DNA from: Larkinella humicola
GTDB taxonomy: Bacteria; Bacteroidota; Bacteroidia; Cytophagales; Spirosomataceae
Reading direction: 5' to 3'
Assembly (NCBI RefSeq): GCF_008727875.1
Contig: NZ_VTWS01000002.1
Span: forward strand, 1 to 64,000
DNA: 64,000 bases
The notes below the pieces were generated by a model that saw nothing but the letters and a program-made list of their open reading frames with translations, was not told where the DNA came from and did not search any database. The stretch's first letter is position 1, and every line of letters starts with the position of its first letter. Shown piece by piece: positions 1 through 64,000 of this stretch. The translations under genes and the position numbers were made by a program.

Positions 1-46
1 CTCCGGAGGAGCGGTCTAAAAACATCTTCAGGCCGCTCCTCCGGAG
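1..46. repeat. Inverted repeat at the window edge
   Basis: Arms 1-16 and 31-46 (core CTCCGGAGGAGCGG) pair with one G-T style mismatch around a 14-base loop. The element may continue to the left of the window. It lies downstream of the minus-strand gene that ends at 127 and could end its transcript, although no clear T-run follows. It resembles the other intergenic palindromes in this window. Confidence 0.6.
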
Positions 47-126
47 CTACCACGAACTGATGGATGCTATATTTACTATTGACAGGACAGGTCTCCGGCC
101 TTAATTCAAACAGCTTCTTAAACTTT

Positions 127-2049
127 TTACCTTACCGGAAACCGTAGGGCAGGAACCGCCGTTGGTGTGGGAGCACTAGGCAACACGGCTTCATGTTTCA
201 GGCTGTCGGGTAGAATCTTCACATCCAATCCAAGCTGTTTTTTCAGACCTTCCCAGTTGTTACGGCCATCCTGATAGGCCGGGTTGACCATCATCGACAT
301 GTTGTAGAAATACGAAGCGAGGTGGTAGCGACGTTCGTTCTGGTAAATCACCCCGAGGTTGTTGTAGGCCGGTGCGTAATTGGAGGAGGCCCGAATCGCC
401 TGTTTGTAGAAATACACCGCCGAATCCCGGTTTGGAATCAGCTTCTGGTACGAATAGGCGATCGAGAAAAAAGCTTCACCGAAACCGGGGTAAATTTCCG
501 TCGACCGTTGCAGGTGATAAATGGCTTTGTTGAAGTAAAACCGTTTTTGCTTCGGGTCTTTTTCTTCTGCACACTTGTTGATCCACTCATTGGCTACATG
601 CCGGTTGACCTGGCAACTGTTGGAAGCATATTCCAGGCCGCTGTTGAAAAGCGTAAAGTTGTCCTTCCAGTCTTCATTCCGAACCACCGTCCGGAAGCTG
701 AACAACCCGCCAACCACCACACACAGGCCGATCAACACACCGTAGCGTTTGAGTACCGGCGCACTGTCCGACAGGTTCAGCCGTTTGGCCAGCAACAGAT
801 CCAGGCCGGCAACGGCGGCAATGACAAAGCCCAGAATCGGGGAATATAAAAACCGTTCGGCCAGAATACCGCCCCGGAACAGCACGAAGCCCAAACCGGG
901 AGTCATGGTGATGAACATCCACGTCAGGCCGAAACCCCAGAGTGACCGTTGCCAGAAGCCTTTCCAGGCCAGCCAAACCAATCCGCCAAAAGAAAACAGC
1001 CCCAGCAAGGTTTCCCAATCGCTGAGTTTGCCGGAGGGAATGACGTTATACGAGTAGTCGTACGACAAATGGAGCGGAAAAATCAGCAGCCGGGCATATT
1101 GGGCGAAGAATTTGAAGGTGGTCAGAAACTTCGTGTTTTCGAGCGCATACGGATAGTTGGCCCAGTCGACCGGCGGATTCCCGCTCAGGGTTCCGATCAT
1201 TGTCTTTTTCTGCCAGAAAAACAGGGCCGTTACCACCAGATAGGGCCAGATGCTGATGAGCGATTGAAAGAAATTCCGTTTGGCGAAGGTATACTGCATG
1301 ATCACAATCAGCCCCAATCCTACCAGTGACGATTCTTTTGAAAGATACGTCAGATACATCCAGAAGGCCGAAAAGACAATCCAGCCTTTCTGCTGGGTTT
1401 CCAGGTATTTCCAGTAGGTCAGCATCACCAGCGTAATGAACAGGAAACTCAGCATTTCATCCCGGCTTTTGATGTTGGCAACCACCTCGGTATGAAGCGG
1501 ATGTGCCATGAAGAGCAGTGCAATCAGGGTGGTCAGGACGGTGCGGCCCGGCAACCATTTCTGCAACAGAACTACCAGAAAAAAACCGGTCAGGGCGTAG
1601 ATTCCTCCGTTGATCATGTGGCTGATGTGCGGATCGCCATTGAAATATTCTTTTTCCAGCGCAAAAGTGATGAGTGCCAGCGGGCGGTAATAGCCGAGTG
1701 ATATGTTGCTAAAGTGCCAGAACTCGGTCTTGAGCAGATCCGGAATGCCTTCGATGCCTTTCTGAACGAACAGATTCTGGGTAATGGCCGCAATGTCGTC
1801 CAATGCCAGCCCGTGGTTGAATGTGTTGGCGTAGAGGGCGAATCCGGCGACTGCCACCAGCAAAGCCCAGGGCCATTGAATGGACCGGGGCGCCAGTGGT
1901 TCCGAGAGGGTTGGGAACGCCGGTTTAGTCAAGGAAGCCGCGGGGCGCGTAACCGCCGTTACCGGTCTGGATGTGGGCTTGGTTCCCCCATTGGGTGTAG
2001 GCCGAATGAGGGGTTTTTGACTCGACGAGGATTGATTCTTCTTGGACAT
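127..2049 (-). CDS. TMTC-like multi-pass membrane glycosyltransferase with C-terminal TPRs
   Basis: Product of 640 aa. A proline/serine-rich cytoplasmic-looking N-terminus (about residues 1-55) is followed by about ten membrane helices and then tetratricopeptide repeats from about residue 490 (motifs YPGFGEAFFSIAYSY and YAPAYNNLGVIYQNERRY). The membrane part carries TMTC-type (GT-C fold) signatures: LDDIAAITQN with an acidic pair in the first loop, YYRPL, and HPLHTEVVANIKSRDE. Family knowledge suggests transfer of mannose or another lipid-linked sugar to proteins on the outer face of the inner membrane. The acceptor is unknown, and no glycan cluster is nearby. The start ATG at 2049 begins the low-complexity tail. 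Confidence 0.75.
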   Translation of the reverse strand: MSKKNQSSSSQKPLIRPTPNGGTKPTSRPVTAVTRPAASLTKPAFPTLSEPLAPRSIQWPWALLVAVAGFALYANTFNHGLALDDIAAITQNLFVQKGIEGIPDLLKTEFWHFSNISLGYYRPLALITFALEKEYFNGDPHISHMINGGIYALTGFFLVVLLQKWLPGRTVLTTLIALLFMAHPLHTEVVANIKSRDEMLSFLFITLVMLTYWKYLETQQKGWIVFSAFWMYLTYLSKESSLVGLGLIVIMQYTFAKRNFFQSLISIWPYLVVTALFFWQKKTMIGTLSGNPPVDWANYPYALENTKFLTTFKFFAQYARLLIFPLHLSYDYSYNVIPSGKLSDWETLLGLFSFGGLVWLAWKGFWQRSLWGFGLTWMFITMTPGLGFVLFRGGILAERFLYSPILGFVIAAVAGLDLLLAKRLNLSDSAPVLKRYGVLIGLCVVVGGLFSFRTVVRNEDWKDNFTLFNSGLEYASNSCQVNRHVANEWINKCAEEKDPKQKRFYFNKAIYHLQRSTEIYPGFGEAFFSIAYSYQKLIPNRDSAVYFYKQAIRASSNYAPAYNNLGVIYQNERRYHLASYFYNMSMMVNPAYQDGRNNWEGLKKQLGLDVKILPDSLKHEAVLPSAPTPTAVPALRFPVR

Positions 2050-2410
2050 ACGAACGGGTCAGGTCAGTTTTTTGTAGCGATGGTACGTTTGTTTAGTAAA
2101 GCAACCTTTCATCTCGATGGTTATTTGTAAAATTGGCAAGATTCCTCCAAAAATCAATGAAGGATGTTGGTCGAATCCCAACAATTGGTTGGTAAAGTCA
2201 GTTAAACCAGTACAGTAAGTGTCCAGCAAATACCTTGCCGGGCGAGGATCGGAAGTGGGTATCCTGCTCCCGAAACGGATGGAATTGTCCATTTCCCGGA
2301 ATGGGTATAAACCGGAAAAGAAATTCTATGGACGGTATTTAATCTTTTTTCTTATTTTTCCATTTCATTTCCATCCGGCTCCTGCCAGTTGGGCAACTGA
2401 TCTGTTTTAT
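2050..2410. other. Divergent intergenic region, no gene seen
   Basis: These 361 bases separate the divergent starts at 2049 (minus) and 2411 (plus). The short open frames inside it have no recognisable protein features. It presumably holds both promoters, but I see no convincing TAnnTTTG box at either start. Confidence 0.5.
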
Positions 2411-2776
2411 ATGGCATCCGCTTTTCTGGGCCTACGGACTATAATTTACGCGGCACCTGATTTATTCAACGCGAAAAACTGGTACTCAACCATTCTGGGT
2501 ATTGATCCGTATTTTGACGAACCCTTCTATATTGGTTTTTCCGTGGGTGGCTACGAACTCGGGCTCGATCCGGCGGCCAAACCCTCGGACGGCAGTACGA
2601 TTACGTACTGGGGCGTTCCGAACATCGAAAAAGCCTGGGAACACCTGATGAGCCACGGCGCCAGCGTGCATTCCGGCATTGAAGAAGTAGGTGGTGACAT
2701 TAAAGTCGCCAGTGTGAAAGACCCATTTGGCAACGTGCTCGGCATTATAGAAAATCCGCATTTCAAGGCGGAGTAA
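2411..2776 (+). CDS. VOC (glyoxalase/bleomycin resistance) family protein
   Basis: Product of 121 aa with the single-domain vicinal-oxygen-chelate pattern: AAPDLFNAKNWYSTILGI near the N-terminus, a central SDGSTITYWGVPNIEKAWEHL half, and KDPFGNVLGIIENP at the end. The frame stays open upstream to 2219, but that extension is not VOC-like, so I chose the ATG at 2411, where the domain begins. VOC proteins use a metal site made by paired beta-alpha-beta-beta-beta units. The substrate cannot be read from the sequence, and the neighbours give no clue. Confidence 0.8.
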   Translation: MASAFLGLRTIIYAAPDLFNAKNWYSTILGIDPYFDEPFYIGFSVGGYELGLDPAAKPSDGSTITYWGVPNIEKAWEHLMSHGASVHSGIEEVGGDIKVASVKDPFGNVLGIIENPHFKAE

Positions 2777-2783
2777 GCTGGTC

Positions 2784-2825
2784 GGGGTCAACCATAAGAT
2801 TTTGTAAACCATTTTTGTTGACCCC
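2784..2825. repeat. Short inverted repeat, possible terminator
   Basis: GGGGTCAAC at 2784-2792 and GTTGACCCC at 2817-2825 form a 9-bp stem just downstream of the VOC gene and before the convergent lipoprotein gene. The loop is AT-rich and no T-run follows closely, so a terminator role is only possible. Confidence 0.35.
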
Positions 2826-2868
2826 GGTCATTCAACCAAGCGGTATATTTTTTCAAATAAGATAATCA

Positions 2869-3687
2869 TTACTGACAATCATATTTGTATTCTCTAATAT
2901 TTATGTGCGTATTATCTTGATTGTATATTTTACGGATCCTCCTTGTTACTTTACCTTCATTATCAAATTTATATATGTATTCCCCTATGCTATTCGGAAT
3001 ACTATACCCATAGACCGATGTAGTCTTAGTTATTAAATTACGGTCTGCCTTACCATTAAAAGGAGTGGGATTAGGAATATTAAGTTTTGTCAAATCAAAT
3101 TCAGCGGTTGAAATACTAGAACCACTTTCTGATTTAACTGTATTTCCATCAGAAATTGTGTTTTTAAATCCGTAATTATCTTTAATAATATATCCTTCAC
3201 TATTGTAGATCACATCTTTATTGGAAATAAAACCATATTCATTAAGGGTATGAGTAAATTCTCTGGTTTCGCTGGGCCAACCTTCATGCACAAATTTTAT
3301 TTTTAATTTGCCGGGAGTATATTCATAAGTATACATTTCTTTTCCTCTAACAAATTGGTTGGAATGAGTCTGTTCAATCAATCTGTTCTGCAAATCATAT
3401 TTGTACCCATAAAAATCCTCTCCCGAGGACGACAAAGCATATTGAGAACCGTCTATTTCAACAATGTCAATTACTTTACTATGCCCAAAGTCAAAATAAT
3501 TATCCCCAATTTTTATGTCTTCATTTGGTAATATTTTATGTATTTCTACATCCCTAACTTCAGAGAGAAGACAATTTTCATAGGGATTTGCTGCCGGTTG
3601 CAAATGATCCTGAATCGTACAAGATTCAAGTAGAAATAGCAAACAAATCAGTAACAAACTAGGACGGAGGGAGAAAATTAAGTTCAT
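2869..3687 (-). CDS. AT-rich hypothetical lipoprotein
   Basis: Product of 272 aa starting with a lipoprotein signal (hydrophobic stretch ending LLLESC, acylated Cys at about residue 23). The mature part is full of short beta-hairpin-like units with repeated Tyr/Asp/Gly/Asn (YKYDLQNRLIEQ, YTYEYTPGKLKIKF, YSIPNSIGEYIYKFDNEGKV), reminiscent of YD-type or DUF4595-like repeats in Bacteroidota surface proteins; I cannot assign a family. Its base composition is unlike its neighbours: two sampled 60-base rows (3121-3240) have 17 and 14 G+C, against 36 in row 4021-4080. That suggests acquisition by transfer. Confidence 0.75.
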   Translation of the reverse strand: MNLIFSLRPSLLLICLLFLLESCTIQDHLQPAANPYENCLLSEVRDVEIHKILPNEDIKIGDNYFDFGHSKVIDIVEIDGSQYALSSSGEDFYGYKYDLQNRLIEQTHSNQFVRGKEMYTYEYTPGKLKIKFVHEGWPSETREFTHTLNEYGFISNKDVIYNSEGYIIKDNYGFKNTISDGNTVKSESGSSISTAEFDLTKLNIPNPTPFNGKADRNLITKTTSVYGYSIPNSIGEYIYKFDNEGKVTRRIRKIYNQDNTHINIREYKYDCQ

Positions 3688-3781
3688 TATCTTAAAATTT
3701 AGGTGAGTGGATATTAATTTAAATGTACAAGCAAATTTAAAATAAAATATAATAGTTCCTGCTTGCAGAGGTTATAAAAAT

Positions 3782-3809
3782 AAAAAAGACGTCTCTGCTT
3801 GGAGACGCC
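3782..3809 (-). terminator. Rho-independent terminator of the LysM gene
   Basis: An 8-bp stem (3788-3795 with 3802-3809, one G-U pair on the minus strand) around a 6-base loop is followed on the minus strand by a T-rich tail (TTTTTTA). It lies about 25 bases past the stop of the LysM/BON gene. Confidence 0.8.
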
Positions 3810-3834
3810 TTTCCCTATACTCAGAAAACCCTAC

Positions 3835-4308
3835 CTACAACCGCGGAATCCGCAGCACCTGTCCCGGATAAATCAGGTCCGGGCTTTTGAGCATCGGTTT
3901 GTTGGCTTCGAAAATAATACCGTATTTCATGGCATCACCGTAGACTTTCTTGGAAATCGCCGACAAGGTGTCGCCCGACTCGACCGTATGGTACTGACCT
4001 TCGGGCTCCGGGGCTTCCACCACCAGGCGGTTATCGACCTGGTGAACGCCTTCGACGTTCCCAACGGCCAACGCCAGTTTTTCGGCGTCTTCCTGGGTAG
4101 CCACTTCGCCTTCCAGCACCACCGTGTCGCCGGCGGTTTTAACCGTCAACTTCTTGTACGACAACCCGAGTTGCTTGACGTGGTTGAGCAATGCGCTCGC
4201 TTTGAGCGGCTCTACTTCCGCAGCCTTAGCCGGTTCGGCAGCCGGCGCTTCGTGTTCTTTACCGAAAACTTTTTCCCCTACACCTTTGAAAAAACTGAGC
4301 AGTCCCAT
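3835..4308 (-). CDS. BON and LysM domain protein
   Basis: Product of 157 aa, from an ATG at 4308; an upstream in-frame start adds only eight unconserved residues. The start GLLSFFKGVGEKVFGKE is followed by a BON domain (about residues 45-100, LGLSYKKLTVKTAGDTVVLEGEV...VEGVHQVDNRLVV) and a C-terminal LysM (about 105-155, YHTVESGDTLSAISKKVYGDAMKYGIIFEAN...IYPGQVLRIP). This is the YgaU/Kbp build: small soluble proteins that bind potassium or peptidoglycan and are often stress-induced. It stands alone, with its own terminator. Confidence 0.9.
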   Translation of the reverse strand: MGLLSFFKGVGEKVFGKEHEAPAAEPAKAAEVEPLKASALLNHVKQLGLSYKKLTVKTAGDTVVLEGEVATQEDAEKLALAVGNVEGVHQVDNRLVVEAPEPEGQYHTVESGDTLSAISKKVYGDAMKYGIIFEANKPMLKSPDLIYPGQVLRIPRL

Positions 4309-4551
4309 GGATTTTGTGTGTTTGATTAACAATGAATTGGGTTTGAATAGAACAACTGCGAACAGGGCGGAACTGTTTGAAGACGGAGGTCCGACGGGCT
4401 CCGCAGTCCTAGTTTAGACGCTAAATGTATCGGTTAGTAATCAATAGTCGACAAATTATTTTAAAATCTATTTACGACTTGGCAGAGTTTTCCGTTCTTG
4501 TGGCAGGGAGTGGTGCAATGGAGCACCAAAACCGTAACGACTTTATTCGGG

Positions 4552-5337
4552 ATGAAACTAATTGGGGTCGCTTGTCTTGTCTTTCTGGTCGCCAGCGAAG
4601 CACAAGCGCAGGGCGGTATGGAGTTGGGAATCAGAGGGGGAGGCACTTTTACCCACGGGTATACGGTCATTCCGGCCCAAACGCTGTCGCCGGGTCTGGA
4701 ACTTCCCCGGATCCGAAATTCCAACAACGGCATTGGCGTCGGTTTTTTCGGCAGCGTGTGGGCGCGAAAAAACTTGGACCGGTTTTTCCTGCAAGCCGAA
4801 ATCAGTTATTCCTCGCTGGTGCTGAAACAGAAAGCCCCCATCGACCGCATCGACGTGGCTGCAGCAAAGGAGTTTGGCGTCAACCTGCCCAACATTCGGC
4901 CCGGAACGCTTTACGCCCGGTTGAACACCACCACCGAACCCACTCTCACTTCGTTGAATGTTCCCCTGTTTATTGGCAAACAAGGGAATGAAGGCAAATG
5001 GCGTTTCTACGGTGGCCCTACTTTTTTGTTCACTTTGAAGGCAGAAGCGGCCCGAACAGCATCGGGGCAGGTTGAAGCCAGTGCCAGCTTGCCCAGCTTT
5101 GCCATTTCGCAAATATCCGACCAGGTTGATCTGACCAATCCGGATCAGGCTGGCATTCTACAGGTAAAAACGTTCAATTTTGGGGCTGAATTTGGCGCGG
5201 GCGTTACGTTCCTGAAACGGCTTGAAGTCGATGTCCGTTACGGCTTGCCCGTTGGGGGCGTGTTTAACGACAGTGGGATTACCGGTTTCATCGGGTATGC
5301 CACGTTGACGCTGGGGTATAAACTGGCTTATTTCTGA
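4552..5337 (+). CDS. PorT-like outer-membrane beta-barrel protein
   Basis: Product of 261 aa. I start it at the ATG at 4552 because a signal peptide begins there (KLIGVACLVFLVASEAQAQ, cleavage after AQA). The mature part alternates hydrophobic and polar residues as expected for an eight-stranded barrel, including GMELGIRGGGTFTHG at the start, FNFGAEFGAGVTFLKRLEVDVRYGLPVGGVF near the end and a terminal strand YATLTLGYKLAYF with the C-terminal Phe used for outer-membrane insertion. It matches the outer-membrane-beta-barrel family common in Bacteroidota. Its ligand is unknown. Confidence 0.8.
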   Translation: MKLIGVACLVFLVASEAQAQGGMELGIRGGGTFTHGYTVIPAQTLSPGLELPRIRNSNNGIGVGFFGSVWARKNLDRFFLQAEISYSSLVLKQKAPIDRIDVAAAKEFGVNLPNIRPGTLYARLNTTTEPTLTSLNVPLFIGKQGNEGKWRFYGGPTFLFTLKAEAARTASGQVEASASLPSFAISQISDQVDLTNPDQAGILQVKTFNFGAEFGAGVTFLKRLEVDVRYGLPVGGVFNDSGITGFIGYATLTLGYKLAYF

Positions 5338-5391
5338 GAAACATTCCACCCCAGACGCCAAAACAACTCGTGCCTGCGCCCGGGGTGAAAT

Positions 5392-5727
5392 TCACATAAA
5401 AGCCTGACCTACTTCGCGGAGGAGATCGATCACGGGCAAGACTGTACGCCCTTTTTCGTTAAGACTGTATTCCACCCGGGGCGGAACTTCACCAAATGAT
5501 TGCTTGTCGACCATTCCCAGTTCGACCAGCTGCTTCAATTCATGAACCAGCACTTTCTCGCTGATTCCGGGAACCCCCCGTTTGATTTCGCCGTATCGCA
5601 GGGTCTTTTCGCGGAGCAGGTGAATGATAATGAGCCGCCATTTCCCACAAATAACTTCAACTGCCTTCTTGATAATCAGTTCGGTAGAGATAATTTCTTC
5701 GCTCGTTTGTTTTAGTTCGGGTGTCAT
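5392..5727 (-). CDS. HxlR-family transcriptional regulator
   Basis: Product of 111 aa with a winged-helix HxlR domain over nearly its whole length: VICGKWRLIIIHLLREKTLRYGEIKRGVPGISEKVLVHELKQLVELGMV, then the wing PPRVEYSLNEKGR. HxlR proteins act as dimeric repressors or activators, several being thiol or aldehyde sensors. The only Cys here is Cys27 in the CGKW turn; the usual N-terminal CP pair is absent. A palindrome overlaps its presumed promoter (5741-5763), consistent with autoregulation. It follows the RidA-like gene on the same strand after a 118-base gap. Confidence 0.9.
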   Translation of the reverse strand: MTPELKQTSEEIISTELIIKKAVEVICGKWRLIIIHLLREKTLRYGEIKRGVPGISEKVLVHELKQLVELGMVDKQSFGEVPPRVEYSLNEKGRTVLPVIDLLREVGQAFM

Positions 5728-5740
5728 TGGTTAATAGTAC

Positions 5741-5763
5741 TTACCTTTTGGTGGGTAACCCAC
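5741..5763. promoter_or_regulatory. Candidate HxlR operator
   Basis: Just upstream of the HxlR start, GTGGGT (5751-5756) and ACCCAC (5758-5763) form a palindrome with a one-base centre. It is overlapped by a second inverted pair, TTACC (5741-5745) and GGTAA (5754-5758). Palindromes in this position are typical of HxlR autoregulation; binding is inferred. Confidence 0.45.
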
Positions 5764-5845
5764 TGATTAAGAGATTATTATGTGCAAACGAAGCAAAAAT
5801 ACAGTATTCACAATTAAGATGGAATGGGTTCTGAAAAATGATTTT

Positions 5846-6256
5846 TCAATTTGGAATCCTATCATTTTCGGGGATTAAAAAAGCCGTTACTTCGATCTCT
5901 ACCAACAAATCAGGATTGATCAAAGCACTAACCTCAACCATCGAAGTTGCGGGTCGAATGTCCTTGAAAACCTCCCCGTGCGCCCGCCCTACATCTTCCC
6001 ATTTTGAAATGTCGGTAACGTACATCCGTGTACGTACGACGTCGTTGAGCGTTGCACCAGCCTCCGCCAGCACCTTGCTGATTTTTTGCAGTATAAACCG
6101 GGTTTGTTCGTAAATGTTATCGCGACCAATCAAGTGGTCGCCGTCCATCGCGGTGGTACCCGAAATTTCGATTAGATTGCCGACACGAACGGCACGGCTG
6201 TAACCGACCACTGGCTCCCAGGATGTGCCGGAAGAAATGAGTTGACGAGAAGACAT
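5846..6256 (-). CDS. RidA/YjgF family protein, atypical active site
   Basis: Product of 136 aa with the YjgF/RidA fold (SRAVRVGNLIEISGTTAMDG, NIYEQTRFILQKISKVLAEAGATLNDVVRTRMYVTDI, RPATSMVEVSALINPDLLVEIEVTAFL). Canonical RidA enamine/imine deaminases carry an Arg in the segment equivalent to RPATSMVEV (Arg105 in E. coli RidA, PARSCVEV). Here that residue is Thr, so classic deaminase activity is doubtful and it probably belongs to another Rid subfamily. Its start lies 11 bases past the stop of the hybrid kinase, so the two are probably cotranscribed. Confidence 0.85.
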   Translation of the reverse strand: MSSRQLISSGTSWEPVVGYSRAVRVGNLIEISGTTAMDGDHLIGRDNIYEQTRFILQKISKVLAEAGATLNDVVRTRMYVTDISKWEDVGRAHGEVFKDIRPATSMVEVSALINPDLLVEIEVTAFLIPENDRIPN

Positions 6257-6267
6257 GAATTTATCAT

Positions 6268-9200
6268 TTAGCCGGCTTTTTCGGCGACCAACTTATCCAG
6301 TGTATTTTTATATTCGCTTAAAAACAGCTTGAATTCTTTATCGAGCAGGTGCAGATCATCCGCCAGGGTAGTGCTGTCACTGACCTTTAATTTGCCTTCG
6401 GCTTCCCGAGCCACCTGGGCAATGCGGGCCACACCAATGGTTCCGGCGCTGCCTTTGAGTGTGTGCAGATGGCTTTTTACCGTCGGAATGTCGCCTGCGG
6501 CATAGGCTTCGAGTGCTTCCTGCACCAGGGTGGTAGCTTCGATTTCGAAATCCTCGTAAATCGACGTCACCAAATCCCAGCCCCCCACCTGCTCCAGTTG
6601 ACCAATAATTTCGGGGTCGACCATCGGCATCTCCGGTTCGCGAATGGTTTCCAGTTGTTTGGAGCGCATCTGGGCCGCTTCCCTGAAATCCTTGCGGGCA
6701 TCTACCGTTTCTTTCACTTTGGAAATCAAGCTCTGGGCCCGAATCGGTTTGGCAATGTAGTCATCGAGGCCCTGGCTTAGAAACCGATCCCGGTCTTCGC
6801 GCATCGAATACGCTGTCATGGCAATCACCGGTGGCAACTGCGTGCCGAACAGACTGCGCAGTTTCACCGTCGTCTCGACCCCGTCCATATCCGGCATCTG
6901 AATATCCATAAAAATCAGTTCATACGGGCTGGCGTTTTCGGCCATGGCCGCCGTCACTTTGTCGATGGCTTCCTGTCCACTCGATGCGGTTTCGACCTGG
7001 CAGCCCGATTTTTTCAGGATTTCGGTCGCCACTTTCCGGTTTACGGCATTATCATCGACCAGCAATAGATACGGATGATGATCTTTAAACACATTTTGCA
7101 ACGAGATTTCAGCCTGATCGGACTTCTGACTCGTGGGGCTGATCAAGGTTTCTTTCAGCTCAATCGTAAACCAGAAGTTACTCCCCTTGCCGGTCGCCGA
7201 TTCAACACCGATCGTTCCTTTCATCAGAGCCGCCAATTCCTTCGAAATAGCCAGACCGAGGCCCGTTCCACCGAAGGATTTGCGCGACGACATTTCGACC
7301 TGGCTGAATGAATTGAACAGAAGGCCCAGATCATCTTTCGCAATGCCGATGCCCGAATCCTTCACCTCCACCTTAATCCGGTTAAATTTACCCTTTTTAC
7401 TGACCAGCGAAGCCTCGACCGTCACTGCGCCGTTCTCTGTAAATTTAATGGCGTTTGACGTCAGGTTGGACAAAATCTGCAGCAGCCGCGTTTGGTCGGC
7501 AATCACAAACCGGGGCAGTTTTTCGTCCAGATGATAGCTCAGTTTGTTCCCTTTCACACTAGCCTGTTGCCCAAAAAGTGATACCAGTTTGTCGAAAACT
7601 TCCCGGAACAAAATAGGGGCTTCGTGCAAAGCCATCTTCCCGGCTTCGATTTTCGACAGGTCGAGAATATCGTTCAGGATGTTCAGCAGCGTTTCCGACG
7701 ATTTTTTGATCGTTTGCACGTAATCCTTCTGATCCTGATCCAGGGGCGTATCGTTGAGCAGGTCGATCATGCCAATCACCCCGTTCATCGGCGTCCGGAT
7801 TTCGTGGCTCATGTTGGCCAAAAACCGCTCCTTCACCTTCAGCGACCGCTCGGCTTCGTCTTTGGCCTTCATCAGTTCCTGGGCGTTGCGCTTCAGTTCG
7901 GTAATGTCGCGGGCCAGAGCGGCCACTTCATCCACCCGACCATTCTTGTCGTTCAGCGTCAACATGTTGAGCATAATCTGCCGAATCGTACCATCTTTCC
8001 GGTGTAACGTGGCCTCAAAGTTTCGCAGGCTCTTGTTCCGAATCAATCGCACGAGCGCCCGACGAATATCCTGCTTATCGATGAAGTTGGTAATCGGCTG
8101 ACCCAGCACTTCTTCGGGTGTATACCCGGTTCGTTTCAGAACTGACGGGCTAATCATCGTGACGAGCCCTTCGCGGTCGACGCGGCAATAAATGTCCTGG
8201 AGGTTGACGAAGATACCCCGGAATTTTTCTTCACTGCCGCGCAGCTCCAGTTCCGTCCGTTTCCGGGCGGTGATGTCGCGGGCAATTCCCGAAACCTCCT
8301 CAATGACGCCCCCCGAAAGCAAAATCGGATTCAGATGCACCTCCAGCCAGGCTTCACTTTTGGTAGTCTGGTAGTGCAATTCGACCGTTTGCGGCAGTCC
8401 CCGAAACGCCAGCCGGTATTTTTCTTCCAGCAACCGCCGGTTTTCGGCCCCGATGATCCGCCAGCCCAGCTTTTCGGTCGTCACGTTCAACTGCGGAATT
8501 TCGCCCAACTGGTTCTCGATCAGCCGCGTGTAATTCCGGTTGAAGGATGTCAACTGGAAGCTTTTGTTCACCGACCAGATCAGGTGGGAACTGCTGTCGA
8601 AAATCGCATTGAGCCGGGCGGTTTGTTTGTTGATGGCGGCTTCGTCCTGCTTCCGGGCAATGGCCAGCGCCACCTGTCCCGAAATGAATTCCAGCAATTC
8701 CAGATCCCGGATGTTGTAGGCATCGGCCTTGTCATAGGCTTTCACACCGATAATCCCCGTAATGCGGTCGCCAATCCGGAGCGGAACGCAAAGCATTGCT
8801 TTCGGAATTTGCCCGTACAAATAGAGGTTCTGCGTGTCGGCCAGTTGCTGAATATCCTGCTCATAGAGAAACAGCGGGCGGTTGGCGCGGATGGCGTATT
8901 CGGTCAGACCGTTGCCCAGCTTCCGCTTCGTAAACCGCATTCCTGTAAAATATTCATCGACGTAATACGGGAAATACAGAAAGCTTTTGCTCTGGTCATA
9001 CAGCGCAATAAAAAAATTCCGGGCATCGATGATGTTACTCAGTTCATCGTGAATATTCTGGTACAACTCGTCCAGATTTGGTGCGTTGAGCGTCCAGTTG
9101 GCAATGCTGTAGTAGAGTTTCTGGGCTTTCTCCGCGCGGATGCGGCTCGTGATGTTGTGCAGAATACACCGGTACGCGGTCGGTTTTCCCTGATCGTAGC

Positions 9201-9990
9201 GGCAGTTGACGCTGCCCGACACAAAGACAGTTTTGCCTTTCTTACTCTGAAAAACCGTCTCGAAATACGGAAATTTCTCCCCGTCCCGCACCCGTTGCAG
9301 CCGCATCAGCGTGCTTTCAGCATAATCGGGGTGCAGGACATCCTGCAACGTCAGCGAGGCAATTTCGTCGGAACTGTATTCCAGCACCTCGCGCCAGGCC
9401 CGGTTGACAAACATAAATTTGCCATCGAGCGTCACCAGTTGAATCAGGTCACTGGTGTTATCCACCAGATCCTGCAACTGCGAGTTGGAATACGACAGGG
9501 CGGAAGCGACGCGCTTTTTGTTGGTGACGTCTTCACCAATAAAGGTATACGACGGAACCGCCGTATGATCGGCAATGCTGTTGATGATGAACGAATTCAA
9601 TTGAACATTCCGCACGGCACCGCTCTTGGCCAGGAGGCTGATTTCTTTCTGCTCCACCACGCCCCCGCGCGCAATGGCATCGTCGAAATCCCGCTGCATC
9701 TGCACCCGCTCGCCCGCCGGAATAAAAATCTCGAAAAAGTTTTTTCCGATGACATCGGTCGGTTGCCAGGCCGTAATCCGCAGGGTATACTGGTTACAAA
9801 ATGTCACCGTACCGTCTTTCTCGATCGTTAACCCAATGAGATTCAATTGATCAACCGTTTTGCTGACGTCGAAAACCGACGCATGCGGCAGTTGTGAACT
9901 TCCGTCCAGTGAGTTTCGTATATCGACTTCCTTGCTCAGCCGCCGAATCTCGGCGACCAGCTCATTTTTTGTTTTCGCAGTCCAGGACAT
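6268..9990 (-). CDS. Hybrid sensor histidine kinase (PAS-PAS-GAF-PAS-PAS-HisKA-HATPase-REC-Hpt)
   Basis: Product of 1240 aa starting at the ATG at 9990; the frame is open further upstream but without domain content. Order: two PAS domains (about 45-160 and 165-290), a GAF domain (about 292-447), two more PAS domains (about 460-585 and 590-705), HisKA with the phospho-acceptor His729 (NMSHEIRTPMNG), HATPase (N box, DSGIGI, GGTGLGL), a receiver domain with Asp1029 (FMDIQMPDMDG) and a C-terminal Hpt domain with His1176 (LHTLKGSAGTIG). No membrane segment is visible, so it should be a soluble BarA-like phosphorelay protein sensing through PAS/GAF. No cognate response regulator lies next to it; a RidA-like gene follows. 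Confidence 0.93.
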   Translation of the reverse strand: MSWTAKTKNELVAEIRRLSKEVDIRNSLDGSSQLPHASVFDVSKTVDQLNLIGLTIEKDGTVTFCNQYTLRITAWQPTDVIGKNFFEIFIPAGERVQMQRDFDDAIARGGVVEQKEISLLAKSGAVRNVQLNSFIINSIADHTAVPSYTFIGEDVTNKKRVASALSYSNSQLQDLVDNTSDLIQLVTLDGKFMFVNRAWREVLEYSSDEIASLTLQDVLHPDYAESTLMRLQRVRDGEKFPYFETVFQSKKGKTVFVSGSVNCRYDQGKPTAYRCILHNITSRIRAEKAQKLYYSIANWTLNAPNLDELYQNIHDELSNIIDARNFFIALYDQSKSFLYFPYYVDEYFTGMRFTKRKLGNGLTEYAIRANRPLFLYEQDIQQLADTQNLYLYGQIPKAMLCVPLRIGDRITGIIGVKAYDKADAYNIRDLELLEFISGQVALAIARKQDEAAINKQTARLNAIFDSSSHLIWSVNKSFQLTSFNRNYTRLIENQLGEIPQLNVTTEKLGWRIIGAENRRLLEEKYRLAFRGLPQTVELHYQTTKSEAWLEVHLNPILLSGGVIEEVSGIARDITARKRTELELRGSEEKFRGIFVNLQDIYCRVDREGLVTMISPSVLKRTGYTPEEVLGQPITNFIDKQDIRRALVRLIRNKSLRNFEATLHRKDGTIRQIMLNMLTLNDKNGRVDEVAALARDITELKRNAQELMKAKDEAERSLKVKERFLANMSHEIRTPMNGVIGMIDLLNDTPLDQDQKDYVQTIKKSSETLLNILNDILDLSKIEAGKMALHEAPILFREVFDKLVSLFGQQASVKGNKLSYHLDEKLPRFVIADQTRLLQILSNLTSNAIKFTENGAVTVEASLVSKKGKFNRIKVEVKDSGIGIAKDDLGLLFNSFSQVEMSSRKSFGGTGLGLAISKELAALMKGTIGVESATGKGSNFWFTIELKETLISPTSQKSDQAEISLQNVFKDHHPYLLLVDDNAVNRKVATEILKKSGCQVETASSGQEAIDKVTAAMAENASPYELIFMDIQMPDMDGVETTVKLRSLFGTQLPPVIAMTAYSMREDRDRFLSQGLDDYIAKPIRAQSLISKVKETVDARKDFREAAQMRSKQLETIREPEMPMVDPEIIGQLEQVGGWDLVTSIYEDFEIEATTLVQEALEAYAAGDIPTVKSHLHTLKGSAGTIGVARIAQVAREAEGKLKVSDSTTLADDLHLLDKEFKLFLSEYKNTLDKLVAEKAG

Positions 9991-10128
9991 TAGCAAAGTG
10001 TGGGTGTTTGGAATTCGGCGTATTTCAGACTTGCGGCCCCGGTTCAAACCCTGATTTCCAGGCGGGCGATCATTCCTGAAACACGGCAACAATACAGAAT
10101 AAATTTACAAAAAAATACCGGCAATGTG

Positions 10129-10140
10129 ACAAACGTTTGT
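10129..10140. promoter_or_regulatory. 12-bp perfect palindrome in a divergent promoter region
   Basis: ACAAACGTTTGT is perfectly self-complementary and sits between the divergent starts of the hybrid kinase (9990) and the PKD lipoprotein (10217). A dimeric DNA-binding protein could use it, but no regulator can be named. Confidence 0.3.
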
Positions 10141-10216
10141 TTGCTTATCGGAATGGCATTATTTTGGAAGAGCATTTCTGTTAATTTGATTAGTTTCGCA
10201 AGCCTATTGAACGACC

Positions 10217-10549
10217 ATGATAAAAGTCTTTATTGCGCTGGTTCTGATCAGCCTGTGCTGTGCCGCCTGCGAACCGTTTGACCTGGATCAGAAGAGTTTT
10301 CCGATATGTGAAAAACCCGAAGGAACCATCGGTTTCACGGCCGCCAAACTGGAAGTTACTTTTTTTCTGGAAAATAAGAAGGGTGATATTGGAGCGGTAG
10401 GCTGGGATCTGGGCGATGGGCGCAATCGTTCCGGCAATCAGTTCACGGTTTTTTACGAGAAACCCGGCACCTACAACGTTACGATGGTTCTCGCGAACCA
10501 ATGCGATGATAAGCTTTCCGTTTCGCGCCTGGTTACTGTCACCAATTAG
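10217..10549 (+). CDS. PKD-domain lipoprotein
   Basis: Product of 110 aa with a lipoprotein signal (VLISLCCAACEPF, acylated Cys around residue 18). One PKD-like beta-sandwich fills the rest: VTFFLENKKGDIGAVGWDLGDGRNRSGNQFTVFYEKPGTYNVTMVL, including the WDLGDG and PGTYNVT signatures. PKD domains usually mediate surface protein or glycan contacts. It is the first of three closely spaced secreted-protein genes (14- and 10-base gaps), suggesting an operon whose products act together at the outer surface. Confidence 0.8.
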   Translation: MIKVFIALVLISLCCAACEPFDLDQKSFPICEKPEGTIGFTAAKLEVTFFLENKKGDIGAVGWDLGDGRNRSGNQFTVFYEKPGTYNVTMVLANQCDDKLSVSRLVTVTN

Positions 10550-10563
10550 CTTTCTTCTCCGCT

Positions 10564-11406
10564 ATGCATCAGCAATACGCACTTCTCTGGCTGAAACGAT
10601 GGGTTGCTTTCTTTCTGGTGCTGAATGCGTTACCCGCTGTCAGTCAGGTAGCTGTAACCAATATCCGCGTCAATGTCATTGAAGAGTCGTCGGTTGAAAT
10701 CCTGTACGACATTACCGGAAACCAACCGGCCGATTCCGTCTATTTCCGCTTACGCAGCCAGATTAACGGCGTCCTGAACCCCGCTCCGCAGTTTATTTCC
10801 GGCGATTGGGGGCAGGATGTTTCGCCGGGCACCAACCGGCGCATCGTCTGGAGAGCCCTGGAAAACGGATTTGAGCTGGATGAAAATATTCGGGTAACTC
10901 TGTTGGTCAAAGTGATTCCGGGTGCCGTGCGAAAACCGGCTGAGTCCGTCACAGAAAGTCCCATCGATCTTCCGAAAAAAAAATACCGGCCTGGCGGCCC
11001 CGAATTTGCCTTGCTGTCGGTGATTGCCCCCGGTGTTGGCAACATTTTTGTCCAGTCGCCCAAACCCGTCATTGGCCACCGGCTGGGCGTGACGGCCACT
11101 TGCTACGGTCTGATGCTCTACGGTTTTATGGAACGCAAAAAATCGCGCGACGACTATTCGCTCTATGAACAGCAACGCAACCGCACAGCCGCACAACCGT
11201 TTTACGACAGTGCTAACGACCACCACCACCGGTATATGATTGCCACCCGCTTGTCGGGAGCCATCTGGATTACGGACATTGTGGCCACATTGATCAAAGG
11301 CGTACGCAACCAGAAGCAGCGCATTAAGACCGTCGAGCCGAAGATCAGCCTGAAACCGGGTTACCAGTCCGGGTATCCGGTTGCGGTGTTCCACTACAAA
11401 TTTTAA
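10564..11406 (+). CDS. Secreted hypothetical protein with beta-sandwich N-terminus
   Basis: Product of 280 aa. An N-terminal hydrophobic stretch ending ALPAVSQ looks like a signal peptide. Residues about 28-120 (VAVTNIRVNVIEESSVEILYDI, FISGDWGQDVSPGTNRRIVWRA) form a fibronectin-like segment often seen in Bacteroidota secreted proteins. The C-terminal half (EFALLSVIAPGVGNIFVQ onward) has Gly-rich hydrophobic segments like DUF5683-type membrane-associated proteins and ends in strands that could anchor it. I do not recognise the exact family. It is the middle gene of the secreted trio. Confidence 0.65.
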   Translation: MHQQYALLWLKRWVAFFLVLNALPAVSQVAVTNIRVNVIEESSVEILYDITGNQPADSVYFRLRSQINGVLNPAPQFISGDWGQDVSPGTNRRIVWRALENGFELDENIRVTLLVKVIPGAVRKPAESVTESPIDLPKKKYRPGGPEFALLSVIAPGVGNIFVQSPKPVIGHRLGVTATCYGLMLYGFMERKKSRDDYSLYEQQRNRTAAQPFYDSANDHHHRYMIATRLSGAIWITDIVATLIKGVRNQKQRIKTVEPKISLKPGYQSGYPVAVFHYKF

Positions 11407-11416
11407 CGACTACAGT

Positions 11417-12127
11417 ATGATGCGTTTCGCACTCATTTTGGGAGTTCTGTTCAGTCTGCTCGGAGAAAGTCAGGCGCAGGTTGGGGTCTATTCGGCGTCC
11501 GGTTCGTGGGTACACGTGAAAATCAAAGCAAAGAATGCGGCATCCGCTTCCAACCGGTTGTTTATGGAAACTTTCACGGATAACCGGAACCGCTGGCTCA
11601 TCGGTCGACGGGGAGCTTACGGGTACGACATGTCCCAGAATGCCTACCACATTTACAAGCAGGCTGATGATTCACCGACTTCGGCCTTTAGTTACGTCTC
11701 CATTCCGACGGCCCTCAATCTGAACAAACTGGACACCTTCATGGTCCAGGTCGATCTGGCTGGCCCCAGCGGCATCATTCCCGACGCAGGCTTGCTGATC
11801 GGGGTCAAAGACTCGTTAAATTATTGCCACTTTCGGATCAACAACAAAAACCAGGTGTCTGTCAAATACGTGATCAACGGATTGAGTTACACCATCTACA
11901 TGCGGGGGGATTATGTACCGGCGGGCATTCCGCTCTCAACGACGAAGAATACGCTGACTGTTCGTAAAAAAGGGGAGCAGATTCATTTTTACCTCAACGG
12001 GCGGGAAATACCGACTAGTCCGTACCAGTTCCGGCAGTACCAGGGCAACGGCATTGGCTTTGTTTCGACGACCGACGGCACGCAGTTTCGGAACCTGACG
12101 GTGAGTGCTGGAGCCGGTCCGCGTTAA
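11417..12127 (+). CDS. Secreted LamG/DUF1080-like protein
   Basis: Product of 236 aa from ATG 11417, chosen because the signal peptide (RFALILGVLFSLLGESQAQ) begins there. The mature domain (LFMETFTDNRNRWLIGRRGAYGYDMSQNAYHI...LTVRKKGEQIHFYLNGREI...GIGFVSTTDGTQFRNLTV) has the concanavalin-type jelly-roll signatures of LamG and 3-keto-disaccharide-hydrolase (DUF1080) domains: a strand with WL and Y, and the ligand-face FYLNG. I see no catalytic residues, so carbohydrate binding is more likely than hydrolysis. It ends convergently with the next gene, the two stop codons sharing TTAA at 12124-12127. Confidence 0.7.
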   Translation: MMRFALILGVLFSLLGESQAQVGVYSASGSWVHVKIKAKNAASASNRLFMETFTDNRNRWLIGRRGAYGYDMSQNAYHIYKQADDSPTSAFSYVSIPTALNLNKLDTFMVQVDLAGPSGIIPDAGLLIGVKDSLNYCHFRINNKNQVSVKYVINGLSYTIYMRGDYVPAGIPLSTTKNTLTVRKKGEQIHFYLNGREIPTSPYQFRQYQGNGIGFVSTTDGTQFRNLTVSAGAGPR

Positions 12128-12987
12128 TTGTCGTCCCGAATGCGTCCCCCGTCCCGGTCAACCACAATTTGCTGACCATCCAGAACAACCGTCGCCTTTC
12201 CGTTCAGGAAAGGGGTCACGTCGTCATACACCGGGTCGATGTGCCACTTATCCTTCTGATCGACATAGCCCCATTTTCCTCCTTTGCGGGCCGCCCGTAG
12301 CCCAAAATCCCCGACCTGGCTATCGACCGAATCATACGGTTTTGTCGGAACCGCCGTTGCCGGTTCGGCAGGTTCCGAAGCTGCAGCAACCGGAACCTGC
12401 GTGGTTTCAGTAGGCGAAAGAAGTGGAGTGCTGTTTTTTGCAACGGACTCGGCGGCTGTCGGCAGCAGCGCGACTTTCTTTGCGGCTTTGCCCACATTCG
12501 GCTGGCGAATGGTCTCTTTAACCTGGACTGCCCCACTGCTCCGGGTTTGTTCCAGTTCAGCTACCTCATCGCGACCAGCTCCGCTGTCGATTTCGGTCAA
12601 TTTTCCTTTCCAAAGCCACAGCAGGATGCTCACAAAAACGATCACCAGCGCAATCAATACTTTATTGGACTGACTGAATGGCGTGGATATGGGGTGAACC
12701 GATACATCGCCGGATAGCGTGGCTACGGGTTGCTGGGGCTCAGCTAACCATATTTTTGCTTCTTTTTGCCGCCAATCGGTCGAAATAAGCTGTTCCCGAA
12801 GGGATTGACCTTTGGGTGTTTCGAGGGCTTCGTAATTATGCTCAAGCAGGTACCCTATGATTTCCTGCGTCAATGTAGTTTCATCGGACGGAATGGCAAC
12901 AAACAGCCGGTTGATCACGTGAGCCGGGACGTGTCGGTCGTAAGGGCCAAAAACCTCTTGTATTTTCTGACGAATGGTATCGATCAT
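12124..12987 (-). CDS. Single-pass membrane protein with WG-type repeat (cytoskeletal cluster gene 8)
   Basis: Product of 287 aa. Residues about 1-75 form a domain (IRQKIQEVFGPYDRHV...LISTDWR) paralogous to one in the neighbouring gene at 13183. A linker, one membrane helix (about 110-130, VLIALVIVFVSILLWLW), a Ser/Thr/Ala/Pro-rich spacer and a C-terminal WG-like repeat (GKWGYVDQKDKWHIDPVYDDVTPF) follow. WG repeats usually mediate protein contacts. It is the last gene of the minus-strand cluster encoding tubulin-like and actin-like NTPases. By position and shared domain it is probably a membrane adaptor for that assembly. Confidence 0.7.
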   Translation of the reverse strand: MIDTIRQKIQEVFGPYDRHVPAHVINRLFVAIPSDETTLTQEIIGYLLEHNYEALETPKGQSLREQLISTDWRQKEAKIWLAEPQQPVATLSGDVSVHPISTPFSQSNKVLIALVIVFVSILLWLWKGKLTEIDSGAGRDEVAELEQTRSSGAVQVKETIRQPNVGKAAKKVALLPTAAESVAKNSTPLLSPTETTQVPVAAASEPAEPATAVPTKPYDSVDSQVGDFGLRAARKGGKWGYVDQKDKWHIDPVYDDVTPFLNGKATVVLDGQQIVVDRDGGRIRDDN

Positions 12988-13182
12988 TTCATGCTTCAGT
13001 TAGTAAACGAAGAAACCCATTCATTTAAGACTCTCAAAAGTTACGAAAAGTCATATAATCTTCATAATTTTTTACGCGATCGGCTTCAACGTTCTTTCGG
13101 ATAACCGTCTGACACCGTGTCTGTTTATTTTTCTGATCATTCGGTATCTACTTCCAGTGAAGTCATCTGGAGTCAGCGGTCT

Positions 13183-14235
13183 TTAAGACGTTAGGAATGC
13201 TTTTGGGTAGGGGTAGGCATCCAGCCGGTGGCTCGTCTGTTTCTTGGAGCTTTTCCGAGTCGGTTCCGGCTCCGGTTCTTCGCCCCTCGTCATCCGTAAC
13301 ACGACCCAGATCAGCACCAGAGCCGATAAAATGGCCAGGCCAATCAGAGCGGCATCCGAAAAGCTGCTTTTTTTAGGCGGTTCCGGCGGCACGACCGGAG
13401 GTGGCAGAATCGCCTGCGGGTTTCCGGGTAATGGCCCGCCACCCGCTGGAAACCGGTTTGCCGGATTCACCCCCGCCGGAGCAGGCGTTGTGGTATACCC
13501 GGTCTGGGTTTTTACATAGTCCGTCGGTTGCGGTTTGGATTGCTCCTTCTCCCACCAGCTCAGGTGCCGCCAGTCGGTCGAAATCAGTTTTTCCTTCAGC
13601 GTATTGCCTCGGGGCGGGTTTACCGATGCGTAATAATGTTCCGACAGATACAAGCGGATTTCTTCGGCCAGTGCCGCTTCATCGTAATCAACGGCTTTGA
13701 ACAGAAATTTCAGACTTTGCGCCTGAATATGCTTGTCGTAATCGTCCAGAATACTCTTGATTTTTCGCCGGACCGACTCCACTTTTTCAACAACCGGTGC
13801 CGGGATAGGCGGACTTTGCGGGTTTGCCTGCGAAACAACCGGACCCGATCCGTGGCTGGCCGGCGAAACGGGTTCCTCGCTTGCGGACGAAGCCGGAAGG
13901 GCTTCCAGAATAGCCGGAATCCACTGTTCGGTTACAAAAGCCCGCGACAACTGAACCCGTTCGGCTTCGGCGACAAACTGGTTAATGTCCGTTTCCGACA
14001 ACTGGTTGTGGCGTTGCAGGGCCACCGTGACCATCTTCTTTTTCAGATCCAGAATCTTCCCGAAATCACGGTTTACCTGACGGCTGATGTCATTGACCAG
14101 GCGGGTAAAATCCGTAATTCCCAGTTCATTGGCCTCCGCCACAAGCCCCTTTTGTCGCCACTGCCAGTCAGCCAGTTCGCCCTCATACAGAACGACTTCA
14201 TTTTTAATTCGATCCCGTAATTCTTCGAGTGTCAT
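13183..14235 (-). CDS. Coiled-coil single-pass membrane protein (cytoskeletal cluster gene 7)
   Basis: Product of 350 aa with no signal peptide. Residues about 1-115 are helical and charged (EELRDRIKNEVVLYEGELADWQWRQ...VNRDFGKILDLKKKM), likely a coiled coil. A Pro/Ser linker leads to the domain shared with gene 8 (about 150-225, VRRKIKSILDDYDKHI...LKEKLISTDWR). A Pro/Gly-rich stretch, one membrane helix (AALIGLAILSALVLIWVVL) and a short basic tail follow. It should tether cytoplasmic partners to the inner membrane. The 195-base gap to gene 8 and 117-base gap to gene 6 hold no other gene. Confidence 0.7.
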   Translation of the reverse strand: MTLEELRDRIKNEVVLYEGELADWQWRQKGLVAEANELGITDFTRLVNDISRQVNRDFGKILDLKKKMVTVALQRHNQLSETDINQFVAEAERVQLSRAFVTEQWIPAILEALPASSASEEPVSPASHGSGPVVSQANPQSPPIPAPVVEKVESVRRKIKSILDDYDKHIQAQSLKFLFKAVDYDEAALAEEIRLYLSEHYYASVNPPRGNTLKEKLISTDWRHLSWWEKEQSKPQPTDYVKTQTGYTTTPAPAGVNPANRFPAGGGPLPGNPQAILPPPVVPPEPPKKSSFSDAALIGLAILSALVLIWVVLRMTRGEEPEPEPTRKSSKKQTSHRLDAYPYPKAFLTS

Positions 14236-14352
14236 GATCTCCGTAAATCCCTGTTCATTGTAGCGAAGACCGGTTACAAGGCAAGCAGCTATCAGAATAG
14301 TGAAAGTAAATACTATCTTGTTACCAAATAATCCGGGCTGGGTATTAAATTA

Positions 14353-15624
14353 CTAAATAAATCTAATTTTTGCTTTTTCTGTAATCTTCCATTTGTCGCC
14401 CTGAAGTGTTAATCGCCCTACTTGCTCCGTCCGGATCCGGCTGTTCGGATTGGGTTGCGTCAGGTACTCACAGGCATCGTTGAGGTACGAATACGGATCG
14501 CTCAGTGCCAGCCGTTGGGCATCCGCATTTTCCGAAACCTGGTAAGTAGCCTGCGTATCACCTTGCAGGCTGATGTCAAAAACCGTATCGCGTTCAGCAG
14601 TAGCCAACAAGCCTCCGGCGCTAAACCCGTCACCCAAATCCGCCGTTCGGGCGTAGAGAGCCGTGGGTTTTGAGGGCAAGGTCGGGGTGCGAAAACGATT
14701 GGACGGACGCGCTGTTTCCGGCTCAACTGGCGCTTCCTGAACCGGTGCTACCACTTCAAGCGGCACTTTAACCGCCGGAGCAGCCGGTTTTTCAGCCCGG
14801 TTTTGTTCCAGTAACCGGACGGCTCTTTCAAGGGCTTCCAATTGTGCATTCAACTGAAAATTTTCATTTGTCTGGTTTTTGCGTACTTCAAGTTTACTGA
14901 TGCGGTCAGACAGTTTCGCTAATTGAGAGTCAAACTGCACATCACGAGCCGATTGCTGCGGCTTCTGGTTCTTTAAGACGAGATACGCCAGAAAAGCGAC
15001 GGCAACGAGACTCAGTATTGATAAAATAAGCGCAAAACTATCCATAGCATTCCAGTTTGATTGAGTGGGTGATGGGGTGGTTACCGGTGTTTTTTCAGCA
15101 CTTTCCGCCGGATTGACGGGCGCATTTTCTTCCGTAGCAGCAACTTGCTGCGGGGGAGCTACAACGGCAGGCCCCGCGCCTAAAGCGCTGGTAATGATGC
15201 CGTCCAGGGTGGTTTGAAAAGCCGGATAACCCGGTAGCGTCTGCCGGGTTATCCGGTCTCCGGTGGCTACTTTCTGAACCAGAAAATCTTTGACGCCTTC
15301 CAGAGCTGTGCGGGGCTGGTTGATCTGCGCGATGTTCTGAGCCGCTCTTTTTTTGGCGTCATCGGTCAGTTTATCCGCCCCGACGAGGTCGTTTTGGGCA
15401 ATGAATTCCTTTAACCCCTCATAGGAGTCACAGGCACATTGTTTCGACTTGACGTTCGGAAAGGTCTGGGCATCCGTCGCCAGAAACTCCACCGTCGCTT
15501 TGGTCATTAGAAAAGCCGCCTGATCGAGTTTCCGCCGGTATTCCGCATCCGTTTGGGCAAAAGCCGGTCTGTTTAGAAGCAACACGCCAAGCAACAAAAT
15601 CCAGCGGGTAGTTTGACAGATCAT
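14353..15624 (-). CDS. Signal-anchored trans-envelope coiled-coil protein (cytoskeletal cluster gene 6)
   Basis: Product of 423 aa. A cleavable signal peptide (ILLLGVLLLNRPAFAQ) puts residues about 24-185 in the periplasm. One membrane helix (about 192-215, FALILSILSLVAVAFLAYLVL) then leads to a cytoplasmic coiled coil (LAKLSDRISKLEVRK, LEALERAVRLLEQ) and a Pro-rich linker. The C-terminal domain (about 330-423) ends VGRLTLQGDKWKITEKAKIRF, a form I associate with Bacteroidota proteins of unknown role. This topology would connect the periplasm to the cytoplasmic NTPases. The gene starts 27 bases after the actin-like gene ends, so the two are surely cotranscribed. Confidence 0.7.
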   Translation of the reverse strand: MICQTTRWILLLGVLLLNRPAFAQTDAEYRRKLDQAAFLMTKATVEFLATDAQTFPNVKSKQCACDSYEGLKEFIAQNDLVGADKLTDDAKKRAAQNIAQINQPRTALEGVKDFLVQKVATGDRITRQTLPGYPAFQTTLDGIITSALGAGPAVVAPPQQVAATEENAPVNPAESAEKTPVTTPSPTQSNWNAMDSFALILSILSLVAVAFLAYLVLKNQKPQQSARDVQFDSQLAKLSDRISKLEVRKNQTNENFQLNAQLEALERAVRLLEQNRAEKPAAPAVKVPLEVVAPVQEAPVEPETARPSNRFRTPTLPSKPTALYARTADLGDGFSAGGLLATAERDTVFDISLQGDTQATYQVSENADAQRLALSDPYSYLNDACEYLTQPNPNSRIRTEQVGRLTLQGDKWKITEKAKIRFI

Positions 15625-15651
15625 CCTTTGAAAAGAAAGTTTAGTTGAGTA

Positions 15652-18600
15652 TTACGATTCGGCAATGTACTTCGACAGCTCATACAACGCGTGTTTGAGC
15701 GGCAGAAAAAAGTAGGTTTCGCCCAGGGCATCATTCGGCCGTTGTTCAAAACCCATCCGCGCCAGCATGTAGCTGTCGTAGAGCCGTCCCCCGCGCGTAA
15801 TGTCCGCGCCGACGAGGTAATCGACATACCGTTCGGGCGTCTGGATGTTGTATTCGCTCAGGAAATAGGCGATGTCGCGGTCGTGCAACGTCAGTTCCAG
15901 AAACCGCTTCATGTTGTGTAAAACCGAGTGGTGAAACGCCTGCTGCGGGCTGACTTCCCCAATTTTCGTCCGGCGGTATTCAAAGGCAAAGGGGTTTGCC
16001 CGCTCCTGCCCTTCTTCGGCGGCCGTTGCGGGTTCGTTGCCCCAGTAACAGGTCGTTTCCCGGTTTTCATACTGTGCTTTTTCGCCACCGGCGTTTTCGT
16101 ACAAAACCGCTCCGTTGGCCGTCGTTTCCTTCGGATTGTCGGACAGAATCACCTCAAAATCCGGCGGCACCGACTGTTTGGAATACGCCTTGAACAGCAT
16201 TTTGGTAAACTGAATCAGGCGCGACCGCGACCCGAGCATTGCCAGATACTGACTACCCCGGCCCGTAAACGTCAGGTAGCGCGGCAACGCCAGGTTGTGC
16301 GACTCCAGCAACTGAACCAGGTGATAAACAATCGAGCTGTAGTGCAGGTAGAGTACGATCCGCAGGGCCGGTTTTCCGTCCTGAATCGACTGCGTAAACT
16401 TGAAGTGACTGTCGTACTTGAACAGCAAACTAACAATATCCTCAGCGGTCAGCTCCGGTTTGTTCAGGAAGGTGTCGAGAATCGAATCTTCCCGGGCGGG
16501 GGTTTGATTCAGTGTTCGGCGGTAGGCCAGGTAATTTTTGACAAAACCGCTGTCTTTCCGGTGCGATGGATGGCCCTGTTCGTCCAAACCGCCCCCCCAG
16601 ATGTCGTAACCGGCAAACCGGAACGACGTATTCAGATACCGGCCCTGCTGTTTCATGAACAGCATGATGTCGGCGGTTCCGCCACCGATGTCCACATTGA
16701 CGGTATCAGCAAAGGATTTGACGCCGTTTTTGACGAGGTAGAAGTATGGAGCCAGCGACTCCGGTACCGGTTTGACCCGGAAGTTACTCGTGGTGCCAAA
16801 AACATTTCGGGCGGCCTGTTCCCACTCATGCACCAGATTGTCTTCCGTGACGGCCCGCATGCTCGAAGGCGCCAGCCAAACAATGCTCGTCTGCTGCACA
16901 TTACCCTGATTCAGAATCACTTTATTCCGAATCAACAGCAACAACGTTTCGAAAAAGGCCCGAACCCGGGGGCGGTTTAAGGTGTCGCCCGGCTGGTTTT
17001 CAAACAGCCATTTCAGGTTCGTTACGTAGTGATTGACGCCCGTGCTGCCTTCCTCCAGATCGATGTTAAAGCCCAGATTAACTTTGGAAAACAAATTGTT
17101 ACCGCTGTCGGTAAAACCGCTTTTCTCGTACACCGTGGTCCGAAGCGGGAATGCGAACGGCGAGCCAAATTCCTTGCCGATGATGGCCGGAATAAACTCC
17201 CGCCGAACCAGTTGATCGAGCTGCACCAGACCGCCAAAGCTGACCCGTTTTTCGTATTTGTCGTACACCGTCTGCGCTTCGTAGCCTTCATACGGTTTGT
17301 TGAACAGCACCATTTGTAGCTCGTCTTTGTCGAGCGACGTGTTCTGGTCGCTCACCGTCAGGGCTTTCGGCTCCACATCGCCCATCGCGGCATCAGTGTA
17401 GGCGATGTGCGTATTGGACGTTCCGAAGTCGATGGCAAACGTAAAGTTCTTGTAGCCTTTTTCCGAGATGGTCGTAAACTGCGGCAACACCAGGCCCCGG
17501 TACGGAATACCGCTCCGCTCCAGCCGGATTTCCATGACGTCGAATGCCTGTGGAACTTTGTAATAATACGAGGCTGGCAAGGGATCGACTTTCGGTGAAC
17601 GGGCTTCAGGAGCCGGAACGTTGAGCGGTTTTCCCGCAATAATATTCGGTAACTCGTAGAAATGCACCGAGTTGTGCGCCCGAAAACCAATGTTAGGATC
17701 GCTCACATCGGCCAGCATCACATAATACTGGTTCATGGACTGCAAATCGGGAACCGTAACGCGGTAGAATGGGAAAAACGCCAGACCAGCCCGGAAGTCG
17801 ATCACGGTTTCCGGTCGGGCCAAATTGTATTCTTTCCGGAATTCAATCGTCCGGTTGTTCCGAATCGGAATGCGAAGGATGGCGGTTATGATTTTATCAG
17901 TTCCCCGGTGTTCCACCGAAAAGGCGAACTGCTTTTGCAGATCGTCGATTCGGAAGAAGTTAAAATACTCTTTCCGAACCGGCAGCAAAAACTCACATTC
18001 GCCGATGGTTCCGGTAAAAAACCGCTTATTGTTGATTTTAAACGGTACCTGAATCAGAAAATCTTCCAAAAAATCGTCGGTTGTCAGGAACGGATACCGT
18101 ACGTTGTCGACGCCCGGCAAATACCGTTCAGCCAGCAAACCGCCTTCGCTGAGGTTGTTCAGCAGCGAGCGCATGATGACCGTCTGCGGGTTCCAGTTGG
18201 TATTTTTCACATACCGCCCGGCCACATCCATCCGCGACGCCAGTGCCAGCGGTTTCCGAACGTTGGTCGGTGCGCCGTTGCGGCTTTCCTGCTGGTAATA
18301 CGAAACCGTGGGCTGCATGACGAAGTCGCTGTTTTCTTCAATATCATCCAGCACGTCGTTTTCGCGTACCTTATACAGCGCCAGTCCCGGAAGTACCTGC
18401 AAGGTCGAGTTGCCCTCGCCACCAATCTGAATCGGCTCGAAGTTTGCCAGCGTCGTGTTCGCTTCGACCGGAAGTTGGGTGGTATTGTCAAAAAACGCTT
18501 TGTAGAGGAATTCGGAAAAACCGCCTTTCGATGGCAGCAGATCTTTATACTGATCATAAAGCCGTCGCAGGTAAGTCACAAAAGCCGTGTCCCGATCCTG

Positions 18601-19236
18601 CAAAGGCACATATTCATTCTGAAACAGCATCCGGCCCGTCGTGCTTTTCGGCGGATCGATGAACTTGTTCTGGCGTTCCTGCTCCCAGTTGGGCGACGTG
18701 AACACCAGCGACAAGGGCGACGTTCCACCCAGCAGCGCACCTTTGTAATAGATCAGCGTAAACTGTTGCAGGGTCCCCAGTTCGTTGCGAAAATCCAGTT
18801 CCAGGGCTTTGGCCAGAATCTGGTGCGCGTGTCGAACGGTGGTCGAGGGGTTGGCTTTTTTCCGCAGGGCATCCAGCCGCTCGGCGCGGTTCCAGACCCG
18901 GTACGTCAGATCGGCACTGTTCCCGGCCTGAAACAACAGTTCAAGCATGTCGAGGGCGTGCGAAACCAGCACGTGATACAGCGACAGTTCGCGTGGAAGC
19001 TGGTTGTTTTTAATCATCCGAAACGCCGTATCGAACAGATACAGCCGCGCGAAGGGCGACGGAATCGATGTACCGGCTTTGGCAGCGGCCCCGGCCGCAC
19101 CCCCAGCGGCCCCGGAGAGCGTGTCGGGAATGTGTTCAATGCGGTTGCCCGTCAAGCCCGTTTGCGAACCCGTCCAATCCTGGTGGTTCTGCTGGCTGAC
19201 GTTGGGGTCATTATCAATTCTGAGAATATGTGGCAT
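15652..19236 (-). CDS. Large protein with actin/Hsp70-type ATPase core (cytoskeletal cluster gene 5)
   Basis: Product of 1194 aa. From about residue 598 it carries actin-superfamily ATPase motifs in order: phosphate 1 DFGTSNTHIAY (Asp603), phosphate 2 VDIGGGTADIMLF (Asp849), and an adenosine-like LTFTGRGSQYLAML near 990. A C-terminal tail of about 100 residues follows. The first 590 residues match nothing I know: an Ala/Gly linker, then mixed helix and strand with FFNFFRIDDLQKQF and FPFYRVTVPDLQSMNQYYVMLADVSDPNIGF. SrfB-type virulence-associated actin-like proteins are the nearest build to compare; orthology is not claimed. No membrane segment is seen, so it is probably cytoplasmic. It lies directly upstream of gene 6 and downstream of the tubulin-like gene. 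Confidence 0.8.
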   Translation of the reverse strand: MPHILRIDNDPNVSQQNHQDWTGSQTGLTGNRIEHIPDTLSGAAGGAAGAAAKAGTSIPSPFARLYLFDTAFRMIKNNQLPRELSLYHVLVSHALDMLELLFQAGNSADLTYRVWNRAERLDALRKKANPSTTVRHAHQILAKALELDFRNELGTLQQFTLIYYKGALLGGTSPLSLVFTSPNWEQERQNKFIDPPKSTTGRMLFQNEYVPLQDRDTAFVTYLRRLYDQYKDLLPSKGGFSEFLYKAFFDNTTQLPVEANTTLANFEPIQIGGEGNSTLQVLPGLALYKVRENDVLDDIEENSDFVMQPTVSYYQQESRNGAPTNVRKPLALASRMDVAGRYVKNTNWNPQTVIMRSLLNNLSEGGLLAERYLPGVDNVRYPFLTTDDFLEDFLIQVPFKINNKRFFTGTIGECEFLLPVRKEYFNFFRIDDLQKQFAFSVEHRGTDKIITAILRIPIRNNRTIEFRKEYNLARPETVIDFRAGLAFFPFYRVTVPDLQSMNQYYVMLADVSDPNIGFRAHNSVHFYELPNIIAGKPLNVPAPEARSPKVDPLPASYYYKVPQAFDVMEIRLERSGIPYRGLVLPQFTTISEKGYKNFTFAIDFGTSNTHIAYTDAAMGDVEPKALTVSDQNTSLDKDELQMVLFNKPYEGYEAQTVYDKYEKRVSFGGLVQLDQLVRREFIPAIIGKEFGSPFAFPLRTTVYEKSGFTDSGNNLFSKVNLGFNIDLEEGSTGVNHYVTNLKWLFENQPGDTLNRPRVRAFFETLLLLIRNKVILNQGNVQQTSIVWLAPSSMRAVTEDNLVHEWEQAARNVFGTTSNFRVKPVPESLAPYFYLVKNGVKSFADTVNVDIGGGTADIMLFMKQQGRYLNTSFRFAGYDIWGGGLDEQGHPSHRKDSGFVKNYLAYRRTLNQTPAREDSILDTFLNKPELTAEDIVSLLFKYDSHFKFTQSIQDGKPALRIVLYLHYSSIVYHLVQLLESHNLALPRYLTFTGRGSQYLAMLGSRSRLIQFTKMLFKAYSKQSVPPDFEVILSDNPKETTANGAVLYENAGGEKAQYENRETTCYWGNEPATAAEEGQERANPFAFEYRRTKIGEVSPQQAFHHSVLHNMKRFLELTLHDRDIAYFLSEYNIQTPERYVDYLVGADITRGGRLYDSYMLARMGFEQRPNDALGETYFFLPLKHALYELSKYIAES

Positions 19237-19263
19237 GAGGTTCGAGAGATCAAAGAGGGGTTA

Positions 19264-19363
19264 TTTCGCAGAGTTAAGCGGAGGAAATCAGAGTTTATCA
19301 GAGAAAAAGTTTTTCAAGAAATACTCTGATAAACTCTGATTTCCTCCGCTCAACTCTGCGAAA
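19264..19363. repeat. Intergenic palindrome, family A copy 1
   Basis: Forty-base arms (19264-19303 and 19324-19363) pair with one mismatch around a 20-base loop. It lies between the tubulin-like and actin-like genes, both on the minus strand. Copy 2 is at 32330-32427 with nearly the same arms (TTTCGCAGAG, AATCAGAGTTTATC). Confidence 0.9.
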
Positions 19364-19372
19364 CAACTTTTT

Positions 19373-20869
19373 TTAAACAGCAGCGTCCGACAGTTGCCGG
19401 TTGAGCGGGCCGAGTTTTTCGCGGGCTTTCTCCGCAATTTCAATCAGCAATTGCATAAACCGTTTTTCCGGTTCTGGGAAAGGCGTTTGAAACGTATTTT
19501 CGATCTTTCCGGCCTGGTCGCGCAGGAATTTTTCACTGAGACCTTTGTCGAAGAAACCGGTTTCGATCCGCTTCGAGCGTACCATGGCATTGAAATCATT
19601 CAGCATGTCGAACGGATAAAACGCCCGGTCGTTCTGTGCCATTTCGTTCAGCCAGTTTTTGAAATGGTGCGTCATGAAATTCTCCAGCGATGTATAAAAC
19701 GTGTTGGTGCGCAGGTTCTGGGAAAGGGCCAGGTTTTTGGCAAACGCTTCGCCCAGGTTGGTCGGCACAAAGTCGGTGAAGAACTTCGTCGCGTAGGCAA
19801 ACCGGATAAGGGGTTCGAGGATGCCGTTGTAGGTCTGGTCGTGAAAATGGGGCAGATCGAGCGTCCGGTCGTTGCGTTTCAGGCCGTATTCAAAATACCG
19901 CTTGGCGTCGCTGAACTCGGCTTCGGGTTTATTGGCAAAATCCAGAATGGCCGCAGCCGCCAGCATCTCCACGACGTGGGCGTTGTTGGTCTGCTTCGAA
20001 CCGCCTTCCACGTTGGGGTAGAGCTTGCTGCCGGGCCGGTCGCCGATGTAATACAACGCATCCAGGTTCACCTGCGTCTGGTAATACGAAAGCGCAGCCT
20101 TGGTTTTGGACAAAAACCGGTTCTGGTCGATGGCACTCTGGCTGTTTTCTTCCAGCGCAAAATACGGCATCACCGTCACCGCGCCTTTTTTGGCATTGCG
20201 GATCTGGATTTTCTGACTCGGATGTTGCAGCAACTTGACCAGTTGCGGAAAACCGGCCGAACCCGTACCCCCAAAAATGGAGCTGATGACGAAAATCCGG
20301 TCGGTCTGGTCGTTGAAGGCACCGGTGAAATATTTATACACCGCCGAGTCTTCCAGCGCGTTGAACACCACACTGCCGATGTTCGGATTTCCTTTGAAAC
20401 CCACCGACAGATTCAGTTTCAACTCCGCACTCGTGGGCCGGGCCGAGTTGTCATAGAGCAGTTTGAGCAGTTCGCGGTCGATGTCGTCCATGCTGCTGAC
20501 ACTCAAAAACTCTTCAAAAGTCCCCTCGTGATCGGTCAGTTTGGGCAACACCGAATCGCCGATTTTCTCCTGCGCATTTTCGGCCTGAAGCGTCCCGAGC
20601 GGTTGCAAAGGCGTGGCAAAAAACGTCCGCCGTTCGGTCTGGCTGCCCTGACTGGCTGCGGTGTCTTTATACGCCGTCCGGCGGATGGCGCGGTAGAGTT
20701 CAACCTCCCGCAACGCCCGTTCGGTGTCTCCGTTCTGCATGTCCATGTCGAGCAGAATCGGGATAATGGTCAGGTCGGCGGGGGTTTTAGATCCGGCGGC
20801 CAGTAACATGGTCAGCGAGCGAAGGACGCGGGCGCCCGTACCACCAATACCAAAAAGAAATAGTTTCAT
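19373..20869 (-). CDS. Tubulin/FtsZ-superfamily GTPase (cytoskeletal cluster gene 4)
   Basis: Product of 498 aa. It starts directly with the T1 loop (FGIGGTGARVL, residues 6-16). The tubulin signature is around residue 200 (FVISSIFGGTGSAGFPQLVKLL), and a helix equivalent to H7 (TNNAHVVEMLAAAAILDF) follows. The C-terminal half is mostly helical. It is not FtsZ: it is longer and lacks the FtsZ core spacing and C-terminal tail. It fits the Tubulin_2-like families whose gene neighbours are VWA proteins and membrane proteins. Expected role: a nucleotide-driven polymer or switch in the cytoplasm, working with the actin-like protein next door. Confidence 0.82.
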   Translation of the reverse strand: MKLFLFGIGGTGARVLRSLTMLLAAGSKTPADLTIIPILLDMDMQNGDTERALREVELYRAIRRTAYKDTAASQGSQTERRTFFATPLQPLGTLQAENAQEKIGDSVLPKLTDHEGTFEEFLSVSSMDDIDRELLKLLYDNSARPTSAELKLNLSVGFKGNPNIGSVVFNALEDSAVYKYFTGAFNDQTDRIFVISSIFGGTGSAGFPQLVKLLQHPSQKIQIRNAKKGAVTVMPYFALEENSQSAIDQNRFLSKTKAALSYYQTQVNLDALYYIGDRPGSKLYPNVEGGSKQTNNAHVVEMLAAAAILDFANKPEAEFSDAKRYFEYGLKRNDRTLDLPHFHDQTYNGILEPLIRFAYATKFFTDFVPTNLGEAFAKNLALSQNLRTNTFYTSLENFMTHHFKNWLNEMAQNDRAFYPFDMLNDFNAMVRSKRIETGFFDKGLSEKFLRDQAGKIENTFQTPFPEPEKRFMQLLIEIAEKAREKLGPLNRQLSDAAV

Positions 20870-20893
20870 AGAAAAAAGGTCTGAACCCGGATT

Positions 20894-20973
20894 GAGCTGA
20901 TTTTTGTGATTGAACTGATTTTAATGGAAGTACAATTCCTGACTTGTATCCGTTGAATCAGAAAAATCAACTC
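20894..20973. repeat. Imperfect intergenic inverted repeat
   Basis: Arms 20894-20919 and 20948-20973 (26 bases) pair with four mismatches. The element fills the gap between the small membrane protein gene and the tubulin-like gene on the same strand. Confidence 0.65.
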
Positions 20974-20981
20974 ACTCCCGG

Positions 20982-21356
20982 TCAAAAGGGGGTTCTCTTC
21001 GCAAAAATGGAGAACCGTTTCAGGAGTAACGAAAAAACGAAAAAGTAAATTAGCGCGTACAATAAGTTTACGCCACCAAATCCCTGCATGTAACTGTCGG
21101 TATCCTCGGCACCGGTGGCGTCGAGGGCGAACCAGACTGCATACCCAAATCCGAAAATACCGGCGATCACCAGCATGATGACCCAATGGGAGGTCCGGTA
21201 AAAAATGGACTTCCAGCGTCCCAGAATCAGGTAAAACAAGGCCGCCAGGCCCAGCGAGAACAAGAGAGTAAGAAGACCAACGGGCGTAAAAATTTCGTCG
21301 GCGTAAATAGGGTCATTGTTCTGGCCCAGCCAGAGTTCATACAGGGTTACAAACAT
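20982..21356 (-). CDS. Three-helix membrane protein (cytoskeletal cluster gene 3)
   Basis: Product of 124 aa with three strong membrane helices (VGLLTLLFSLGLAALFYLIL, WVIMLVIAGIFGFGYAVWF, LLYALIYFFVFSLLLKRF) and short charged loops, including an acidic loop ATGAEDTDS. No family is recognised. It sits between the VWA-like lipoprotein gene and the tubulin-like gene on the same strand, and palindromes occupy both flanking gaps. It may be an inner-membrane anchor of the same assembly. Confidence 0.75.
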   Translation of the reverse strand: MFVTLYELWLGQNNDPIYADEIFTPVGLLTLLFSLGLAALFYLILGRWKSIFYRTSHWVIMLVIAGIFGFGYAVWFALDATGAEDTDSYMQGFGGVNLLYALIYFFVFSLLLKRFSIFAKRTPF

Positions 21357-21385
21357 GGGGATGAAAGTTAGTATTTGTGTTTTAT

Positions 21386-21452
21386 TGCCCCCACCCCCCT
21401 CAAGGGGACTTCTAACCCGGAGGTTTTAGCCCCCTTCAGGGGGGTGGGGGCA
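21386..21452. repeat. Intergenic palindrome, family C-like
   Basis: Arms 21386-21407 and 21431-21452 (22 bases, one mismatch) rich in G and C. It separates cluster genes 2 and 3. It shares the layout (CCCC...AAGGGGACTT, then the reverse) of the elements at 52652 and 56712. Confidence 0.85.
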
Positions 21453-21456
21453 GAAT

Positions 21457-22728
21457 TTACTTCTCTAATTTTAAATTCAGCACCAGAAAATCGTTGTTCG
21501 ACGATTGGTACGCTTCCTTGACGCCGTTCATCAGGTGAACCAGCGCAAAGGTTTTGTTAAACCGGCTGCTGGGCGTTCGGTCGTCCAGGGTCGACCAGCC
21601 AGCGGCATACCAGTCATCAAACCGCACCGGCAATTTAAGGATAACATCGGCCTTTTCGTCATACAGATTTTCTACCCGGAACGTTAGCACGTGGGAGTTC
21701 TGGTTGAGTAGTTTCAGCTCCCGTTCTTTCAGTCGATTGGTAGCAACTTTTTCTTTTTTCTGAACGTTGATCAGCTTGACCGTGGCATTGGGGGCCGTTA
21801 CGACCAGGTTTTTCCGGATGAAATCTTCCGCCTGCGCGTAACTCGGTAATCCGTTCAGGTTGACGCCCACCGCAAATTCAGCCGGAGCCGCCGGTTTGAC
21901 CGTCAATTCGGCCAGGCCCGCTTTTTCGGCGCGCCACTCGCCTTTTTTGTTCAGCGAAAAGAACAGATCGAACTGTTTTAGCGCCCCACTGGCTCCAAAA
22001 TCCAGTTGCTTGGCGGGTTTAGTAATCATCAGTTCGTTCAGCTTCCGATTCAGATCGCCGACTAGTTCCTGTTTGCCAATGATCCAGATGTAAAACGGCC
22101 GGGATTCGCCCGTCAGCTTGTGTTTGTTATTCTGATAGTCGTAATAGGTGCCGTTGAAACCGGAGCTGTAGGCCAAAACCGTGGCACTGATGCCCTGCTT
22201 TTTCAGGCTGGCAAACTGGTCGTTGATCTGGCTTTTGAGAACGCTCTCGGCATTTTGCCGGTTGATTTCCGGGTTTTTCCGGATTTCCGCATCCGGAAAC
22301 GACAGAATGCAATCCGACACCAGCAGAGCGACGGTGTTTCCTTTCGCCTTCTCTCCTACCTCTTTGAAAATTTTGTGCAATTCCGAACTCCGCTCGGTGG
22401 CCAAAGGCGTTGTCGCCAGATTGACCACAAACTGATTATAGCCTTCTACAAACGGTTTGGGTTTTCCGGCAATGGTCCAGACTTCCACCGGCGCAATCTG
22501 GTTCAGTTTCGTCACGACTTCGGAAACCGCGACCTTGAAATTCGTTTCTCCTTTCAGATACCCGCCCATACTGGCCGAGGTTTCCATAAAAAACAGGATG
22601 TTGCTGATACCGGCGGGTTTGGCTTCGGGCGGTTTTTCGGTCTTTTTTTCTTTCCGGCCGCAGCTTTGGAAAAACAGGAGGAGTACCAGAAAAAACAGGC
22701 TGGTGGCCCGAAGGGGTGATTGATTCAT
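21457..22728 (-). CDS. VWA-like lipoprotein with altered MIDAS (cytoskeletal cluster gene 2)
   Basis: Product of 423 aa. The ATG at 22728 is chosen because the lipoprotein signal begins there (LFFLVLLLFFQSC, Cys23). Residues about 43-245 have a von Willebrand A pattern: ISNILFFMETSASMGGY at strand 1, GNTVALLVSDCILSF in the middle, then SATVLAYSSGF. The metal-site motif is ExSxS (Glu49, Ser51, Ser53) rather than DxSxS. The C-terminal half is beta-rich and unassigned. It should be tethered to the inner or outer membrane facing the periplasm or surface, and may be the envelope partner of the cluster's NTPases, as in other tubulin-like/VWA neighbourhoods. Confidence 0.75.
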   Translation of the reverse strand: MNQSPLRATSLFFLVLLLFFQSCGRKEKKTEKPPEAKPAGISNILFFMETSASMGGYLKGETNFKVAVSEVVTKLNQIAPVEVWTIAGKPKPFVEGYNQFVVNLATTPLATERSSELHKIFKEVGEKAKGNTVALLVSDCILSFPDAEIRKNPEINRQNAESVLKSQINDQFASLKKQGISATVLAYSSGFNGTYYDYQNNKHKLTGESRPFYIWIIGKQELVGDLNRKLNELMITKPAKQLDFGASGALKQFDLFFSLNKKGEWRAEKAGLAELTVKPAAPAEFAVGVNLNGLPSYAQAEDFIRKNLVVTAPNATVKLINVQKKEKVATNRLKERELKLLNQNSHVLTFRVENLYDEKADVILKLPVRFDDWYAAGWSTLDDRTPSSRFNKTFALVHLMNGVKEAYQSSNNDFLVLNLKLEK

Positions 22729-22796
22729 TCGTTTGTGCACGTCGTATGGTATCTGGTTTGAAACCGGTTCCCGGCCGGCCATGTCCTCAATCTGGA

Positions 22797-22869
22797 TTTT
22801 GCCCTCAAACCCCTGAAGAGGCTAAAAAACTTCGGGAGAAAAGCTCCCCTTCAGGGGCTGGGGGCAAAA
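22797..22869. repeat. Intergenic palindrome, family C-like
   Basis: Imperfect arms 22797-22818 and 22849-22869 (TTTTGCCC...CCCCTGAAG and the reverse) between cluster genes 1 and 2. Confidence 0.7.
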
Positions 22870-22874
22870 TACCT

Positions 22875-23495
22875 TTAACCGTTTTTTTGTTTAGGCAGTA
22901 AATAAACAATCAGTAACAAAATCGCCAACACAATGGTATAAACGTCAGCGAGTTTGTCGGCTTCGTAGTGATCGCACCCCCTCATTAACAGGCTGGCAAA
23001 TACTGTACAAACGACGATACCCCAGTAATTCGTACGTATGCGCCAGCGAGCCGCGCCCACACTGAAATAAATAAGCTCAATTAGCAACAGCACCCCCGCC
23101 ATAACGGCCCACATAGAGTCGATCAGTTTCGGATTGCTGCCCACGCCGTCTTTGCGCGGCTCTCCCCCGATGTTGATCAACAACAGCAAGGCCAGTCCGG
23201 ACAACGCCATCCCGATCCAGTTGAGCAAACCCACCCGGGCGGACGGCAACCCCGCCGAACTCACCCGGGGCAAGGCATCCAGCGATTTTTCGACCGGCAG
23301 CGGTGGCCCCAATGGCCGGCGATCAGGCTGAAGAATGGGTATTGCGGCTCCAACCGGCTGTTTTTCGGCGATTTCATACGTCCAGACATGCCGGTAAACC
23401 GGATCGTCCTTGCGAAAAATATGAATCTGACCACTTGCATCCTTGAACAGCCCACATTCCGTCAACTCATCGTAATGAATAACACCTCTGTGCAT
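22875..23495 (-). CDS. Four-helix membrane protein (cytoskeletal cluster gene 1)
   Basis: Product of 206 aa from ATG 23495; an upstream in-frame start adds 14 residues of no clear character. The N-terminal cytoplasmic segment of about 90 residues (HYDELTECGLFKDASGQIHIF, DPVYRHVWTYEI) is followed by four helices (about residues 95-115, 125-150, 160-178, 185-203). The family is not recognised. It is the first gene of the minus-strand cluster and is divergent from ksgA, so its promoter region would precede the whole set. Confidence 0.7.
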   Translation of the reverse strand: MHRGVIHYDELTECGLFKDASGQIHIFRKDDPVYRHVWTYEIAEKQPVGAAIPILQPDRRPLGPPLPVEKSLDALPRVSSAGLPSARVGLLNWIGMALSGLALLLLINIGGEPRKDGVGSNPKLIDSMWAVMAGVLLLIELIYFSVGAARWRIRTNYWGIVVCTVFASLLMRGCDHYEADKLADVYTIVLAILLLIVYLLPKQKNG

Positions 23496-23587
23496 GAATA
23501 AATGACGTATTACTCCGAAAGCGGTAAAATTAACCAATTCCCTCAGGAAATGCCACGAATTTTATACGGTTCCATCAACGGTCGGTG

Positions 23588-23595
23588 TACCTTTG
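23588..23595 (+). promoter_or_regulatory. Candidate -7 box of ksgA
   Basis: TACCTTTG fits the Bacteroidota -7 consensus TAnnTTTG and lies 21 bases upstream of the ksgA ATG. It supports using the first Met at 23617 as the start. No good -33 TTTG is evident. Confidence 0.5.
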
Positions 23596-23616
23596 CAAGA
23601 TCAAAATTAGCAAATC

Positions 23617-24465
23617 ATGCCTGTGCGATCTTACGGAAAACCTTCAAAGCGAACCACGTCAGACCGGGAACAGTCCTTCCGGGGTGATGCCGTTCGTGCT
23701 AAAAAACACCTGGGGCAACATTTTCTGAAAGACCTCAGCATTGCCGAACGCATCGCAGGGCTGCTTTCCGGCCACAATGGCTACAAAAGCGTGCTGGAAA
23801 TCGGCCCCGGCATGGGCGTGCTGACGCAATATCTGCTCGGCCCCGACCTGCCGTTCACAACGCACGTCATTGAGATCGACAACGAATCCATCGCCTACCT
23901 TACCGCCCATTTTCCCATGTTGCGTGGCCGGATTCTGGACGGTGATTTTCTCAAAAAAGATTTATCCGTTCTGTTTCAGGAGCCCGTTGCCATCATCGGG
24001 AACTTCCCGTATAACATTTCGTCGCAGATTTTATTCAAGGTTCTAGACCATCGCCAGCAGGTACAGGAAGTGGTGTGTATGCTGCAACAGGAAGTGGCTC
24101 AACGCATTGCTTCCCCGCCGGGCAACAAGGATTACGGGATTCTGAGCGTTTTGTTACAGGCTTACTACGACATCCGGTATGAATTTACGGTGGATGCCAG
24201 TGTGTTTTCGCCCCCGCCGAAAGTGCAGTCGGGGGTCATTAGTCTTCGGCGCAACACCGTTGTCGCCTTGCCCTGTGACGAGAAAAAATTTGTTCAGGTG
24301 GTTAAACAAGGCTTCAACAACCGCCGGAAAACACTGCGAAATGCCCTGAAACCGTTAAACCCTCCGGAGTCCATGTTGTCTCATCCTTTACTGGATAAAC
24401 GCGCCGAGCAACTGGGCGTGCCGGAGTTTGTTCAACTTACCTTGCTAATGATGAATGATGAATGA
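23617..24465 (+). CDS. ksgA: 16S rRNA (adenine1518-N6/adenine1519-N6)-dimethyltransferase
   Basis: Product of 282 aa. It dimethylates two adjacent adenines in the 3' hairpin of 16S rRNA during small-subunit maturation, using S-adenosylmethionine. Motifs: KKHLGQHFLKD at the start of the domain, the SAM-binding LEIGPGMGVLTQYLL, the acidic VIEID, and NFPYNIS, the catalytic N-F/L-P-Y motif. A C-terminal helical domain follows (KKFVQVVKQGFNNRRKTLRNAL). The length is usual for the family. The last codons (MMNDE and the stop) are written by the left arm of an intergenic palindrome, so the native C-terminus may have been altered by insertion. Confidence 0.95.
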   Translation: MPVRSYGKPSKRTTSDREQSFRGDAVRAKKHLGQHFLKDLSIAERIAGLLSGHNGYKSVLEIGPGMGVLTQYLLGPDLPFTTHVIEIDNESIAYLTAHFPMLRGRILDGDFLKKDLSVLFQEPVAIIGNFPYNISSQILFKVLDHRQQVQEVVCMLQQEVAQRIASPPGNKDYGILSVLLQAYYDIRYEFTVDASVFSPPPKVQSGVISLRRNTVVALPCDEKKFVQVVKQGFNNRRKTLRNALKPLNPPESMLSHPLLDKRAEQLGVPEFVQLTLLMMNDE

Positions 24466-24539
24466 TGAACGTTGGATTAACCGCCCAGGCAGCGTCATAA
24501 GCCACTCCATTCATCATCCATCGTTCATCATTCATCATT
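24447..24539. repeat. Intergenic palindrome, family B copy 1
   Basis: Left arm with tandem ATGATGAAT units (24447-24471) and right arm 24522-24539. The inner 18 bases (24454-24471) pair perfectly. The left arm supplies the end of ksgA; the right arm ends seven bases before mgtE. Copy 2 is at 61947-62030. Confidence 0.85.
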
Positions 24540-24546
24540 TCCATCC

Positions 24547-25899
24547 ATGACTTTCGAGCTTACCAAAGAATACGTAGAGCACATTCAGACGGCTATCGAA
24601 ACCCACGACGACACCACGTTGCGGGCGGAACTGGAAGAATTGCACCCCGCCGATATCTCCGGAATTCTCTACGAACTGGATACCGAAATGGCGCGGTATC
24701 TGCTGGCCTTGCTCGATAAAAAAGTGGGTTCCGAGATTCTGACGAACCTGGAAGTGATCGATCGCCGGGAATTTCTGCAAAGTTTTACGTCGGAAGAACT
24801 GGCGCATTACGTCGATGAGATGGATTCCGATGATGCCGTTGACTTGCTGAACGAGCAGCCCATCCAGACCCGCGAAGAAGTGATCGCTCTGCTGAGTGAC
24901 CGCGAACAGGCCCGGTTTATTCTCGATCTACTTCATTACGACGAGGATGTGGCCGGCGGTTTGATGCAGAAAGAGTTGATCAAGGTCAACATCAACACGA
25001 CGGTCAATCAGTGTATCGAAGAAATCCGGCAACAGGCTGAGAATGTGGAGAATGTCTATTCGGTCTATGTCATCGACGATGCCGATAAATTACTAGGGCG
25101 GGTTTCGTTGAAGAAAATTGTGCTGGCGCGGAAAAACGCCAAAATCGCCGACATTTACGAAGAAGATGTCATTTTTGTCGAAACCTACCGCCCGGTTCAG
25201 GAAGTGGCCGAAGTGATGCAGCGGTATGACCTGGACGCGGTGCCGGTGGTGAATGTGCAGGGGCGGCTGTTGGGTCAGATTACGATTGACGACGTGGTGG
25301 ACGTGATCACCGAACAGGCGGAGCTTGATATTCAGGCCATTACCGGGATTACGGGGGACGTCGAAGAAGAGGATGATACGATCTGGAAACTCGTCGGCGC
25401 CCGGTTGCCGTGGCTGATTGCCGGGGCCGTCGGGAGCCTGATGGCGGCCACGGTGATCAATAATTTCAATTCTCAACTGAGCAAAATCGCGGCCCTGGCG
25501 GCTTTCATCCCCATTATTGGTTCTACGGGTGGTAACGTCGGCATTCAAACCGCATCGCTGATTGTCCAGAGCTTGGCGGAGAAGTCCGGCCTGAGCGCGA
25601 CCGTTGGCCAGAGGCTGGCAAAAATGGTGCTGGTCGCCCTGATCAACGGTCTGATTATCGGATCGTTAGCCGGTTCTTATTGTATGCTGATCGGTGAACC
25701 ACGCCTGGTTCCGGTGGTATCGCTGGCCCTGTTGGCGGTGGTTTTGCTGGCATCGTTTATGGGTACCATCACGCCCATTGCGCTCAACCGGTTCGGGATC
25801 AATCCCGCCATCGCATCCGGTCCGTTCATCACCACCGTCAATGACCTCATCGGCATCGGCGTTTACTTTTTGATTGCCAGTATGGTGCTGAGTATTTAA
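24547..25899 (+). CDS. mgtE: Magnesium transporter MgtE
   Basis: Product of 450 aa with the full MgtE build: an N-terminal superhelical domain (about 1-130), two CBS domains (about 133-255, LINVNINTTVNQCIEEI and IFVETYRPVQEVAEVMQRYDLDAVPVVN), a plug helix, and a five-helix pore domain. The pore holds the conserved GSTGGNVGIQTASLIVQ, and the last helices read ITPIALNRFGINPAIASGPFITTVNDLIGIGVYF. It forms a homodimeric channel-like Mg2+ importer closed by Mg2+ bound to the cytosolic domains. It lies between two repeat elements and is not obviously cotranscribed with ksgA. Confidence 0.95.
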   Translation: MTFELTKEYVEHIQTAIETHDDTTLRAELEELHPADISGILYELDTEMARYLLALLDKKVGSEILTNLEVIDRREFLQSFTSEELAHYVDEMDSDDAVDLLNEQPIQTREEVIALLSDREQARFILDLLHYDEDVAGGLMQKELIKVNINTTVNQCIEEIRQQAENVENVYSVYVIDDADKLLGRVSLKKIVLARKNAKIADIYEEDVIFVETYRPVQEVAEVMQRYDLDAVPVVNVQGRLLGQITIDDVVDVITEQAELDIQAITGITGDVEEEDDTIWKLVGARLPWLIAGAVGSLMAATVINNFNSQLSKIAALAAFIPIIGSTGGNVGIQTASLIVQSLAEKSGLSATVGQRLAKMVLVALINGLIIGSLAGSYCMLIGEPRLVPVVSLALLAVVLLASFMGTITPIALNRFGINPAIASGPFITTVNDLIGIGVYFLIASMVLSI

Positions 25900-25907
25900 A
25901 AGTATTC

Positions 25908-25999
25908 GGTTTACGGTTTTCCGTTTACGGTGGCTGACGCGTGCTTGCTGTCGCACGTAGTGTAACGCGTTAGCCACCGTAAACGGAAAACCGTAAACC
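25908..25999. repeat. Intergenic palindrome, family D copy 1
   Basis: Thirty-five-base arms (25908-25942 and 25965-25999) pair with one mismatch. The gap between mgtE and dtd is almost entirely this element. A related copy (GGTTTTCGGTGGCTGACGCA core) is at 60510-60562. Confidence 0.9.
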
Positions 26000-26016
26000 G
26001 TAAACCATTCGTCCCT

Positions 26017-26469
26017 GTGATTGCAGTCATCCAACGCGTTTCTGAAGCCTCCGTTACCATCGACGGACACATAAAAGGCCGGATCGGTACCGGTTTTCTC
26101 ATTCTGCTGGGCATTACCCACGCCGACACCCACGAAGACCTCGACTGGCTGAGCAAAAAAATTGTCGGCCTGCGGATTTTTAGTGATGCCGACGACAAAA
26201 TGAACCTGGACCTGAAAACCGTCGACGGTTCGATTCTGCTCATCAGCCAATTTACGCTTCACGCCAGCACCAAAAAAGGCAACCGTCCCTCCTTCATCGA
26301 TGCCGCCCGGCCCGAAGTCGCCATTCCCCTTTACGAACAATTGATCCGGCAACTGTCGGCGGAGTTGGGAAAACCGATCGAAACCGGCGAGTTCGGGGCG
26401 GACATGAAAGTCGCCCTGGTCAACGACGGCCCGGTGACCATCGTCATCGACTCGAAAAACCGTCAATGA
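26017..26469 (+). CDS. dtd: D-aminoacyl-tRNA deacylase
   Basis: Product of 150 aa, starting with GTG at 26017 in the usual position for the family (MIAVIQRVSEASV). It hydrolyses D-aminoacyl-tRNA, and mischarged glycyl-tRNA(Ala), to recycle tRNA. The two diagnostic motifs are present: SQFTLHASTKKGNRPSF and the Gly-cisPro loop NDGPVTIVID. The length is normal. A D-amino-acid locus lies about 34 kb to the right in this window, but the two are not otherwise linked. The start lies just 17 bases after the palindrome's right arm. Confidence 0.95.
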   Translation: MIAVIQRVSEASVTIDGHIKGRIGTGFLILLGITHADTHEDLDWLSKKIVGLRIFSDADDKMNLDLKTVDGSILLISQFTLHASTKKGNRPSFIDAARPEVAIPLYEQLIRQLSAELGKPIETGEFGADMKVALVNDGPVTIVIDSKNRQ

Positions 26470-27223
26470 TGCTACCCCCGGTTTATGGATTTAAACAAAA
26501 TAACCGCCGGATTGAGTGTTTATCAGCCCACTGCTTTAGCTGTGGGCAAATTGAAGTGAAATCAAATCATTACGAAACCGTTTTAACGGTTTTGCCAGAC
26601 CATGAAACCGTTAAAACGGTTCTGTAGCAGGGGGTTGCTTTTCGCTTTACCCACAGCTAAAGCAGTGAGCTGTTAAGTCCGGCGTTCATTTACCGGGGAT
26701 AAAAATGACGTATTCCTACAGGATTTTAGACCATACCATTTAAGCGGCATCGTTCATCCGGCACAAAGTCCATGAATTTTTCTTGACCATTTATAGGGTG
26801 AAAATCACAATTTGTTAACTGGCTTCAGCATCCATAAAATTCAATTATCCCCTTACTTCGCAGCCGAATTGAAACCGGCAACCCGAAGAGCAACAATGCT
26901 CAATTATCTGAATAAAAGGCGCTGCAATTCAATTCTGGCCGTAAACTAACGTCTTAGTTTACCGTTCCTGCTCCTAAACCCTACAAAAGACGACCCGCAC
27001 CGGGTACATGCGAAGACCATATGGTAATCTTATGATCAAATCACGTGATCTCATAGAGTAAAATAATCTAAGAAAGTCTTTCTTTAATCACACAATTCTG
27101 GTGTCTGATTATCAGTGCATTCATCCCGATCCCCGATGAGGTGCCGGGCAGTGTTGCTTTGATTTCACCCTACCATTCAACCGTTGTGAAAATAAACTAA
27201 CCAATTTTTTATCTATCCATTTT
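26470..27223. other. Long intergenic region before SusC/SusD pair 1
   Basis: These 754 bases hold no supported gene. The first third is a nested inverted repeat (26529-26667). The rest is AT-leaning and includes several short palindromes (for example ATGATCA and CACGTG near 27030-27050). It presumably carries the susC leader and promoter, but I see no clear TAnnTTTG box. Confidence 0.5.
26529..26667. repeat. Nested REP-like inverted repeat
   Basis: Outer arms of 18 bases (CACTGCTTTAGCTGTGGG at 26529-26546 and its reverse complement at 26650-26667) match perfectly. Homology continues outward imperfectly. Inside lie two short palindromes built on AACCGTTTTAACGGTT and its variant. The CCCAC-GCTAAAGC-type hairpin resembles REP elements moved by IS200-like TnpA (RAYT) transposases. 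No transposase is in the window. Confidence 0.8.
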
Positions 27224-30200
27224 ATGAAAAAACGCATACGAAAAACCGGTCTTCTGATCCTGTTGCTGACCGGTTGTCTGGCTTCGGGGTACAGCCAGAC
27301 AACACTCGCCTACGGAGGGCAAACCCGACCGGTGTCGGACCGGAAAGCGGTGGAAAAACCGGCTCCCGCTGAAGTCAACATTGAAGGACGCGTAACGGAA
27401 GGCGAAAAAGGCGAAGGAATACCGGGCGTCAGCGTGGTACTGAAAGGAACGACCAAAGGAACCACGACTGGTGCCGACGGTTCCTATCGACTGCTTGTTC
27501 CGAACACCGACGCGGTGCTCGTGTTCAGTTTTGTGGGCTACGAGTCGCAGGAAGTGGCGGTGGGCAACCGCACCAGCCTGAACGTTTCGCTGAAACCGGA
27601 TACCAAAACGCTGAATGAAGTGGTGGTGGTAGGGTACGGAACGCAGAAGAAAGTGAACCTCACCGGGGCCGTCGATCAGGTGACGAGCGAAGTCCTCGAA
27701 AACCGGTCGCTGCCCAACCTCACACAAGGATTGCAGGGTACAATTCCGAACCTGAACCTGAAAATGGGTGACGGAAAACCGACCCAATCGCCGTCCTATA
27801 ACATCCGGGGAACCACCTCGATTGGTCAGGGCGGCAGTGCGCTGGTGCTGATCGACGGGGTGGAAGGCGACCCGAGTCGGCTTAATCCGAACGATGTCGC
27901 TACCGTTTCGGTGCTGAAAGACGCGGCTTCGGCAGCCATTTACGGTGCCCGGGGGGCGTTTGGTGTGGTGCTGATTACGACCAAAAGCCCGACCAAAGAC
28001 CGCACCAGCGTGACCTACTCGCTGAACCACTCGATCAAAAGCCCGACGAGCGTTCCGGATTTCGTAACGAACGGTTATACGTTTGCCAAAATGTTCAACG
28101 AGAGCTGGTCGGCCTGGAACGACTACTCGCAAACACCCCAGAACGTCAACAAAACCGTACGGTTTTCGCAGGCCTATCTGGCAGAACTCGAACGGCGCAA
28201 CAACGATCCGAGTCTGCCCCGAACCGAAGTCGATCCGGCCACGGGCGAGTACGTTTATTACCACAGCACCGACTGGTACAAAGAATTGTATAAGAAGCAG
28301 AACAGCGCCACGGAGCACAACCTGTCGGTATCGGGAAGCAGCGGCAAGGCCGACTTCTACGTAACCGGGCGGTATTACAACCAGGAGGGTTTGTTCCGCT
28401 ACAATTCCGATGATTACAACATCATCAGCTTACGCGCCAAAGGATCGGTTCAGGTGTTTCCGTGGTTGAAAGTGTCGAACAACGCCGATTTTTCGTCCAT
28501 GAAATACCACAACCCGCTGAACGTCGGTGAAGGGGGCAGCATCTGGCGGAACATTTCGGACGAAGGCCACAACATGTCGCCGATGTTTAATCCGGACGGA
28601 ACGCTTTCGTATTCAGCAGCTTATACGGTCGGCGATTTCTGGTACGGCAAAAACGGCATCGATATGGACAAGCGCGTTTTTCGAAACACCGCCGACTTTG
28701 CCACCAACTTCTTCGGTAACCAGCTTCGGGTGAACGGGAACTTCACGTTTCAGAATACCGACAATAACGAATACCGCACCCGCGTTCCGGTGCCGTACAG
28801 CCGTAAACCGGGTGTGATCGAATATGTTGGCACGAACACCAACGACCTCCAGAATATTTTCCGGGAAACGCTCTATACCGCGACTAACCTGTACGCCGAA
28901 TACGAACCCAAAATTAACGAGAATCACTACGTGAAAGCGCTAGTGGGCTACAACTACGAGACGTCGAATTACCGCCGACTGGAAGCCGTTCGGAACGGGT
29001 TGATTTATGAAGATGCGCAGGACATCAACCTGGCCCTGGGGCAGGCCATCACCACCGCCGGGGGCATGGAAAAATGGGCGATTGTCGGCGGTTTTTACCG
29101 ACTGAATTATTCCTACAAAGACCGTTACCTGCTGGAGGTGAATGGTCGCTACGACGGTTCGTCCAAGTTCCCGTCCGGCCAGCGGTATGCCTTTTTCCCC
29201 TCGGTTTCGGCGGGCTGGCGCGTGGTCAACGAGCCTTTCTGGAAAGTATCGCCGAAGTTCATTTCTGACCTGAAAATCAGAGGTTCCTATGGTTCGCTGG
29301 GCAATGGCACGATCGATTCATACTCATTCCAGGAAAAATTCTCCATTTCGCAGTCGGGCCGGATTCTAAACGGCGTGCGGCCCCAGCGAACCGGCCAGCC
29401 GAGTGTCATACCCGACGGGCTGACCTGGGAAACGTCCACCACCGCCGATCTGGGTCTGGATTTGGGTATGCTCAACAACCGCCTGACGCTGACGGCAGAT
29501 GCGTACGTTCGGAAAACGACGGATATGTTTACGGTTGGCATGACGCTGCCTGCGGTTTTTGGAACCGACGTTCCGAAAGGAAATTACGCCGACCTGACCA
29601 CCAAAGGCTGGGAAGCGGTTCTGGCCTGGCGGGATAAGGCCAATGTGGGTGGCAAACCGTTCGGCTACGAAGTCCGGCTGACGATGGCCGATTATACGGC
29701 GAAGATCGACAAGTATAACAACCCCAATAGACGACTGACGGATTATTACGCCGGTCAGACCGTGGGCGAAATCTGGGGCTATACGACCGAAGGATTTTTC
29801 ACCTCTGCCGACGACATTAAGAATTCCGCCAAGCAGACGCTGTACAAAGCTTCCAACACCAACCAGTTGCTGCCGGGCGACATCAAATTCCGGGACATCA
29901 ACGGCGACGGCGTGATCGATCCGGGCGACAACACCGTGGACAAACCAGGTGATAAAACCATCATCGGCAACTCGACACCCCGCTACACCTACGGGATTAT
30001 GCTGAACGCCGACTGGAACAATTTCTTCTTCTCGGCTTTCTTTCAGGGCGTTGGCAAACAGGACTGGTGGCCGGGGGCGGAAGCCGGCACGTTCTGGGGA
30101 GCCTACAACCGCCCCTACAACCGGATTCCGACCTGGCACCTCGACAACATGTGGTCGGAAGCTAACCCGAATGCCTACTTGCCCCGGCCCCGGGGTTACG

Positions 30201-30520
30201 TAGCCCAGAACGGCGCGGGAGAACTGCGCCAGGAGCAAACCAAATACCTCCAGAGCCTGGCTTACCTGCGGCTGAAAAACGTTCAACTGGGCTACAGCCT
30301 GCCGAAACTGCTCATCAGCAAAGCCGGGATGAGCAGCGCCCGGGTGTTTGTGTCGGCCGAAAACATCTGGACGTGGGCCGCGCTCTACAAACGCACGAAA
30401 GATCTGGACGTGGAAAGTGCGACGGAATCGGACCGGGTATTGACCAGCGGAACGAGTGGAAACGGGCACAACTACCCGATTCTGAAGAGTTTCACGATGG
30501 GCCTGTCCGTTACTTTTTAA
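27224..30520 (+). CDS. SusC/RagA-type TonB-dependent outer-membrane transporter 1
   Basis: Product of 1098 aa with a signal peptide. It has a CarboxypepD_reg-like domain (about 45-125, VNIEGRVTEGEKGEGIPGVSVVLKGT), the SusC signature VVVVGYGTQKK, a plug domain (about 135-250) and a 22-stranded barrel ending FTMGLSVTF with the terminal Phe. There is no STN domain, so it probably does not signal to an anti-sigma factor. With the SusD partner 19 bases downstream it should import an oligosaccharide or peptide. No glycoside hydrolase is adjacent; an EEP hydrolase follows. Confidence 0.95.
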   Translation: MKKRIRKTGLLILLLTGCLASGYSQTTLAYGGQTRPVSDRKAVEKPAPAEVNIEGRVTEGEKGEGIPGVSVVLKGTTKGTTTGADGSYRLLVPNTDAVLVFSFVGYESQEVAVGNRTSLNVSLKPDTKTLNEVVVVGYGTQKKVNLTGAVDQVTSEVLENRSLPNLTQGLQGTIPNLNLKMGDGKPTQSPSYNIRGTTSIGQGGSALVLIDGVEGDPSRLNPNDVATVSVLKDAASAAIYGARGAFGVVLITTKSPTKDRTSVTYSLNHSIKSPTSVPDFVTNGYTFAKMFNESWSAWNDYSQTPQNVNKTVRFSQAYLAELERRNNDPSLPRTEVDPATGEYVYYHSTDWYKELYKKQNSATEHNLSVSGSSGKADFYVTGRYYNQEGLFRYNSDDYNIISLRAKGSVQVFPWLKVSNNADFSSMKYHNPLNVGEGGSIWRNISDEGHNMSPMFNPDGTLSYSAAYTVGDFWYGKNGIDMDKRVFRNTADFATNFFGNQLRVNGNFTFQNTDNNEYRTRVPVPYSRKPGVIEYVGTNTNDLQNIFRETLYTATNLYAEYEPKINENHYVKALVGYNYETSNYRRLEAVRNGLIYEDAQDINLALGQAITTAGGMEKWAIVGGFYRLNYSYKDRYLLEVNGRYDGSSKFPSGQRYAFFPSVSAGWRVVNEPFWKVSPKFISDLKIRGSYGSLGNGTIDSYSFQEKFSISQSGRILNGVRPQRTGQPSVIPDGLTWETSTTADLGLDLGMLNNRLTLTADAYVRKTTDMFTVGMTLPAVFGTDVPKGNYADLTTKGWEAVLAWRDKANVGGKPFGYEVRLTMADYTAKIDKYNNPNRRLTDYYAGQTVGEIWGYTTEGFFTSADDIKNSAKQTLYKASNTNQLLPGDIKFRDINGDGVIDPGDNTVDKPGDKTIIGNSTPRYTYGIMLNADWNNFFFSAFFQGVGKQDWWPGAEAGTFWGAYNRPYNRIPTWHLDNMWSEANPNAYLPRPRGYVAQNGAGELRQEQTKYLQSLAYLRLKNVQLGYSLPKLLISKAGMSSARVFVSAENIWTWAALYKRTKDLDVESATESDRVLTSGTSGNGHNYPILKSFTMGLSVTF

Positions 30521-30539
30521 TCTTACAACCAGCAACACC

Positions 30540-32312
30540 ATGAAATTACAACACATAGGACTTCTTCTGGCTGGTCTGCTTTTCGCCGGATGCAGCGAAC
30601 TGGAGCAGATTCCGGAATCTACGGCCTCTAAAAACTCCGTTTTCAGCAGTGAACGAGGACTGGAATTATACGCCAATTCGTTTTACGATAACCTGCCAAC
30701 CGCCAACGACATCATCCGGAGCGACGAAATGGCCGATTTTGCAGCCCGGACGCAGGTGCCGGACTTGATTCGCGACGGAGCTTACGGTCCGCGCCAAAGT
30801 TCCGGCTGGTCGTGGACAGCTCTGCGGAACATCAATTACTTCATCGAAAACGCGACCAATCCCGCCATTCCAGCCGACGTCCGGCGGCATTACATCGGAC
30901 TGGCCCGGTTTTTCCGCGCCCTGTTTTACTTCGACAAAGTGAAGCGGTTTGGGGATGTGCCCTGGATCAACAAGGCGATGGGTGTGACGGATCAGGATTT
31001 GTACAAAGGCCGGGATTCGCGCGTGATGGTGATGGATTCTGTGCTGGCCGATTTGAATTACGCGACGCAGAATATCCGCACAACCTCCGACAACTCGCGT
31101 ACGCTCATTACCAAATCCGTCGCCAACGGCTATAAATCCCGAATCTGTCTGTTCGAAGGCACATTCCGGAAATACCAGACGTCGTACAAACTCGAAAGCA
31201 CCGCCGAAAAGTGGCTGACGGAAGCGGTTGCAGCTTCCGAAGCGGTGATGAACGACGGCGGTTTTTCGCTGAACGAAGCCGGTGGCACTGACAAATCGTA
31301 CCGGCAATTGTTCATCAACAAGACGCCCGTAACGAATGAAATCATGTTATCCGCCGTTGTCGATCCGGCGTTAAGCGTTTTTAACGATGCCAACTGGTGG
31401 TGGACCAGTGCGACGTATGGCGCGCGTGTCAGCCTGACGCGGACGTTTGTCAATACGTATCTGAACCTCGACGGAACACCGTTTACCAGCAAAGCCGGGT
31501 ATAAAACCCTAACGTTTATGGAGGAAGTGAAAGGGCGTGACAAACGACTGCCGCAAACCATCCGGTCGGGCAACTACACCCGCGTCAATGGCGGAGCGGT
31601 GGAACCCGCGCCCCCGGTTTTCTCGTACACCTATACCGGGTATATGCCGATCAAATGGACGCTTGACGACACCTATGCCGACGGCGGAACCCGAAACGAT
31701 AATTCGATTTCGATCATGCGCTACGCGGAAATCTTATTGGATTATGCCGAATCCAAAGCGGAACTCGGTACCTTTACGGATGCTGACTGGACCAAAACCG
31801 TGGGTGCGTTGCGGAAGCGGGCCGGTATTACGGGCGGTTTAACGGCCAAACCAACCGTGGCCGATCCGTACCTGCAAGCCACTTATTTCCCCGGCATCTC
31901 GGACCCCTCGCTGCTGGAAATCCGGCGCGAACGGGGCATCGAACTGGCGCTGGAAGGCTTCCGTTTCCCGGATCTGATTCGCTGGAAACGCGGGGAGCTG
32001 ATGGAGCAGGTCTGGAACGGTTTTTATGTTCCGGCCCTCGACAAACCGATGGATTTGAACGAAGACGGCAAAAACGACGTGGTGTTCTACAAAGTGAAAC
32101 CGGCGACGCAACTGGCGGGCGTCACCTACATCAACGTCGCGGAAACCGTCAATGGCGTGCCGAATCCGCAGCGGTTGTCGAACGACACCTCGGGCGAACT
32201 GACGTGGCTGAGCAACATTCCGCGGAAGTGGAACGATAAATATTACCTCTACCCCATCCCGGAAAACGACCGGCTGCTGAACCCGGCCATCGGCCAGAAT
32301 CCGGGGTGGTAA
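30540..32312 (+). CDS. SusD/RagB-type surface lipoprotein 1
   Basis: Product of 590 aa with a lipoprotein signal (LLLAGLLFAGCSELEQIPE, acylated Cys18). It has the SusD fold: an N-terminal region with ERGLELYANSFYDNLP, TPR-like helices (NINYFIENATN, HYIGLARFFRALFYFDKVKRFGDVPWI), and the C-terminal RagB region (MRYAEILLDYAESKAELG, ERGIELALEGFRFPDLIRWKRGE). It forms the lid over its SusC partner and captures substrate at the surface. Translated just after SusC. Confidence 0.95.
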   Translation: MKLQHIGLLLAGLLFAGCSELEQIPESTASKNSVFSSERGLELYANSFYDNLPTANDIIRSDEMADFAARTQVPDLIRDGAYGPRQSSGWSWTALRNINYFIENATNPAIPADVRRHYIGLARFFRALFYFDKVKRFGDVPWINKAMGVTDQDLYKGRDSRVMVMDSVLADLNYATQNIRTTSDNSRTLITKSVANGYKSRICLFEGTFRKYQTSYKLESTAEKWLTEAVAASEAVMNDGGFSLNEAGGTDKSYRQLFINKTPVTNEIMLSAVVDPALSVFNDANWWWTSATYGARVSLTRTFVNTYLNLDGTPFTSKAGYKTLTFMEEVKGRDKRLPQTIRSGNYTRVNGGAVEPAPPVFSYTYTGYMPIKWTLDDTYADGGTRNDNSISIMRYAEILLDYAESKAELGTFTDADWTKTVGALRKRAGITGGLTAKPTVADPYLQATYFPGISDPSLLEIRRERGIELALEGFRFPDLIRWKRGELMEQVWNGFYVPALDKPMDLNEDGKNDVVFYKVKPATQLAGVTYINVAETVNGVPNPQRLSNDTSGELTWLSNIPRKWNDKYYLYPIPENDRLLNPAIGQNPGW

Positions 32313-32329
32313 TAGAGAAAAAAGAGTTA

Positions 32330-32427
32330 TTTCGCAGAGTTTAGCGGAGTAAATCAGAGTTTATCAGAGGAAGAAATTGCTTTTTTTCTCCGATAAACTC
32401 TGATTTGCTCCGCTAAACTCTGCGAAA
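32330..32427. repeat. Intergenic palindrome, family A copy 2
   Basis: Arms 32330-32369 and 32388-32427 (40 bases, two mismatches). Nearly the same sequence as 19264-19363, with partly compensating changes in the two arms (GGAGTAAAT here, GGAGGAAAT there). It lies between susD 1 and the EEP hydrolase gene on the same strand. Confidence 0.9.
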
Positions 32428-32452
32428 CATTTGTAAAACTAATCCTCAAAAC

Positions 32453-33295
32453 ATGAAACAAACGATCCTACTCCTGCTTTGCACCTTTATAATCATTCAA
32501 GACGGTTTTTCCCAGAAAGACACGCCGATTACCATTGCTACGTACAACATCCGCTACAACACCAAAAATGACGGCATCAACGCCTGGCCCAACCGGAAGG
32601 AAGAGGTCAAGGCCCTGATTCGGTTCCACGAATTCGATATTTTTGGCACCCAGGAAGCCCTGCGGGATCAGTTGGACGGGATTGCTGAACTGCCCGAATT
32701 TGCCTTTTTTGGGGCCGGGCGCGATGATGGACAACAAGCGGGGGAACATTCGGCCATTTTCTACAAAAAAGACCGCTTTGAAATTCTGAAATCCGGTAAT
32801 TTCTGGCTGAGCGAAACGCCCGACAAACCCGGCAAAGGCTGGGATGCCACCTGCTGCAACCGCATTTGTTCGTGGGCGCAGTTCCGGGATAAAACCACGA
32901 AGAAGAAGTTCTACTTTTTCAGCGTTCACTTCGATCACCAGGGCGTGAAAGCCCGGCAGGAATCCGGCAAACTGATGGTGCAGAAAATAAAGGAAATCGC
33001 GAAAGACGAACCAGTCGTACTGGTGGGCGACCTGAACTCGACGCCCGAAACCGAGCAGGTGAAAGCCATCGAAACCATCCTGAGCGATTCGTACAAGGCC
33101 ACGGCCCAGCCGCCCTACGGACCCGTAGGCACGTTCAACAGCTTCAAGTTCGACGCGCCCATGAAAAACCGCATCGACTATATTTTCGTCAAAAAAGGCA
33201 TTGACGTGCTAAAATACGGCGTTTTGACCGACGCCAAAGACCAGCGGTATCCGTCCGACCACCAGCCGGTTGTGATCAAGGCCATTATCCGCTAA
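32453..33295 (+). CDS. Secreted endonuclease/exonuclease/phosphatase family protein
   Basis: Product of 280 aa with a signal peptide (LLLLCTFIIIQDGFSQ). All EEP motifs are visible: ATYNIRYNTKNDG, FGTQEAL (metal-binding Glu), FFSVHFDHQG, LVGDLNSTPETEQ, and the terminal PSDHQPVVI with the catalytic His. The family includes sphingomyelinases, inositol-phosphate phosphatases and nucleases, and most Bacteroidota secreted members are unassigned. It follows SusC/SusD pair 1 across a palindrome and might process the imported substrate. Confidence 0.88.
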   Translation: MKQTILLLLCTFIIIQDGFSQKDTPITIATYNIRYNTKNDGINAWPNRKEEVKALIRFHEFDIFGTQEALRDQLDGIAELPEFAFFGAGRDDGQQAGEHSAIFYKKDRFEILKSGNFWLSETPDKPGKGWDATCCNRICSWAQFRDKTTKKKFYFFSVHFDHQGVKARQESGKLMVQKIKEIAKDEPVVLVGDLNSTPETEQVKAIETILSDSYKATAQPPYGPVGTFNSFKFDAPMKNRIDYIFVKKGIDVLKYGVLTDAKDQRYPSDHQPVVIKAIIR

Positions 33296-33324
33296 CTTGG
33301 TCGTCCACTTTTTGTGCTGAATCC

Positions 33325-33690
33325 ATGTCTGCCACGAACGTTTACGGTACGCCCTTAGAATGCTGTTGCACCAGTCCGGTAACCGGCTTTTTCCGCGACG
33401 GTTTTTGTCGCACCGATGAACAAAATGAGGGGCACCACCTGGTTTGTGCCATCATCACCCAGCAGTTTTTGAAGTTTTCCCGCAGCCGGGGCAATGATTT
33501 GATCACCCCCCGACCCGAACTGCGGTTTCCCGGTTTGAAGCCCGGCGACCGCTGGTGCCTTCATGTCCTCCGCTGGCGCGAAGCCTACGAAGCGGGCGTT
33601 GCGCCCCCGGTTCTGCTGGCCAGCACCCACCAGCGGGTTCTGGACCACGTAACGATGGATATGCTGCGGGAACTGGCGTTTGAGGAGTGA
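33325..33690 (+). CDS. DUF2237 family protein
   Basis: Product of 121 aa matching the DUF2237 pattern over its full length: NVYGTPLECCCTSPVTGFFRDGFCRTDEQNEGHHLVCAIIT, FLKFSRSRGNDLITPRPE and the GLKPGDRWCLHVLRWREAYEAGVAPPV segment. The function of the family is unknown; its conserved Cys and His residues suggest metal or redox roles. It starts 29 bases after the EEP gene ends, so the two may be cotranscribed. Confidence 0.85.
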   Translation: MSATNVYGTPLECCCTSPVTGFFRDGFCRTDEQNEGHHLVCAIITQQFLKFSRSRGNDLITPRPELRFPGLKPGDRWCLHVLRWREAYEAGVAPPVLLASTHQRVLDHVTMDMLRELAFEE

Positions 33691-33779
33691 AAAGGAAGGG
33701 AATTATAAATGAAGAATGATGAACGCCAACTATTAGATGATGCCCTTGTCTAACAGTTGTTTAAGTGGCAGCGGCACGT

Positions 33780-33900
33780 AATGTTAATAGCACATGCGTG
33801 TTCTGAGCACTCCCGGCGTGCCGGAGGTACGCAACTAAGCCTATATAGCGTACCTCCGGCACGCCGGGAGTGCTCAGAATACGCATGTGCTATTAACATT
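33780..33900. repeat. 53-bp near-perfect palindrome between convergent genes
   Basis: Arms 33780-33832 and 33848-33900 match over 53 bases with a single mismatch and a 15-base loop. It lies between the convergent DUF2237 and Tat-protein genes. As RNA it would end transcription from either side, but its length and perfection suggest a mobile palindromic element. No target duplication is visible. Confidence 0.9.
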
Positions 33901-33958
33901 GGACCCCTCCGGGGTCAGTAATCTCACAGTTTGCGTTATTTCACATTCTTTTCCCCTT

Positions 33959-35227
33959 CTATCCCTTCCAAACCGTCCGCAAATCCAGCAGATACAATTG
34001 CCGGCCGTTGCCGCCGTGGGTGGAGTCGATGCAAACGAAATTGCCGTCGTTGCTTGTGCGGGGGTGCAAATCGCAACGCCACTCGGCCACATAGCTCTCC
34101 CCGGCCGGGAAATGCCCGAGGTCGATCCGCCGGTCGGTGGGCAGGTGATAGAGGTAGGGTGTTTGATCCCGGCTTTTGGCATTGGCGTAGTTGTCGTTCA
34201 ACAGCCATTCGTTGTTCCGCCCCGGCACATACGTCTGGTGGCCGTTGACGGGCATCTTGTCGGACTTAATCGGCTCTACTTTACCGGTTTTATCGCCCAG
34301 CAGATAGAACGACTGCGGCTGGCCTTCCGGTTTTGTAAACGCACAGATGGTGGTCGGATCGCGCCAGATGAAGTGCGACGTAAAACCGGAGGGATCGATG
34401 ATGAAGCGGTCGGTGCCGTCGGGATTCATCGTAAACATGCGGGTGACGAAGTTGGTCCGGGCCATCACCTGCCGGTCTTCGCGTTTGGCCCGCCAGCGGT
34501 GCAGAAACGTCAGCCGGGACCCATCCGTATTGACCAGTAAATGATTGAACCAGTGAAAATTATCTCCCACCGATGCGCCGTTGTGCGGAATGGAAGCCGC
34601 GTCGGCCAGCGACAGAAGCAGGTTGGTCGTACCGGTTTTTAAATCCATCCGGTACAAACCGATTTCCTTCGGCGCCTTGACATCGTAATACGGATCGCGA
34701 ATCCCGGCATACCCGTACCCGGGTCGCAAATCCTGAATCCGGCTAAACTCCGTGCCGATGGCCCAGTTACCGTCCGGACTCAGGGCGTACACCGCCATCG
34801 GCAACGTCCGTTTTTTGCGGGTGAACACATCGACGATGTGGCTGACATACTGATTGCCCACGCGATCGTTCCAGATTACTTCCGACGCCGAACCCGGCAC
34901 CCACTGCAACATGCAGCCCTGCTGCCAGCCCCACGCCCGGCTTTCGCCCAGCTCCGTCCACGAATCGTTTTTCTGCAAATCGATCAGGCCAATTTGGATG
35001 ACATCATCGCCCACCGGCGAACGGCCTTCAAAGCCAACTTTCATCCCCAACACGTAGCGATTCGACGGATCAAATTGGCGTTTGTCATAATACCCAAACC
35101 AGTGAAAACCGGGGCCTTTCGTCAGGGCCCGAACCGGAACCTCCAGCGGTTTCCCAGCAGCCTGCCCAAACGTCAGTCCGCCCAAACCGGCCACGGCGGT
35201 TGTTTTCAAAAAATTGCGTCGATGCAT
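33959..35227 (-). CDS. Tat-exported beta-propeller-like protein
   Basis: Product of 422 aa. The N-terminus MHRRNFLKTTAVAGLGG is a twin-arginine signal, so the protein folds, possibly with a cofactor or metal, before export. The rest shows repeated propeller-blade strands (VLGMKVGFEGR, GWQQGCMLQWVPGSASEVIWND, YALSPDGNWAIGTEFSRI, DFHWFNHLLV-like NFHWFNHLLVNTDGSRLTFLHRW). The fold resembles oligogalacturonate-lyase-type or WD40-like propellers, but I cannot assign activity. It lies downstream of SusD 2 on the same strand and may be the enzyme or binding component of that uptake locus. Confidence 0.75.
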   Translation of the reverse strand: MHRRNFLKTTAVAGLGGLTFGQAAGKPLEVPVRALTKGPGFHWFGYYDKRQFDPSNRYVLGMKVGFEGRSPVGDDVIQIGLIDLQKNDSWTELGESRAWGWQQGCMLQWVPGSASEVIWNDRVGNQYVSHIVDVFTRKKRTLPMAVYALSPDGNWAIGTEFSRIQDLRPGYGYAGIRDPYYDVKAPKEIGLYRMDLKTGTTNLLLSLADAASIPHNGASVGDNFHWFNHLLVNTDGSRLTFLHRWRAKREDRQVMARTNFVTRMFTMNPDGTDRFIIDPSGFTSHFIWRDPTTICAFTKPEGQPQSFYLLGDKTGKVEPIKSDKMPVNGHQTYVPGRNNEWLLNDNYANAKSRDQTPYLYHLPTDRRIDLGHFPAGESYVAEWRCDLHPRTSNDGNFVCIDSTHGGNGRQLYLLDLRTVWKG

Positions 35228-35300
35228 ACAAAAGCGGCTTTGGGTGCTGATGATTCAAACACCCAAAGCCGCTGATGATCAATAATCTACTGGCTAGCAC

Positions 35301-35358
35301 AAAGAGAGGTAACAAAAGAGGTGAGCGTATTATTTTGTCACCTCTCTTTGCTCACCTC
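35301..35358. repeat. Intergenic palindrome, family E-like
   Basis: Arms 35301-35317 and 35333-35349 (17 bases, one mismatch), overlapped by GAGGTGAGC (35318-35326) and GCTCACCTC (35350-35358). It shares AGAGAGGTGAG with the element at 49635-49706. It lies between susD 2 and the Tat-protein gene on the same strand. Confidence 0.75.
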
Positions 35359-35361
35359 CAA

Positions 35362-36804
35362 TCAATACCCCGCGTTCTGTTTCACCTTCGAGGGGTTGAT
35401 GTCGATCTGGCTCTGCGGAATGGCGAAGACCAGATTGCTCTCGGTCAAGTTCGTTTTGATGCCAATGGCCGTGGCCTTCGCTTTCAGCACATCCAGCGCC
35501 CGGCCCGTCCGGACCAGATCGAACCAGCGGTGGCCTTCGAAGGCCAGTTCAATCCGCCTTTCCTGCTCGATTGCCAGACGCATGGCGGCAGGTGTTCCGG
35601 CATCAGCCGCGGTTTTGGCGGCCAGTCCGGCGCGGGTACGAATGCGGTTTAAGAAGGGCAGAGCTTCGGCGGTTTTTCCGGTTTCATTCAACGCTTCGGC
35701 ATACATCAGCAGCACGTCGGCATACCGCAACACCGGCCAGTTGTCTTCCGAATCTCCGTTGATCACCGGCGCATCCCGGTATTTCCGCACAAAATTATAA
35801 TCCACTTTCACCCCGCTGGCGTTGACGTAACTGGTGGCCAGCGACACGTCTTTCCGCAGATCGCCGGGCTCATAAGCCGCGATCAGGTCGGCCGTGGGCT
35901 GGTTGTTGCCGCCCCCGCCAAACTGAATCACCGCGTTACCTGAGTTTTCCGGCGCGTAGGCATTGGCAAAACCGCTGCCTTCGCCAATGCTTCCTTTTTT
36001 ATACTGAACATCAAAGATGGACTCTTTGTGGTTTTTTCCCGATGCCAGAAAAACGCTGGCATAACTGGGTAGCAAGTCATACGTTCCGGCATCGATCACC
36101 TCCTTCAATTTGGCAGCCGCTTCGACGTATTTTTTTTGCGTCAGATACACTTTTCCCAACAATGCCTTGGCGGCTCCGCGCGTGGCCCGGCCCACATCGG
36201 CACCGGTGTAGCTAACGCCCAGCGCGCCTTCGGCATCCGTCAAATCTTTGATAATCTGCGCATAGACATCTGCCACCGGCGACCGGCCGTACTCGTATCC
36301 TTCCTGCGGATCGATAATTTCTTTCACAATCAGCGGGACGTCACCAAAAACCCGAACCAGATTGAAATACATCAGCGCCCGCAAAAATTTGGCTTCGCCG
36401 ACAACCCGTTTTTTCTGATCCTCATTCATGGTCACACCACCACTGCGGTCGATGATCGCGTTGCAACGGTAGATGCCCCGGTAACCATCGCTCCAGCGGG
36501 ACGCCAGGAACGGATTGGTGGTTCGCTGGTAAAATTTATCGAACTCATCCTGGTCCGTCACCGAACCCGACAGAACCGGCCGCGTATCGTCGGATGGTAT
36601 TTCCGAAACCACGTAAAACTGGCCATACTGACCCCCGGATTGCAGGGAACCGTAGGCACCGTTCAGGGCATTCAGCAGGTCGGAACCGGTTCGGTAGAAA
36701 GTAGCCGTACTGGCCTGAGAAATAGGCGATAAGGCCAAAAACTCATCCTTACAACTCGTCAGGGCGAGGCTAAAAAAGATAGCAAATAGGAATTTCCGTT
36801 TCAT
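35362..36804 (-). CDS. SusD/RagB-type surface lipoprotein 2
   Basis: Product of 480 aa. ATG 36804 begins a lipoprotein signal (FLFAIFFSLALTSCKDEF, acylated Cys16). It has SusD features throughout: SDLLNALNGAYGSL, AKFLRALMYFNLVRVFGDVPLI, the TPR-like KALLGKVYLTQKKYVEAAAKL and RRIELAFEGHRWFDLVRTGRAL near the end. It starts 13 bases after its SusC partner ends and should form the lid of that transporter. Confidence 0.95.
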   Translation of the reverse strand: MKRKFLFAIFFSLALTSCKDEFLALSPISQASTATFYRTGSDLLNALNGAYGSLQSGGQYGQFYVVSEIPSDDTRPVLSGSVTDQDEFDKFYQRTTNPFLASRWSDGYRGIYRCNAIIDRSGGVTMNEDQKKRVVGEAKFLRALMYFNLVRVFGDVPLIVKEIIDPQEGYEYGRSPVADVYAQIIKDLTDAEGALGVSYTGADVGRATRGAAKALLGKVYLTQKKYVEAAAKLKEVIDAGTYDLLPSYASVFLASGKNHKESIFDVQYKKGSIGEGSGFANAYAPENSGNAVIQFGGGGNNQPTADLIAAYEPGDLRKDVSLATSYVNASGVKVDYNFVRKYRDAPVINGDSEDNWPVLRYADVLLMYAEALNETGKTAEALPFLNRIRTRAGLAAKTAADAGTPAAMRLAIEQERRIELAFEGHRWFDLVRTGRALDVLKAKATAIGIKTNLTESNLVFAIPQSQIDINPSKVKQNAGY

Positions 36805-36817
36805 GGAAGTTTGAGAA

Positions 36818-39800
36818 TTAAAGACCAATGTTTACGCCAATCGTGTACGTACGGGCCAGCGGGTAGCTGCCGTAATCGACTCCACCGGTCAGCGGGCCTT
36901 CATACCCACTCACTTCCGGATTGTAGCCCAGGTATTTCGAAACCGTCAGCACGTTTTGCACCCCGCCATACAACCGCAGGCTCTGAATCTTGACGCGCTG
37001 AATCAGCGTTTTCGGGATGTTGTAGCCCAGCGTGATGTTCCGAATGCGGAAATAACTGGCATCTTCTACCCACCGCGACGAAATGGCGTTGTTGTTCCCC
37101 GTTGAGCGGGTGTTGGCGCGGGGCGTGGTGCCATCGCCGGGCTGAGTCGGCGACTGCCAGCGGTTGAGCACCGTCGTCAGCGAGTTGGCGTTGCCTTCCA
37201 GGTTTTCGTAAAACCGGCGCGACAGGTTCAGAATGGTAGCGCCTTGAATTCCCTGAATGACAACACCCAGATCAAATCCCTTGAAACTGAAGTTGTTGGT
37301 GATCCCGTAAATGAAGTCCGGCTGGTTGTTGCCGATCAGCGTCCGGTCGTTGGCATCCACTTTTCCGTCTTTATTCACATCCTCGTATTTCACGTCGCCG
37401 GGGCGGCTGTCCGCAAAGTGAGGATACGAATCCAGATCGGCCTGGTCGCGAAACACGCCGAGCTGGTTGTAGCCATAAAAACTTCCCAGCGGCTGACCGA
37501 TCATGGTGATGTTCGACTCACCAACGCCCGTTCCGCTGCGTATGGGGTCGCCTGTGGGTCCGAGTGCCAGCACTTTGTTTCGGTTAAACGAAATGTTCAG
37601 GTCCGTGGTCCAGGTGAGCGCTCCGGTCAGGTTGCGGGTGTTCAAGGCCACTTCCAGACCTTTGTTCTCAACCTTGCCGATGTTTTTCACCGCCGATGAA
37701 AAACCGGTCAGCGTTGGCACCTGCACGGCCAGCAACAGATCGGTCGTGATGCGTTTGTAATAGTCCACCGTCAGGAATATGCGGTTGCTCAGCAACCCGA
37801 GTTCCAGCCCAACGTCAGTTTGCCGGCTTTTTTCCCACGTCAGGTTTTCGTTTCCGATGGAGTTGACGGCCAGACCGTTCGCCAAAGCCCCGCCCAGCAC
37901 GTAGTTGTCGGGCCCTAATAAACCGATGGCCGGGTAGTTGCTCGTGAAGGCGTTGTTGCCCGAAATCCCATAGCTCGCTTTGAGTTTCAATTCCGAAACG
38001 ATGCGGTTATTTTTCAGGAACGACTCTTCCGACACCCGCCAGCCCACCGAACCGGAAGGAAACGTACCCCAGCGGCTTTTGCTGCCAAACCGCGACGATC
38101 CATCGCGCCGGAAGGACGCGTTGACCAGGTAGCGGTCTTTGAACGAATACGCAGCCCGGCCAAAATACGACGCCAGGGACCACTGATCGCTGAAGTTTCG
38201 GCCCGAATTCGTCCCGATGATCGTTCCGGCATTCACCGTCCGCACCAGGTCGTTCGGGAAGTTATTGGCGTCGATCCGGCTGCGTTCGAAATCATTTTTC
38301 TGGCTTTCCAGGCCCACCAGAATGTCGAAGCGGTGGGTTTCGCCGATTTGTTTCAGGTAATTCAGCGTATGGTTCGTCACCCAGTTCAGTTCCTGAACGG
38401 TTTCCGAATAGGCGGCATTGGCCGTTGGCGGCAGCAACTGGTTTAGTGGCAGCGAGGAGGTCTGGTAGTAATTCTGCCGGGCCTGCCGCACGTCGCCACC
38501 GATGGTTCCACGATACAGAATCCCCAACGGCAGTTTCACCTCCGCGTAGGCATTTCCCAGCAAACGCGTGGTGCGGAGTTTGTTGTCGATTTCGTAAATA
38601 TTGGCTACCGGGTTGGTGATGCCCGGCCAGTCGTAGGGAGCGGCATAAAAAGCCTGGGAGTTATAAACCGACGTCCCCGGCTGGTAAATCGGAACGAAAG
38701 GCGGCAAACTCAACGCGGCATTGATCACCCCGTTGCTGGCCCAGTGGCCGTCGGTATTGACGCGGTCTTCCACCGAAAACGAAGGACTCAGACTGATCCC
38801 CATTTTCAGATACGACGTAATCTGCGCGTCGATGTTGGTCCGAACCGTGTAGCGGTCGATTCCCGAACGTTTGACGACGCCATCCTGTTTCAGGTAGTTT
38901 CCCGATACCATGTACTGCACTTTGTCGCTGCCGCCCGAAGCCGTTAGCTGGTAGCTGCTGATGGGGGCATTCTGGAAAATCATATCCTGGTAATCGTACG
39001 TCGGCAAACTGCCCGGGCTGTCAAAATTGACACCACCGATTTCTCCACGCGGATACCGATACCGCTGTCCCGCCGGGCGGGCACTGTTTGGGTCCTCAAT
39101 TTTTGCCCCCGTTACCCGTTCCAGATACGCCGTATTGAAGGCTTCTTTGGAAAACTCGGCAAACTGCTGCGAATTGAGCATGTCCATTTTCTTGGTAATC
39201 TGCTGAACGCCGGTATAATAATCGAAATTCAACCGCGCCTGACCCGATTTGCCGCGTTTGGTGGTCACGACGACGACGCCGTTGGCACCCCGCGAACCGT
39301 AAATGGCCGTGGCCGACGCATCCTTCAGGATGTCGATTTTATCAATATCGTTTGGATTCAACAGGTTGAGCCCACCGCCGTTGGCCAGATCGCCCGAGTT
39401 CAGCGGTTGCCCGTCGATAACGACCAGCGGCCCATTGCCGGCACTGATCGACCCCAACCCCCGGATTTTGATGGAGGGGCTGTTGCCCGGCGCTCCGGTG
39501 CTCTGCTGAATCAATACCCCCGGTAACCGGCCCGTTAAGCCTTCAACAATGTTTGGAACCGGCTGATCCTTAATATTTTTGGTACTGATCGACGCAATGG
39601 AGCCGGTTACATCCCGCTTTTGCTGCGTTCCATACCCCACCACCACCACTTCACTCAGCGTCTGGTCGGATTGTTTCAAGACCACATTAACCGTCGACTG
39701 ACTGCCGACTGGCACTTCCTGCGTCAGATACCCGATGAAACTGAACACCAGAGTTCCGCCTTCGTTCGGAATCGAAAAGGCAAAATTACCCGAAGCGTCC

Positions 39801-40417
39801 GTGGTTGTTCCGCGGGTAGTGTTTTTCAGCGCCACGCTAACGCCCGGCAAACCGTCGGCGTTTTCCTCCGCCGTTACGCGACCCGATACCCGGCGTTCCT
39901 GAACACGCACGTCCACCGGTTGACGCATCACCAGCGCCGATGAAACGGCAAAGTTCAGGCGTTCATCGGGTAATGCGCCCGGCCGGGACTGTACCAGTTG
40001 GCTGTTTTCCAGGGGCGCAACAAACGGAGCCAACCGGCTCGTGGCCTCGTCCGCGTCGACAATCACGTAATAATAGTCATCGACTTTACGGAAAGTAAGG
40101 TTGTTGGGTTTCAGAACGGCTTTCAAAACCGCTTCCCGGTCGGCCGTTTCGGGCAAGGGCAGGCTCACGGTCTTGTCACGCAGGGTTTTCCGTTGAAACG
40201 CAAACTTGATTCCGTATTTCTTTTCCAGGTCGCGCAGCACATCGCTCAGCGAACGGACTGTTGGGTTGCCGGTGCGGGCATTCCGGGGAAACTCCTGCAT
40301 CGAAGAGGACTGCCGGGGAACCGTGGTCGATGCCAGCATCTGCGCTTCAGCCGTGGTCGTCAGACACCACAGGCCCAAAATCGCCAGTCGGATTAGGGTT
40401 GGTAGGGGTTTATTCAT
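36818..40417 (-). CDS. SusC/RagA TonB-dependent transporter 2 with STN signalling domain
   Basis: Product of 1199 aa from ATG 40417, where the signal peptide begins (LIRLAILGLWCLTTTAEAQ). Domains: STN (about 45-120, LSDVLRDLEKKYGIKFAF...LTFRKVDDYYYVIV), CarboxypepD_reg (about 165-250), the signature VVVVGYGTQQKRDVTGS, plug and a large barrel ending YTIGVNIGL. The STN domain is what transduces ligand occupancy to a FecR-type anti-sigma factor, and such a gene lies directly upstream with an 8-base overlap (40410-40417). The pair is therefore translationally coupled. Confidence 0.95.
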   Translation of the reverse strand: MNKPLPTLIRLAILGLWCLTTTAEAQMLASTTVPRQSSSMQEFPRNARTGNPTVRSLSDVLRDLEKKYGIKFAFQRKTLRDKTVSLPLPETADREAVLKAVLKPNNLTFRKVDDYYYVIVDADEATSRLAPFVAPLENSQLVQSRPGALPDERLNFAVSSALVMRQPVDVRVQERRVSGRVTAEENADGLPGVSVALKNTTRGTTTDASGNFAFSIPNEGGTLVFSFIGYLTQEVPVGSQSTVNVVLKQSDQTLSEVVVVGYGTQQKRDVTGSIASISTKNIKDQPVPNIVEGLTGRLPGVLIQQSTGAPGNSPSIKIRGLGSISAGNGPLVVIDGQPLNSGDLANGGGLNLLNPNDIDKIDILKDASATAIYGSRGANGVVVVTTKRGKSGQARLNFDYYTGVQQITKKMDMLNSQQFAEFSKEAFNTAYLERVTGAKIEDPNSARPAGQRYRYPRGEIGGVNFDSPGSLPTYDYQDMIFQNAPISSYQLTASGGSDKVQYMVSGNYLKQDGVVKRSGIDRYTVRTNIDAQITSYLKMGISLSPSFSVEDRVNTDGHWASNGVINAALSLPPFVPIYQPGTSVYNSQAFYAAPYDWPGITNPVANIYEIDNKLRTTRLLGNAYAEVKLPLGILYRGTIGGDVRQARQNYYQTSSLPLNQLLPPTANAAYSETVQELNWVTNHTLNYLKQIGETHRFDILVGLESQKNDFERSRIDANNFPNDLVRTVNAGTIIGTNSGRNFSDQWSLASYFGRAAYSFKDRYLVNASFRRDGSSRFGSKSRWGTFPSGSVGWRVSEESFLKNNRIVSELKLKASYGISGNNAFTSNYPAIGLLGPDNYVLGGALANGLAVNSIGNENLTWEKSRQTDVGLELGLLSNRIFLTVDYYKRITTDLLLAVQVPTLTGFSSAVKNIGKVENKGLEVALNTRNLTGALTWTTDLNISFNRNKVLALGPTGDPIRSGTGVGESNITMIGQPLGSFYGYNQLGVFRDQADLDSYPHFADSRPGDVKYEDVNKDGKVDANDRTLIGNNQPDFIYGITNNFSFKGFDLGVVIQGIQGATILNLSRRFYENLEGNANSLTTVLNRWQSPTQPGDGTTPRANTRSTGNNNAISSRWVEDASYFRIRNITLGYNIPKTLIQRVKIQSLRLYGGVQNVLTVSKYLGYNPEVSGYEGPLTGGVDYGSYPLARTYTIGVNIGL

Positions 40418-41435
40418 CTTTGTAGTTGGATAAAACGATTTGATTGTCCTGTTTATCAATTCGCAAGCGAAAAGCTTCGGCGAGCAGCCGCAGCAACAAC
40501 TCCGGCTTGTTGGCCGGTACAGATCCTGTAAAGCGTTCGTTGAGCAGCTTCTTGTTGGTAATCGATACGTTGAGTCCGTACTCATCATTCAATTGCTGGA
40601 TAATTTCGGCGAGTCGTTCCTCTTCCATCACCAGCAAATTGTCGCGCCAGGCCACGTAACGATCGGCATCGACCCGCTCCCGGCGGATGGCAGTTTTTCC
40701 GCTCGTTGTTTCCACCAGATCACCCGGTTGCATCAGCACGTCGGGTTGTTTCTGCAACGCCAGCTTTACCGTGCCTTCCTGCAAAACCACCTGCGTGCGG
40801 GTCCGGCGGGTGTTCACGTTGAAGCGCGTGCCCAATACCACCACGTCGGCAGCACCGGTATGAACCACAAACGGCATGCGTTTTCCCAGCGGTTTTTTAC
40901 TGACATCGAAAAAAGCCTCGCCTGTGAGTTGCACCTCCCGACGGCCTTCCGTCTGCCAGTCGCTAGCCATTTGCAGCGTTGAATTGGCGTTTAGCGTCAC
41001 CACCGAACCATCCGGCAGGGTTACTGTCCGAATCTGGCCGTAAGCGGTTTGGTAGGCAATCGGTGCATTCGTCCCTTTATACAACCACCAGCTTACACCC
41101 GCCAGCAGCAGCAGGGTGACGGCAGCCGCATACGGGTAAAAAACCGCTCTTAGAACCATCCGCCGGGGTTCGGGTTGCAGCGCAAGTTGCTTCTGACGAA
41201 GCCGTTGAAAAGAAGCCTGCACCATGCTTTCGGGCAGTTCCTGCCAGGTCGGCTCCAGACCCATCACCAGCATACGGGCCTGCTCAACCGTGCTTTGCTG
41301 CTGCGGATAGAGGGTTTTCATCGACGCCCAGAACCGATTCGTTTCCGACGTTGGGGCAAGAATCCACGCCTGAAAGTCGGGGTCCCGGGCGAGGTCAATG
41401 GCTTCGAGGGTAGCGTAATGTTCCAGCGGTTTCAT
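40410..41435 (-). CDS. FecR-type anti-sigma factor
   Basis: Product of 341 aa. I use ATG 41435 (MKPLEHYATLEAIDLARDPDF) rather than an in-frame TTG six codons earlier. A cytoplasmic sigma-binding part (about 1-105) is followed by one membrane helix (YAAAVTLLLLAGVSWWLY). Then come the periplasmic FecR domain (YGQIRTVTLPDGSVVTLNANSTLQM) and a C-terminal DUF4974-like domain (ERLAEIIQQLNDEYGLNVSI), which contacts the STN domain. It holds the upstream sigma factor until substrate binds SusC 2. Confidence 0.93.
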   Translation of the reverse strand: MKPLEHYATLEAIDLARDPDFQAWILAPTSETNRFWASMKTLYPQQQSTVEQARMLVMGLEPTWQELPESMVQASFQRLRQKQLALQPEPRRMVLRAVFYPYAAAVTLLLLAGVSWWLYKGTNAPIAYQTAYGQIRTVTLPDGSVVTLNANSTLQMASDWQTEGRREVQLTGEAFFDVSKKPLGKRMPFVVHTGAADVVVLGTRFNVNTRRTRTQVVLQEGTVKLALQKQPDVLMQPGDLVETTSGKTAIRRERVDADRYVAWRDNLLVMEEERLAEIIQQLNDEYGLNVSITNKKLLNERFTGSVPANKPELLLRLLAEAFRLRIDKQDNQIVLSNYKDE

Positions 41436-41521
41436 GCCGTGTTGAAGGGTCAATCAACCGTAAGAGCAGAAACCGGGGACTTTGTAGTATGAACGGAGGA
41501 AAAATTTGTAAAAAAAATGAA

Positions 41522-42133
41522 TCATCGATTCACAAACAGTCCCAGCAGCAACAGTAAAACCGGCCAGTTGGCCTGCAGGCGTTTGCGGAGGGCGGTCAGG
41601 GCCTGGTACAACTGCGTCCGGGCCGTGTTGTAGGTAATGCCCATCACGGCGCAGATGTCATCGTAACTCAAATCCGTGAAATACCGCAGATAGAGGATTT
41701 CCTGCTGCCGGGGCGACAAGGTCGTGAAAGCGCTTTGCATGTGCTCCTGCTGTTCCTGATTCAGTCCGTCTTCCAGCAGCCGGTCTTCGGCGGAGGGTTC
41801 GGCTGGTAACAGACCAAATTGCTCTTCCACATCGGTTTCGGCAAACCGGCGCTGTCGCTCGGCAAGCTGGGTCACCAGCCGGTTGCGGAAAGCTTTCAGC
41901 AAATAGGATTGAACGGATTGCGGTTGCGTCAGCGTATGGCGATACTTCCACAAGTCGATGAACACGTCATGAATAGCATCTTCGGCGGTGGCCTGATCGG
42001 CCCCAAACCGCCGACCGTAGTTGATCAGATGCCGGTAATGCGCCGAATACAAAGCCGCAAAAGCCGACTCACTTCCCTCCCGGAAAGCATTCCAGCGCAT
42101 CAGGTCGTTCGAGGTGTCGGGGTGGGCGTTCAT
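41522..42133 (-). CDS. ECF RNA polymerase sigma factor, FecI-like
   Basis: Product of 203 aa from ATG 42133; the open frame upstream lacks sigma-factor sequence. Region 2 reads FAALYSAHYRHLINYGRRFGADQATAEDAIHDVFIDLW. Region 4 reads LSPRQQEILYLRYFTDLSYDDICAVMGITYNTARTQLYQALTALR. A short hydrophobic tail (WPVLLLLLGLF) ends the protein, as in several Bacteroidota FecI-like factors, and might hold it near the membrane. It is the first gene of the surface-signalling unit sigma -> FecR -> SusC -> SusD and presumably drives that operon. Confidence 0.93.
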   Translation of the reverse strand: MNAHPDTSNDLMRWNAFREGSESAFAALYSAHYRHLINYGRRFGADQATAEDAIHDVFIDLWKYRHTLTQPQSVQSYLLKAFRNRLVTQLAERQRRFAETDVEEQFGLLPAEPSAEDRLLEDGLNQEQQEHMQSAFTTLSPRQQEILYLRYFTDLSYDDICAVMGITYNTARTQLYQALTALRKRLQANWPVLLLLLGLFVNR

Positions 42134-42143
42134 CAGTCGTGTG

Positions 42144-42176
42144 CAAACTAACCAGTAAAGGCAGAAGAGAAGCAAA
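42144..42176 (-). promoter_or_regulatory. Candidate promoter of the sigma/FecR/SusC unit
   Basis: On the minus strand TTTG (42176-42173), 21 bases, then TTAGTTTG (42151-42144) fits the Bacteroidota -33/-7 layout with one mismatch in TAnnTTTG. It would start transcription within a few bases of the ATG at 42133, giving an almost leaderless message. Confidence 0.4.
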
Positions 42177-42224
42177 CTTAACCGATTCCTGCAAAAATTG
42201 GTATTATTTGCGGATAAATTTGCG

Positions 42225-42256
42225 TTGGGCGTCTTGCTCAAAAACGTCTAGATTTG
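42225..42256 (+). promoter_or_regulatory. Candidate promoter of the MazG-like gene
   Basis: TTG (42225-42227), 21 bases, then TAGATTTG (42249-42256), an exact TAnnTTTG match, about 74 bases upstream of the ATG at 42330. Confidence 0.4.
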
Positions 42257-42329
42257 CAGGCATTCCCCCGGACAGGCTTTCCGTCAAAACGACCGATCGG
42301 CACTTCCCGGGGCATTGCCTACCCCTCTT

Positions 42330-42656
42330 ATGACACTACGCGAAGCTCAGAACACGGTCGATGAATGGATTAAAACCATCGGTGTCCGCTACTTTAACGA
42401 ACTTACCAACCTGGCTATGCTGACCGAAGAAGTTGGCGAAGTGGCCCGGATCATCGCCCGCCGGTATGGCGAACAATCGGAAAAAGAATCCGACCGGGAC
42501 AAAGACCTCGGCGACGAAATGGCCGATGTCCTGTGGGTATTGATCTGCCTTGCCAACCAAACCGGTGTTGACTTGACGGCGGCTTTTCAAAAAAATATGG
42601 AAAAGAAAACCAGCCGGGATGCCACCCGGCACCTTGATAATGAGAAGTTACGGTAG
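42330..42656 (+). CDS. MazG-like nucleotide pyrophosphohydrolase
   Basis: Product of 108 aa from ATG 42330; a TTG five codons earlier is less likely. It has the all-alpha NTP pyrophosphatase motifs: EEVGEVARIIARRYG for the first metal pair and DLGDEMADVLWVLICLAN for the second. The family cleaves NTPs to NMP and pyrophosphate, cleaning the nucleotide pool. The single domain and the length fit the short MazG/YpjD-type group common in Bacteroidota. It is divergent from the sigma operon. Confidence 0.9.
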   Translation: MTLREAQNTVDEWIKTIGVRYFNELTNLAMLTEEVGEVARIIARRYGEQSEKESDRDKDLGDEMADVLWVLICLANQTGVDLTAAFQKNMEKKTSRDATRHLDNEKLR

Positions 42657-42716
42657 GTCTGGTCAGCCAGCCGGTTTTCCTTGATTAAACGCACCAATTG
42701 GTAAGTAATTTTTCCG

Positions 42717-42962
42717 TTATTTATACGGCTTCAAAATCTGGTGCCCTTCTTTCACCAGGGCTTCTGCCGACTTTTTGGAGACCACCCAGAAGAGGGGTTC
42801 ATTTTTATGTTTGACGACTGAATATTCCTTTCCGCCATCGCGAAACAAGCGATTACAGGCCCGCATGGCATCGATTTGATTGGTGTACTGATTGTCCTGG
42901 GATTCATGCAAAGCTTTGGCAAGTCGTCTCAATCGGAGGTATGAGCGAATGGATTCAAACAT
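42717..42962 (-). CDS. Small hypothetical protein
   Basis: Product of 81 aa, basic and mostly helical (SIRSYLRLRRLAKALHESQDNQ), then a strand-rich end (EYSVVKHKNEPLFWVVSKKSAEALVKEGHQIL). It has ordinary codon use and a sensible ATG, and no overlapping gene. The family is not recognised. Confidence 0.6.
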   Translation of the reverse strand: MFESIRSYLRLRRLAKALHESQDNQYTNQIDAMRACNRLFRDGGKEYSVVKHKNEPLFWVVSKKSAEALVKEGHQILKPYK

Positions 42963-43348
42963 GGGAAACGGAGGGCTAGTTAATTTTAAAGTTACACGTT
43001 AGAGTAATTTTACTTATAAATTTAGAAATACTCAAACAATTCGGGTGCCAATGTAACCAATATTGCCCAAAATGGTAACATAAGCCACTAGAATGCTAAT
43101 ATCCTGCAATTCTCCAATCAAAAAATCAGGCTTGTTCGATCCACTACAGTGAGGCCTTCGCGTTTGCAAAACAAAACGAAAAGAGGGCCATTCTGCCCTC
43201 TGGAACCTATTTTGTCGAAAATGAGACAAAGAATGTCTGTTTTGAGCTAACCCCCGCTCCTCACAAATCTCCAAATTTGTTCCGTAACCCTACCGGGTCT
43301 AAACCGCAGGATTATCCATTCTCAACCTAAAAAAATGCTCACTCTATC
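42963..43348. other. AT-leaning intergenic region, no gene supported
   Basis: These 386 bases separate two divergent genes. An 80-codon minus-strand frame (43032-43274) exists, but it has no signal, domain or credible start, and I do not annotate it. No repeat or clear promoter box was seen. Confidence 0.5.
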
Positions 43349-44104
43349 ATGAGAAGACTTTTTACACTTCCAGTGCTGGCCCTGCTCTTTCTGACGGGCT
43401 GTGACGACAACGACGATACGGTTGCGGTTGCCCCGACCTACAAAGGAACCGAACAGGCGCTGGGCAATGGCAAAGCCTATTCCTGGGTGAAATTTACCAC
43501 CGACAACAAACCTACTGCCATTGGATTCACCCTCACCAAAGGGGCGCTGGACAACCTGCCACACGGCGGAGTAGCACTGGTGCTGAGCCTACCGACCGAA
43601 GCGGTGGGCAAAACGCCATTCGATCACATCATGCTCGATTATCTGCACACCGGACACGAGCCTCCGGGCGTCTACGACGTGGGGCATTTCGACATGCACT
43701 TCTACATGCAGCCTCTGGCCGAGCGGAAAGCCATTCCGGTTTATGAAGCCGCTAAAGCGAAATTCGACAACCTGCCCCCAGCGGGTTATCTGCCCAGTAC
43801 CTACATCCGTCTGCCCGCCGGTGTGCCGGAAATGGGCGTACACTGGGCCAACCCCGCGTCCCCCGAACTGGCCGGTACGGGCAAGTTTACCGAAACCTTA
43901 ATTTTCGGTTCCTACGACGGCAAAGTCACCTTCATCGAACCGATGGTTGCGCACGAGTTTTTGAAGAACAAACCCAACCTTTCCAAGAGTGTACCGGTGC
44001 CGGCCAAGTTTGCCAAGGCGGGTTATTATCCGATGCAATACACCATTAAACAGGTGGGAGACGACATCCAGGTGAGCCTCGAGGGTCTGATGATGATGCA
44101 ATAG
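43349..44104 (+). CDS. Lipoprotein, DUF5602/TTHB210-like
   Basis: Product of 251 aa with a lipoprotein signal (LFTLPVLALLFLTGCDDN, acylated Cys18). The mature part contains a His-rich stretch HTGHEPPGVYDVGHFDMHFYM and later MGVHWANPASPEL, suggesting metal binding. The pattern recalls TTHB210/DUF5602-type secreted proteins, which I state with moderate confidence only. The c-type cytochrome gene follows after 65 bases, so a joint extracytoplasmic redox or metal role is possible. Confidence 0.65.
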   Translation: MRRLFTLPVLALLFLTGCDDNDDTVAVAPTYKGTEQALGNGKAYSWVKFTTDNKPTAIGFTLTKGALDNLPHGGVALVLSLPTEAVGKTPFDHIMLDYLHTGHEPPGVYDVGHFDMHFYMQPLAERKAIPVYEAAKAKFDNLPPAGYLPSTYIRLPAGVPEMGVHWANPASPELAGTGKFTETLIFGSYDGKVTFIEPMVAHEFLKNKPNLSKSVPVPAKFAKAGYYPMQYTIKQVGDDIQVSLEGLMMMQ

Positions 44105-44169
44105 CGATCATCCGTTCGACCGATTTCTGTTCGTCCCTATTTCCAGATCGTTATCCATTCAAACATTTT

Positions 44170-44766
44170 ATGAAAAAACTTCACCTGGCGGTATTCCCGA
44201 TTGCCCTTCTTTGCGTGTCTCTTTTGGCCGGTTTTACCAGAAATGACGGAATGCCCGAAAAAAACAAAAGGAGCTTTTCCCGATCCGATGATGCCACAAT
44301 CAAACGCGGGAAGTACCTGGTTGGCATTCTGGGGTGTCAGGATTGTCATTCTCCCAAGCGGATGGGGGCCCAGGGCCCGGAGGTCATTCCGGAACTGCAT
44401 TTATCCGGCTATCCGGCCGATCGGCCGGTTGGCAAGGTGGTGCCGGAGGCCCTGAAGAACGGCTGGATGCTGTTTGGCCCCGATGGAACGTCGGCCGTTG
44501 GCCCCTGGGGCGTTAGTTTTGCGGCAAACCTTACCTCCGACGCCACCGGAATCGGCACTTGGACCTACCAGCAATTTAAAACGGCGCTGACCCAGGGCAA
44601 ATCCAAAGGGCTTGCCACGGCCCGACCGCTGCTGCCTCCCATGCCCTGGTTCAACTACACCGACATGGCGGAAGAAGACATTCAGGCGGTATTTCAATAC
44701 CTGAAAAGCACAAAGCCGGTCAAAAATGCCGTGCCTGCCCCCATCGGTCCCGACAAATTGCATTGA
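44170..44766 (+). CDS. Secreted mono-haem cytochrome c family protein
   Basis: Product of 198 aa with an N-terminal hydrophobic export signal. There is one haem-binding motif, CQDCH (in YLVGILGCQDCHSPKR), and a plausible axial Met in LLPPMPWFNYTDMAEEDI, the usual end of class-I cytochrome c domains (AVFQYLKSTKPV). It resembles the small diffusible or membrane-attached cytochromes of Bacteroidota. A strong terminator follows directly. Confidence 0.88.
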   Translation: MKKLHLAVFPIALLCVSLLAGFTRNDGMPEKNKRSFSRSDDATIKRGKYLVGILGCQDCHSPKRMGAQGPEVIPELHLSGYPADRPVGKVVPEALKNGWMLFGPDGTSAVGPWGVSFAANLTSDATGIGTWTYQQFKTALTQGKSKGLATARPLLPPMPWFNYTDMAEEDIQAVFQYLKSTKPVKNAVPAPIGPDKLH

Positions 44767-44771
44767 TCAAA

Positions 44772-44809
44772 CCGGGGAGGGCTTACCGATGCCCTTCCCG
44801 GTTTCTTTT
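44772..44809 (+). terminator. Rho-independent terminator of the cytochrome gene
   Basis: An 11-base arm pair (44772-44782 and 44791-44801, one mismatch, 8-base loop) followed by TTTCTTTT, five bases after the cytochrome stop codon. Confidence 0.85.
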
Positions 44810-44815
44810 CCTTTC

Positions 44816-44956
44816 TTACCAGAAACGGATAAACCAGTAGGCAATAATCAGGATCAGCCCGGCAAACAAATAAATGCGTTGGGTGATTTTACGCCGTTGT
44901 TTGAAGATCCACAACAAAATAAGGCTCAGGCCCAAAGCCAACAGGGTAACCTCCAT
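44816..44956 (-). CDS. Small two-helix membrane protein
   Basis: Product of 46 aa, read directly from the sequence: ATG at 44956, TAA at 44816-44818. Two hydrophobic helices (VTLLALGLSLILLWIF and YLFAGLILIIAYWFIRF) flank a basic loop (KQRRKITQR), which gives a loop-in hairpin topology by the positive-inside rule. The frame fills a gap that would otherwise be empty between two convergent-facing signals. The family is not recognised; small hairpin proteins of this size are common in Bacteroidota. Confidence 0.6.
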   Translation of the reverse strand: MEVTLLALGLSLILLWIFKQRRKITQRIYLFAGLILIIAYWFIRFW

Positions 44957-45075
44957 ACGCTTTACCGGTTTTTACAAGTGCTTGTCTGAGCAAAAGTAAG
45001 AAAGAAATCGCCCCAAAGGTTGGCTTAACATTTCGAGGTGTCCGGTAGTTAAGAACGTATACCAGACACAGACCC

Positions 45076-45324
45076 ATGAAAAATCTAAATGACCTTTCGT
45101 TCGATGAAATTCAGAAAATGTATTCCTATGCCATCAATCTGGCGGCTTCGTATGTGAAAGATGCCGAGAAGCATTACAAAGCGGAGGAAAAAGAAAGAGG
45201 GGACGATTTTACAGCTGCCGATAAAGAATGGACGGAGTACGCCCGAATTCTGGATCTGGAACTCCAAAACCGGATCAAGTCGGCGGTACATATCCAAACC
45301 CCACAACCACAACCCTTTATTTAA
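45076..45324 (+). CDS. Small hypothetical helical protein
   Basis: Product of 82 aa, highly charged and probably two helices (LSFDEIQKMYSYAINLAASYVKDAEKHYKAEEKER and DKEWTEYARILDLELQNRI). There is no signal or membrane segment. It has a good ATG and is followed by a hairpin terminator. The family is not recognised. Confidence 0.65.
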   Translation: MKNLNDLSFDEIQKMYSYAINLAASYVKDAEKHYKAEEKERGDDFTAADKEWTEYARILDLELQNRIKSAVHIQTPQPQPFI

Positions 45325-45341
45325 CCGGCAACAGCTCTACG

Positions 45342-45377
45342 CCCCCTGATCCTTCGGTATGGTCAGGGGGTATCTTT
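45342..45377 (+). terminator. Hairpin terminator
   Basis: CCCCCTGA (45342-45349) pairs with TCAGGGGG (45363-45370), followed by TATCTTTTT, 18 bases after the preceding stop codon. Confidence 0.8.
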
Positions 45378-45631
45378 TTAGTGGGAAACCCGTATCTCGA
45401 TCGATTTCACTCCGCGCACCCAGCGAGCGGGTTTCTTCTCACCCGGAACAACGACGCGATAGGGACCAACTCCCGCAGGCAACGGTGTGCCATCGACGCT
45501 GTCGGCCAGGAGAATGGGTTGCGTGGCAAAATCCGGGATTCTGTCCCGGTTGCTGATTGCGCCCAAACCGGGGGAAGCAGGGCTATCGACAGGAATAATC
45601 CTGCGATCATATACGTTACAATAGGCTTCAT
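45378..45631 (-). pseudogene. Remnant of a sulfite-oxidase-like molybdopterin protein
   Basis: An N-terminal signal peptide (KPIVTYMIAGLFLSIALLP, start 45631, ending VWAQ) is in one frame. The downstream frame reads a typical C-terminal piece of a molybdopterin-dependent oxidoreductase (ILLADSVDGTPLP, GPYRVVVPGEKKPARWVR, VKSIEIRVSH) up to the stop at 45378. The two frames do not join, and the middle of the domain, about 60-90 residues in the usual 150-aa relatives, is missing. I read this as an internal deletion plus frameshift. A sequencing error could explain the frameshift but not the missing part. Confidence 0.6.
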
Positions 45632-45710
45632 CCTGTCAAGTTATGATCCGCGTTATATTCCAACAAATATAACGCTTTCAGGAAATAGATGAAGCCCTAG
45701 CAGAAAATGC

Positions 45711-46064
45711 TTAGTGCAGGAAATGGATCGCCAGCATCACAAGGTGGATCAGTACGTTAACAATGAAAAGCTGGACACAGAACCGTACGGACAGGAGTCC
45801 CAAATTAGAAACCAGTACGACGAAGAAACTGACTACCGCGATCCCCGCGAAAATGTCGCTGTAACCGAAATCAAAATATTGAAAAACCAGCAACGAAGCC
45901 GGGGTTATGATGCAACTCTGGATAATCAGTAGGGCAACCATGACCGTAAACCGGTAATCGCCGGTTTCCAGAACGCTTAGGGCACGGTTATACCGGGTAC
46001 GCCAGTTTAACGCAGAAGGCTGATCGGCAACAGAGTGGGTTGGGAAAGCGAGTTTCGTGTTCAT
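45711..46064 (-). CDS. Three-helix hypothetical membrane protein
   Basis: Product of 117 aa from ATG 46064. After a polar N-terminus of about 40 residues there are three membrane helices (YRFTVMVALLIIQSCIITPA, GYSDIFAGIAVVSFFVVLVSNLG, FCVQLFIVNVLIHLVMLAIHFL). No family is recognised. It lies alone between the degraded gene and a divergent coiled-coil gene. Confidence 0.7.
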   Translation of the reverse strand: MNTKLAFPTHSVADQPSALNWRTRYNRALSVLETGDYRFTVMVALLIIQSCIITPASLLVFQYFDFGYSDIFAGIAVVSFFVVLVSNLGLLSVRFCVQLFIVNVLIHLVMLAIHFLH

Positions 46065-46190
46065 CGTCGTAAGGAATAATTGATACACAAAAGTCGCTGC
46101 GAAAAGACAATCCGGGGATGAGATCCGTTAGCTGACCGGATGATCTCTGTTTTGCCCCGAAGTAACAATCCTCACGTCAAAAACTGACGA

Positions 46191-46661
46191 ATGTCATGGC
46201 AAAGGTCCGGGCGAACCGGCAGCTTTACGGAAAATATGAATACGATGGAACCGCTAAAGAATTCAATTGCCGATCTGGAGACGTATCAACTGGAAAATTG
46301 TCATTCCGAAAACAAGCGGTGGGCCCTTACCCTGACCAGTTACGAACAGGAAATTGAGCAGTTGATGACCCTCCTGGATGATGTCCTGGAGCAATTTAAC
46401 CACCAGAATCTGCGCCAACGCGCTTTCGATTACCAGCAGAATCTGAAACGGCTGAAAGTGTGGTTCACGCGCCTGCATACCGACCTGATCTGCGACCGTT
46501 CTTCCTGTGTTTCAGACAGGTCGCTTCCCTGCGGAGAATCCCGTTTTGGCCGTTACACGGCCATTCCCAGCCAATTTACCGGTTTATCCGACGAGTTTTC
46601 TAAAATCAAAGCGGGTTGCTACCAGTTCCTGTCGGTCGTGGTTCAACTAAATTTGATGTAA
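46191..46661 (+). CDS. Hypothetical coiled-coil protein
   Basis: Product of 156 aa if started at 46191; ATGs at 46236 and 46245 are equally possible and remove a non-helical lead. The core is a helical, Glu/Gln-rich stretch (LTSYEQEIEQLMTLLDDVLEQFNHQNLRQRAFDYQQNLKRLKVW), probably a coiled coil, followed by a Cys- and Ser-containing tail. There is no signal or membrane helix. The function is unknown. It is convergent with the DUF4174 gene 29 bases away. Confidence 0.6.
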   Translation: MSWQRSGRTGSFTENMNTMEPLKNSIADLETYQLENCHSENKRWALTLTSYEQEIEQLMTLLDDVLEQFNHQNLRQRAFDYQQNLKRLKVWFTRLHTDLICDRSSCVSDRSLPCGESRFGRYTAIPSQFTGLSDEFSKIKAGCYQFLSVVVQLNLM

Positions 46662-46690
46662 CACTCCGGCATTGCCAGGCCGGCACCTTC

Positions 46691-47131
46691 CTATTGCCTC
46701 CGGGTCTCGGCCTGCCGCATGGGCATGCTGTCGATGATCCGGAATACGTCGCCGGGTTTGATCGGTTTTTTGAACGTATGTTTCACTCCGCCGTCTTTGC
46801 CGATGAGCCAGCCTTTGAAAACGTCGGAGGAAGTTAACTGAAACGCATTTTTTGTCAGAAACTGCCGGTCCGCTTCCGGCAGTTCGGCGGCAGTCAGCAT
46901 GATTACGTCCAGGTCGCGATCGTCAAGACCGGCTTTTTCAGTTTGCAGGATTTTTTGCTGTTGCAGGAAAGCAGGTTGCGCCGGATCAGTCCCATACACC
47001 AGCAGAACGCGCCGGTCGTTCCGCTTCTCGTCCAGCGTGGCTTTCAGGGATTTCTTTTGGGAACCGTTCATTTCCATTGCTCCAGACAGGGTCATACTGA
47101 GCAGTAGTCCCATCAACCATACCGTTTGCAT
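46691..47131 (-). CDS. Secreted DUF4174 family protein
   Basis: Product of 146 aa with a signal peptide (VWLMGLLLSMTLSGAME). The mature part fits DUF4174, a thioredoxin-like fold without the CxxC pair: DRRVLLVYGTDPAQPAFLQQQKIL, DLDVIMLTAAELP and GWLIGKDGGVKHTFKKPIKPGDVFRIIDSMPMRQAE. The conserved end (IDxMPMRxxE) is the clearest family mark. The role is unknown. Confidence 0.85.
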   Translation of the reverse strand: MQTVWLMGLLLSMTLSGAMEMNGSQKKSLKATLDEKRNDRRVLLVYGTDPAQPAFLQQQKILQTEKAGLDDRDLDVIMLTAAELPEADRQFLTKNAFQLTSSDVFKGWLIGKDGGVKHTFKKPIKPGDVFRIIDSMPMRQAETRRQ

Positions 47132-47183
47132 AGCGTAAAAGGTTTAAAAGCCGCTCTTCCGGCTTATACCTCATAACTCTTTG

Positions 47184-47561
47184 TCAATCGAAGAGGTTTT
47201 CGGAGCGTTCCAGCAACAGAATGGCCGACTGCGGAACGATGCAGTATTTTTCGCCTTCGTATTCCAGTTCAATGGCGTTGCGCTGGAGGTAAATGGCCAG
47301 ATCGCCTTCCAGGGCCTGGAGTGGCATGTATTTCACTTTTTCTTCGGTTTCCTTCCAGGGTTCCTCTTCCGACGGCGAAGGAATCGGGTATCCCGGTCCC
47401 ACTTTGATGACGTAACCGCTCTGCACCTGTTCTTTTTCCGTTACGGTCGGTGGTAAGTACAAACCGCTGTTGGTGCGTTCACTTGGGTTTTTGGGTTTCA
47501 CCAGCACCCGGTCCCCCACAACGATCAATCGTCTCAATCGGTTATCTGCCGTTATTTCCAT
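47184..47561 (-). CDS. GroES-like (Cpn10) co-chaperone, divergent
   Basis: Product of 125 aa from ATG 47561 (a TTG three codons earlier is possible). The Cpn10 pattern is present: VVGDRVLVKPKNPSE, a mobile-loop region with GLYLPP in place of the usual G-I-V/I-L, SGYVIKVGPG, and YCIVPQSAILLL. It is longer than the roughly 97-residue GroES because of an acidic Pro-rich insert (about 67-85, IPSPSEEEPWKETEE). No groEL is adjacent. It may be a second, specialised Cpn10 paralogue; ability to cap GroEL is uncertain. Confidence 0.85.
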   Translation of the reverse strand: MEITADNRLRRLIVVGDRVLVKPKNPSERTNSGLYLPPTVTEKEQVQSGYVIKVGPGYPIPSPSEEEPWKETEEKVKYMPLQALEGDLAIYLQRNAIELEYEGEKYCIVPQSAILLLERSENLFD

Positions 47562-47677
47562 GGTTGTCAATCAGTAGTCGTTTTTGCGCCGGTAAACGTC
47601 GCCAGCCACCCCGATCAATAATCAGGCTACCCCGCATTTTGCGACAAAATGTCAGCCTGTGACCGGTTTTCACCCCA

Positions 47678-47887
47678 TTAGGGAACCGGGTCATAACCGC
47701 TGCCGCCCCACGGATGACAGCGTGCAATGCGCTTCAACCCCAGTTCTCCCCCCTTCAAAGCACCGTATTTCTGCACGGCTTCAATCATGTACTGGGAGCA
47801 GGTTGGCGTATACCGGCACGAATTGGGCAGGTAGGGCGAGAGAGCCCCCTGGTAAAATCGAACGAAGCCAATCAAGACGGTTTTCAT
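47678..47887 (-). CDS. yidD: Membrane protein insertion efficiency factor YidD
   Basis: Product of 69 aa from ATG 47887; an ATG seven codons upstream (47908) is also possible, but the shorter form matches the family length. All YidD marks are present: [36 protein letters not shown] and [13 protein letters not shown]. It is a small amphipathic protein thought to help YidC-dependent insertion. Here it is apart from rnpA and yidC, and divergent from lgt, another envelope-biogenesis gene. Confidence 0.93.
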
Positions 47888-47919
47888 AGTTGATAACAAG
47901 TCCTTCATTAAATCTTTTC

Positions 47920-47927
47920 TATCTTTG
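47920..47927 (+). promoter_or_regulatory. Possible -7 box upstream of lgt
   Basis: TATCTTTG fits TAnnTTTG on the plus strand. It is about 105 bases before the lgt ATG, which would leave a long leader, so assignment is tentative. Confidence 0.3.
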
Positions 47928-48031
47928 CTTTCAATCCGCGCCGACCTGGCTCTTCAACCAGCCGTCGGGCCGCAGGATTCAAACCCTGAGCCGCCGATGC
48001 GGGTCTATTCTTTAACACGTCACGAAATCGA

Positions 48032-48865
48032 ATGCTCTCCTACATCATCTGGGATGTTAATCCCGAATTATTTTCTATCGGCTCTTTCTCCGTTCGCTGG
48101 TATGGTCTCCTGTTCGCCCTCGGCTTTCTGTTGGGCCAGCAAATCATGCTCTACATCTTCAAACGCGAAGGCAAACCCATCAGCGACATCGATGCCCTGA
48201 CCCTCTACATGGTCATTGCCACCGTTCTCGGTGCCCGAATCGGCCATTTTCTTTTCTACGAACCCGAAGTTCTGTTCAAAAACCCGCTGGAGGTGATTCT
48301 CCCCCCCTACCGCGGACTGGCCAGCCACGGTGCCACCGTCGGGATTCTGACCGGTTTATGGCTCTACTCCCGCCGGAAATCCAGCCTGGCTACCCAACAG
48401 ACGTTCCTCTGGGTGACCGACCGCATCGTCATTGCCGTGGCCCTGGGCGGCTGTTTCATCCGGCTCGGTAACCTGATGAACTCCGAAATTGTCGGTCGAC
48501 CCACCGACGTTCCCTGGGGATTCGTCTTTGTTAACAACACGGAGTATCTACAGATTCCCCGCCACCCGGCGCAATTGTACGAAGCCATTTCGTGCCTGTT
48601 CATCTGCCTCTTTTTGTTCTGGTTCTGGAACCGCTACAAGCAGAATACACCCCGGGGCAGTTTGCTCGGCATCTTCCTGATTGGGGTGTTTGGCCTGCGG
48701 TTTTTCTACGAATTCCTGAAAGAAGATCAGGTCGAGTTTGAAAAAACGCTGGCTCTCAATATGGGTCAAATTCTGAGCATTCCTGCCGTACTGGCCGGTA
48801 TTTATTTACTGGTGGTGAGTTTCCGAAAACAGGCGACTCTCCAGAGTTCCGCGAAAAACCGGTAG
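48032..48865 (+). CDS. lgt: Prolipoprotein diacylglyceryl transferase
   Basis: Product of 277 aa, an inner-membrane enzyme that moves diacylglycerol from phosphatidylglycerol to the lipobox Cys of prolipoproteins, the first step for the many lipoproteins in this window. Seven hydrophobic segments are visible. Motifs: SVRWYGLLFALGF near the N-terminus, ASHGATVGI (the HGG-like loop), the Lgt signature LGNLMNSEIVGRPTDVPWG, and HPAQLYEA. The length is usual. Confidence 0.95.
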   Translation: MLSYIIWDVNPELFSIGSFSVRWYGLLFALGFLLGQQIMLYIFKREGKPISDIDALTLYMVIATVLGARIGHFLFYEPEVLFKNPLEVILPPYRGLASHGATVGILTGLWLYSRRKSSLATQQTFLWVTDRIVIAVALGGCFIRLGNLMNSEIVGRPTDVPWGFVFVNNTEYLQIPRHPAQLYEAISCLFICLFLFWFWNRYKQNTPRGSLLGIFLIGVFGLRFFYEFLKEDQVEFEKTLALNMGQILSIPAVLAGIYLLVVSFRKQATLQSSAKNR

Positions 48866-48997
48866 CCGTCGCGTCATTATTACCGATGACTCAATAATGA
48901 ATACGTTGTAAACGGAATCCTTCTTTCTTTGCTCTAATTCCACCGGTGCCAGCCGGTTGGAGGTAAAAACTCTTGACTTAACCAATCCAATCTACGA

Positions 48998-49630
48998 ATG
49001 AAACTGATCCAATCAGTACCCGTTTTCTTGCTGGCAGCTACGCTGTTGATGAGCTGCGGTGGCAATAAAGAAGAAGAAAAAGCCGAATCATCGGACGATG
49101 ACGGCACCTCAATTTCGGCCAGCGAAAGCGTTGATGCGCTGAAAAAAATGGCTGATCAGGCGGAAGAAATGCAGAAAAACGGCCCGGTCGAAACCGTTGA
49201 TTTCCGCAAACTGAAAGAAATGCTCCCCGCCGATGCCGACGGTTTGGCCCGCAAGGAAGCCACCGGCGAGAAAAACGGCATGGCCGGTTTCAACATCTCC
49301 ACCGCCAAAGGTGAATACCGCAACGACGACGACAGCCAATCCATCGAAGTGAACATCGTCGATGCCGGTGGAACCGGTGCCTTGATGGGTATGGCCGCCT
49401 GGTCGATTATCGAAGTGGACAAGGAAACCGAAAACGGTTACGAAAAAACCACCAAATTTGGCGATTACAAAGCCTACGAAAAGTACGACAACAGCAGCAA
49501 AAACGGCGAAATCGCGGTATTGATCAACAACCGGTTCATCGTAACGGCCAAAGGCAACGGCGTTGACATGAGCAAAATCAAAGCCACCCTCGAAGACATT
49601 GAGCTGGGCAAGCTGGCGGATTTGAAATAG
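48998..49630 (+). CDS. Hypothetical acidic lipoprotein
   Basis: Product of 210 aa with a lipoprotein signal (VFLLAATLLMSCGGNKEEEKAE, acylated Cys20). After Cys the acidic run NKEEEKAESSDDDG could serve as a surface-export signal of the Bacteroidota type. A helical stretch (DALKKMADQAEEMQ) leads into a single alpha/beta domain (FNISTAKGEYRN, SIEVNIVDAGGTGALMGMAAW, RFIVTAKGNGVDMSKIKATLEDI). The pattern is seen in Bacteroidota lipoproteins, but I cannot name the family. A 23-bp palindrome follows. Confidence 0.75.
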   Translation: MKLIQSVPVFLLAATLLMSCGGNKEEEKAESSDDDGTSISASESVDALKKMADQAEEMQKNGPVETVDFRKLKEMLPADADGLARKEATGEKNGMAGFNISTAKGEYRNDDDSQSIEVNIVDAGGTGALMGMAAWSIIEVDKETENGYEKTTKFGDYKAYEKYDNSSKNGEIAVLINNRFIVTAKGNGVDMSKIKATLEDIELGKLADLK

Positions 49631-49634
49631 ATAC

Positions 49635-49706
49635 ACCAGACAAGAGAGGTGAGACAACTGCGAATGGATTGGTCTTTACTCTCTTGTCTCACCTCTCTTG
49701 TCTGGT
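49635..49706. repeat. 23-bp perfect palindrome between convergent genes, family E
   Basis: Arms 49635-49657 and 49684-49706 are perfectly complementary (core AAGAGAGGTGAGACAA) around a 26-base loop. It can terminate transcription of both the lipoprotein gene and the MFS gene. Related elements: 35301-35358 and 57328-57396. Confidence 0.9.
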
Positions 49707-49710
49707 TTCA

Positions 49711-51063
49711 TCAATGCCCTCCGGCTCCAATGGGAAAGGCCGCTTCTTCGGCCTGATTGGTTTCCTTCACCAGAAAACAGGCCCCGGCGGCCAGAATCAG
49801 GCAAACCCCGCAGAGTGCCAGTGCATTCCGCGGATCGCTGTTTAAGACGGTTTCGTACAGAAAGCCAATCGTCATGTTGTTGATAATCTGCGGAACGACG
49901 ATAAAACCGTTGAACAGTCCCATGTAAACGCCCATCCGCTCCTTGGGAACGGAGGTGGAAAGCATGACGTAGGGCATCGACATGATGGAGCCCCAGGCCA
50001 GGCCAACCAGCGTCATGCCGACCAGGAAGATGTATTTGTCGTGCGAAAACAGCATGGACAGGAAACCCAGCCCGCCGATGGTCAGAAAAACCGCGTGGGT
50101 GCTGCGACGACCCAGCCGGTTGGCAATTGGCGGCAGCAAAAACGAGATTCCGAAACAGCCGACGTTGAAGAGGGCAAAACACAAGTTGCTCCATTCCAGC
50201 CCTTTGGCAAACCCTTCGGGATTGATCTTCGCATCCGGCGCATCGAAGGCATGGCGGGCAATGGCCAGCGACAGATACTGCCACATCAGCGGCAAACCGT
50301 ACCAGGTAAAGAATTTCACCCACCAGAGCTGCTTCATGGTGGCCGGCATGTGGCGAAACGCATCAAGCACCTCGGCAAACGCGTGAAAAACCCCGCGCTT
50401 CTCTTTTTTCATCCGCTCAAACTCTTCCATGTTCTCGGGCGGATACTCCGTGGTCGTATACATCGTCCAGATTACCGCTCCCAGAATCGCAACACCACCG
50501 ATGTAAAACGAGTATTTAACAAAGTCGGGGATCAGGTTGGCCCCGGTAGCCGCCACGGCGATGCCGAAAATCGGCAAAATAAACGGCATCAGATTGGCCA
50601 GCGTTTGCCCGAAACCGACGAAGAAACTCTGAACGGCAAACCCCAGATTCCGTTGCTGGTTGTTTAATTTGTCGCCGATAAACGCCCGAAACGGCTCCAT
50701 TGTGATGTTCAGACCCGCATCGAGCAGCCACATCAGGCTGGCGGCCATCCAGAGCGCCGACGAATTGGGCATCATAATCAGCGCAAAACTGGTGATGAGT
50801 GCGCCAACGAGGAAATACGGTTTTCGACGCCCCCAGCGTTTAGACCATGTCCGGTCGCTCATCGCGCCGATAATGGGCTGCACCAGCAAACCGGTGACGG
50901 GACCCGCCAGCCAGAGGATGGGAATGGCGGATTCTTCGGCGTTGAGATACCGGAAAATGGGACTCATGTTGGCCTGCTGTAAACCGAAGCCGTACTGAAT
51001 ACCCAGAAATCCAAAACTCATGTTCCAGATTTGCCAGAAACGTAGGTGGGGCTTGTCTTTCAT
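49711..51063 (-). CDS. MFS transporter, SLC45/GPH-like sugar carrier
   Basis: Product of 450 aa with twelve hydrophobic segments. N-terminal MSFGFLGIQYGFGLQQANMSPIF and GPVTGLLVQPIIGAMSDRTWSKRWGRRKPYFLVG carry the MFS loop 2-3 motif (SDR...RWGRRKP) in the form typical of SLC45 and glycoside-cation symporters. A long cytoplasmic loop (YPPENMEEFERMKKEKRG) divides the halves. Probable substrate: a disaccharide or other sugar, imported with protons. No sugar enzyme is adjacent, so this remains inference. Confidence 0.88.
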   Translation of the reverse strand: MKDKPHLRFWQIWNMSFGFLGIQYGFGLQQANMSPIFRYLNAEESAIPILWLAGPVTGLLVQPIIGAMSDRTWSKRWGRRKPYFLVGALITSFALIMMPNSSALWMAASLMWLLDAGLNITMEPFRAFIGDKLNNQQRNLGFAVQSFFVGFGQTLANLMPFILPIFGIAVAATGANLIPDFVKYSFYIGGVAILGAVIWTMYTTTEYPPENMEEFERMKKEKRGVFHAFAEVLDAFRHMPATMKQLWWVKFFTWYGLPLMWQYLSLAIARHAFDAPDAKINPEGFAKGLEWSNLCFALFNVGCFGISFLLPPIANRLGRRSTHAVFLTIGGLGFLSMLFSHDKYIFLVGMTLVGLAWGSIMSMPYVMLSTSVPKERMGVYMGLFNGFIVVPQIINNMTIGFLYETVLNSDPRNALALCGVCLILAAGACFLVKETNQAEEAAFPIGAGGH

Positions 51064-51103
51064 GAGAAAAACGAAGAGAAGAGATATGTTTAGGTTAGCG
51101 GAG

Positions 51104-51120
51104 GAGCCAAAAAGTGGCTC
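51104..51120. promoter_or_regulatory. Small palindrome in a divergent intergenic region
   Basis: GAGCCA (51104-51109) and TGGCTC (51115-51120) around AAAAG lie between the divergent MFS and BamA-like genes. It could be an operator or an RNA hairpin. Confidence 0.25.
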
Positions 51121-51188
51121 GATTCTGACAATAATAAGGATTTTGTTGCAAGATTCGAAGATTGTTTTTACCTATTTTTTTATTGCGG

Positions 51189-51196
51189 TACTTTTG
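51189..51196 (+). promoter_or_regulatory. Candidate -7 box of the BamA-like gene
   Basis: TACTTTTG fits TAnnTTTG and lies 29 bases upstream of the ATG at 51226. A TTG 24 bases further upstream could be the -33 element. Confidence 0.45.
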
Positions 51197-51225
51197 AAGA
51201 TGCCTTCGTCAATGACGCACGTTTG

Positions 51226-52632
51226 ATGTTACTATCCTTACTTTTCTGGACGTTGTCTTTGGTCGATTCAACGGCAAAACCATCCGCCGTTGCCGATACC
51301 ATGCAGCGTGATTATTGGGTGGTTCGGTCGGTCCACATTCACGGAAACCACCGGACGCGGGAGCGCATCATTCTGCGCGAGCTGGAAGTAAAAGCCGGTG
51401 ATACCATCCAACGGCCGCAATTGACCGAAAAACTGGCCTGGGACCAGCGAAAAGTCACCAATACCAACCTGTTTATCACCGTCGATGTGACGGCGAAAGA
51501 AGTCAGTGCGAACGAAATCGACATCGAGGTTAATCTGAAAGAACGCTGGTATGTTTTTGTGATCCCAGTTTTCGACCTGGCCGACCGCAACTTCAACGAG
51601 TGGTGGTATGAACGGGGCCGCAGCTTCCGCCGAACGATTTACGGAGCACGGCTGAACTACAAAAACGTGACCGGCAATGCCGACAAAATCAACGCGATTT
51701 TCGAGTTCGGATTTACGCGCCGAACGCAGGTGGTCTACTCGCTCCCTTACATCGACAAGGCGCAAAAAACCGGCATCAGTTTTGGGGCGTCCTACCAGAC
51801 CAACAAGGAAGTGGCCTACCGCTCGGCACTCGATAAACTCGTGTATTTCCGGAGCGAGGACCTGATGCGCGACCGGTTTTTCACCAATGTCATTCTGACC
51901 CGCCGGAATCAGTTCTACAATTTCCACCGCCTGGAACTCCGGCTGGTTCGCAATTCGATTGCCGATACCGTTGCCCGGCTGAATCCCGACTATTTTCTGA
52001 ACGGCCAGACCAAACAGCGGTATTTCCTGCTGAGCTACCTCTTCACGCACGACCGGCGCGATGCCGTGGCGTATCCGCTGCGGGGGCATTACCTCAACCT
52101 GACCGCCAATCAGTATGGGCTTCTGCCGTCCGACAATGTGCGGCTGTTTGAAATCATGGCGAATTATACCCGCTACTGGCCGCTGGGCGCGAAATTCTAC
52201 GCCAGCAACAGCGTGCGGGGCAAACTTTCGTGGCCCGAGCGTCAGCCGTATACCAACCTGCGCGGGTTGGGGTATTTGTCGGATTTTGTTCGGGGCTACG
52301 AGTTGTATGTGATCGATGGGCAACGGTATGGGCTGGTTCGCAACACGCTGAAATACCAGTTGCTGAACGTTCGAAAACAGGTCCGATGGATGCCGATGAA
52401 GCAGTTCAATACCGTTCCACTGGCGTTGTACGTCAGTCTGTTTGGCGATATGGGGTATGTCAACAGCACGCTGGCGCAGGAATACAACAGCCGTCTGGCG
52501 AATTCGTGGCTCTACGGCGGGGGCGTTGCGCTGGACGTGGCCACGTTTTACAACATCGTAGGGCGCATCAGTTACTCCGTGAACCGGCAGGGCCAGACCG
52601 GTATCTTCTTTAACTTCACCTACGATTTGTAA
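51226..52632 (+). CDS. BamA/TamA-like outer-membrane protein with POTRA domain
   Basis: Product of 468 aa from ATG 51226. After a short hydrophobic start there is one POTRA domain (about 28-108, VVRSVHIHGNHRTRERIILRELEVKAGDTIQ...NEIDIEVNLKERW) and an Omp85-type barrel. The barrel has GARLNYKNVTGNADKINAIFEFGFTRR, LLSYLFTHDRRDAVAYPLRGHYLNL and a terminal strand QTGIFFNFTYDL. It is shorter than BamA, which has five POTRAs, so it is one of the single-POTRA Omp85 paralogues. Likely role: insertion or transport of particular outer-membrane or surface proteins. Its gene is divergent from the MFS carrier. Confidence 0.88.
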   Translation: MLLSLLFWTLSLVDSTAKPSAVADTMQRDYWVVRSVHIHGNHRTRERIILRELEVKAGDTIQRPQLTEKLAWDQRKVTNTNLFITVDVTAKEVSANEIDIEVNLKERWYVFVIPVFDLADRNFNEWWYERGRSFRRTIYGARLNYKNVTGNADKINAIFEFGFTRRTQVVYSLPYIDKAQKTGISFGASYQTNKEVAYRSALDKLVYFRSEDLMRDRFFTNVILTRRNQFYNFHRLELRLVRNSIADTVARLNPDYFLNGQTKQRYFLLSYLFTHDRRDAVAYPLRGHYLNLTANQYGLLPSDNVRLFEIMANYTRYWPLGAKFYASNSVRGKLSWPERQPYTNLRGLGYLSDFVRGYELYVIDGQRYGLVRNTLKYQLLNVRKQVRWMPMKQFNTVPLALYVSLFGDMGYVNSTLAQEYNSRLANSWLYGGGVALDVATFYNIVGRISYSVNRQGQTGIFFNFTYDL

Positions 52633-52651
52633 ATTCAAACCTTTCGTTGTA

Positions 52652-52740
52652 GCCCCGTTCCCCTAAAGGCCGGGCGGCCGGAGCCGGACTTTTAGCATCC
52701 GGCGTCTTCCGTGTCCAAGTCCCCTTTAGGGGAACGGGGC
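52652..52740. repeat. Intergenic palindrome between convergent genes, family C
   Basis: Outer arms 52652-52669 and 52723-52740 (18 bases, perfect, GCCCCGTTCCCCTAAAGG and its complement) enclose a further GC-rich section. The right arm is almost identical to that of the element at 56712-56786. Confidence 0.9.
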
Positions 52741-52823
52741 AAAAGCGAAAGAAATAAAAATTCTTGGCATCTTCCCGGCAAAATGTATCCAAAAACCGGA
52801 CGACGCAGACGGTTCCGCGAACG

Positions 52824-53279
52824 CTATTCCTTCGTAACCCGGCGGTATTTCTCCACAATGATCCGGTCAATTCCCAGCTTCTCCAGTTTTTCAACGCCTT
52901 TCTGAATCAGCGTATCCCCGTGTAGTTGGACCACAAATTCGAACTTGTGATTCTCCCACGCTTTGTCGACGAAATACTCCAGGTTTTCGGTATACACGCT
53001 GTCCACCAGGGTATAACTGCCTCCGCCTGCCGTGAACGCCGGAGCTGTCGAGTCTTTTTCCGTCGGCAGGGCGTGGTTGAGGAAGGCGAAATGGGTTGAA
53101 TTGATAATTTTAATCATTTTCTGTTTCGGATTAAACGTCGAAAACGTCGAATCCTTTTCGGTGGCGGTGGCCGAAATCAGTTCCCAGGTGCCGACGAGAG
53201 GCACTGTGGCTGGCTTGGTTTCACAGCCGACGAAGGCAACACTTAGGGCAATCAGGGCTAGTGTAAAGGGGAATTTCAT
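52824..53279 (-). CDS. Lipocalin-like lipoprotein
   Basis: Product of 151 aa with a lipoprotein signal (LALIALSVAFVGCETKP, acylated Cys19). The mature domain begins with the lipocalin-like mark VGTWELISATATEKDSTFSTF and ends EKLEKLGIDRIIVEKYRRV. The eight-strand pattern and length fit the lipocalin-like (DUF4488/DUF5004-type) group of Bacteroidota. The ligand is unknown. It is convergent with the BamA-like gene across a palindrome. Confidence 0.8.
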   Translation of the reverse strand: MKFPFTLALIALSVAFVGCETKPATVPLVGTWELISATATEKDSTFSTFNPKQKMIKIINSTHFAFLNHALPTEKDSTAPAFTAGGGSYTLVDSVYTENLEYFVDKAWENHKFEFVVQLHGDTLIQKGVEKLEKLGIDRIIVEKYRRVTKE

Positions 53280-53400
53280 GTTTACTTGGGAACGGTTTTT
53301 CGTTATCTTGTCAATCGGTAAAGGTAGTGGTCTTTGCGATTAGTTTCTCACCTTGCCGGTCAGTGTAATTTTGATTGGCTACTGACATTCAGCCCTGAAA

Positions 53401-53790
53401 ATGAAACCCAGAACCGTTCCTTTTAATCCATCGGATTTTGAACCCGTACGAATGGTAGCGCTCCGGTTTCCGGGTACCGAAGAAAGCGTTTCGCACGAGA
53501 ATACGCCCTCCATCAAAGTGCGGGGCAAACTGATGTGCCGATTGCACGAATCCGGTGAATTTATCCCCATCCGGCTCGATTTTGCCATCCGCGATGCTTA
53601 CCTCGACAGCCATCCCGAAATTTTTCATTTGCCGGATCACTTCAAAGGTTACCCTTATGTCTGCATGTGGATTCATCCGTACGACCGGAAATTGCTGGCT
53701 GAAATCCTGGAACTCAGTTGGCGGGGGCTGGCCACCAAAAAACAACTGGCGGCATGGGAAGCCCGAACGGCTTCATCCGAACCCCGCTGA
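53401..53790 (+). CDS. MmcQ/YjbR family protein
   Basis: Product of 129 aa fitting the MmcQ/YjbR (CyaY-like fold) family: ALRFPGTEESVSHENTPSIKVRGKLMCRLHE, then a middle LDFAIRDAYLDSHPEIFHLPDHFKGYPYVCMWI and a helical end SWRGLATKKQLAAWEA. Members are called DNA-binding on structural grounds, but no function is proven. The nitrilase-family gene starts 23 bases downstream, so the two may be cotranscribed. Confidence 0.88.
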   Translation: MKPRTVPFNPSDFEPVRMVALRFPGTEESVSHENTPSIKVRGKLMCRLHESGEFIPIRLDFAIRDAYLDSHPEIFHLPDHFKGYPYVCMWIHPYDRKLLAEILELSWRGLATKKQLAAWEARTASSEPR

Positions 53791-53813
53791 ACCGTCTAAA
53801 ACCCAGCCTTGCC

Positions 53814-54530
53814 ATGAAAATTGGAGTAGCCCAGACCCGCCCCGTCAAAGGTGATATTGCGCACAACATTGCCAACCACCAAACCCTCATCGACCTTGCC
53901 GTTTCCGACGGCGCCGACCTCCTCATTTTTCCTGAGCTATCTCTGACCGGCTACGAACCGGAACTGGCCGCCGACCTGGCAACGACCCCGGACGACAGCC
54001 GGTTCGATGTTTTTCAGACCCGCAGCGACGCCCACCGGATTACGATTGGCGTAGGCGTCCCGATCCGAAGCGAGGAGGGCATCTGGATCAGTCTGCTCAT
54101 TTTCCAACCGCATCAGCCCCGGCATCTGTATTCGAAAAAGTACTTACACGAGGATGAAGAACCGTTTTTTGTCAGCGGGCAGAGCACCCTGTGTTTTCTG
54201 GGCGACAAAGCCAACATAGCTCTCGCCATTTGCTACGAATTGTCGGTTCCGGAACATTCGGGAAAGGCCTTCCAAAACGGCGCAACAGTCTACCTGGCCA
54301 GCGTGGCAAAGTCGGCCCCTGGCATGGAAAAAGCCAGTGAAACGCTGTCTGCGATCGCCAGAACTAACGCCATGACGGTTTTTGTTTCCAACTGCGTGGG
54401 CTATTGTGACAATTTTGAAAGTGCCGGTCGCTCAGCCATCTGGAACACCAAAGGCGAATTAATCAGACAACTTAATGACGTTGATGAGGGGATTCTGATC
54501 ATCGACCTGGAAACCGGAACCGGATTATAA
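53814..54530 (+). CDS. Carbon-nitrogen hydrolase (nitrilase superfamily)
   Basis: Product of 238 aa from ATG 53814, where the domain begins (KIGVAQTRPVKGDIAHNI). The catalytic triad is visible: Glu in LIFPELSLTGYE, Lys in YSKKYLHEDE, and Cys in LAICYELSVPEH. It hydrolyses or condenses amide or nitrile C-N bonds in the cytoplasm. The substrate is not predictable. The domain is slightly short compared with the usual 260-280 residues, mainly at the C-terminus. Confidence 0.92.
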   Translation: MKIGVAQTRPVKGDIAHNIANHQTLIDLAVSDGADLLIFPELSLTGYEPELAADLATTPDDSRFDVFQTRSDAHRITIGVGVPIRSEEGIWISLLIFQPHQPRHLYSKKYLHEDEEPFFVSGQSTLCFLGDKANIALAICYELSVPEHSGKAFQNGATVYLASVAKSAPGMEKASETLSAIARTNAMTVFVSNCVGYCDNFESAGRSAIWNTKGELIRQLNDVDEGILIIDLETGTGL

Positions 54531-54566
54531 CACCAGGAGGAGCCATTGGAAAGGACTGAGAAAATT

Positions 54567-55616
54567 CTATTTTTTCATCTCCCGACTCGCCACCAACCCC
54601 ACGGTTTCCGAATGCCGAATCGCTTCGGAACTGTGGCTGAAATAACAGCATGGCACCCCGGCAGCGACAATCTGATCGACAAATTCCTGGGTTCGAACGC
54701 TATTTTGCTTGTTAACCCGACGCAGATACACACAGCGAATCTGTTGCGGAAAGTGGGACACGAGGGACGTGTAGATGTTGGGATCTTCCTGCGTATCGTC
54801 GCCCAGCAGCACAAATTTCATCTCCGGAAACGCTTCCAGAATCCGGACAATCCGGGCAAATTTGGTAACGTGTTTATTCTGACCGGTTTTCCACACTTCG
54901 CGAAACCGTTTGATCTGGCTCAGGAGGTAAATCCCGTTGGGCATGTCATTCTTTTCGCAGAACGTCAGAATGTAGTCGTACAGATTCCATTCACTGCTCG
55001 ATACGTAGAAAAACGGGTTTGTCGCATTCCCTTCCGTTCCGGCGCGCGCCAGCAGTTGGTAATGCGTCACCACATCCTCAAACGGATCGCGGCTGTGGGC
55101 GTTTTCGGTCAGCAGAACGTGCAGCCGCTTGCGGAGGTTGGACGAGTGCGAAATCAGAAACGTATCATCGATGTCAGAAACAATACCAAACTGTGTCGAA
55201 TGCGGCCGGTAGACTTCGCCCTGCCCCGTTGCAACCGGGTCTTCCGGCCCGAAGTTAGCCGTAATCAAATCGACTTTCACCGGATGCCAGCCGGGCGTGA
55301 AGGGTTCGCCGGGTGTCCATTCCAGCCGAAAAAAACCGTCTTTTTCGGTCACAAACCGCACATCTTCCGCAATCCCGCTCACTTTGACAGTCGCGCCCGA
55401 AACCGGCCGCATCATAAAAAGCCGCAGCAACGCAAAGGTATTGATCCAGAAGTTCTGCCGGTATTTCTGGCGGGGCATCGGGCTCACCCGCAACACATGA
55501 CCAAACACCACGACCTTCTGCTGGTGGACGTAGCCCCGGTACACTTTCACCACGGGCTTGTCCGAAATTCGGAGCCACGTTAAGATTTTATCTTTTATTC
55601 CGCCACTTGCCTTCAT
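54567..55616 (-). CDS. APP1-type phosphatidate phosphatase domain protein (DUF2183)
   Basis: Product of 349 aa. An N-terminal beta-rich part (about 20-130) precedes the DUF2183/APP1 catalytic domain. The HAD-like nucleophile motif is IVSDIDDTFLISHSS (DxDxT); NPFFYVSSSEWNLYDYILTFC and FVLLGDDTQEDPNIY follow. Yeast App1 dephosphorylates phosphatidate to diacylglycerol. The gene is divergent from a diacylglycerol-kinase-family gene 178 bases away, which catalyses the opposite reaction, so the pair may balance these lipids. Confidence 0.88.
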   Translation of the reverse strand: MKASGGIKDKILTWLRISDKPVVKVYRGYVHQQKVVVFGHVLRVSPMPRQKYRQNFWINTFALLRLFMMRPVSGATVKVSGIAEDVRFVTEKDGFFRLEWTPGEPFTPGWHPVKVDLITANFGPEDPVATGQGEVYRPHSTQFGIVSDIDDTFLISHSSNLRKRLHVLLTENAHSRDPFEDVVTHYQLLARAGTEGNATNPFFYVSSSEWNLYDYILTFCEKNDMPNGIYLLSQIKRFREVWKTGQNKHVTKFARIVRILEAFPEMKFVLLGDDTQEDPNIYTSLVSHFPQQIRCVYLRRVNKQNSVRTQEFVDQIVAAGVPCCYFSHSSEAIRHSETVGLVASREMKK

Positions 55617-55664
55617 TCTTTGTTTATTACAGATAGTTGATCAATCTGGTGTTCAGTTTCCCTC

Positions 55665-55751
55665 TTTCGTTATTCGCTATTCAATATTCATTATTCGATA
55701 GTAAGAACGAAAGAACAATGAATGTTGAACACTGAATAGCGAATATCGAAA
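55665..55751. repeat. Palindrome between two divergent genes
   Basis: Arms 55665-55683 and 55733-55751 (19 bases, one mismatch, TATTCGCTATTCA core). It lies between the divergent starts of the APP1 and DagK-like genes, so it cannot be a simple terminator for either. Confidence 0.75.
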
Positions 55752-55794
55752 TAAGGAAAAGCAACACCCAATCCCTGCAAACTAATTCAGGAAC

Positions 55795-56691
55795 ATGCCG
55801 GAAGCTAAAAAGTTAAAATTTCTGTTCGCCATCAACCCGATTTCCGGCGGACAGGACAAATCGACCTGGGAATCATGCATTCGTTCTTTTTTCGAAAATC
55901 AACCGCATTCGGCTAACCTGTTCCTTCTGGATGGTAAAAACGACGACAAGGAACTCCCCAAACTCATCGAATCCTACCAACCCGACCGATTGGTGGCCGT
56001 GGGTGGCGACGGCACCATCAAATTCGTGGCCGAACACGCCCTGACCGCCAACCTGCCGATGGGCATTCTCCCGGCGGGCTCGGCCAACGGCATGGCCAAA
56101 GAACTGGGCATCCCGTCGAGCCTGGAGGAAAGCCTGGAGGTGGTGGTCAATGGGGTCGAAAAACCGATCGATCTCATTGGCATCAATGGCACCGAACACT
56201 GCCTGCACCTGAGCGACATCGGCATGAATGCCCAGTTGGTCAAGTATTTCGAAGAAGGCAAGATGCGGGGCAAACTCGGGTATGCGCGGGGCGTATTGCG
56301 GGTGCTGATGCGGAGACGACTCCTGCGCATCCAGATCAACACGGGCAACGAGGTGGTACATCGGGCCGCTTTCATGGTGGTGCTGGCCAACGCCCGCATG
56401 TATGGCACCGGGGCGGTGATCAACCCCGACGGCGACGTGGCTGACGGCAAATTTGAGGTGGTGGTCATTCGTAAACTCTCGTTGCTGGCCATTTTCCGGA
56501 TGTTCATCCACTTCCGCCCGTTCGATCCCAAACACATCGAAATATTCCCGGCCACCTCTGTTCACATCATCACCAAACGGAAAGCCTATTTTCAGATCGA
56601 CGGCGAATACCGGGGCCGCATCCGGGAAATCACCGCCGAGATTGCGCCGGGCTTGTTGCGGGTGCTTTTGCCGGAAAATACATCGGTTTAG
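55795..56691 (+). CDS. Diacylglycerol kinase family lipid kinase
   Basis: Product of 298 aa with DAGK-catalytic-domain marks: KLKFLFAINPISGGQDKSTW, the glycine-rich LVAVGGDGTIKFVAEHAL, GILPAGSANGMAKELGIP, and a C-terminal beta-sandwich domain (VADGKFEVVVIRKLS, FQIDGEYRG) as in YegS/BmrU/LCB5 proteins. It phosphorylates diacylglycerol or another long-chain lipid with ATP at the cytoplasmic membrane. Divergent from the APP1-type phosphatase. Confidence 0.92.
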   Translation: MPEAKKLKFLFAINPISGGQDKSTWESCIRSFFENQPHSANLFLLDGKNDDKELPKLIESYQPDRLVAVGGDGTIKFVAEHALTANLPMGILPAGSANGMAKELGIPSSLEESLEVVVNGVEKPIDLIGINGTEHCLHLSDIGMNAQLVKYFEEGKMRGKLGYARGVLRVLMRRRLLRIQINTGNEVVHRAAFMVVLANARMYGTGAVINPDGDVADGKFEVVVIRKLSLLAIFRMFIHFRPFDPKHIEIFPATSVHIITKRKAYFQIDGEYRGRIREITAEIAPGLLRVLLPENTSV

Positions 56692-56711
56692 CCTTCTAGA
56701 AATTTCGCTTT

Positions 56712-56786
56712 TTGCCCCGTTCCCCTAAAGGGGACTTGGACGCAGAACCTCCGGATTCTAAAGTCCCCTTTAGGGGAACGGGGCAA
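56712..56786. repeat. 26-bp perfect palindrome, family C
   Basis: Arms 56712-56737 and 56761-56786 pair perfectly over 26 bases (CCCCGTTCCCCTAAAGGGG and complement). It follows the DagK-like gene. The right arm matches that of 52652-52740. Confidence 0.92.
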
Positions 56787-56923
56787 TTTGTCACTGTGAC
56801 GGAATGATCAGACATAAGTCTCACTCTCTTCGTTTCCCCCCCCCCGATTTACCGATTTCTACCCGTTATTGCCCCAAAACCGCCAGTTGTTAAATCAGGG
56901 TAGCATGCCCCACCCTGCTGCCC

Positions 56924-56931
56924 TACTTTTG
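56924..56931 (+). promoter_or_regulatory. Candidate -7 box
   Basis: TACTTTTG fits TAnnTTTG and lies 30 bases before the ATG at 56962. No convincing -33 element was seen. Confidence 0.35.
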
Positions 56932-56961
56932 AGCCATCGTTTAACGCAAAACAACGCAACA

Positions 56962-57324
56962 ATGGCTAATGTAAAAACCGTGATCGATGAATGGGCCGTT
57001 AAAGACCTCGAAGACGGTTCGTCGCTGAAAATCGCCGTGCTCGGTTGTACGGAACTGGGCAACGAGTCGCGACCCGGCATTCAGGTCATCTATATGGGAA
57101 CCATCATCAACTACGAACCTCTGTTTGTGGAACGACTGGCCTATCAGGCGCACAAGGCGGGGGTCGATGAATACCTGCTGGAAAGCTACTCCTGGATGGT
57201 CCACGAAGATCAATACATCAAAAATTCGCTGGTGCTGGGTTTTCCGCTGAAAGCCAAAGTGGAAGTCAAAACCCGCTCCTCAAAACCCATCATTAAAGAA
57301 TACAACCTGCCGTTTGAAGTGTAG
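56962..57324 (+). CDS. Hypothetical protein
   Basis: Product of 120 aa from ATG 56962; the open frame extends 31 codons upstream, but the promoter-like box at 56924 argues for the shorter form. One alpha/beta domain: VIDEWAVKDLEDGSSLKIAVLGCTELG, PGIQVIYMGTIINYEPLFVERLAYQAHKAGVDEYLLESYSW and VLGFPLKAKVEVKTRSSK. It is soluble and has no signal. The family is not recognised. Confidence 0.7.
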   Translation: MANVKTVIDEWAVKDLEDGSSLKIAVLGCTELGNESRPGIQVIYMGTIINYEPLFVERLAYQAHKAGVDEYLLESYSWMVHEDQYIKNSLVLGFPLKAKVEVKTRSSKPIIKEYNLPFEV

Positions 57325-57327
57325 AAA

Positions 57328-57396
57328 TAGACAAGAGAAGTAAGACAAGAGAGTATCGACTTAAATTTCAGTAGTCTCCTGTCTCACGCCCATCTT
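57328..57396. repeat. Degenerate palindrome, family E-like
   Basis: The left side has two GACAAGAGA units; the right side holds CTGTCTCAC and CTTCTCT, roughly complementary to the left arm and related to the perfect element at 49635-49706. It looks like a decayed copy. Confidence 0.5.
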
Positions 57397-57438
57397 CTCT
57401 AATCTGAATAAATCATTGAAACCATATCCACACCATCG

Positions 57439-57481
57439 TAAAAAACAAACCCGGTTGATCAGCGTTTGCCGATCAACCGGG
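57439..57481 (-). terminator. Rho-independent terminator
   Basis: An 11-bp perfect stem (57450-57460 with 57471-57481) around a 10-base loop, followed on the minus strand by TTTGTTTTTT. It lies 35 bases past the stop of the minus-strand gene at 57516. Confidence 0.9.
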
Positions 57482-57515
57482 TCTTTGTTACCGTACGCAT
57501 CGTAGCGCCCCTCTA

Positions 57516-57965
57516 TTATTTTGCCCCCACGATCAGTTCGTGCTTGTCCTCGGCGGTTTGCTGAGTAAACGGCATTTTGCGAAAGTTTACCTGGCTCATC
57601 GCGTCTTTCTCATACACCGCCAGGCAGGATGACTCATACTTTTTATCAAAATGGGGCCGCTTCGGAAAAACCTGCGTGGGCGCGGGCCGACTTTCCGGAA
57701 AGAAATAGACTTTGGTCGTTCCGTATTTGGTGTACAGCATAAAATCGCCGTATTGCCGCATTTCCTCCCAGAGCGTGTCCTTCACCGTTACGGCATAAAT
57801 CCGGACGATGGGGCCGGTATTGTTTTCATTCCGGTACATCGCAACTTCCCGGTAGGTCCCTTTCAAGTCGTTGATCCCGGGTTCTGAGCCCGCATCATAG
57901 ACCATGTAGGCCACCAGCAAAGCCACGAGTCCGAACAGGATGTATTTCCCTTTTTTGCCAACCAT
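57516..57965 (-). CDS. Membrane-anchored hypothetical protein
   Basis: Product of 149 aa with one N-terminal signal anchor (KYILFGLVALLVAYMVYDAG). An extracytoplasmic beta-rich domain follows (LKGTYREVAMYRNENNTGPIVRIYAVTVKDTLWEEMRQYGDFMLYT, KVYFFPESRPAPTQVFPKRPHFDKKYESSCLAVY). No family is recognised. It starts 2 bases after the SGNH hydrolase gene ends and has its own terminator, so it is the last gene of that transcript. Confidence 0.7.
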   Translation of the reverse strand: MVGKKGKYILFGLVALLVAYMVYDAGSEPGINDLKGTYREVAMYRNENNTGPIVRIYAVTVKDTLWEEMRQYGDFMLYTKYGTTKVYFFPESRPAPTQVFPKRPHFDKKYESSCLAVYEKDAMSQVNFRKMPFTQQTAEDKHELIVGAK

Positions 57966-57967
57966 TT

Positions 57968-58636
57968 TTATTTCGCACTCACCATCAGTTTGTACATTTC
58001 GTCGGCCACCAACTGATTCCCGGTATCGTTCAAATGCACCCGGTCGGTGGTCAGAATGCCTTTTTCGGCATTGGTGGGGTTGTTTTTCAGGTTATACGCC
58101 AGAAAAGCCTTCCGCAGATCGCAGAGGGGCAGATTATGCCGGGCGGCCAGTTCGCGGATCAGCGTGGAATAGTGCTGCAAATCCCCATCCTGATCGTTGG
58201 AATAATCGGTTTTTTCGCCAATGACCGCCGGTGTGCAGAGAATAACCTTGCTGCCAGCCGCCTGTAGTTTCTTGATCACGGCATCGTAAAACTTCACGAA
58301 CTTATCGGGGTCGGTGCCGGTGCCGTAGGTGCGTTTGTGCCAGACGTCATTCACGCCCACATACACAAACGTAACCGTCGGCTGTTTGGCCAGAACATCC
58401 TCATCCATGCGCAGAAACAGGTCGTAAATTTTGTTTCCGCCAATACCGGCGCCAACCAGTTCATATTCATTCGACAGGTTCTGTTTCTTGAGCATGTCGC
58501 CAATGCGGGTGATGTAACCGCCGGGCTTCACACCCGCCTGCGTAATGGAATCACCAAAAAAAACAACGCGAACCGGTTTTGACGGGGTTAGGGCCAGCCA
58601 CATGAAGGTGAGCAGGAGAATAGGGAACGTACGCAT
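57968..58636 (-). CDS. Secreted SGNH/GDSL hydrolase
   Basis: Product of 222 aa from ATG 58636 (a TTG two codons earlier is also in frame), with a signal peptide (FPILLLTFMWLAL). All four SGNH blocks are present: FFGDSITQAG (Ser nucleophile), GAGIGGNKIYDL (Gly), YVGVNDVWHK (Asn), and DRVHLNDTGNQLVADE (Asp and His). It should be a periplasmic or surface esterase or acetylhydrolase. It follows the D-threonine-aldolase-like gene by 39 bases on the same strand. Confidence 0.9.
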   Translation of the reverse strand: MRTFPILLLTFMWLALTPSKPVRVVFFGDSITQAGVKPGGYITRIGDMLKKQNLSNEYELVGAGIGGNKIYDLFLRMDEDVLAKQPTVTFVYVGVNDVWHKRTYGTGTDPDKFVKFYDAVIKKLQAAGSKVILCTPAVIGEKTDYSNDQDGDLQHYSTLIRELAARHNLPLCDLRKAFLAYNLKNNPTNAEKGILTTDRVHLNDTGNQLVADEMYKLMVSAK

Positions 58637-58675
58637 GATCAATTTGTGTCAGGTTAGGGGGTTGGTTACAGAGTG

Positions 58676-59785
58676 TTAGTACGTAATCCGGCGTCTGCGG
58701 GCTTCAATGGCCCAGCGACCGGTGGTTTCGCCATTCAGAATTACCTGGGCTTCGTCGTGAAGCGCCACCGTGGGGCAAATGTGATACGGCACCCCGTACA
58801 ACACATCGCCAACCTGAAGGGCATCCCAGTTTTCAACCTGCAAAACGAGGTGTTCCTCGCTTTGTCCGGTGATTTCGTAGCCCGTCAGGTTCAGAAACTT
58901 CACCCGTTTTGCCAACGGATTTTCGGCGGCTACGGCTTTGTGTCCCAGATCGGTGGTCACCACACCGGGAGCCGGTTTTGACACCACGCGGGTGAGCAGC
59001 AGGGCGGCCCATTGAAAGTGCTGTTCGGTCAGTAAAGCGCCGTAGCCCCAATCCCACAACAGGCAGGTTCCAGGGCTGCACCAGACGTTGGGGCGGTGGG
59101 CATGGTTGGAAAAAGTCGGCGTTCCTCCTACGATCATCACCGGGCGCGGTTGCCCTTCCTGCTCCAGTTTGTCGGCCAGCACTTCCAGCGGTTTGATGGC
59201 CGCATCGGCATGAATCTGGCGAAGTGCCACGTCCGCATCCCGAATGTGACCATCGTAGCCATGAAAACCGCGCAGGTCCAGCCGGTCATCGGCTTTCAAC
59301 TGCCGGTACAAGGCCTCCAGTTCGTCATCGACGACGTGGCCCGTGCGGTTCATGCCAAGGTTTACATCAATGTAAATCACGGGTTTATGAACGGTTTTCT
59401 CGAACTCCCTCGCCAGTTCCTCCGCCGACGCCAGGTTGTCGACCAGCGACGCCCATTCGACCCAGTTGTAAGCCTGCACCAGTTCGCAAAACCGGTGGAG
59501 TTTCGGGCCGGTCAGTTGGTAGGAAATCAGGACGTGCCGAGCGCCAGTATCCGCCAGCATTTCGGCTTCGGCGATGGTGGCACACTTGAATTTGGTGATG
59601 CCCGCTTCGACTTGCATTTTGGCAACTTCCGCCATTTTGTGCGTTTTGACGTGCGGAATCAGCTTGTCGGCGTCGCCATCCACCATGTCCAGCATGGTTT
59701 TGATGTTGTCGGCAATGCGTTCGGGATAGACCAGCAGGGCCGGGGAATCGATCAACTGAACGTTGTGAACCAGGTATTCATCCAT
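58676..59785 (-). CDS. D-threonine aldolase / D-serine dehydratase-like PLP enzyme
   Basis: Product of 369 aa with the alanine-racemase-type N-terminal barrel of the D-TA family. The PLP lysine is expected in LIPHVKTHKMAE (Lys47). VIYIDVNLGMNRTG, FHGYDGHIRD and a phosphate-binding VGGTPTFSNHA follow. The C-terminal beta domain has DLGHKAVAAENP and HICPTVALHDEA, the metal-binding site in characterised relatives. Members cleave D-threonine to glycine and acetaldehyde or dehydrate D-serine; the two cannot be told apart here. A RidA gene and a GntP/DsdX-like permease precede it on the same strand. Confidence 0.9.
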   Translation of the reverse strand: MDEYLVHNVQLIDSPALLVYPERIADNIKTMLDMVDGDADKLIPHVKTHKMAEVAKMQVEAGITKFKCATIAEAEMLADTGARHVLISYQLTGPKLHRFCELVQAYNWVEWASLVDNLASAEELAREFEKTVHKPVIYIDVNLGMNRTGHVVDDELEALYRQLKADDRLDLRGFHGYDGHIRDADVALRQIHADAAIKPLEVLADKLEQEGQPRPVMIVGGTPTFSNHAHRPNVWCSPGTCLLWDWGYGALLTEQHFQWAALLLTRVVSKPAPGVVTTDLGHKAVAAENPLAKRVKFLNLTGYEITGQSEEHLVLQVENWDALQVGDVLYGVPYHICPTVALHDEAQVILNGETTGRWAIEARRRRITY

Positions 59786-59797
59786 GTAGTAAAAGCC

Positions 59798-59924
59798 CTA
59801 AACCCTGACAGCGGCCTGGCGGCCCTGTCAGCGGTTTGAACGGGGATTAGTAAATAGTAACTCGTATTTTGAGCCGTGGACTAAAACCGCTGACAGGGCC
59901 TTAGGGCCGCTGTCAGGGTTTTAG
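59798..59924. repeat. Complex palindrome between RidA and the D-TA gene
   Basis: Left section 59798-59837 and right section 59881-59924 are inverted copies with a few differences. Each is itself partly palindromic (CCCTGACAGCGGCC, GGCCCTGTCAGCGG). The right end includes the stop codon of the RidA gene (59921-59923). Confidence 0.8.
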
Positions 59925-60385
59925 TCCGCCAGTTCGAACATCACTTCAATTTCGACCGGGATATTTTCCGGCAGCGTGCCCATGCCCACGGCCGAGCGAA
60001 CGCCGACGCCGTTGTCGTCTCCCCAAACCGCCACAAAAAGCTCACTACAGCCATTGATGACGAACGGATGCCGCTCAAAGTCGTCCGTTGCATTCACCAT
60101 GCCCAGCGTTTTGATGACGCGTTTGATTTTGTTCAGGGTGCCAAACTTGGCTTTCAGGGTTGCCAGAATGGTCAGGCCAACCTGCTGGGCCGCCAATTTG
60201 CCTTCGTCGATGTTCATGTCGGCCCCAATGCGGCCGATGATGCGGCTTCCGTCGTTTTTCACCGGCCCATGACCGGAAACGTAGACGAATTTGTCGACAA
60301 TCAGACACGGTTTGTACACACCCATCGGCTTCGGCGCGGGCGGCAGGGTCAGCCCGAGTTGGGCGAATTTTTCGTCGGGAGTCAT
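59921..60385 (-). CDS. RidA family enamine/imine deaminase-like protein
   Basis: Product of 154 aa from ATG 60385 (TPDEKFAQLGLTLPPAPKPMGVYKP, the usual start in this subgroup). The frame continues upstream to 60484 through a short duplicated GPEPD unit that I regard as non-coding. The RidA fold shows in FVYVSGHGPVKNDG, IDEGKLAAQQVGLTILATL and GVGVRSAVGMGTLPENIPVEIEVMFEL. The Arg in VRSAVGMGTLP is placed like the catalytic Arg of RidA, unlike the other Rid protein at 5846. RidA hydrolyses 2-aminoacrylate and related enamines formed by PLP dehydratases, which fits the neighbouring D-TA/D-serine dehydratase-like gene. Confidence 0.9.
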   Translation of the reverse strand: MTPDEKFAQLGLTLPPAPKPMGVYKPCLIVDKFVYVSGHGPVKNDGSRIIGRIGADMNIDEGKLAAQQVGLTILATLKAKFGTLNKIKRVIKTLGMVNATDDFERHPFVINGCSELFVAVWGDDNGVGVRSAVGMGTLPENIPVEIEVMFELAD

Positions 60386-60509
60386 AAGTGCAGGTTCTGC
60401 GAGATGGTCAGGCTCAGGCCCAAATGTTAAGTTTTTATCGGGTTCAGGCCCGAGGTTCAGATACATGTGCGAGGTGTATTCCATATAAACTAGTTGGTTT
60501 TGGGTTTAC

Positions 60510-60562
60510 GGTTTTCGGTGGCTGACGCATTCGGGGACAGCTTGCGTCAGCCACCGAAAACC
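60510..60562. repeat. Intergenic palindrome, family D copy 2
   Basis: Perfect 20-base core arms 60510-60529 and 60543-60562 (GGTTTTCGGTGGCTGACGCA and complement), with looser pairing outside. It lies between the permease and RidA genes. The arms share most of their sequence with 25908-25999. Confidence 0.88.
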
Positions 60563-60587
60563 CTAAACCTAAAACTGAAAACCGTCT

Positions 60588-61907
60588 TTAAACCACCAAA
60601 TTTAATGCTAAAACGCCCAACAGCCCCACAATCGACACAATTGTTTCCATGACGGTCCAGGTTTGCAGCGTTTCTTTGATGCTCAGGTTAAAATATTCCT
60701 TGAAAAGCCAGAAACCGCCGTCGTTCAGGTGCGACATCATCAGGCTGCCGGAGCCAATGGCCAGCACCATCAGTTCCGGTTTTATGTTGGGGTTGCCCTG
60801 AATCAGCGGCAGAATGATCCCGACGGTTGTCAAGCCCGCAACGGTGGCCGAACCGACACAAACCCGGATGACGGCGGCAATGCCCCAGCCCAGCAACAAG
60901 GGCGAAATATCCACGCCCTGAAGCATAAATCCGATGTATTTGCTCGTTCCGCTGTCGATAAAAATCTGCTTCAACGCCCCGGCTCCGGCAATCACCAGCA
61001 AGACCGGCGAAGCGGCTTTGATGGCTTCTTCGAGGTCTTTCATCACTACTTTCATGGTCTGCCCCCGCCGAATGCCCAGCGTATACACCGCCACCAGCAC
61101 CGACAGCAACATCCCGATATACGGTTCGGCCAGCAGCGTAACGACCTGATGCAGCACCGAACCGGCGGGCAACACCGACTTGAGCGGGCCGGTCAGGGTC
61201 AGCAGCAAAACCGGTAACAGCGCAACAAAAAAACTGATGCCCGCTCCCGGTAGCTCATGGTCCGGAATTTCACGGATTTTGAAGAGGTCCCGGTCAATTT
61301 TGGGTTGGTATTTCGACAGGGTTTTTCCGAAAATCGGCCCCGCAATCACAATCGCCGGAATCGAGACGATGATCCCGTAAATCAAGGTTCGGCCAATGTT
61401 GGCGCCCAACTGCCCGGCAATGGCCGCGGGCGACGGGTGCGGAGGCAGGTAGCCGTGGGCCACCGACAAAGCCGCCAGCATCGGAACGGCCACGGTCATC
61501 ATCGGCAAACCCGACGAAGCCGTGATCGTGACGATGAGCGGAAAAACGATGATAAAACCGGCGTTGTAAAACAGGGGAATCCCGATGATAAAACCGGCCA
61601 GGGCTAGCCCCCAACGGAGATTTTTGACCCCAAATATTTTAATCAGGACGTTGGTAATGCGCATGGCGGCTCCGCTTTCGGCGACCAGTCGGCCCAGCAT
61701 GGCTCCAAATCCGACAATCAGAACCAGTTCGCCCAGCGTTCCGCCGATGCCCGTCTGAATGGATTTGCCAACAGCCGCAACATCCATTCCCGACGCCAGC
61801 CCAATGGCGAGTGACACCAGAACGAACGAGATGAACGTATCGATCTTGACAAAAGCGATCAGAAATACCAGGGCCAGAATGCCCAGAAAGGTGAGTAGAA
61901 GTGGCAT
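60588..61907 (-). CDS. GntP-family permease (gluconate or D-serine type)
   Basis: Product of 439 aa with about twelve membrane helices and the GntP marks: IGGTLGELVLIVGFGAMLGRLVAESGAAMRI, GIPLFYNAGFIIVFPLI, SVAHGYLPPHPSPAAIAGQLGANIGRTL and FWLFKEYFNLSIKETLQTWTVMETIVSIVGL. The family includes gluconate transporters and DsdX, the D-serine permease. Given the D-TA-type enzyme and RidA downstream on the same strand, import of D-serine or D-threonine is the better guess. It lacks any gluconate-kinase neighbour. Confidence 0.9.
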   Translation of the reverse strand: MPLLLTFLGILALVFLIAFVKIDTFISFVLVSLAIGLASGMDVAAVGKSIQTGIGGTLGELVLIVGFGAMLGRLVAESGAAMRITNVLIKIFGVKNLRWGLALAGFIIGIPLFYNAGFIIVFPLIVTITASSGLPMMTVAVPMLAALSVAHGYLPPHPSPAAIAGQLGANIGRTLIYGIIVSIPAIVIAGPIFGKTLSKYQPKIDRDLFKIREIPDHELPGAGISFFVALLPVLLLTLTGPLKSVLPAGSVLHQVVTLLAEPYIGMLLSVLVAVYTLGIRRGQTMKVVMKDLEEAIKAASPVLLVIAGAGALKQIFIDSGTSKYIGFMLQGVDISPLLLGWGIAAVIRVCVGSATVAGLTTVGIILPLIQGNPNIKPELMVLAIGSGSLMMSHLNDGGFWLFKEYFNLSIKETLQTWTVMETIVSIVGLLGVLALNLVV

Positions 61908-61946
61908 TTAGGAAAGTCGAGGATTTAGGGGTTCGGGGCGTAAGTT

Positions 61947-62030
61947 AATGATGAATTATGAATGATGAACGATGAATTTTAAACAAGCACTTTAACTCCA
62001 TTCATCGTTCATCTTTCATAGTTCATCATT
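61947..62030. repeat. Intergenic palindrome, family B copy 2
   Basis: Arms 61947-61977 and 62000-62030 (31 bases, two mismatches) built from the same ATGATGAAT units as 24447-24539. The right arm encodes the last residues and stop of McrC. Confidence 0.88.
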
Positions 62031-63280
62031 GTCACCGAAACCGCTTCCTCCAGCGGCACATTCACATCGAACGGAACAACGCGCAGGTGCAGGAATTCGT
62101 CGTAACCGAAAAGCTCGAGCGGTTTTTGAAAAAGCATGGTGGCCGGGTAAATCAGAACCAGGCCCGACGCCCCGTATTTCTTCCCGTAGGCGTATACTTG
62201 GTACAGATCGGCCTGGTCGATGCCGTAGTTTCCGGCGGAATTGGTGGCATCGATTCGTTTCCATTTGGTATCCAAAACCGTTGTTACGCCGTTCTGGCGC
62301 AGGATAAGATCCGGTCGCAGTTTGAATTTCCGCAGTCCGCTGTGGTTATCGATCAGGTGCTGCGACGCTTCCTGTACAACGAGGTCGCCCGTGGTGACAT
62401 ACCGTTTAAACCCGGCCGCAACGTAGTCTTCAAAAACCCGTTCCATCGGAAACAAGAGCGCCAAATTAAGGTGTTTACCAGCCGTCAGACCCAAAGCCCG
62501 GCCACTCAGCAGGGCTTCGGCCCAGCGCAAAGCCGGTTGGTAGTGGATAAAAAGCCGGTTACCCGCTGTAATGGTCCGCAGATCCTCCGCAATCCGGTCC
62601 GACGGCGGGATGTCATCCATCGCAAACAGCAGTTGACGGATGCGGCTCTGGTTCAAAACCGTCCGGGCGCGGGTCTGCACAAATTCCAGAGCGGATTTCA
62701 GCAGGCGGTTGGGGGGGAGATTGGTCGTTTGCTCGTCGAACGTGGAGACCATACGCTCGGCGTGGTAGCGGTTTTGCCGGATCTGCTCCGCCAGTTCCAG
62801 CTTCCCTTTCAAAAACCGCTGATTCGTCGTTTGCGACACATACGACTTCTGCAAGCCCCGCGTCAGGAGCGGGGTCACTTCGTCCAGAAACATCGCGATA
62901 AAAACCTCCCACAACGGCAGTCGGCTGATGCCCAGCCGCACTGACTCGACGGACCGAAAGGGGCTGTTGCGCAGGTGAAGCAACATTCGCAGCAGGGCAG
63001 CCCGGGCCGCGTCGGGTTCTTCGCTGGTAGTTTTGGGCAAAATCTCAAGCTGGGTTCCGTCTCTGGTTTCGAGCAAACCGACGTAGTTTTTCACCCGGAT
63101 GCACTCCCGACCCCGTTGCAAAAAAAACGTCATCACCGCATCGGCCTCGTTTTCAGTCACGAAGTTTTTAAGAGCTTCAAAGGTGGTATCGGCCAGATAC
63201 AGTTCCGTCAGCGAATTCGGCCGATCCGGAAAATCCCGGATGCGCCGGATGATGCCGTATTCGGTAATGGAAAGCGTCAT
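62009..63280 (-). CDS. mcrC: McrC family restriction-system nuclease subunit
   Basis: Product of 423 aa. McrC features: an N-terminal domain with FLQRGRECIRVKNYVGLLETRDGTQLEILPK and FLDEVTPLLTRGLQKSYV. The C-terminal PD-(D/E)xK nuclease core reads KLRPDLILRQNGVTTVLDTKWK, with catalytic Asp in RPDLIL and DTKWK. In the McrBC system it is the cleavage subunit activated by the AAA+ GTPase McrB, cutting methylated DNA. No mcrB gene is next to it: a META-domain gene precedes it by 23 bases and a permease follows. The C-terminus (MMNYER, stop) lies in a palindromic element and may not be native. Confidence 0.92.
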   Translation of the reverse strand: MTLSITEYGIIRRIRDFPDRPNSLTELYLADTTFEALKNFVTENEADAVMTFFLQRGRECIRVKNYVGLLETRDGTQLEILPKTTSEEPDAARAALLRMLLHLRNSPFRSVESVRLGISRLPLWEVFIAMFLDEVTPLLTRGLQKSYVSQTTNQRFLKGKLELAEQIRQNRYHAERMVSTFDEQTTNLPPNRLLKSALEFVQTRARTVLNQSRIRQLLFAMDDIPPSDRIAEDLRTITAGNRLFIHYQPALRWAEALLSGRALGLTAGKHLNLALLFPMERVFEDYVAAGFKRYVTTGDLVVQEASQHLIDNHSGLRKFKLRPDLILRQNGVTTVLDTKWKRIDATNSAGNYGIDQADLYQVYAYGKKYGASGLVLIYPATMLFQKPLELFGYDEFLHLRVVPFDVNVPLEEAVSVTMMNYER

Positions 63281-63303
63281 GGCGTTGGTTTACCGCGTGT
63301 TAC

Positions 63304-64000
63304 TCATTTCTTTTCAACCGTTTTCCGAAACGACATCACATACTTGCCGTCGGCCAGCAAGGTCAGGCGGTTGTTGCTGATGCGGTAGAGCGTTACGCTT
63401 TGCAAAGCCGTCAGAAAACCGCTTTCGAAGTTGTAGGGACAAGCCCGACGCGTCGTCGAAAGGGCCTCGAACCGGACGTTATCGCCATCGGCTTTCACCT
63501 GGCCGTTCAGGGTATTACAGCCGGTGAATCCCTGCAACCGGTTCTCTTTCAGGTTGATGTCGAGTGTCGGAATTTGCCGGTTTACAAACTGCTCGGCGTG
63601 GAGCCGCTGCCCGCGGTAGGTTTCCAGCACCCACTGGCTGTTCAGCCGGGTCGCGCCGTTGAGAAACGTTCCGCAACCGCTGTAGCGCTGGCCGTTGGCT
63701 TCAATCGTCACGCCGTATGCGAAGGTCTGGCCGGAACGGGTATCCCGGCACACCACCGGACTAATGACCACCTTCAGTCGCCCCTCGCGCCGGGTGGCCG
63801 CTGCCGAACGGCTGGCAGATCGGCTGTTTGACCCGGTTGTACTGGCGATCAGCGGGGCATCGAACAAGATACCGTTGCTGCGCGGATCGCGTTGTGACTT
63901 GGGAACAGCCGCCGTGAGCAACGGCCCGTTCTGGGTCTGAAAACGAATGGTTTTGGTAAAATCGATGTCCAGTGTCCAGGTCGGCGTGTTGCCCTGGGCC
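63304..64000 (-). CDS. META/HslJ-domain protein, 5' end outside the window
   Basis: Partial: the frame is open to the window edge, so the start lies beyond 64000. The visible part has a COG3650-like domain (TPTWTLDIDFTKTIRFQT at the edge, then VVCRDTRSGQTFAYGVTI and YSGCGTF) and a C-terminal META/HslJ domain (LNSQWVLETYRGQRL, LQGFTGCNTLNGQVKADGDNVRF, TTRRACPYN). The two domains commonly occur together in secreted or lipoprotein stress proteins of Gram-negative bacteria. McrC starts 23 bases downstream, so the two genes are probably on one transcript. Confidence 0.8.
   Translation of the reverse strand, partial: AQGNTPTWTLDIDFTKTIRFQTQNGPLLTAAVPKSQRDPRSNGILFDAPLIASTTGSNSRSASRSAAATRREGRLKVVISPVVCRDTRSGQTFAYGVTIEANGQRYSGCGTFLNGATRLNSQWVLETYRGQRLHAEQFVNRQIPTLDINLKENRLQGFTGCNTLNGQVKADGDNVRFEALSTTRRACPYNFESGFLTALQSVTLYRISNNRLTLLADGKYVMSFRKTVEKK

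What the first reader, a model, noticed from the sequence alone, without database searches (positions are those of the whole stretch)
12124..23495. Eight-gene cluster pairing a tubulin-like GTPase with an actin/Hsp70-like ATPase and envelope proteins
Seen directly: eight consecutive minus-strand genes with no interruption. One product has the tubulin T1 and GGTGSAG motifs (19373-20869). The next has actin-superfamily phosphate motifs DFGTSNT and IGGGTAD (15652-19236). A VWA-like lipoprotein (21457-22728), two multi-pass membrane proteins and three single-pass membrane proteins with coiled coils or Pro-rich linkers complete the set. Known: tubulin-like families with VWA and membrane-protein neighbours have been proposed as membrane-remodelling systems (I recall Makarova and Koonin 2010 on FtsZ-like families, not checked here). 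An actin-type and a tubulin-type NTPase in one unit with both periplasmic and cytoplasmic adaptors is, to my knowledge, not a described machine. Inference: a trans-envelope assembly driven by two cytomotive NTPases.
Basis: partly seen in the sequence, partly recalled or inferred. Interest (0 to 1): 0.9.

Follow-up and report, generated by a model that had tools for sequence, protein, structure and literature searches.

The report
Paired tubulin-like and actin-like envelope machine
This bacterium carries a gene cluster that pairs a distant relative of tubulin with a distant relative of actin, next to a lipoprotein and membrane proteins; relatives, some in other phyla, keep the pair, twice as one fused protein, which suggests an undescribed machine that joins the two classic cytoskeletal protein types.

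Summary
Eight minus-strand genes lie at 12124-23537. One product has a tubulin-type GTPase fold (Foldseek top 50 nearly all tubulin/CetZ, but best E only 3e-3), another an actin/Hsp70-type fold (MreB, E 6e-8). Of 52 fetched loci with the tubulin, 47 have the actin as the next family gene on the same strand (45 distinct; Bacteroidota, Bacillota, cyanobacterial plasmids), 2 have both in ONE open frame (1660 and 1615 codons; the second match is weak), 1 has the parts unlinked in its genome, 2 lack the actin. In 392 genomes of the phylum, strong actin matches (11) occur only with the tubulin (13). Core order: VWA-like lipoprotein, 3-TM protein, tubulin, actin, single-pass linker. Exchangeable modules follow: in 20 of 43 loci on a tree, MotA/MotB (ZorA/ZorB-like) motor genes; the window's genus lacks these and has WG-repeat/adaptor membrane proteins instead. 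The tubulin is not FtsZl1 (17-29 bits, partial, to Tubulin_2, against 176 and 232 for two full-scoring proteins of the phylum, whose 20-kb surroundings show no such actin). Filaments, force and biological role are inferred, not shown.

The parts
22875..23495 (-). g1: N-terminal soluble part plus three TM segments; lineage accessory
   Evidence: profile matched in 10 fetched loci (L026-L031, L040, L044, L045, L060), directly upstream of the lipoprotein gene
21457..22728 (-). g2: VWA-like lipoprotein, core gene
   Evidence: Cys41 invariant and MIDAS-like [DE]xSxSM frequent in the 15-sequence alignment A9; upstream of the tubulin in most loci; no Pfam VWA hit
20982..21356 (-). g3: small three-TM protein, core gene
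   Evidence: in cyanobacteria and Bacillota only by position and hydropathy
19373..20869 (-). g4: tubulin-superfamily GTPase-like protein (498 aa), core gene
   Evidence: motifs, Pfam Tubulin_2 29.2 bits, AlphaFold2 pLDDT 80.3 pTM 0.88, Foldseek tubulin/CetZ, best E 3.0e-3, none at 0.001 or better, TM 0.21-0.38
15652..19236 (-). g5: large actin/Hsp70-superfamily ATPase-like protein (1194 aa) with about 600 unassigned N-terminal residues, core gene
   Evidence: motifs, AlphaFold2 pLDDT 78.5 pTM 0.69, Foldseek MreB E 6.2e-8, DnaK 3.3e-7, ParM 2.5e-6
14353..15624 (-). g6: signal-peptide-like start (by eye), one TM segment at 199-217, conserved C-terminal part; trans-membrane linker, core gene
13183..14235 (-). 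g7: helical adaptor-like repeats and Pro-rich linker (by eye), C-terminal TM; window-type accessory
   Evidence: g7/g8 profile matched in 10 loci
12124..12987 (-). g8: shares an adaptor domain with g7, one TM, WG beta repeat; window-type accessory
   Evidence: Pfam WG_beta_rep E 2.4e-8; g7 and g8 fall in one similarity cluster
11381..12127 (+). Convergent gene for a putative exported 248-aa protein; conserved neighbour of window-type loci
   Evidence: cluster cl8 in 9 of the 10 loci that carry g7/g8; the stretch fetched for the tenth (L040) ends before it
10564..11406 (+). Convergent gene for a putative exported 280-aa protein; conserved neighbour of window-type loci
   Evidence: cluster cl6 in the same 9 loci

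Best explanation
A two-NTPase envelope machine. In the cytoplasm a tubulin-superfamily protein and a large actin/Hsp70-superfamily protein act as one physical unit (a mixed complex or co-polymer). The unit docks on the inner membrane through the 3-TM protein and the single-pass linker g6, whose N-terminal part reaches the periplasm towards the VWA-like lipoprotein. GTP- and ATP-driven assembly or conformational change is coupled across the membrane to the lipoprotein. In many relatives the same core is plugged into a MotA/MotB-type motor, by analogy driven by the proton motive force, with a long cytoplasmic tail and a wall-binding periplasmic domain; in the window's genus the slot is taken by single-pass adaptor proteins (g7, g8). 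Shown here: the predicted folds, the conserved pairing, the fusions, the conserved order, the motor genes in relatives. Inferred: direct binding, filaments, force, topology beyond hydropathy, and the role (envelope remodelling or transport rather than cell division).
For: Tubulin followed by actin in 47 of 52 fetched loci with a tubulin match, plus 2 fusions and 1 unlinked set; 14 of the 47 (L047-L060) were fetched by the actin profile, so there the finding is that the tubulin is always beside it, in 14 of 14. Fusion L061 (Bacillota MAG): tubulin 198.6 bits, actin 116.8 bits; L100: 36.5 and 23.1 bits plus motifs. In 392 phylum genomes, strong actin (35 bits or more) in 11, all among the 13 with tubulin (Fisher 1e-19, by genus 1e-13; kinship not corrected). 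Both folds recovered. Tubulin and actin path lengths correlate, rho 0.92 over 43 loci. Strong motor-gene matches occur only in tubulin-positive genomes: 8 of 8 among 59, MotB 5 of 5 among 392, even when unlinked (G040). MotB-like: PADLOC ZorB models 2.4e-13 to 1.9e-27 in the best cases, PDB 8vvn 1.4e-10, 8qyd 1.8e-7.
Against: No biochemical evidence of binding, polymerisation or hydrolysis. The tubulin model's Foldseek scores are weak (no hit at E 0.001 or better, TM under 0.4), and its C-terminal half and T7 loop were not placed. No Pfam VWA match. Exceptions: G037 has a distant tubulin with no actin by profile within 20 kb; G362 has tubulin pieces and motor genes without actin (13% contamination). 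Two of the 47 gaps are 733-734 bp and hold one short unassigned ORF (L029, L051). Co-inheritance could reflect co-regulation without binding. Both fusions come from draft contigs, and the actin match of L100 is weak.
Confidence: 0.55

Rival explanations
1. An anti-phage or envelope-injury sensing system of the Zorya style: the motor or adaptor proteins sense membrane or wall disturbance and the tubulin-actin core is the cytoplasmic responder.
For: MotB-like proteins match ZorB models, MotA-like proteins have long tails and some ZorA model matches; patchy distribution (24 of 59 genomes; 13 of 392); found on cyanobacterial plasmids; motor genes come and go, six changes at the fewest on the tree, five forced by starred branches; two separate tubulin lineages inside one bacterial family.
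Against: No PADLOC model matched the eight window proteins, and no nuclease or helicase domain was recognised in them. Present in all 9 genus genomes at 91-100% identity. The three genes upstream (rsmA, mgtE, dtd by my reading of the translations) recur in all 5 genus loci fetched wide, unlike a defence island.
Confidence: 0.25
2. A signalling or chaperone-like complex that does not polymerise: the actin-like protein works as an Hsp70-type nucleotide switch and the tubulin-like protein as a GTP switch, gating a membrane output.
For: Foldseek ranks DnaK/BiP almost as high as MreB; long extra N-terminal region; the tubulin lacks clear C-terminal similarity; sensor-like modules downstream: WG repeat, and zinc-ribbon and SH3-like parts by my reading.
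Against: The best structural hits are MreB, a filament former; no J-domain or Hsp70 substrate-binding domain was recognised by Pfam.
Confidence: 0.3
3. Merely the Bacteroidota version of the FtsZl1-VWA system predicted in 2010, with nothing new but sequence divergence.
For: Tubulin_2 match, VWA-like neighbour, OmpA-type domain neighbour in relatives (PMC2875224).
Against: Two full-scoring Tubulin_2 proteins of the phylum (frames of 1138 and 1215 aa; 232 and 176 bits) have no match to the actin, VWA-like, MotA or MotB profiles used here in the 20 kb fetched around each; the family here scores 17-29 bits, partial, at about 500 aa.
Confidence: 0.15

Closest known systems
FtsZl1-VWA predicted membrane-remodelling operons (Makarova and Koonin 2010, PMC2875224; parts 1-3 of 5 and a term search read, additional files not)
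   Same: A tubulin-superfamily protein with a VWA-type protein, membrane proteins and sometimes an OmpA-domain protein in one operon; predicted role in membrane remodelling
   Different: Most FtsZl1 proteins have a coiled coil and a helical C-terminal domain (the example is 1051 aa), and P-loop GTPase or kinase neighbours are frequent; here about 500 aa, no such neighbour in the window, and an actin-superfamily partner that the text read does not mention
Zorya ZorA/ZorB motors (abstract of PMC11890865 seen)
   Same: MotA-like subunit with long cytoplasmic tail plus MotB-like subunit with OmpA-type domain in many relatives' operons
   Different: Not found in the window's genome or genus; no Zorya effector recognised; tubulin and actin in their place
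MreB / ParM / DnaK (actin-Hsp70 superfamily; PDB hits)
   Same: Phosphate-1, phosphate-2 and adenosine motifs and fold of the C-terminal half of g5
   Different: About 600 unassigned N-terminal residues, 1194 aa in all, tubulin partner
FtsZ / CetZ / tubulin (PDB hits)
   Same: GTPase-domain fold and T1/T4 motifs of g4
   Different: Low TM-scores, rest of the protein not matched, actin partner

Membership tests
[quoted passage not shown]
   GIGGTG at 7 and GGTG at 200; fold
FtsZl1 (Tubulin_2) | Match over the length of the Tubulin_2 model | tested here: not met
   partial 16.6-29.2 bits in seven family members scanned, none listed for L100, against 232.3 and 176.5 bits over model positions 1-355 and 1-350 in two other proteins of the phylum
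FtsZl1 (Tubulin_2) | Extended coiled coil and helical C-terminal domain (majority of FtsZl1, per PMC2875224) | tested here: not met
   498 aa in all; longest helix in the model is 28 residues; no coiled-coil program was run
FtsZl1 (Tubulin_2) | VWA-domain neighbour | tested here: inconclusive
   conserved lipoprotein with MIDAS-like motif, no Pfam VWA match
FtsZl1 (Tubulin_2) | P-loop GTPase or kinase neighbour (frequent, not universal) | tested here: not met
   no such Pfam hit in the eight proteins
Actin/Hsp70 superfamily | phosphate-1, phosphate-2, adenosine motifs and fold | tested here: met
   Pfam FtsA 1.5e-4 and MreB_Mbl 5.9e-4, under the cut-offs, in the homologue of L108
Actin/Hsp70 superfamily | ATP-dependent polymerisation or chaperone activity | not testable with these tools
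   needs purified protein
   no SrfB hit listed for g5 in Pfam or NCBIfam
Zorya | ZorA and ZorB motor pair | tested here: not met
   0 of 9 genus genomes incl. the window's with profiles A2 and A3; homologues in 8 of 59 genomes
Zorya | Zorya effector proteins | tested here: not met
   PADLOC: no hit for the eight window proteins nor for the actin of L040; other relatives' neighbours were not scanned in full
Tubulin superfamily | T7 catalytic loop completing the GTPase site between subunits | tested here: inconclusive
   nearly invariant D310-F311 lie near the end of a predicted helix 299-313, but no residue-level superposition was available

The most novel reading that the evidence does not exclude
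Tubulin-type and actin-type proteins form a single mixed polymer or stoichiometric complex, an obligate heteromer of the two great cytoskeletal superfamilies that in some bacteria is literally one polypeptide, and this hybrid NTPase engine is geared across the inner membrane to a MotA/MotB-type rotary motor or to adaptor proteins.
Probability: 0.35. Interest if true: 0.97.

Novelty: categorically new. Interest (0 to 1): 0.87.

Why it matters
Tubulin-type and actin-type proteins are treated as two separate cytoskeletal worlds. A bacterial unit that nearly always encodes both, sometimes as one protein, would be a natural case of direct coupling. It would also bear on an objection raised by a referee of the 2010 FtsZl1 paper, how a cytoplasmic FtsZ-like protein can work with periplasmic partners: here single-pass linkers and a MotA/MotB-type motor are at hand. 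The system sits in cultured bacteria and on cyanobacterial plasmids, so it can be tested.

Tried and rejected
SrfB: no model match. FtsZl1 membership: rejected on model coverage, length and neighbourhood. A known defence system: no PADLOC hit among the eight window proteins. MotA/MotB hidden elsewhere in the window's genome: none found with A2 and A3. G694, first read as a third fusion because its open frame was given as 1622 aa: rejected, a TAA separates the genes. Dropped before counting: 289 of the 300 genomes matched, whose hits score 27 bits or less, mostly around model 826-868 (generic phosphate-2 matches, as I read them; the cut at 35 bits was set after seeing the gap between 35.4 and 26.7); MotB hits of 31 bits or less (5 genomes; 29 genomes). 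E-values come from a four-protein search set and those from small sets, so bits are the safer figure; the first actin match of L100 (1e-112) was circular, because L100 was in its own profile, and was replaced by 23.1 bits from a profile without it. The MotB-like gene of L100 matched neither my profile at E 0.5 nor PADLOC: judged by motif alone. That of L098 was not found by A3 but matches ZorB3 (1.9e-27). PDB profile of the MotA-like family gave only weak coiled-coil hits; its label rests on TM topology, motifs, ZorA models (TM region 1e-4 to 6e-5 in two; 1e-8 in the tail of L098) and the MotB neighbour. That 8qyd is ZorB is recalled; the call says only 'membrane protein'.

Novelty searches: (open-access papers, no preprints; lists capped, e.g. 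20 of 28 and 25 of 264). No listed title or abstract start describes a tubulin-actin operon or fusion. Seen beyond listings: parts 1-3 and passages of PMC2875224; passages of PMC9871819, PMC12505986, PMC4451040; abstract and outline of PMC11890865.

I considered 'new variant of a known kind', because the VWA-like and OmpA-domain neighbours recall the FtsZl1 prediction. I chose the stronger label because the FtsZl1 membership tests failed and the defining actin partner was not found by profile near either of the two full-scoring Tubulin_2 genes examined. A reader who counts composition alone may prefer the weaker label.
Full report
What is there. Window 12124-23537 holds eight minus-strand genes in a row, with gaps of 27-195 bp. 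Convergent plus-strand ORFs end at 12127, and a divergent ORF starts at 23617. In transcription order: g1 (three TM), g2 (VWA-like lipoprotein), g3 (three TM), g4 (tubulin-like, 498 aa), g5 (actin-like, 1194 aa), g6 (one TM, signal-peptide-like start), g7 (one TM near the C-terminus), g8 (one TM, WG repeat). Curated libraries see little: over the Pfam cut-off are only Tubulin_2 for g4 (29.2 bits, cut-off 27) and WG_beta_rep for g8. No NCBIfam model reached its cut-off, and nothing in PADLOC was listed for the eight. The window's phylum is Bacteroidota by inference: genome G047, of the same order, has the same 111,220-base contig as Hymenobacter jeongseonensis.

Folds. AlphaFold2 models were made from the window protein plus proteins of loci from the search for related loci. 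g4: pLDDT 80.3, pTM 0.88. Foldseek against the PDB lists tubulins, CetZ and gamma-tubulin complexes almost throughout the top 50 (probability 0.94-1.00; one clear outsider, an enoyl reductase, 0.82). The scores are weak: best E 3.0e-3, none of 1003 matches at 0.001 or better, TM 0.21-0.38. I read this as a tubulin-type GTPase domain with a divergent rest. g5: pLDDT 78.5, pTM 0.69. Foldseek: MreB 6.2e-8, DnaK 3.3e-7, ParM 2.5e-6. Sequence profiles alone reach only MreB at 0.0055 and an archaeal tubulin/FtsZ entry, 3zid, at 0.014, so both are far from solved families.

Conservation. g4 is found in 24 of 59 genomes, own included, among them all 9 of the genus at 91-100% identity. For these 24: the actin lies next in 19 (window plus 18 loci). 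One (G040) keeps vwa-mem3-tubulin, actin-g6-MotA and MotB at three separate places. One (G037, a distant homologue) shows no actin by profile within 20 kb. Three (G002, G003, G008) were not looked at beyond 4.5 kb. In 392 genomes of the phylum, the tubulin profile matched 13 and the actin profile 11 at 35 bits or more, all 11 among the 13 and adjacent. Of the other two, G271 is a fusion and G362 holds tubulin pieces and motor genes but no actin (13% contamination). Fisher p is 1e-19 by genome and 1e-13 by genus, kinship not corrected. Over all stretches fetched wide (window not included), 52 hold a tubulin match: 47 have a separate actin as the next family gene on the same strand, 2 are fusions (L061, L100), 1 is the split G040 (L033), 2 have none (L043 = G037, L099 = G362). 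In 45 of the 47 the gap is -20 to 260 bp; in L029 and L051 it is 733-734 bp with one short unassigned ORF. L034 and L059 are the same contig and L106 and L107 near copies, so 45 are distinct. L047-L060 were fetched by the actin profile, so there the test is the presence of the tubulin: 14 of 14.

Breadth. Named carriers include Hymenobacter, Solirubrum, Pedobacter psychrotolerans, Bacteroides luti, Prevotella, Christiangramia and Rudanella. The pair is also on cyanobacterial plasmids (Synechococcus NIES-970, Gloeothece PCC 7822, Picosynechococcus PCC 7003); in Gloeothece the lipoprotein gene is on the opposite strand. In 299 genomes of the phylum of G446 (the genome of L061, named Syntrophomonadaceae, Bacillota), 2 match the fused protein, G446 itself included. 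In cyanobacteria and Bacillota the small TM gene before the tubulin is judged by position and hydropathy only.

Fusions. L061 has one stop-free frame of 1660 codons: tubulin at residues 1-413 (198.6 bits), actin at 887-1627 (116.8 bits), and the actin family's N-terminal SIPSP motif at 569. L100 (G271, same phylum as the window) has 1615 codons with GGTG at 10 and 190 and a tubulin match of 36.5 bits, then DFGTS at 1041, LGGGT at 1277 and an actin match of only 23.1 bits. L100 also has next door a weak VWA-like match (11.5 bits) on a lipoprotein-like gene, a MotA-like gene (17.7 bits; ZorA1 3.9e-7 in its tail) and a gene with an 'ADLMT' TM motif that I read as MotB-like. G694 is not a fusion.

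Motor module. After g6, many loci carry a 437-606-aa protein with an N-terminal TM, a TM pair with GLxGT and SxxGL motifs and a long, apparently coiled-coil tail, then a 200-270-aa protein with a consensus 'SYADLMT' TM segment and an OmpA-type domain (Pfam OmpA 2.2e-5 and 1.4e-4, under the cut-off). The second matches ZorB models (2.4e-13, 9.9e-14, 1.9e-27) and PDB MotB-type entries. The first is ZorA-like by topology and weak model hits. Strong matches of both occur in the same 8 of 59 genomes, all tubulin-positive; MotB at 100 bits or more in 5 of 392, all tubulin-positive. On a tubulin tree of 43 loci, 20 have MotA and/or MotB (G040 counted by its unlinked copies), with six changes at the fewest; tubulin and actin path lengths correlate at 0.92 (quick trees with long branches). 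The window's clade of 10 lacks the motor; 8 of the 10 loci with g7/g8-type proteins fall in or beside the window's genus lineage, L040 and L041 do not. Nine of these 10 share the two convergent exported-protein genes at 10564-12127. Three Prevotella loci and Sodaliphilus have a membrane protein with a zinc-ribbon-like start there instead, by my reading.

Not FtsZl1. A Tubulin_2 search of 198 phylum genomes gave two over the cut-off, with frames of 1138 and 1215 aa. These score 232 and 176 bits over the full model, while seven members of the family here score 16.6-29.2 bits in part. No match to the actin, VWA-like, MotA or MotB profiles lies in the 20 kb fetched around either. The 2010 text (parts 1-3 and a term search) names VWA, GTPase, kinase and OmpA neighbours, not an actin or Hsp70; its additional files could not be read.

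Mechanism. Near-constant pairing, fusion and co-inheritance argue that the two NTPases work as one unit. The lipoprotein, single-pass linker and motor or adaptor modules argue for coupling across the inner membrane. I commit to an envelope-spanning mechanochemical machine (0.55). A Zorya-style defence role (0.25) and a non-polymerising switch (0.3) remain open and overlap with it. The role in the cell is not shown by anything here.

Noticed in passing
   Followed up: partly
L105, L106, L107: Three contigs of the viral collection carry the operon, two with the motor pair; whether they are truly viral was not tested.
   Followed up: no
L099 (G362:C38) 5925-11067: A locus with the VWA-like and 3-TM genes, a tubulin in pieces, motor genes and no actin; possibly decaying or an assembly fault.
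   Followed up: no
L121 6881-10279, L122 7032-10658: Full-scoring Tubulin_2 (FtsZl1-type) proteins in the same phylum; L122 ends in a GYF_2 domain, L121 has a SHOCT match under the cut-off at its end.
   Followed up: no
L033, L101, L102 (G040): A 9-Mb genome keeps the parts of the motor-type system in three unlinked places.
   Followed up: yes
window 15652-19236, residues 1-600 of the product: About 600 residues before the actin domain have no recognised relative in Pfam or by PDB profile, yet hold invariant residues such as those of the IPSPFA stretch.
   Followed up: partly
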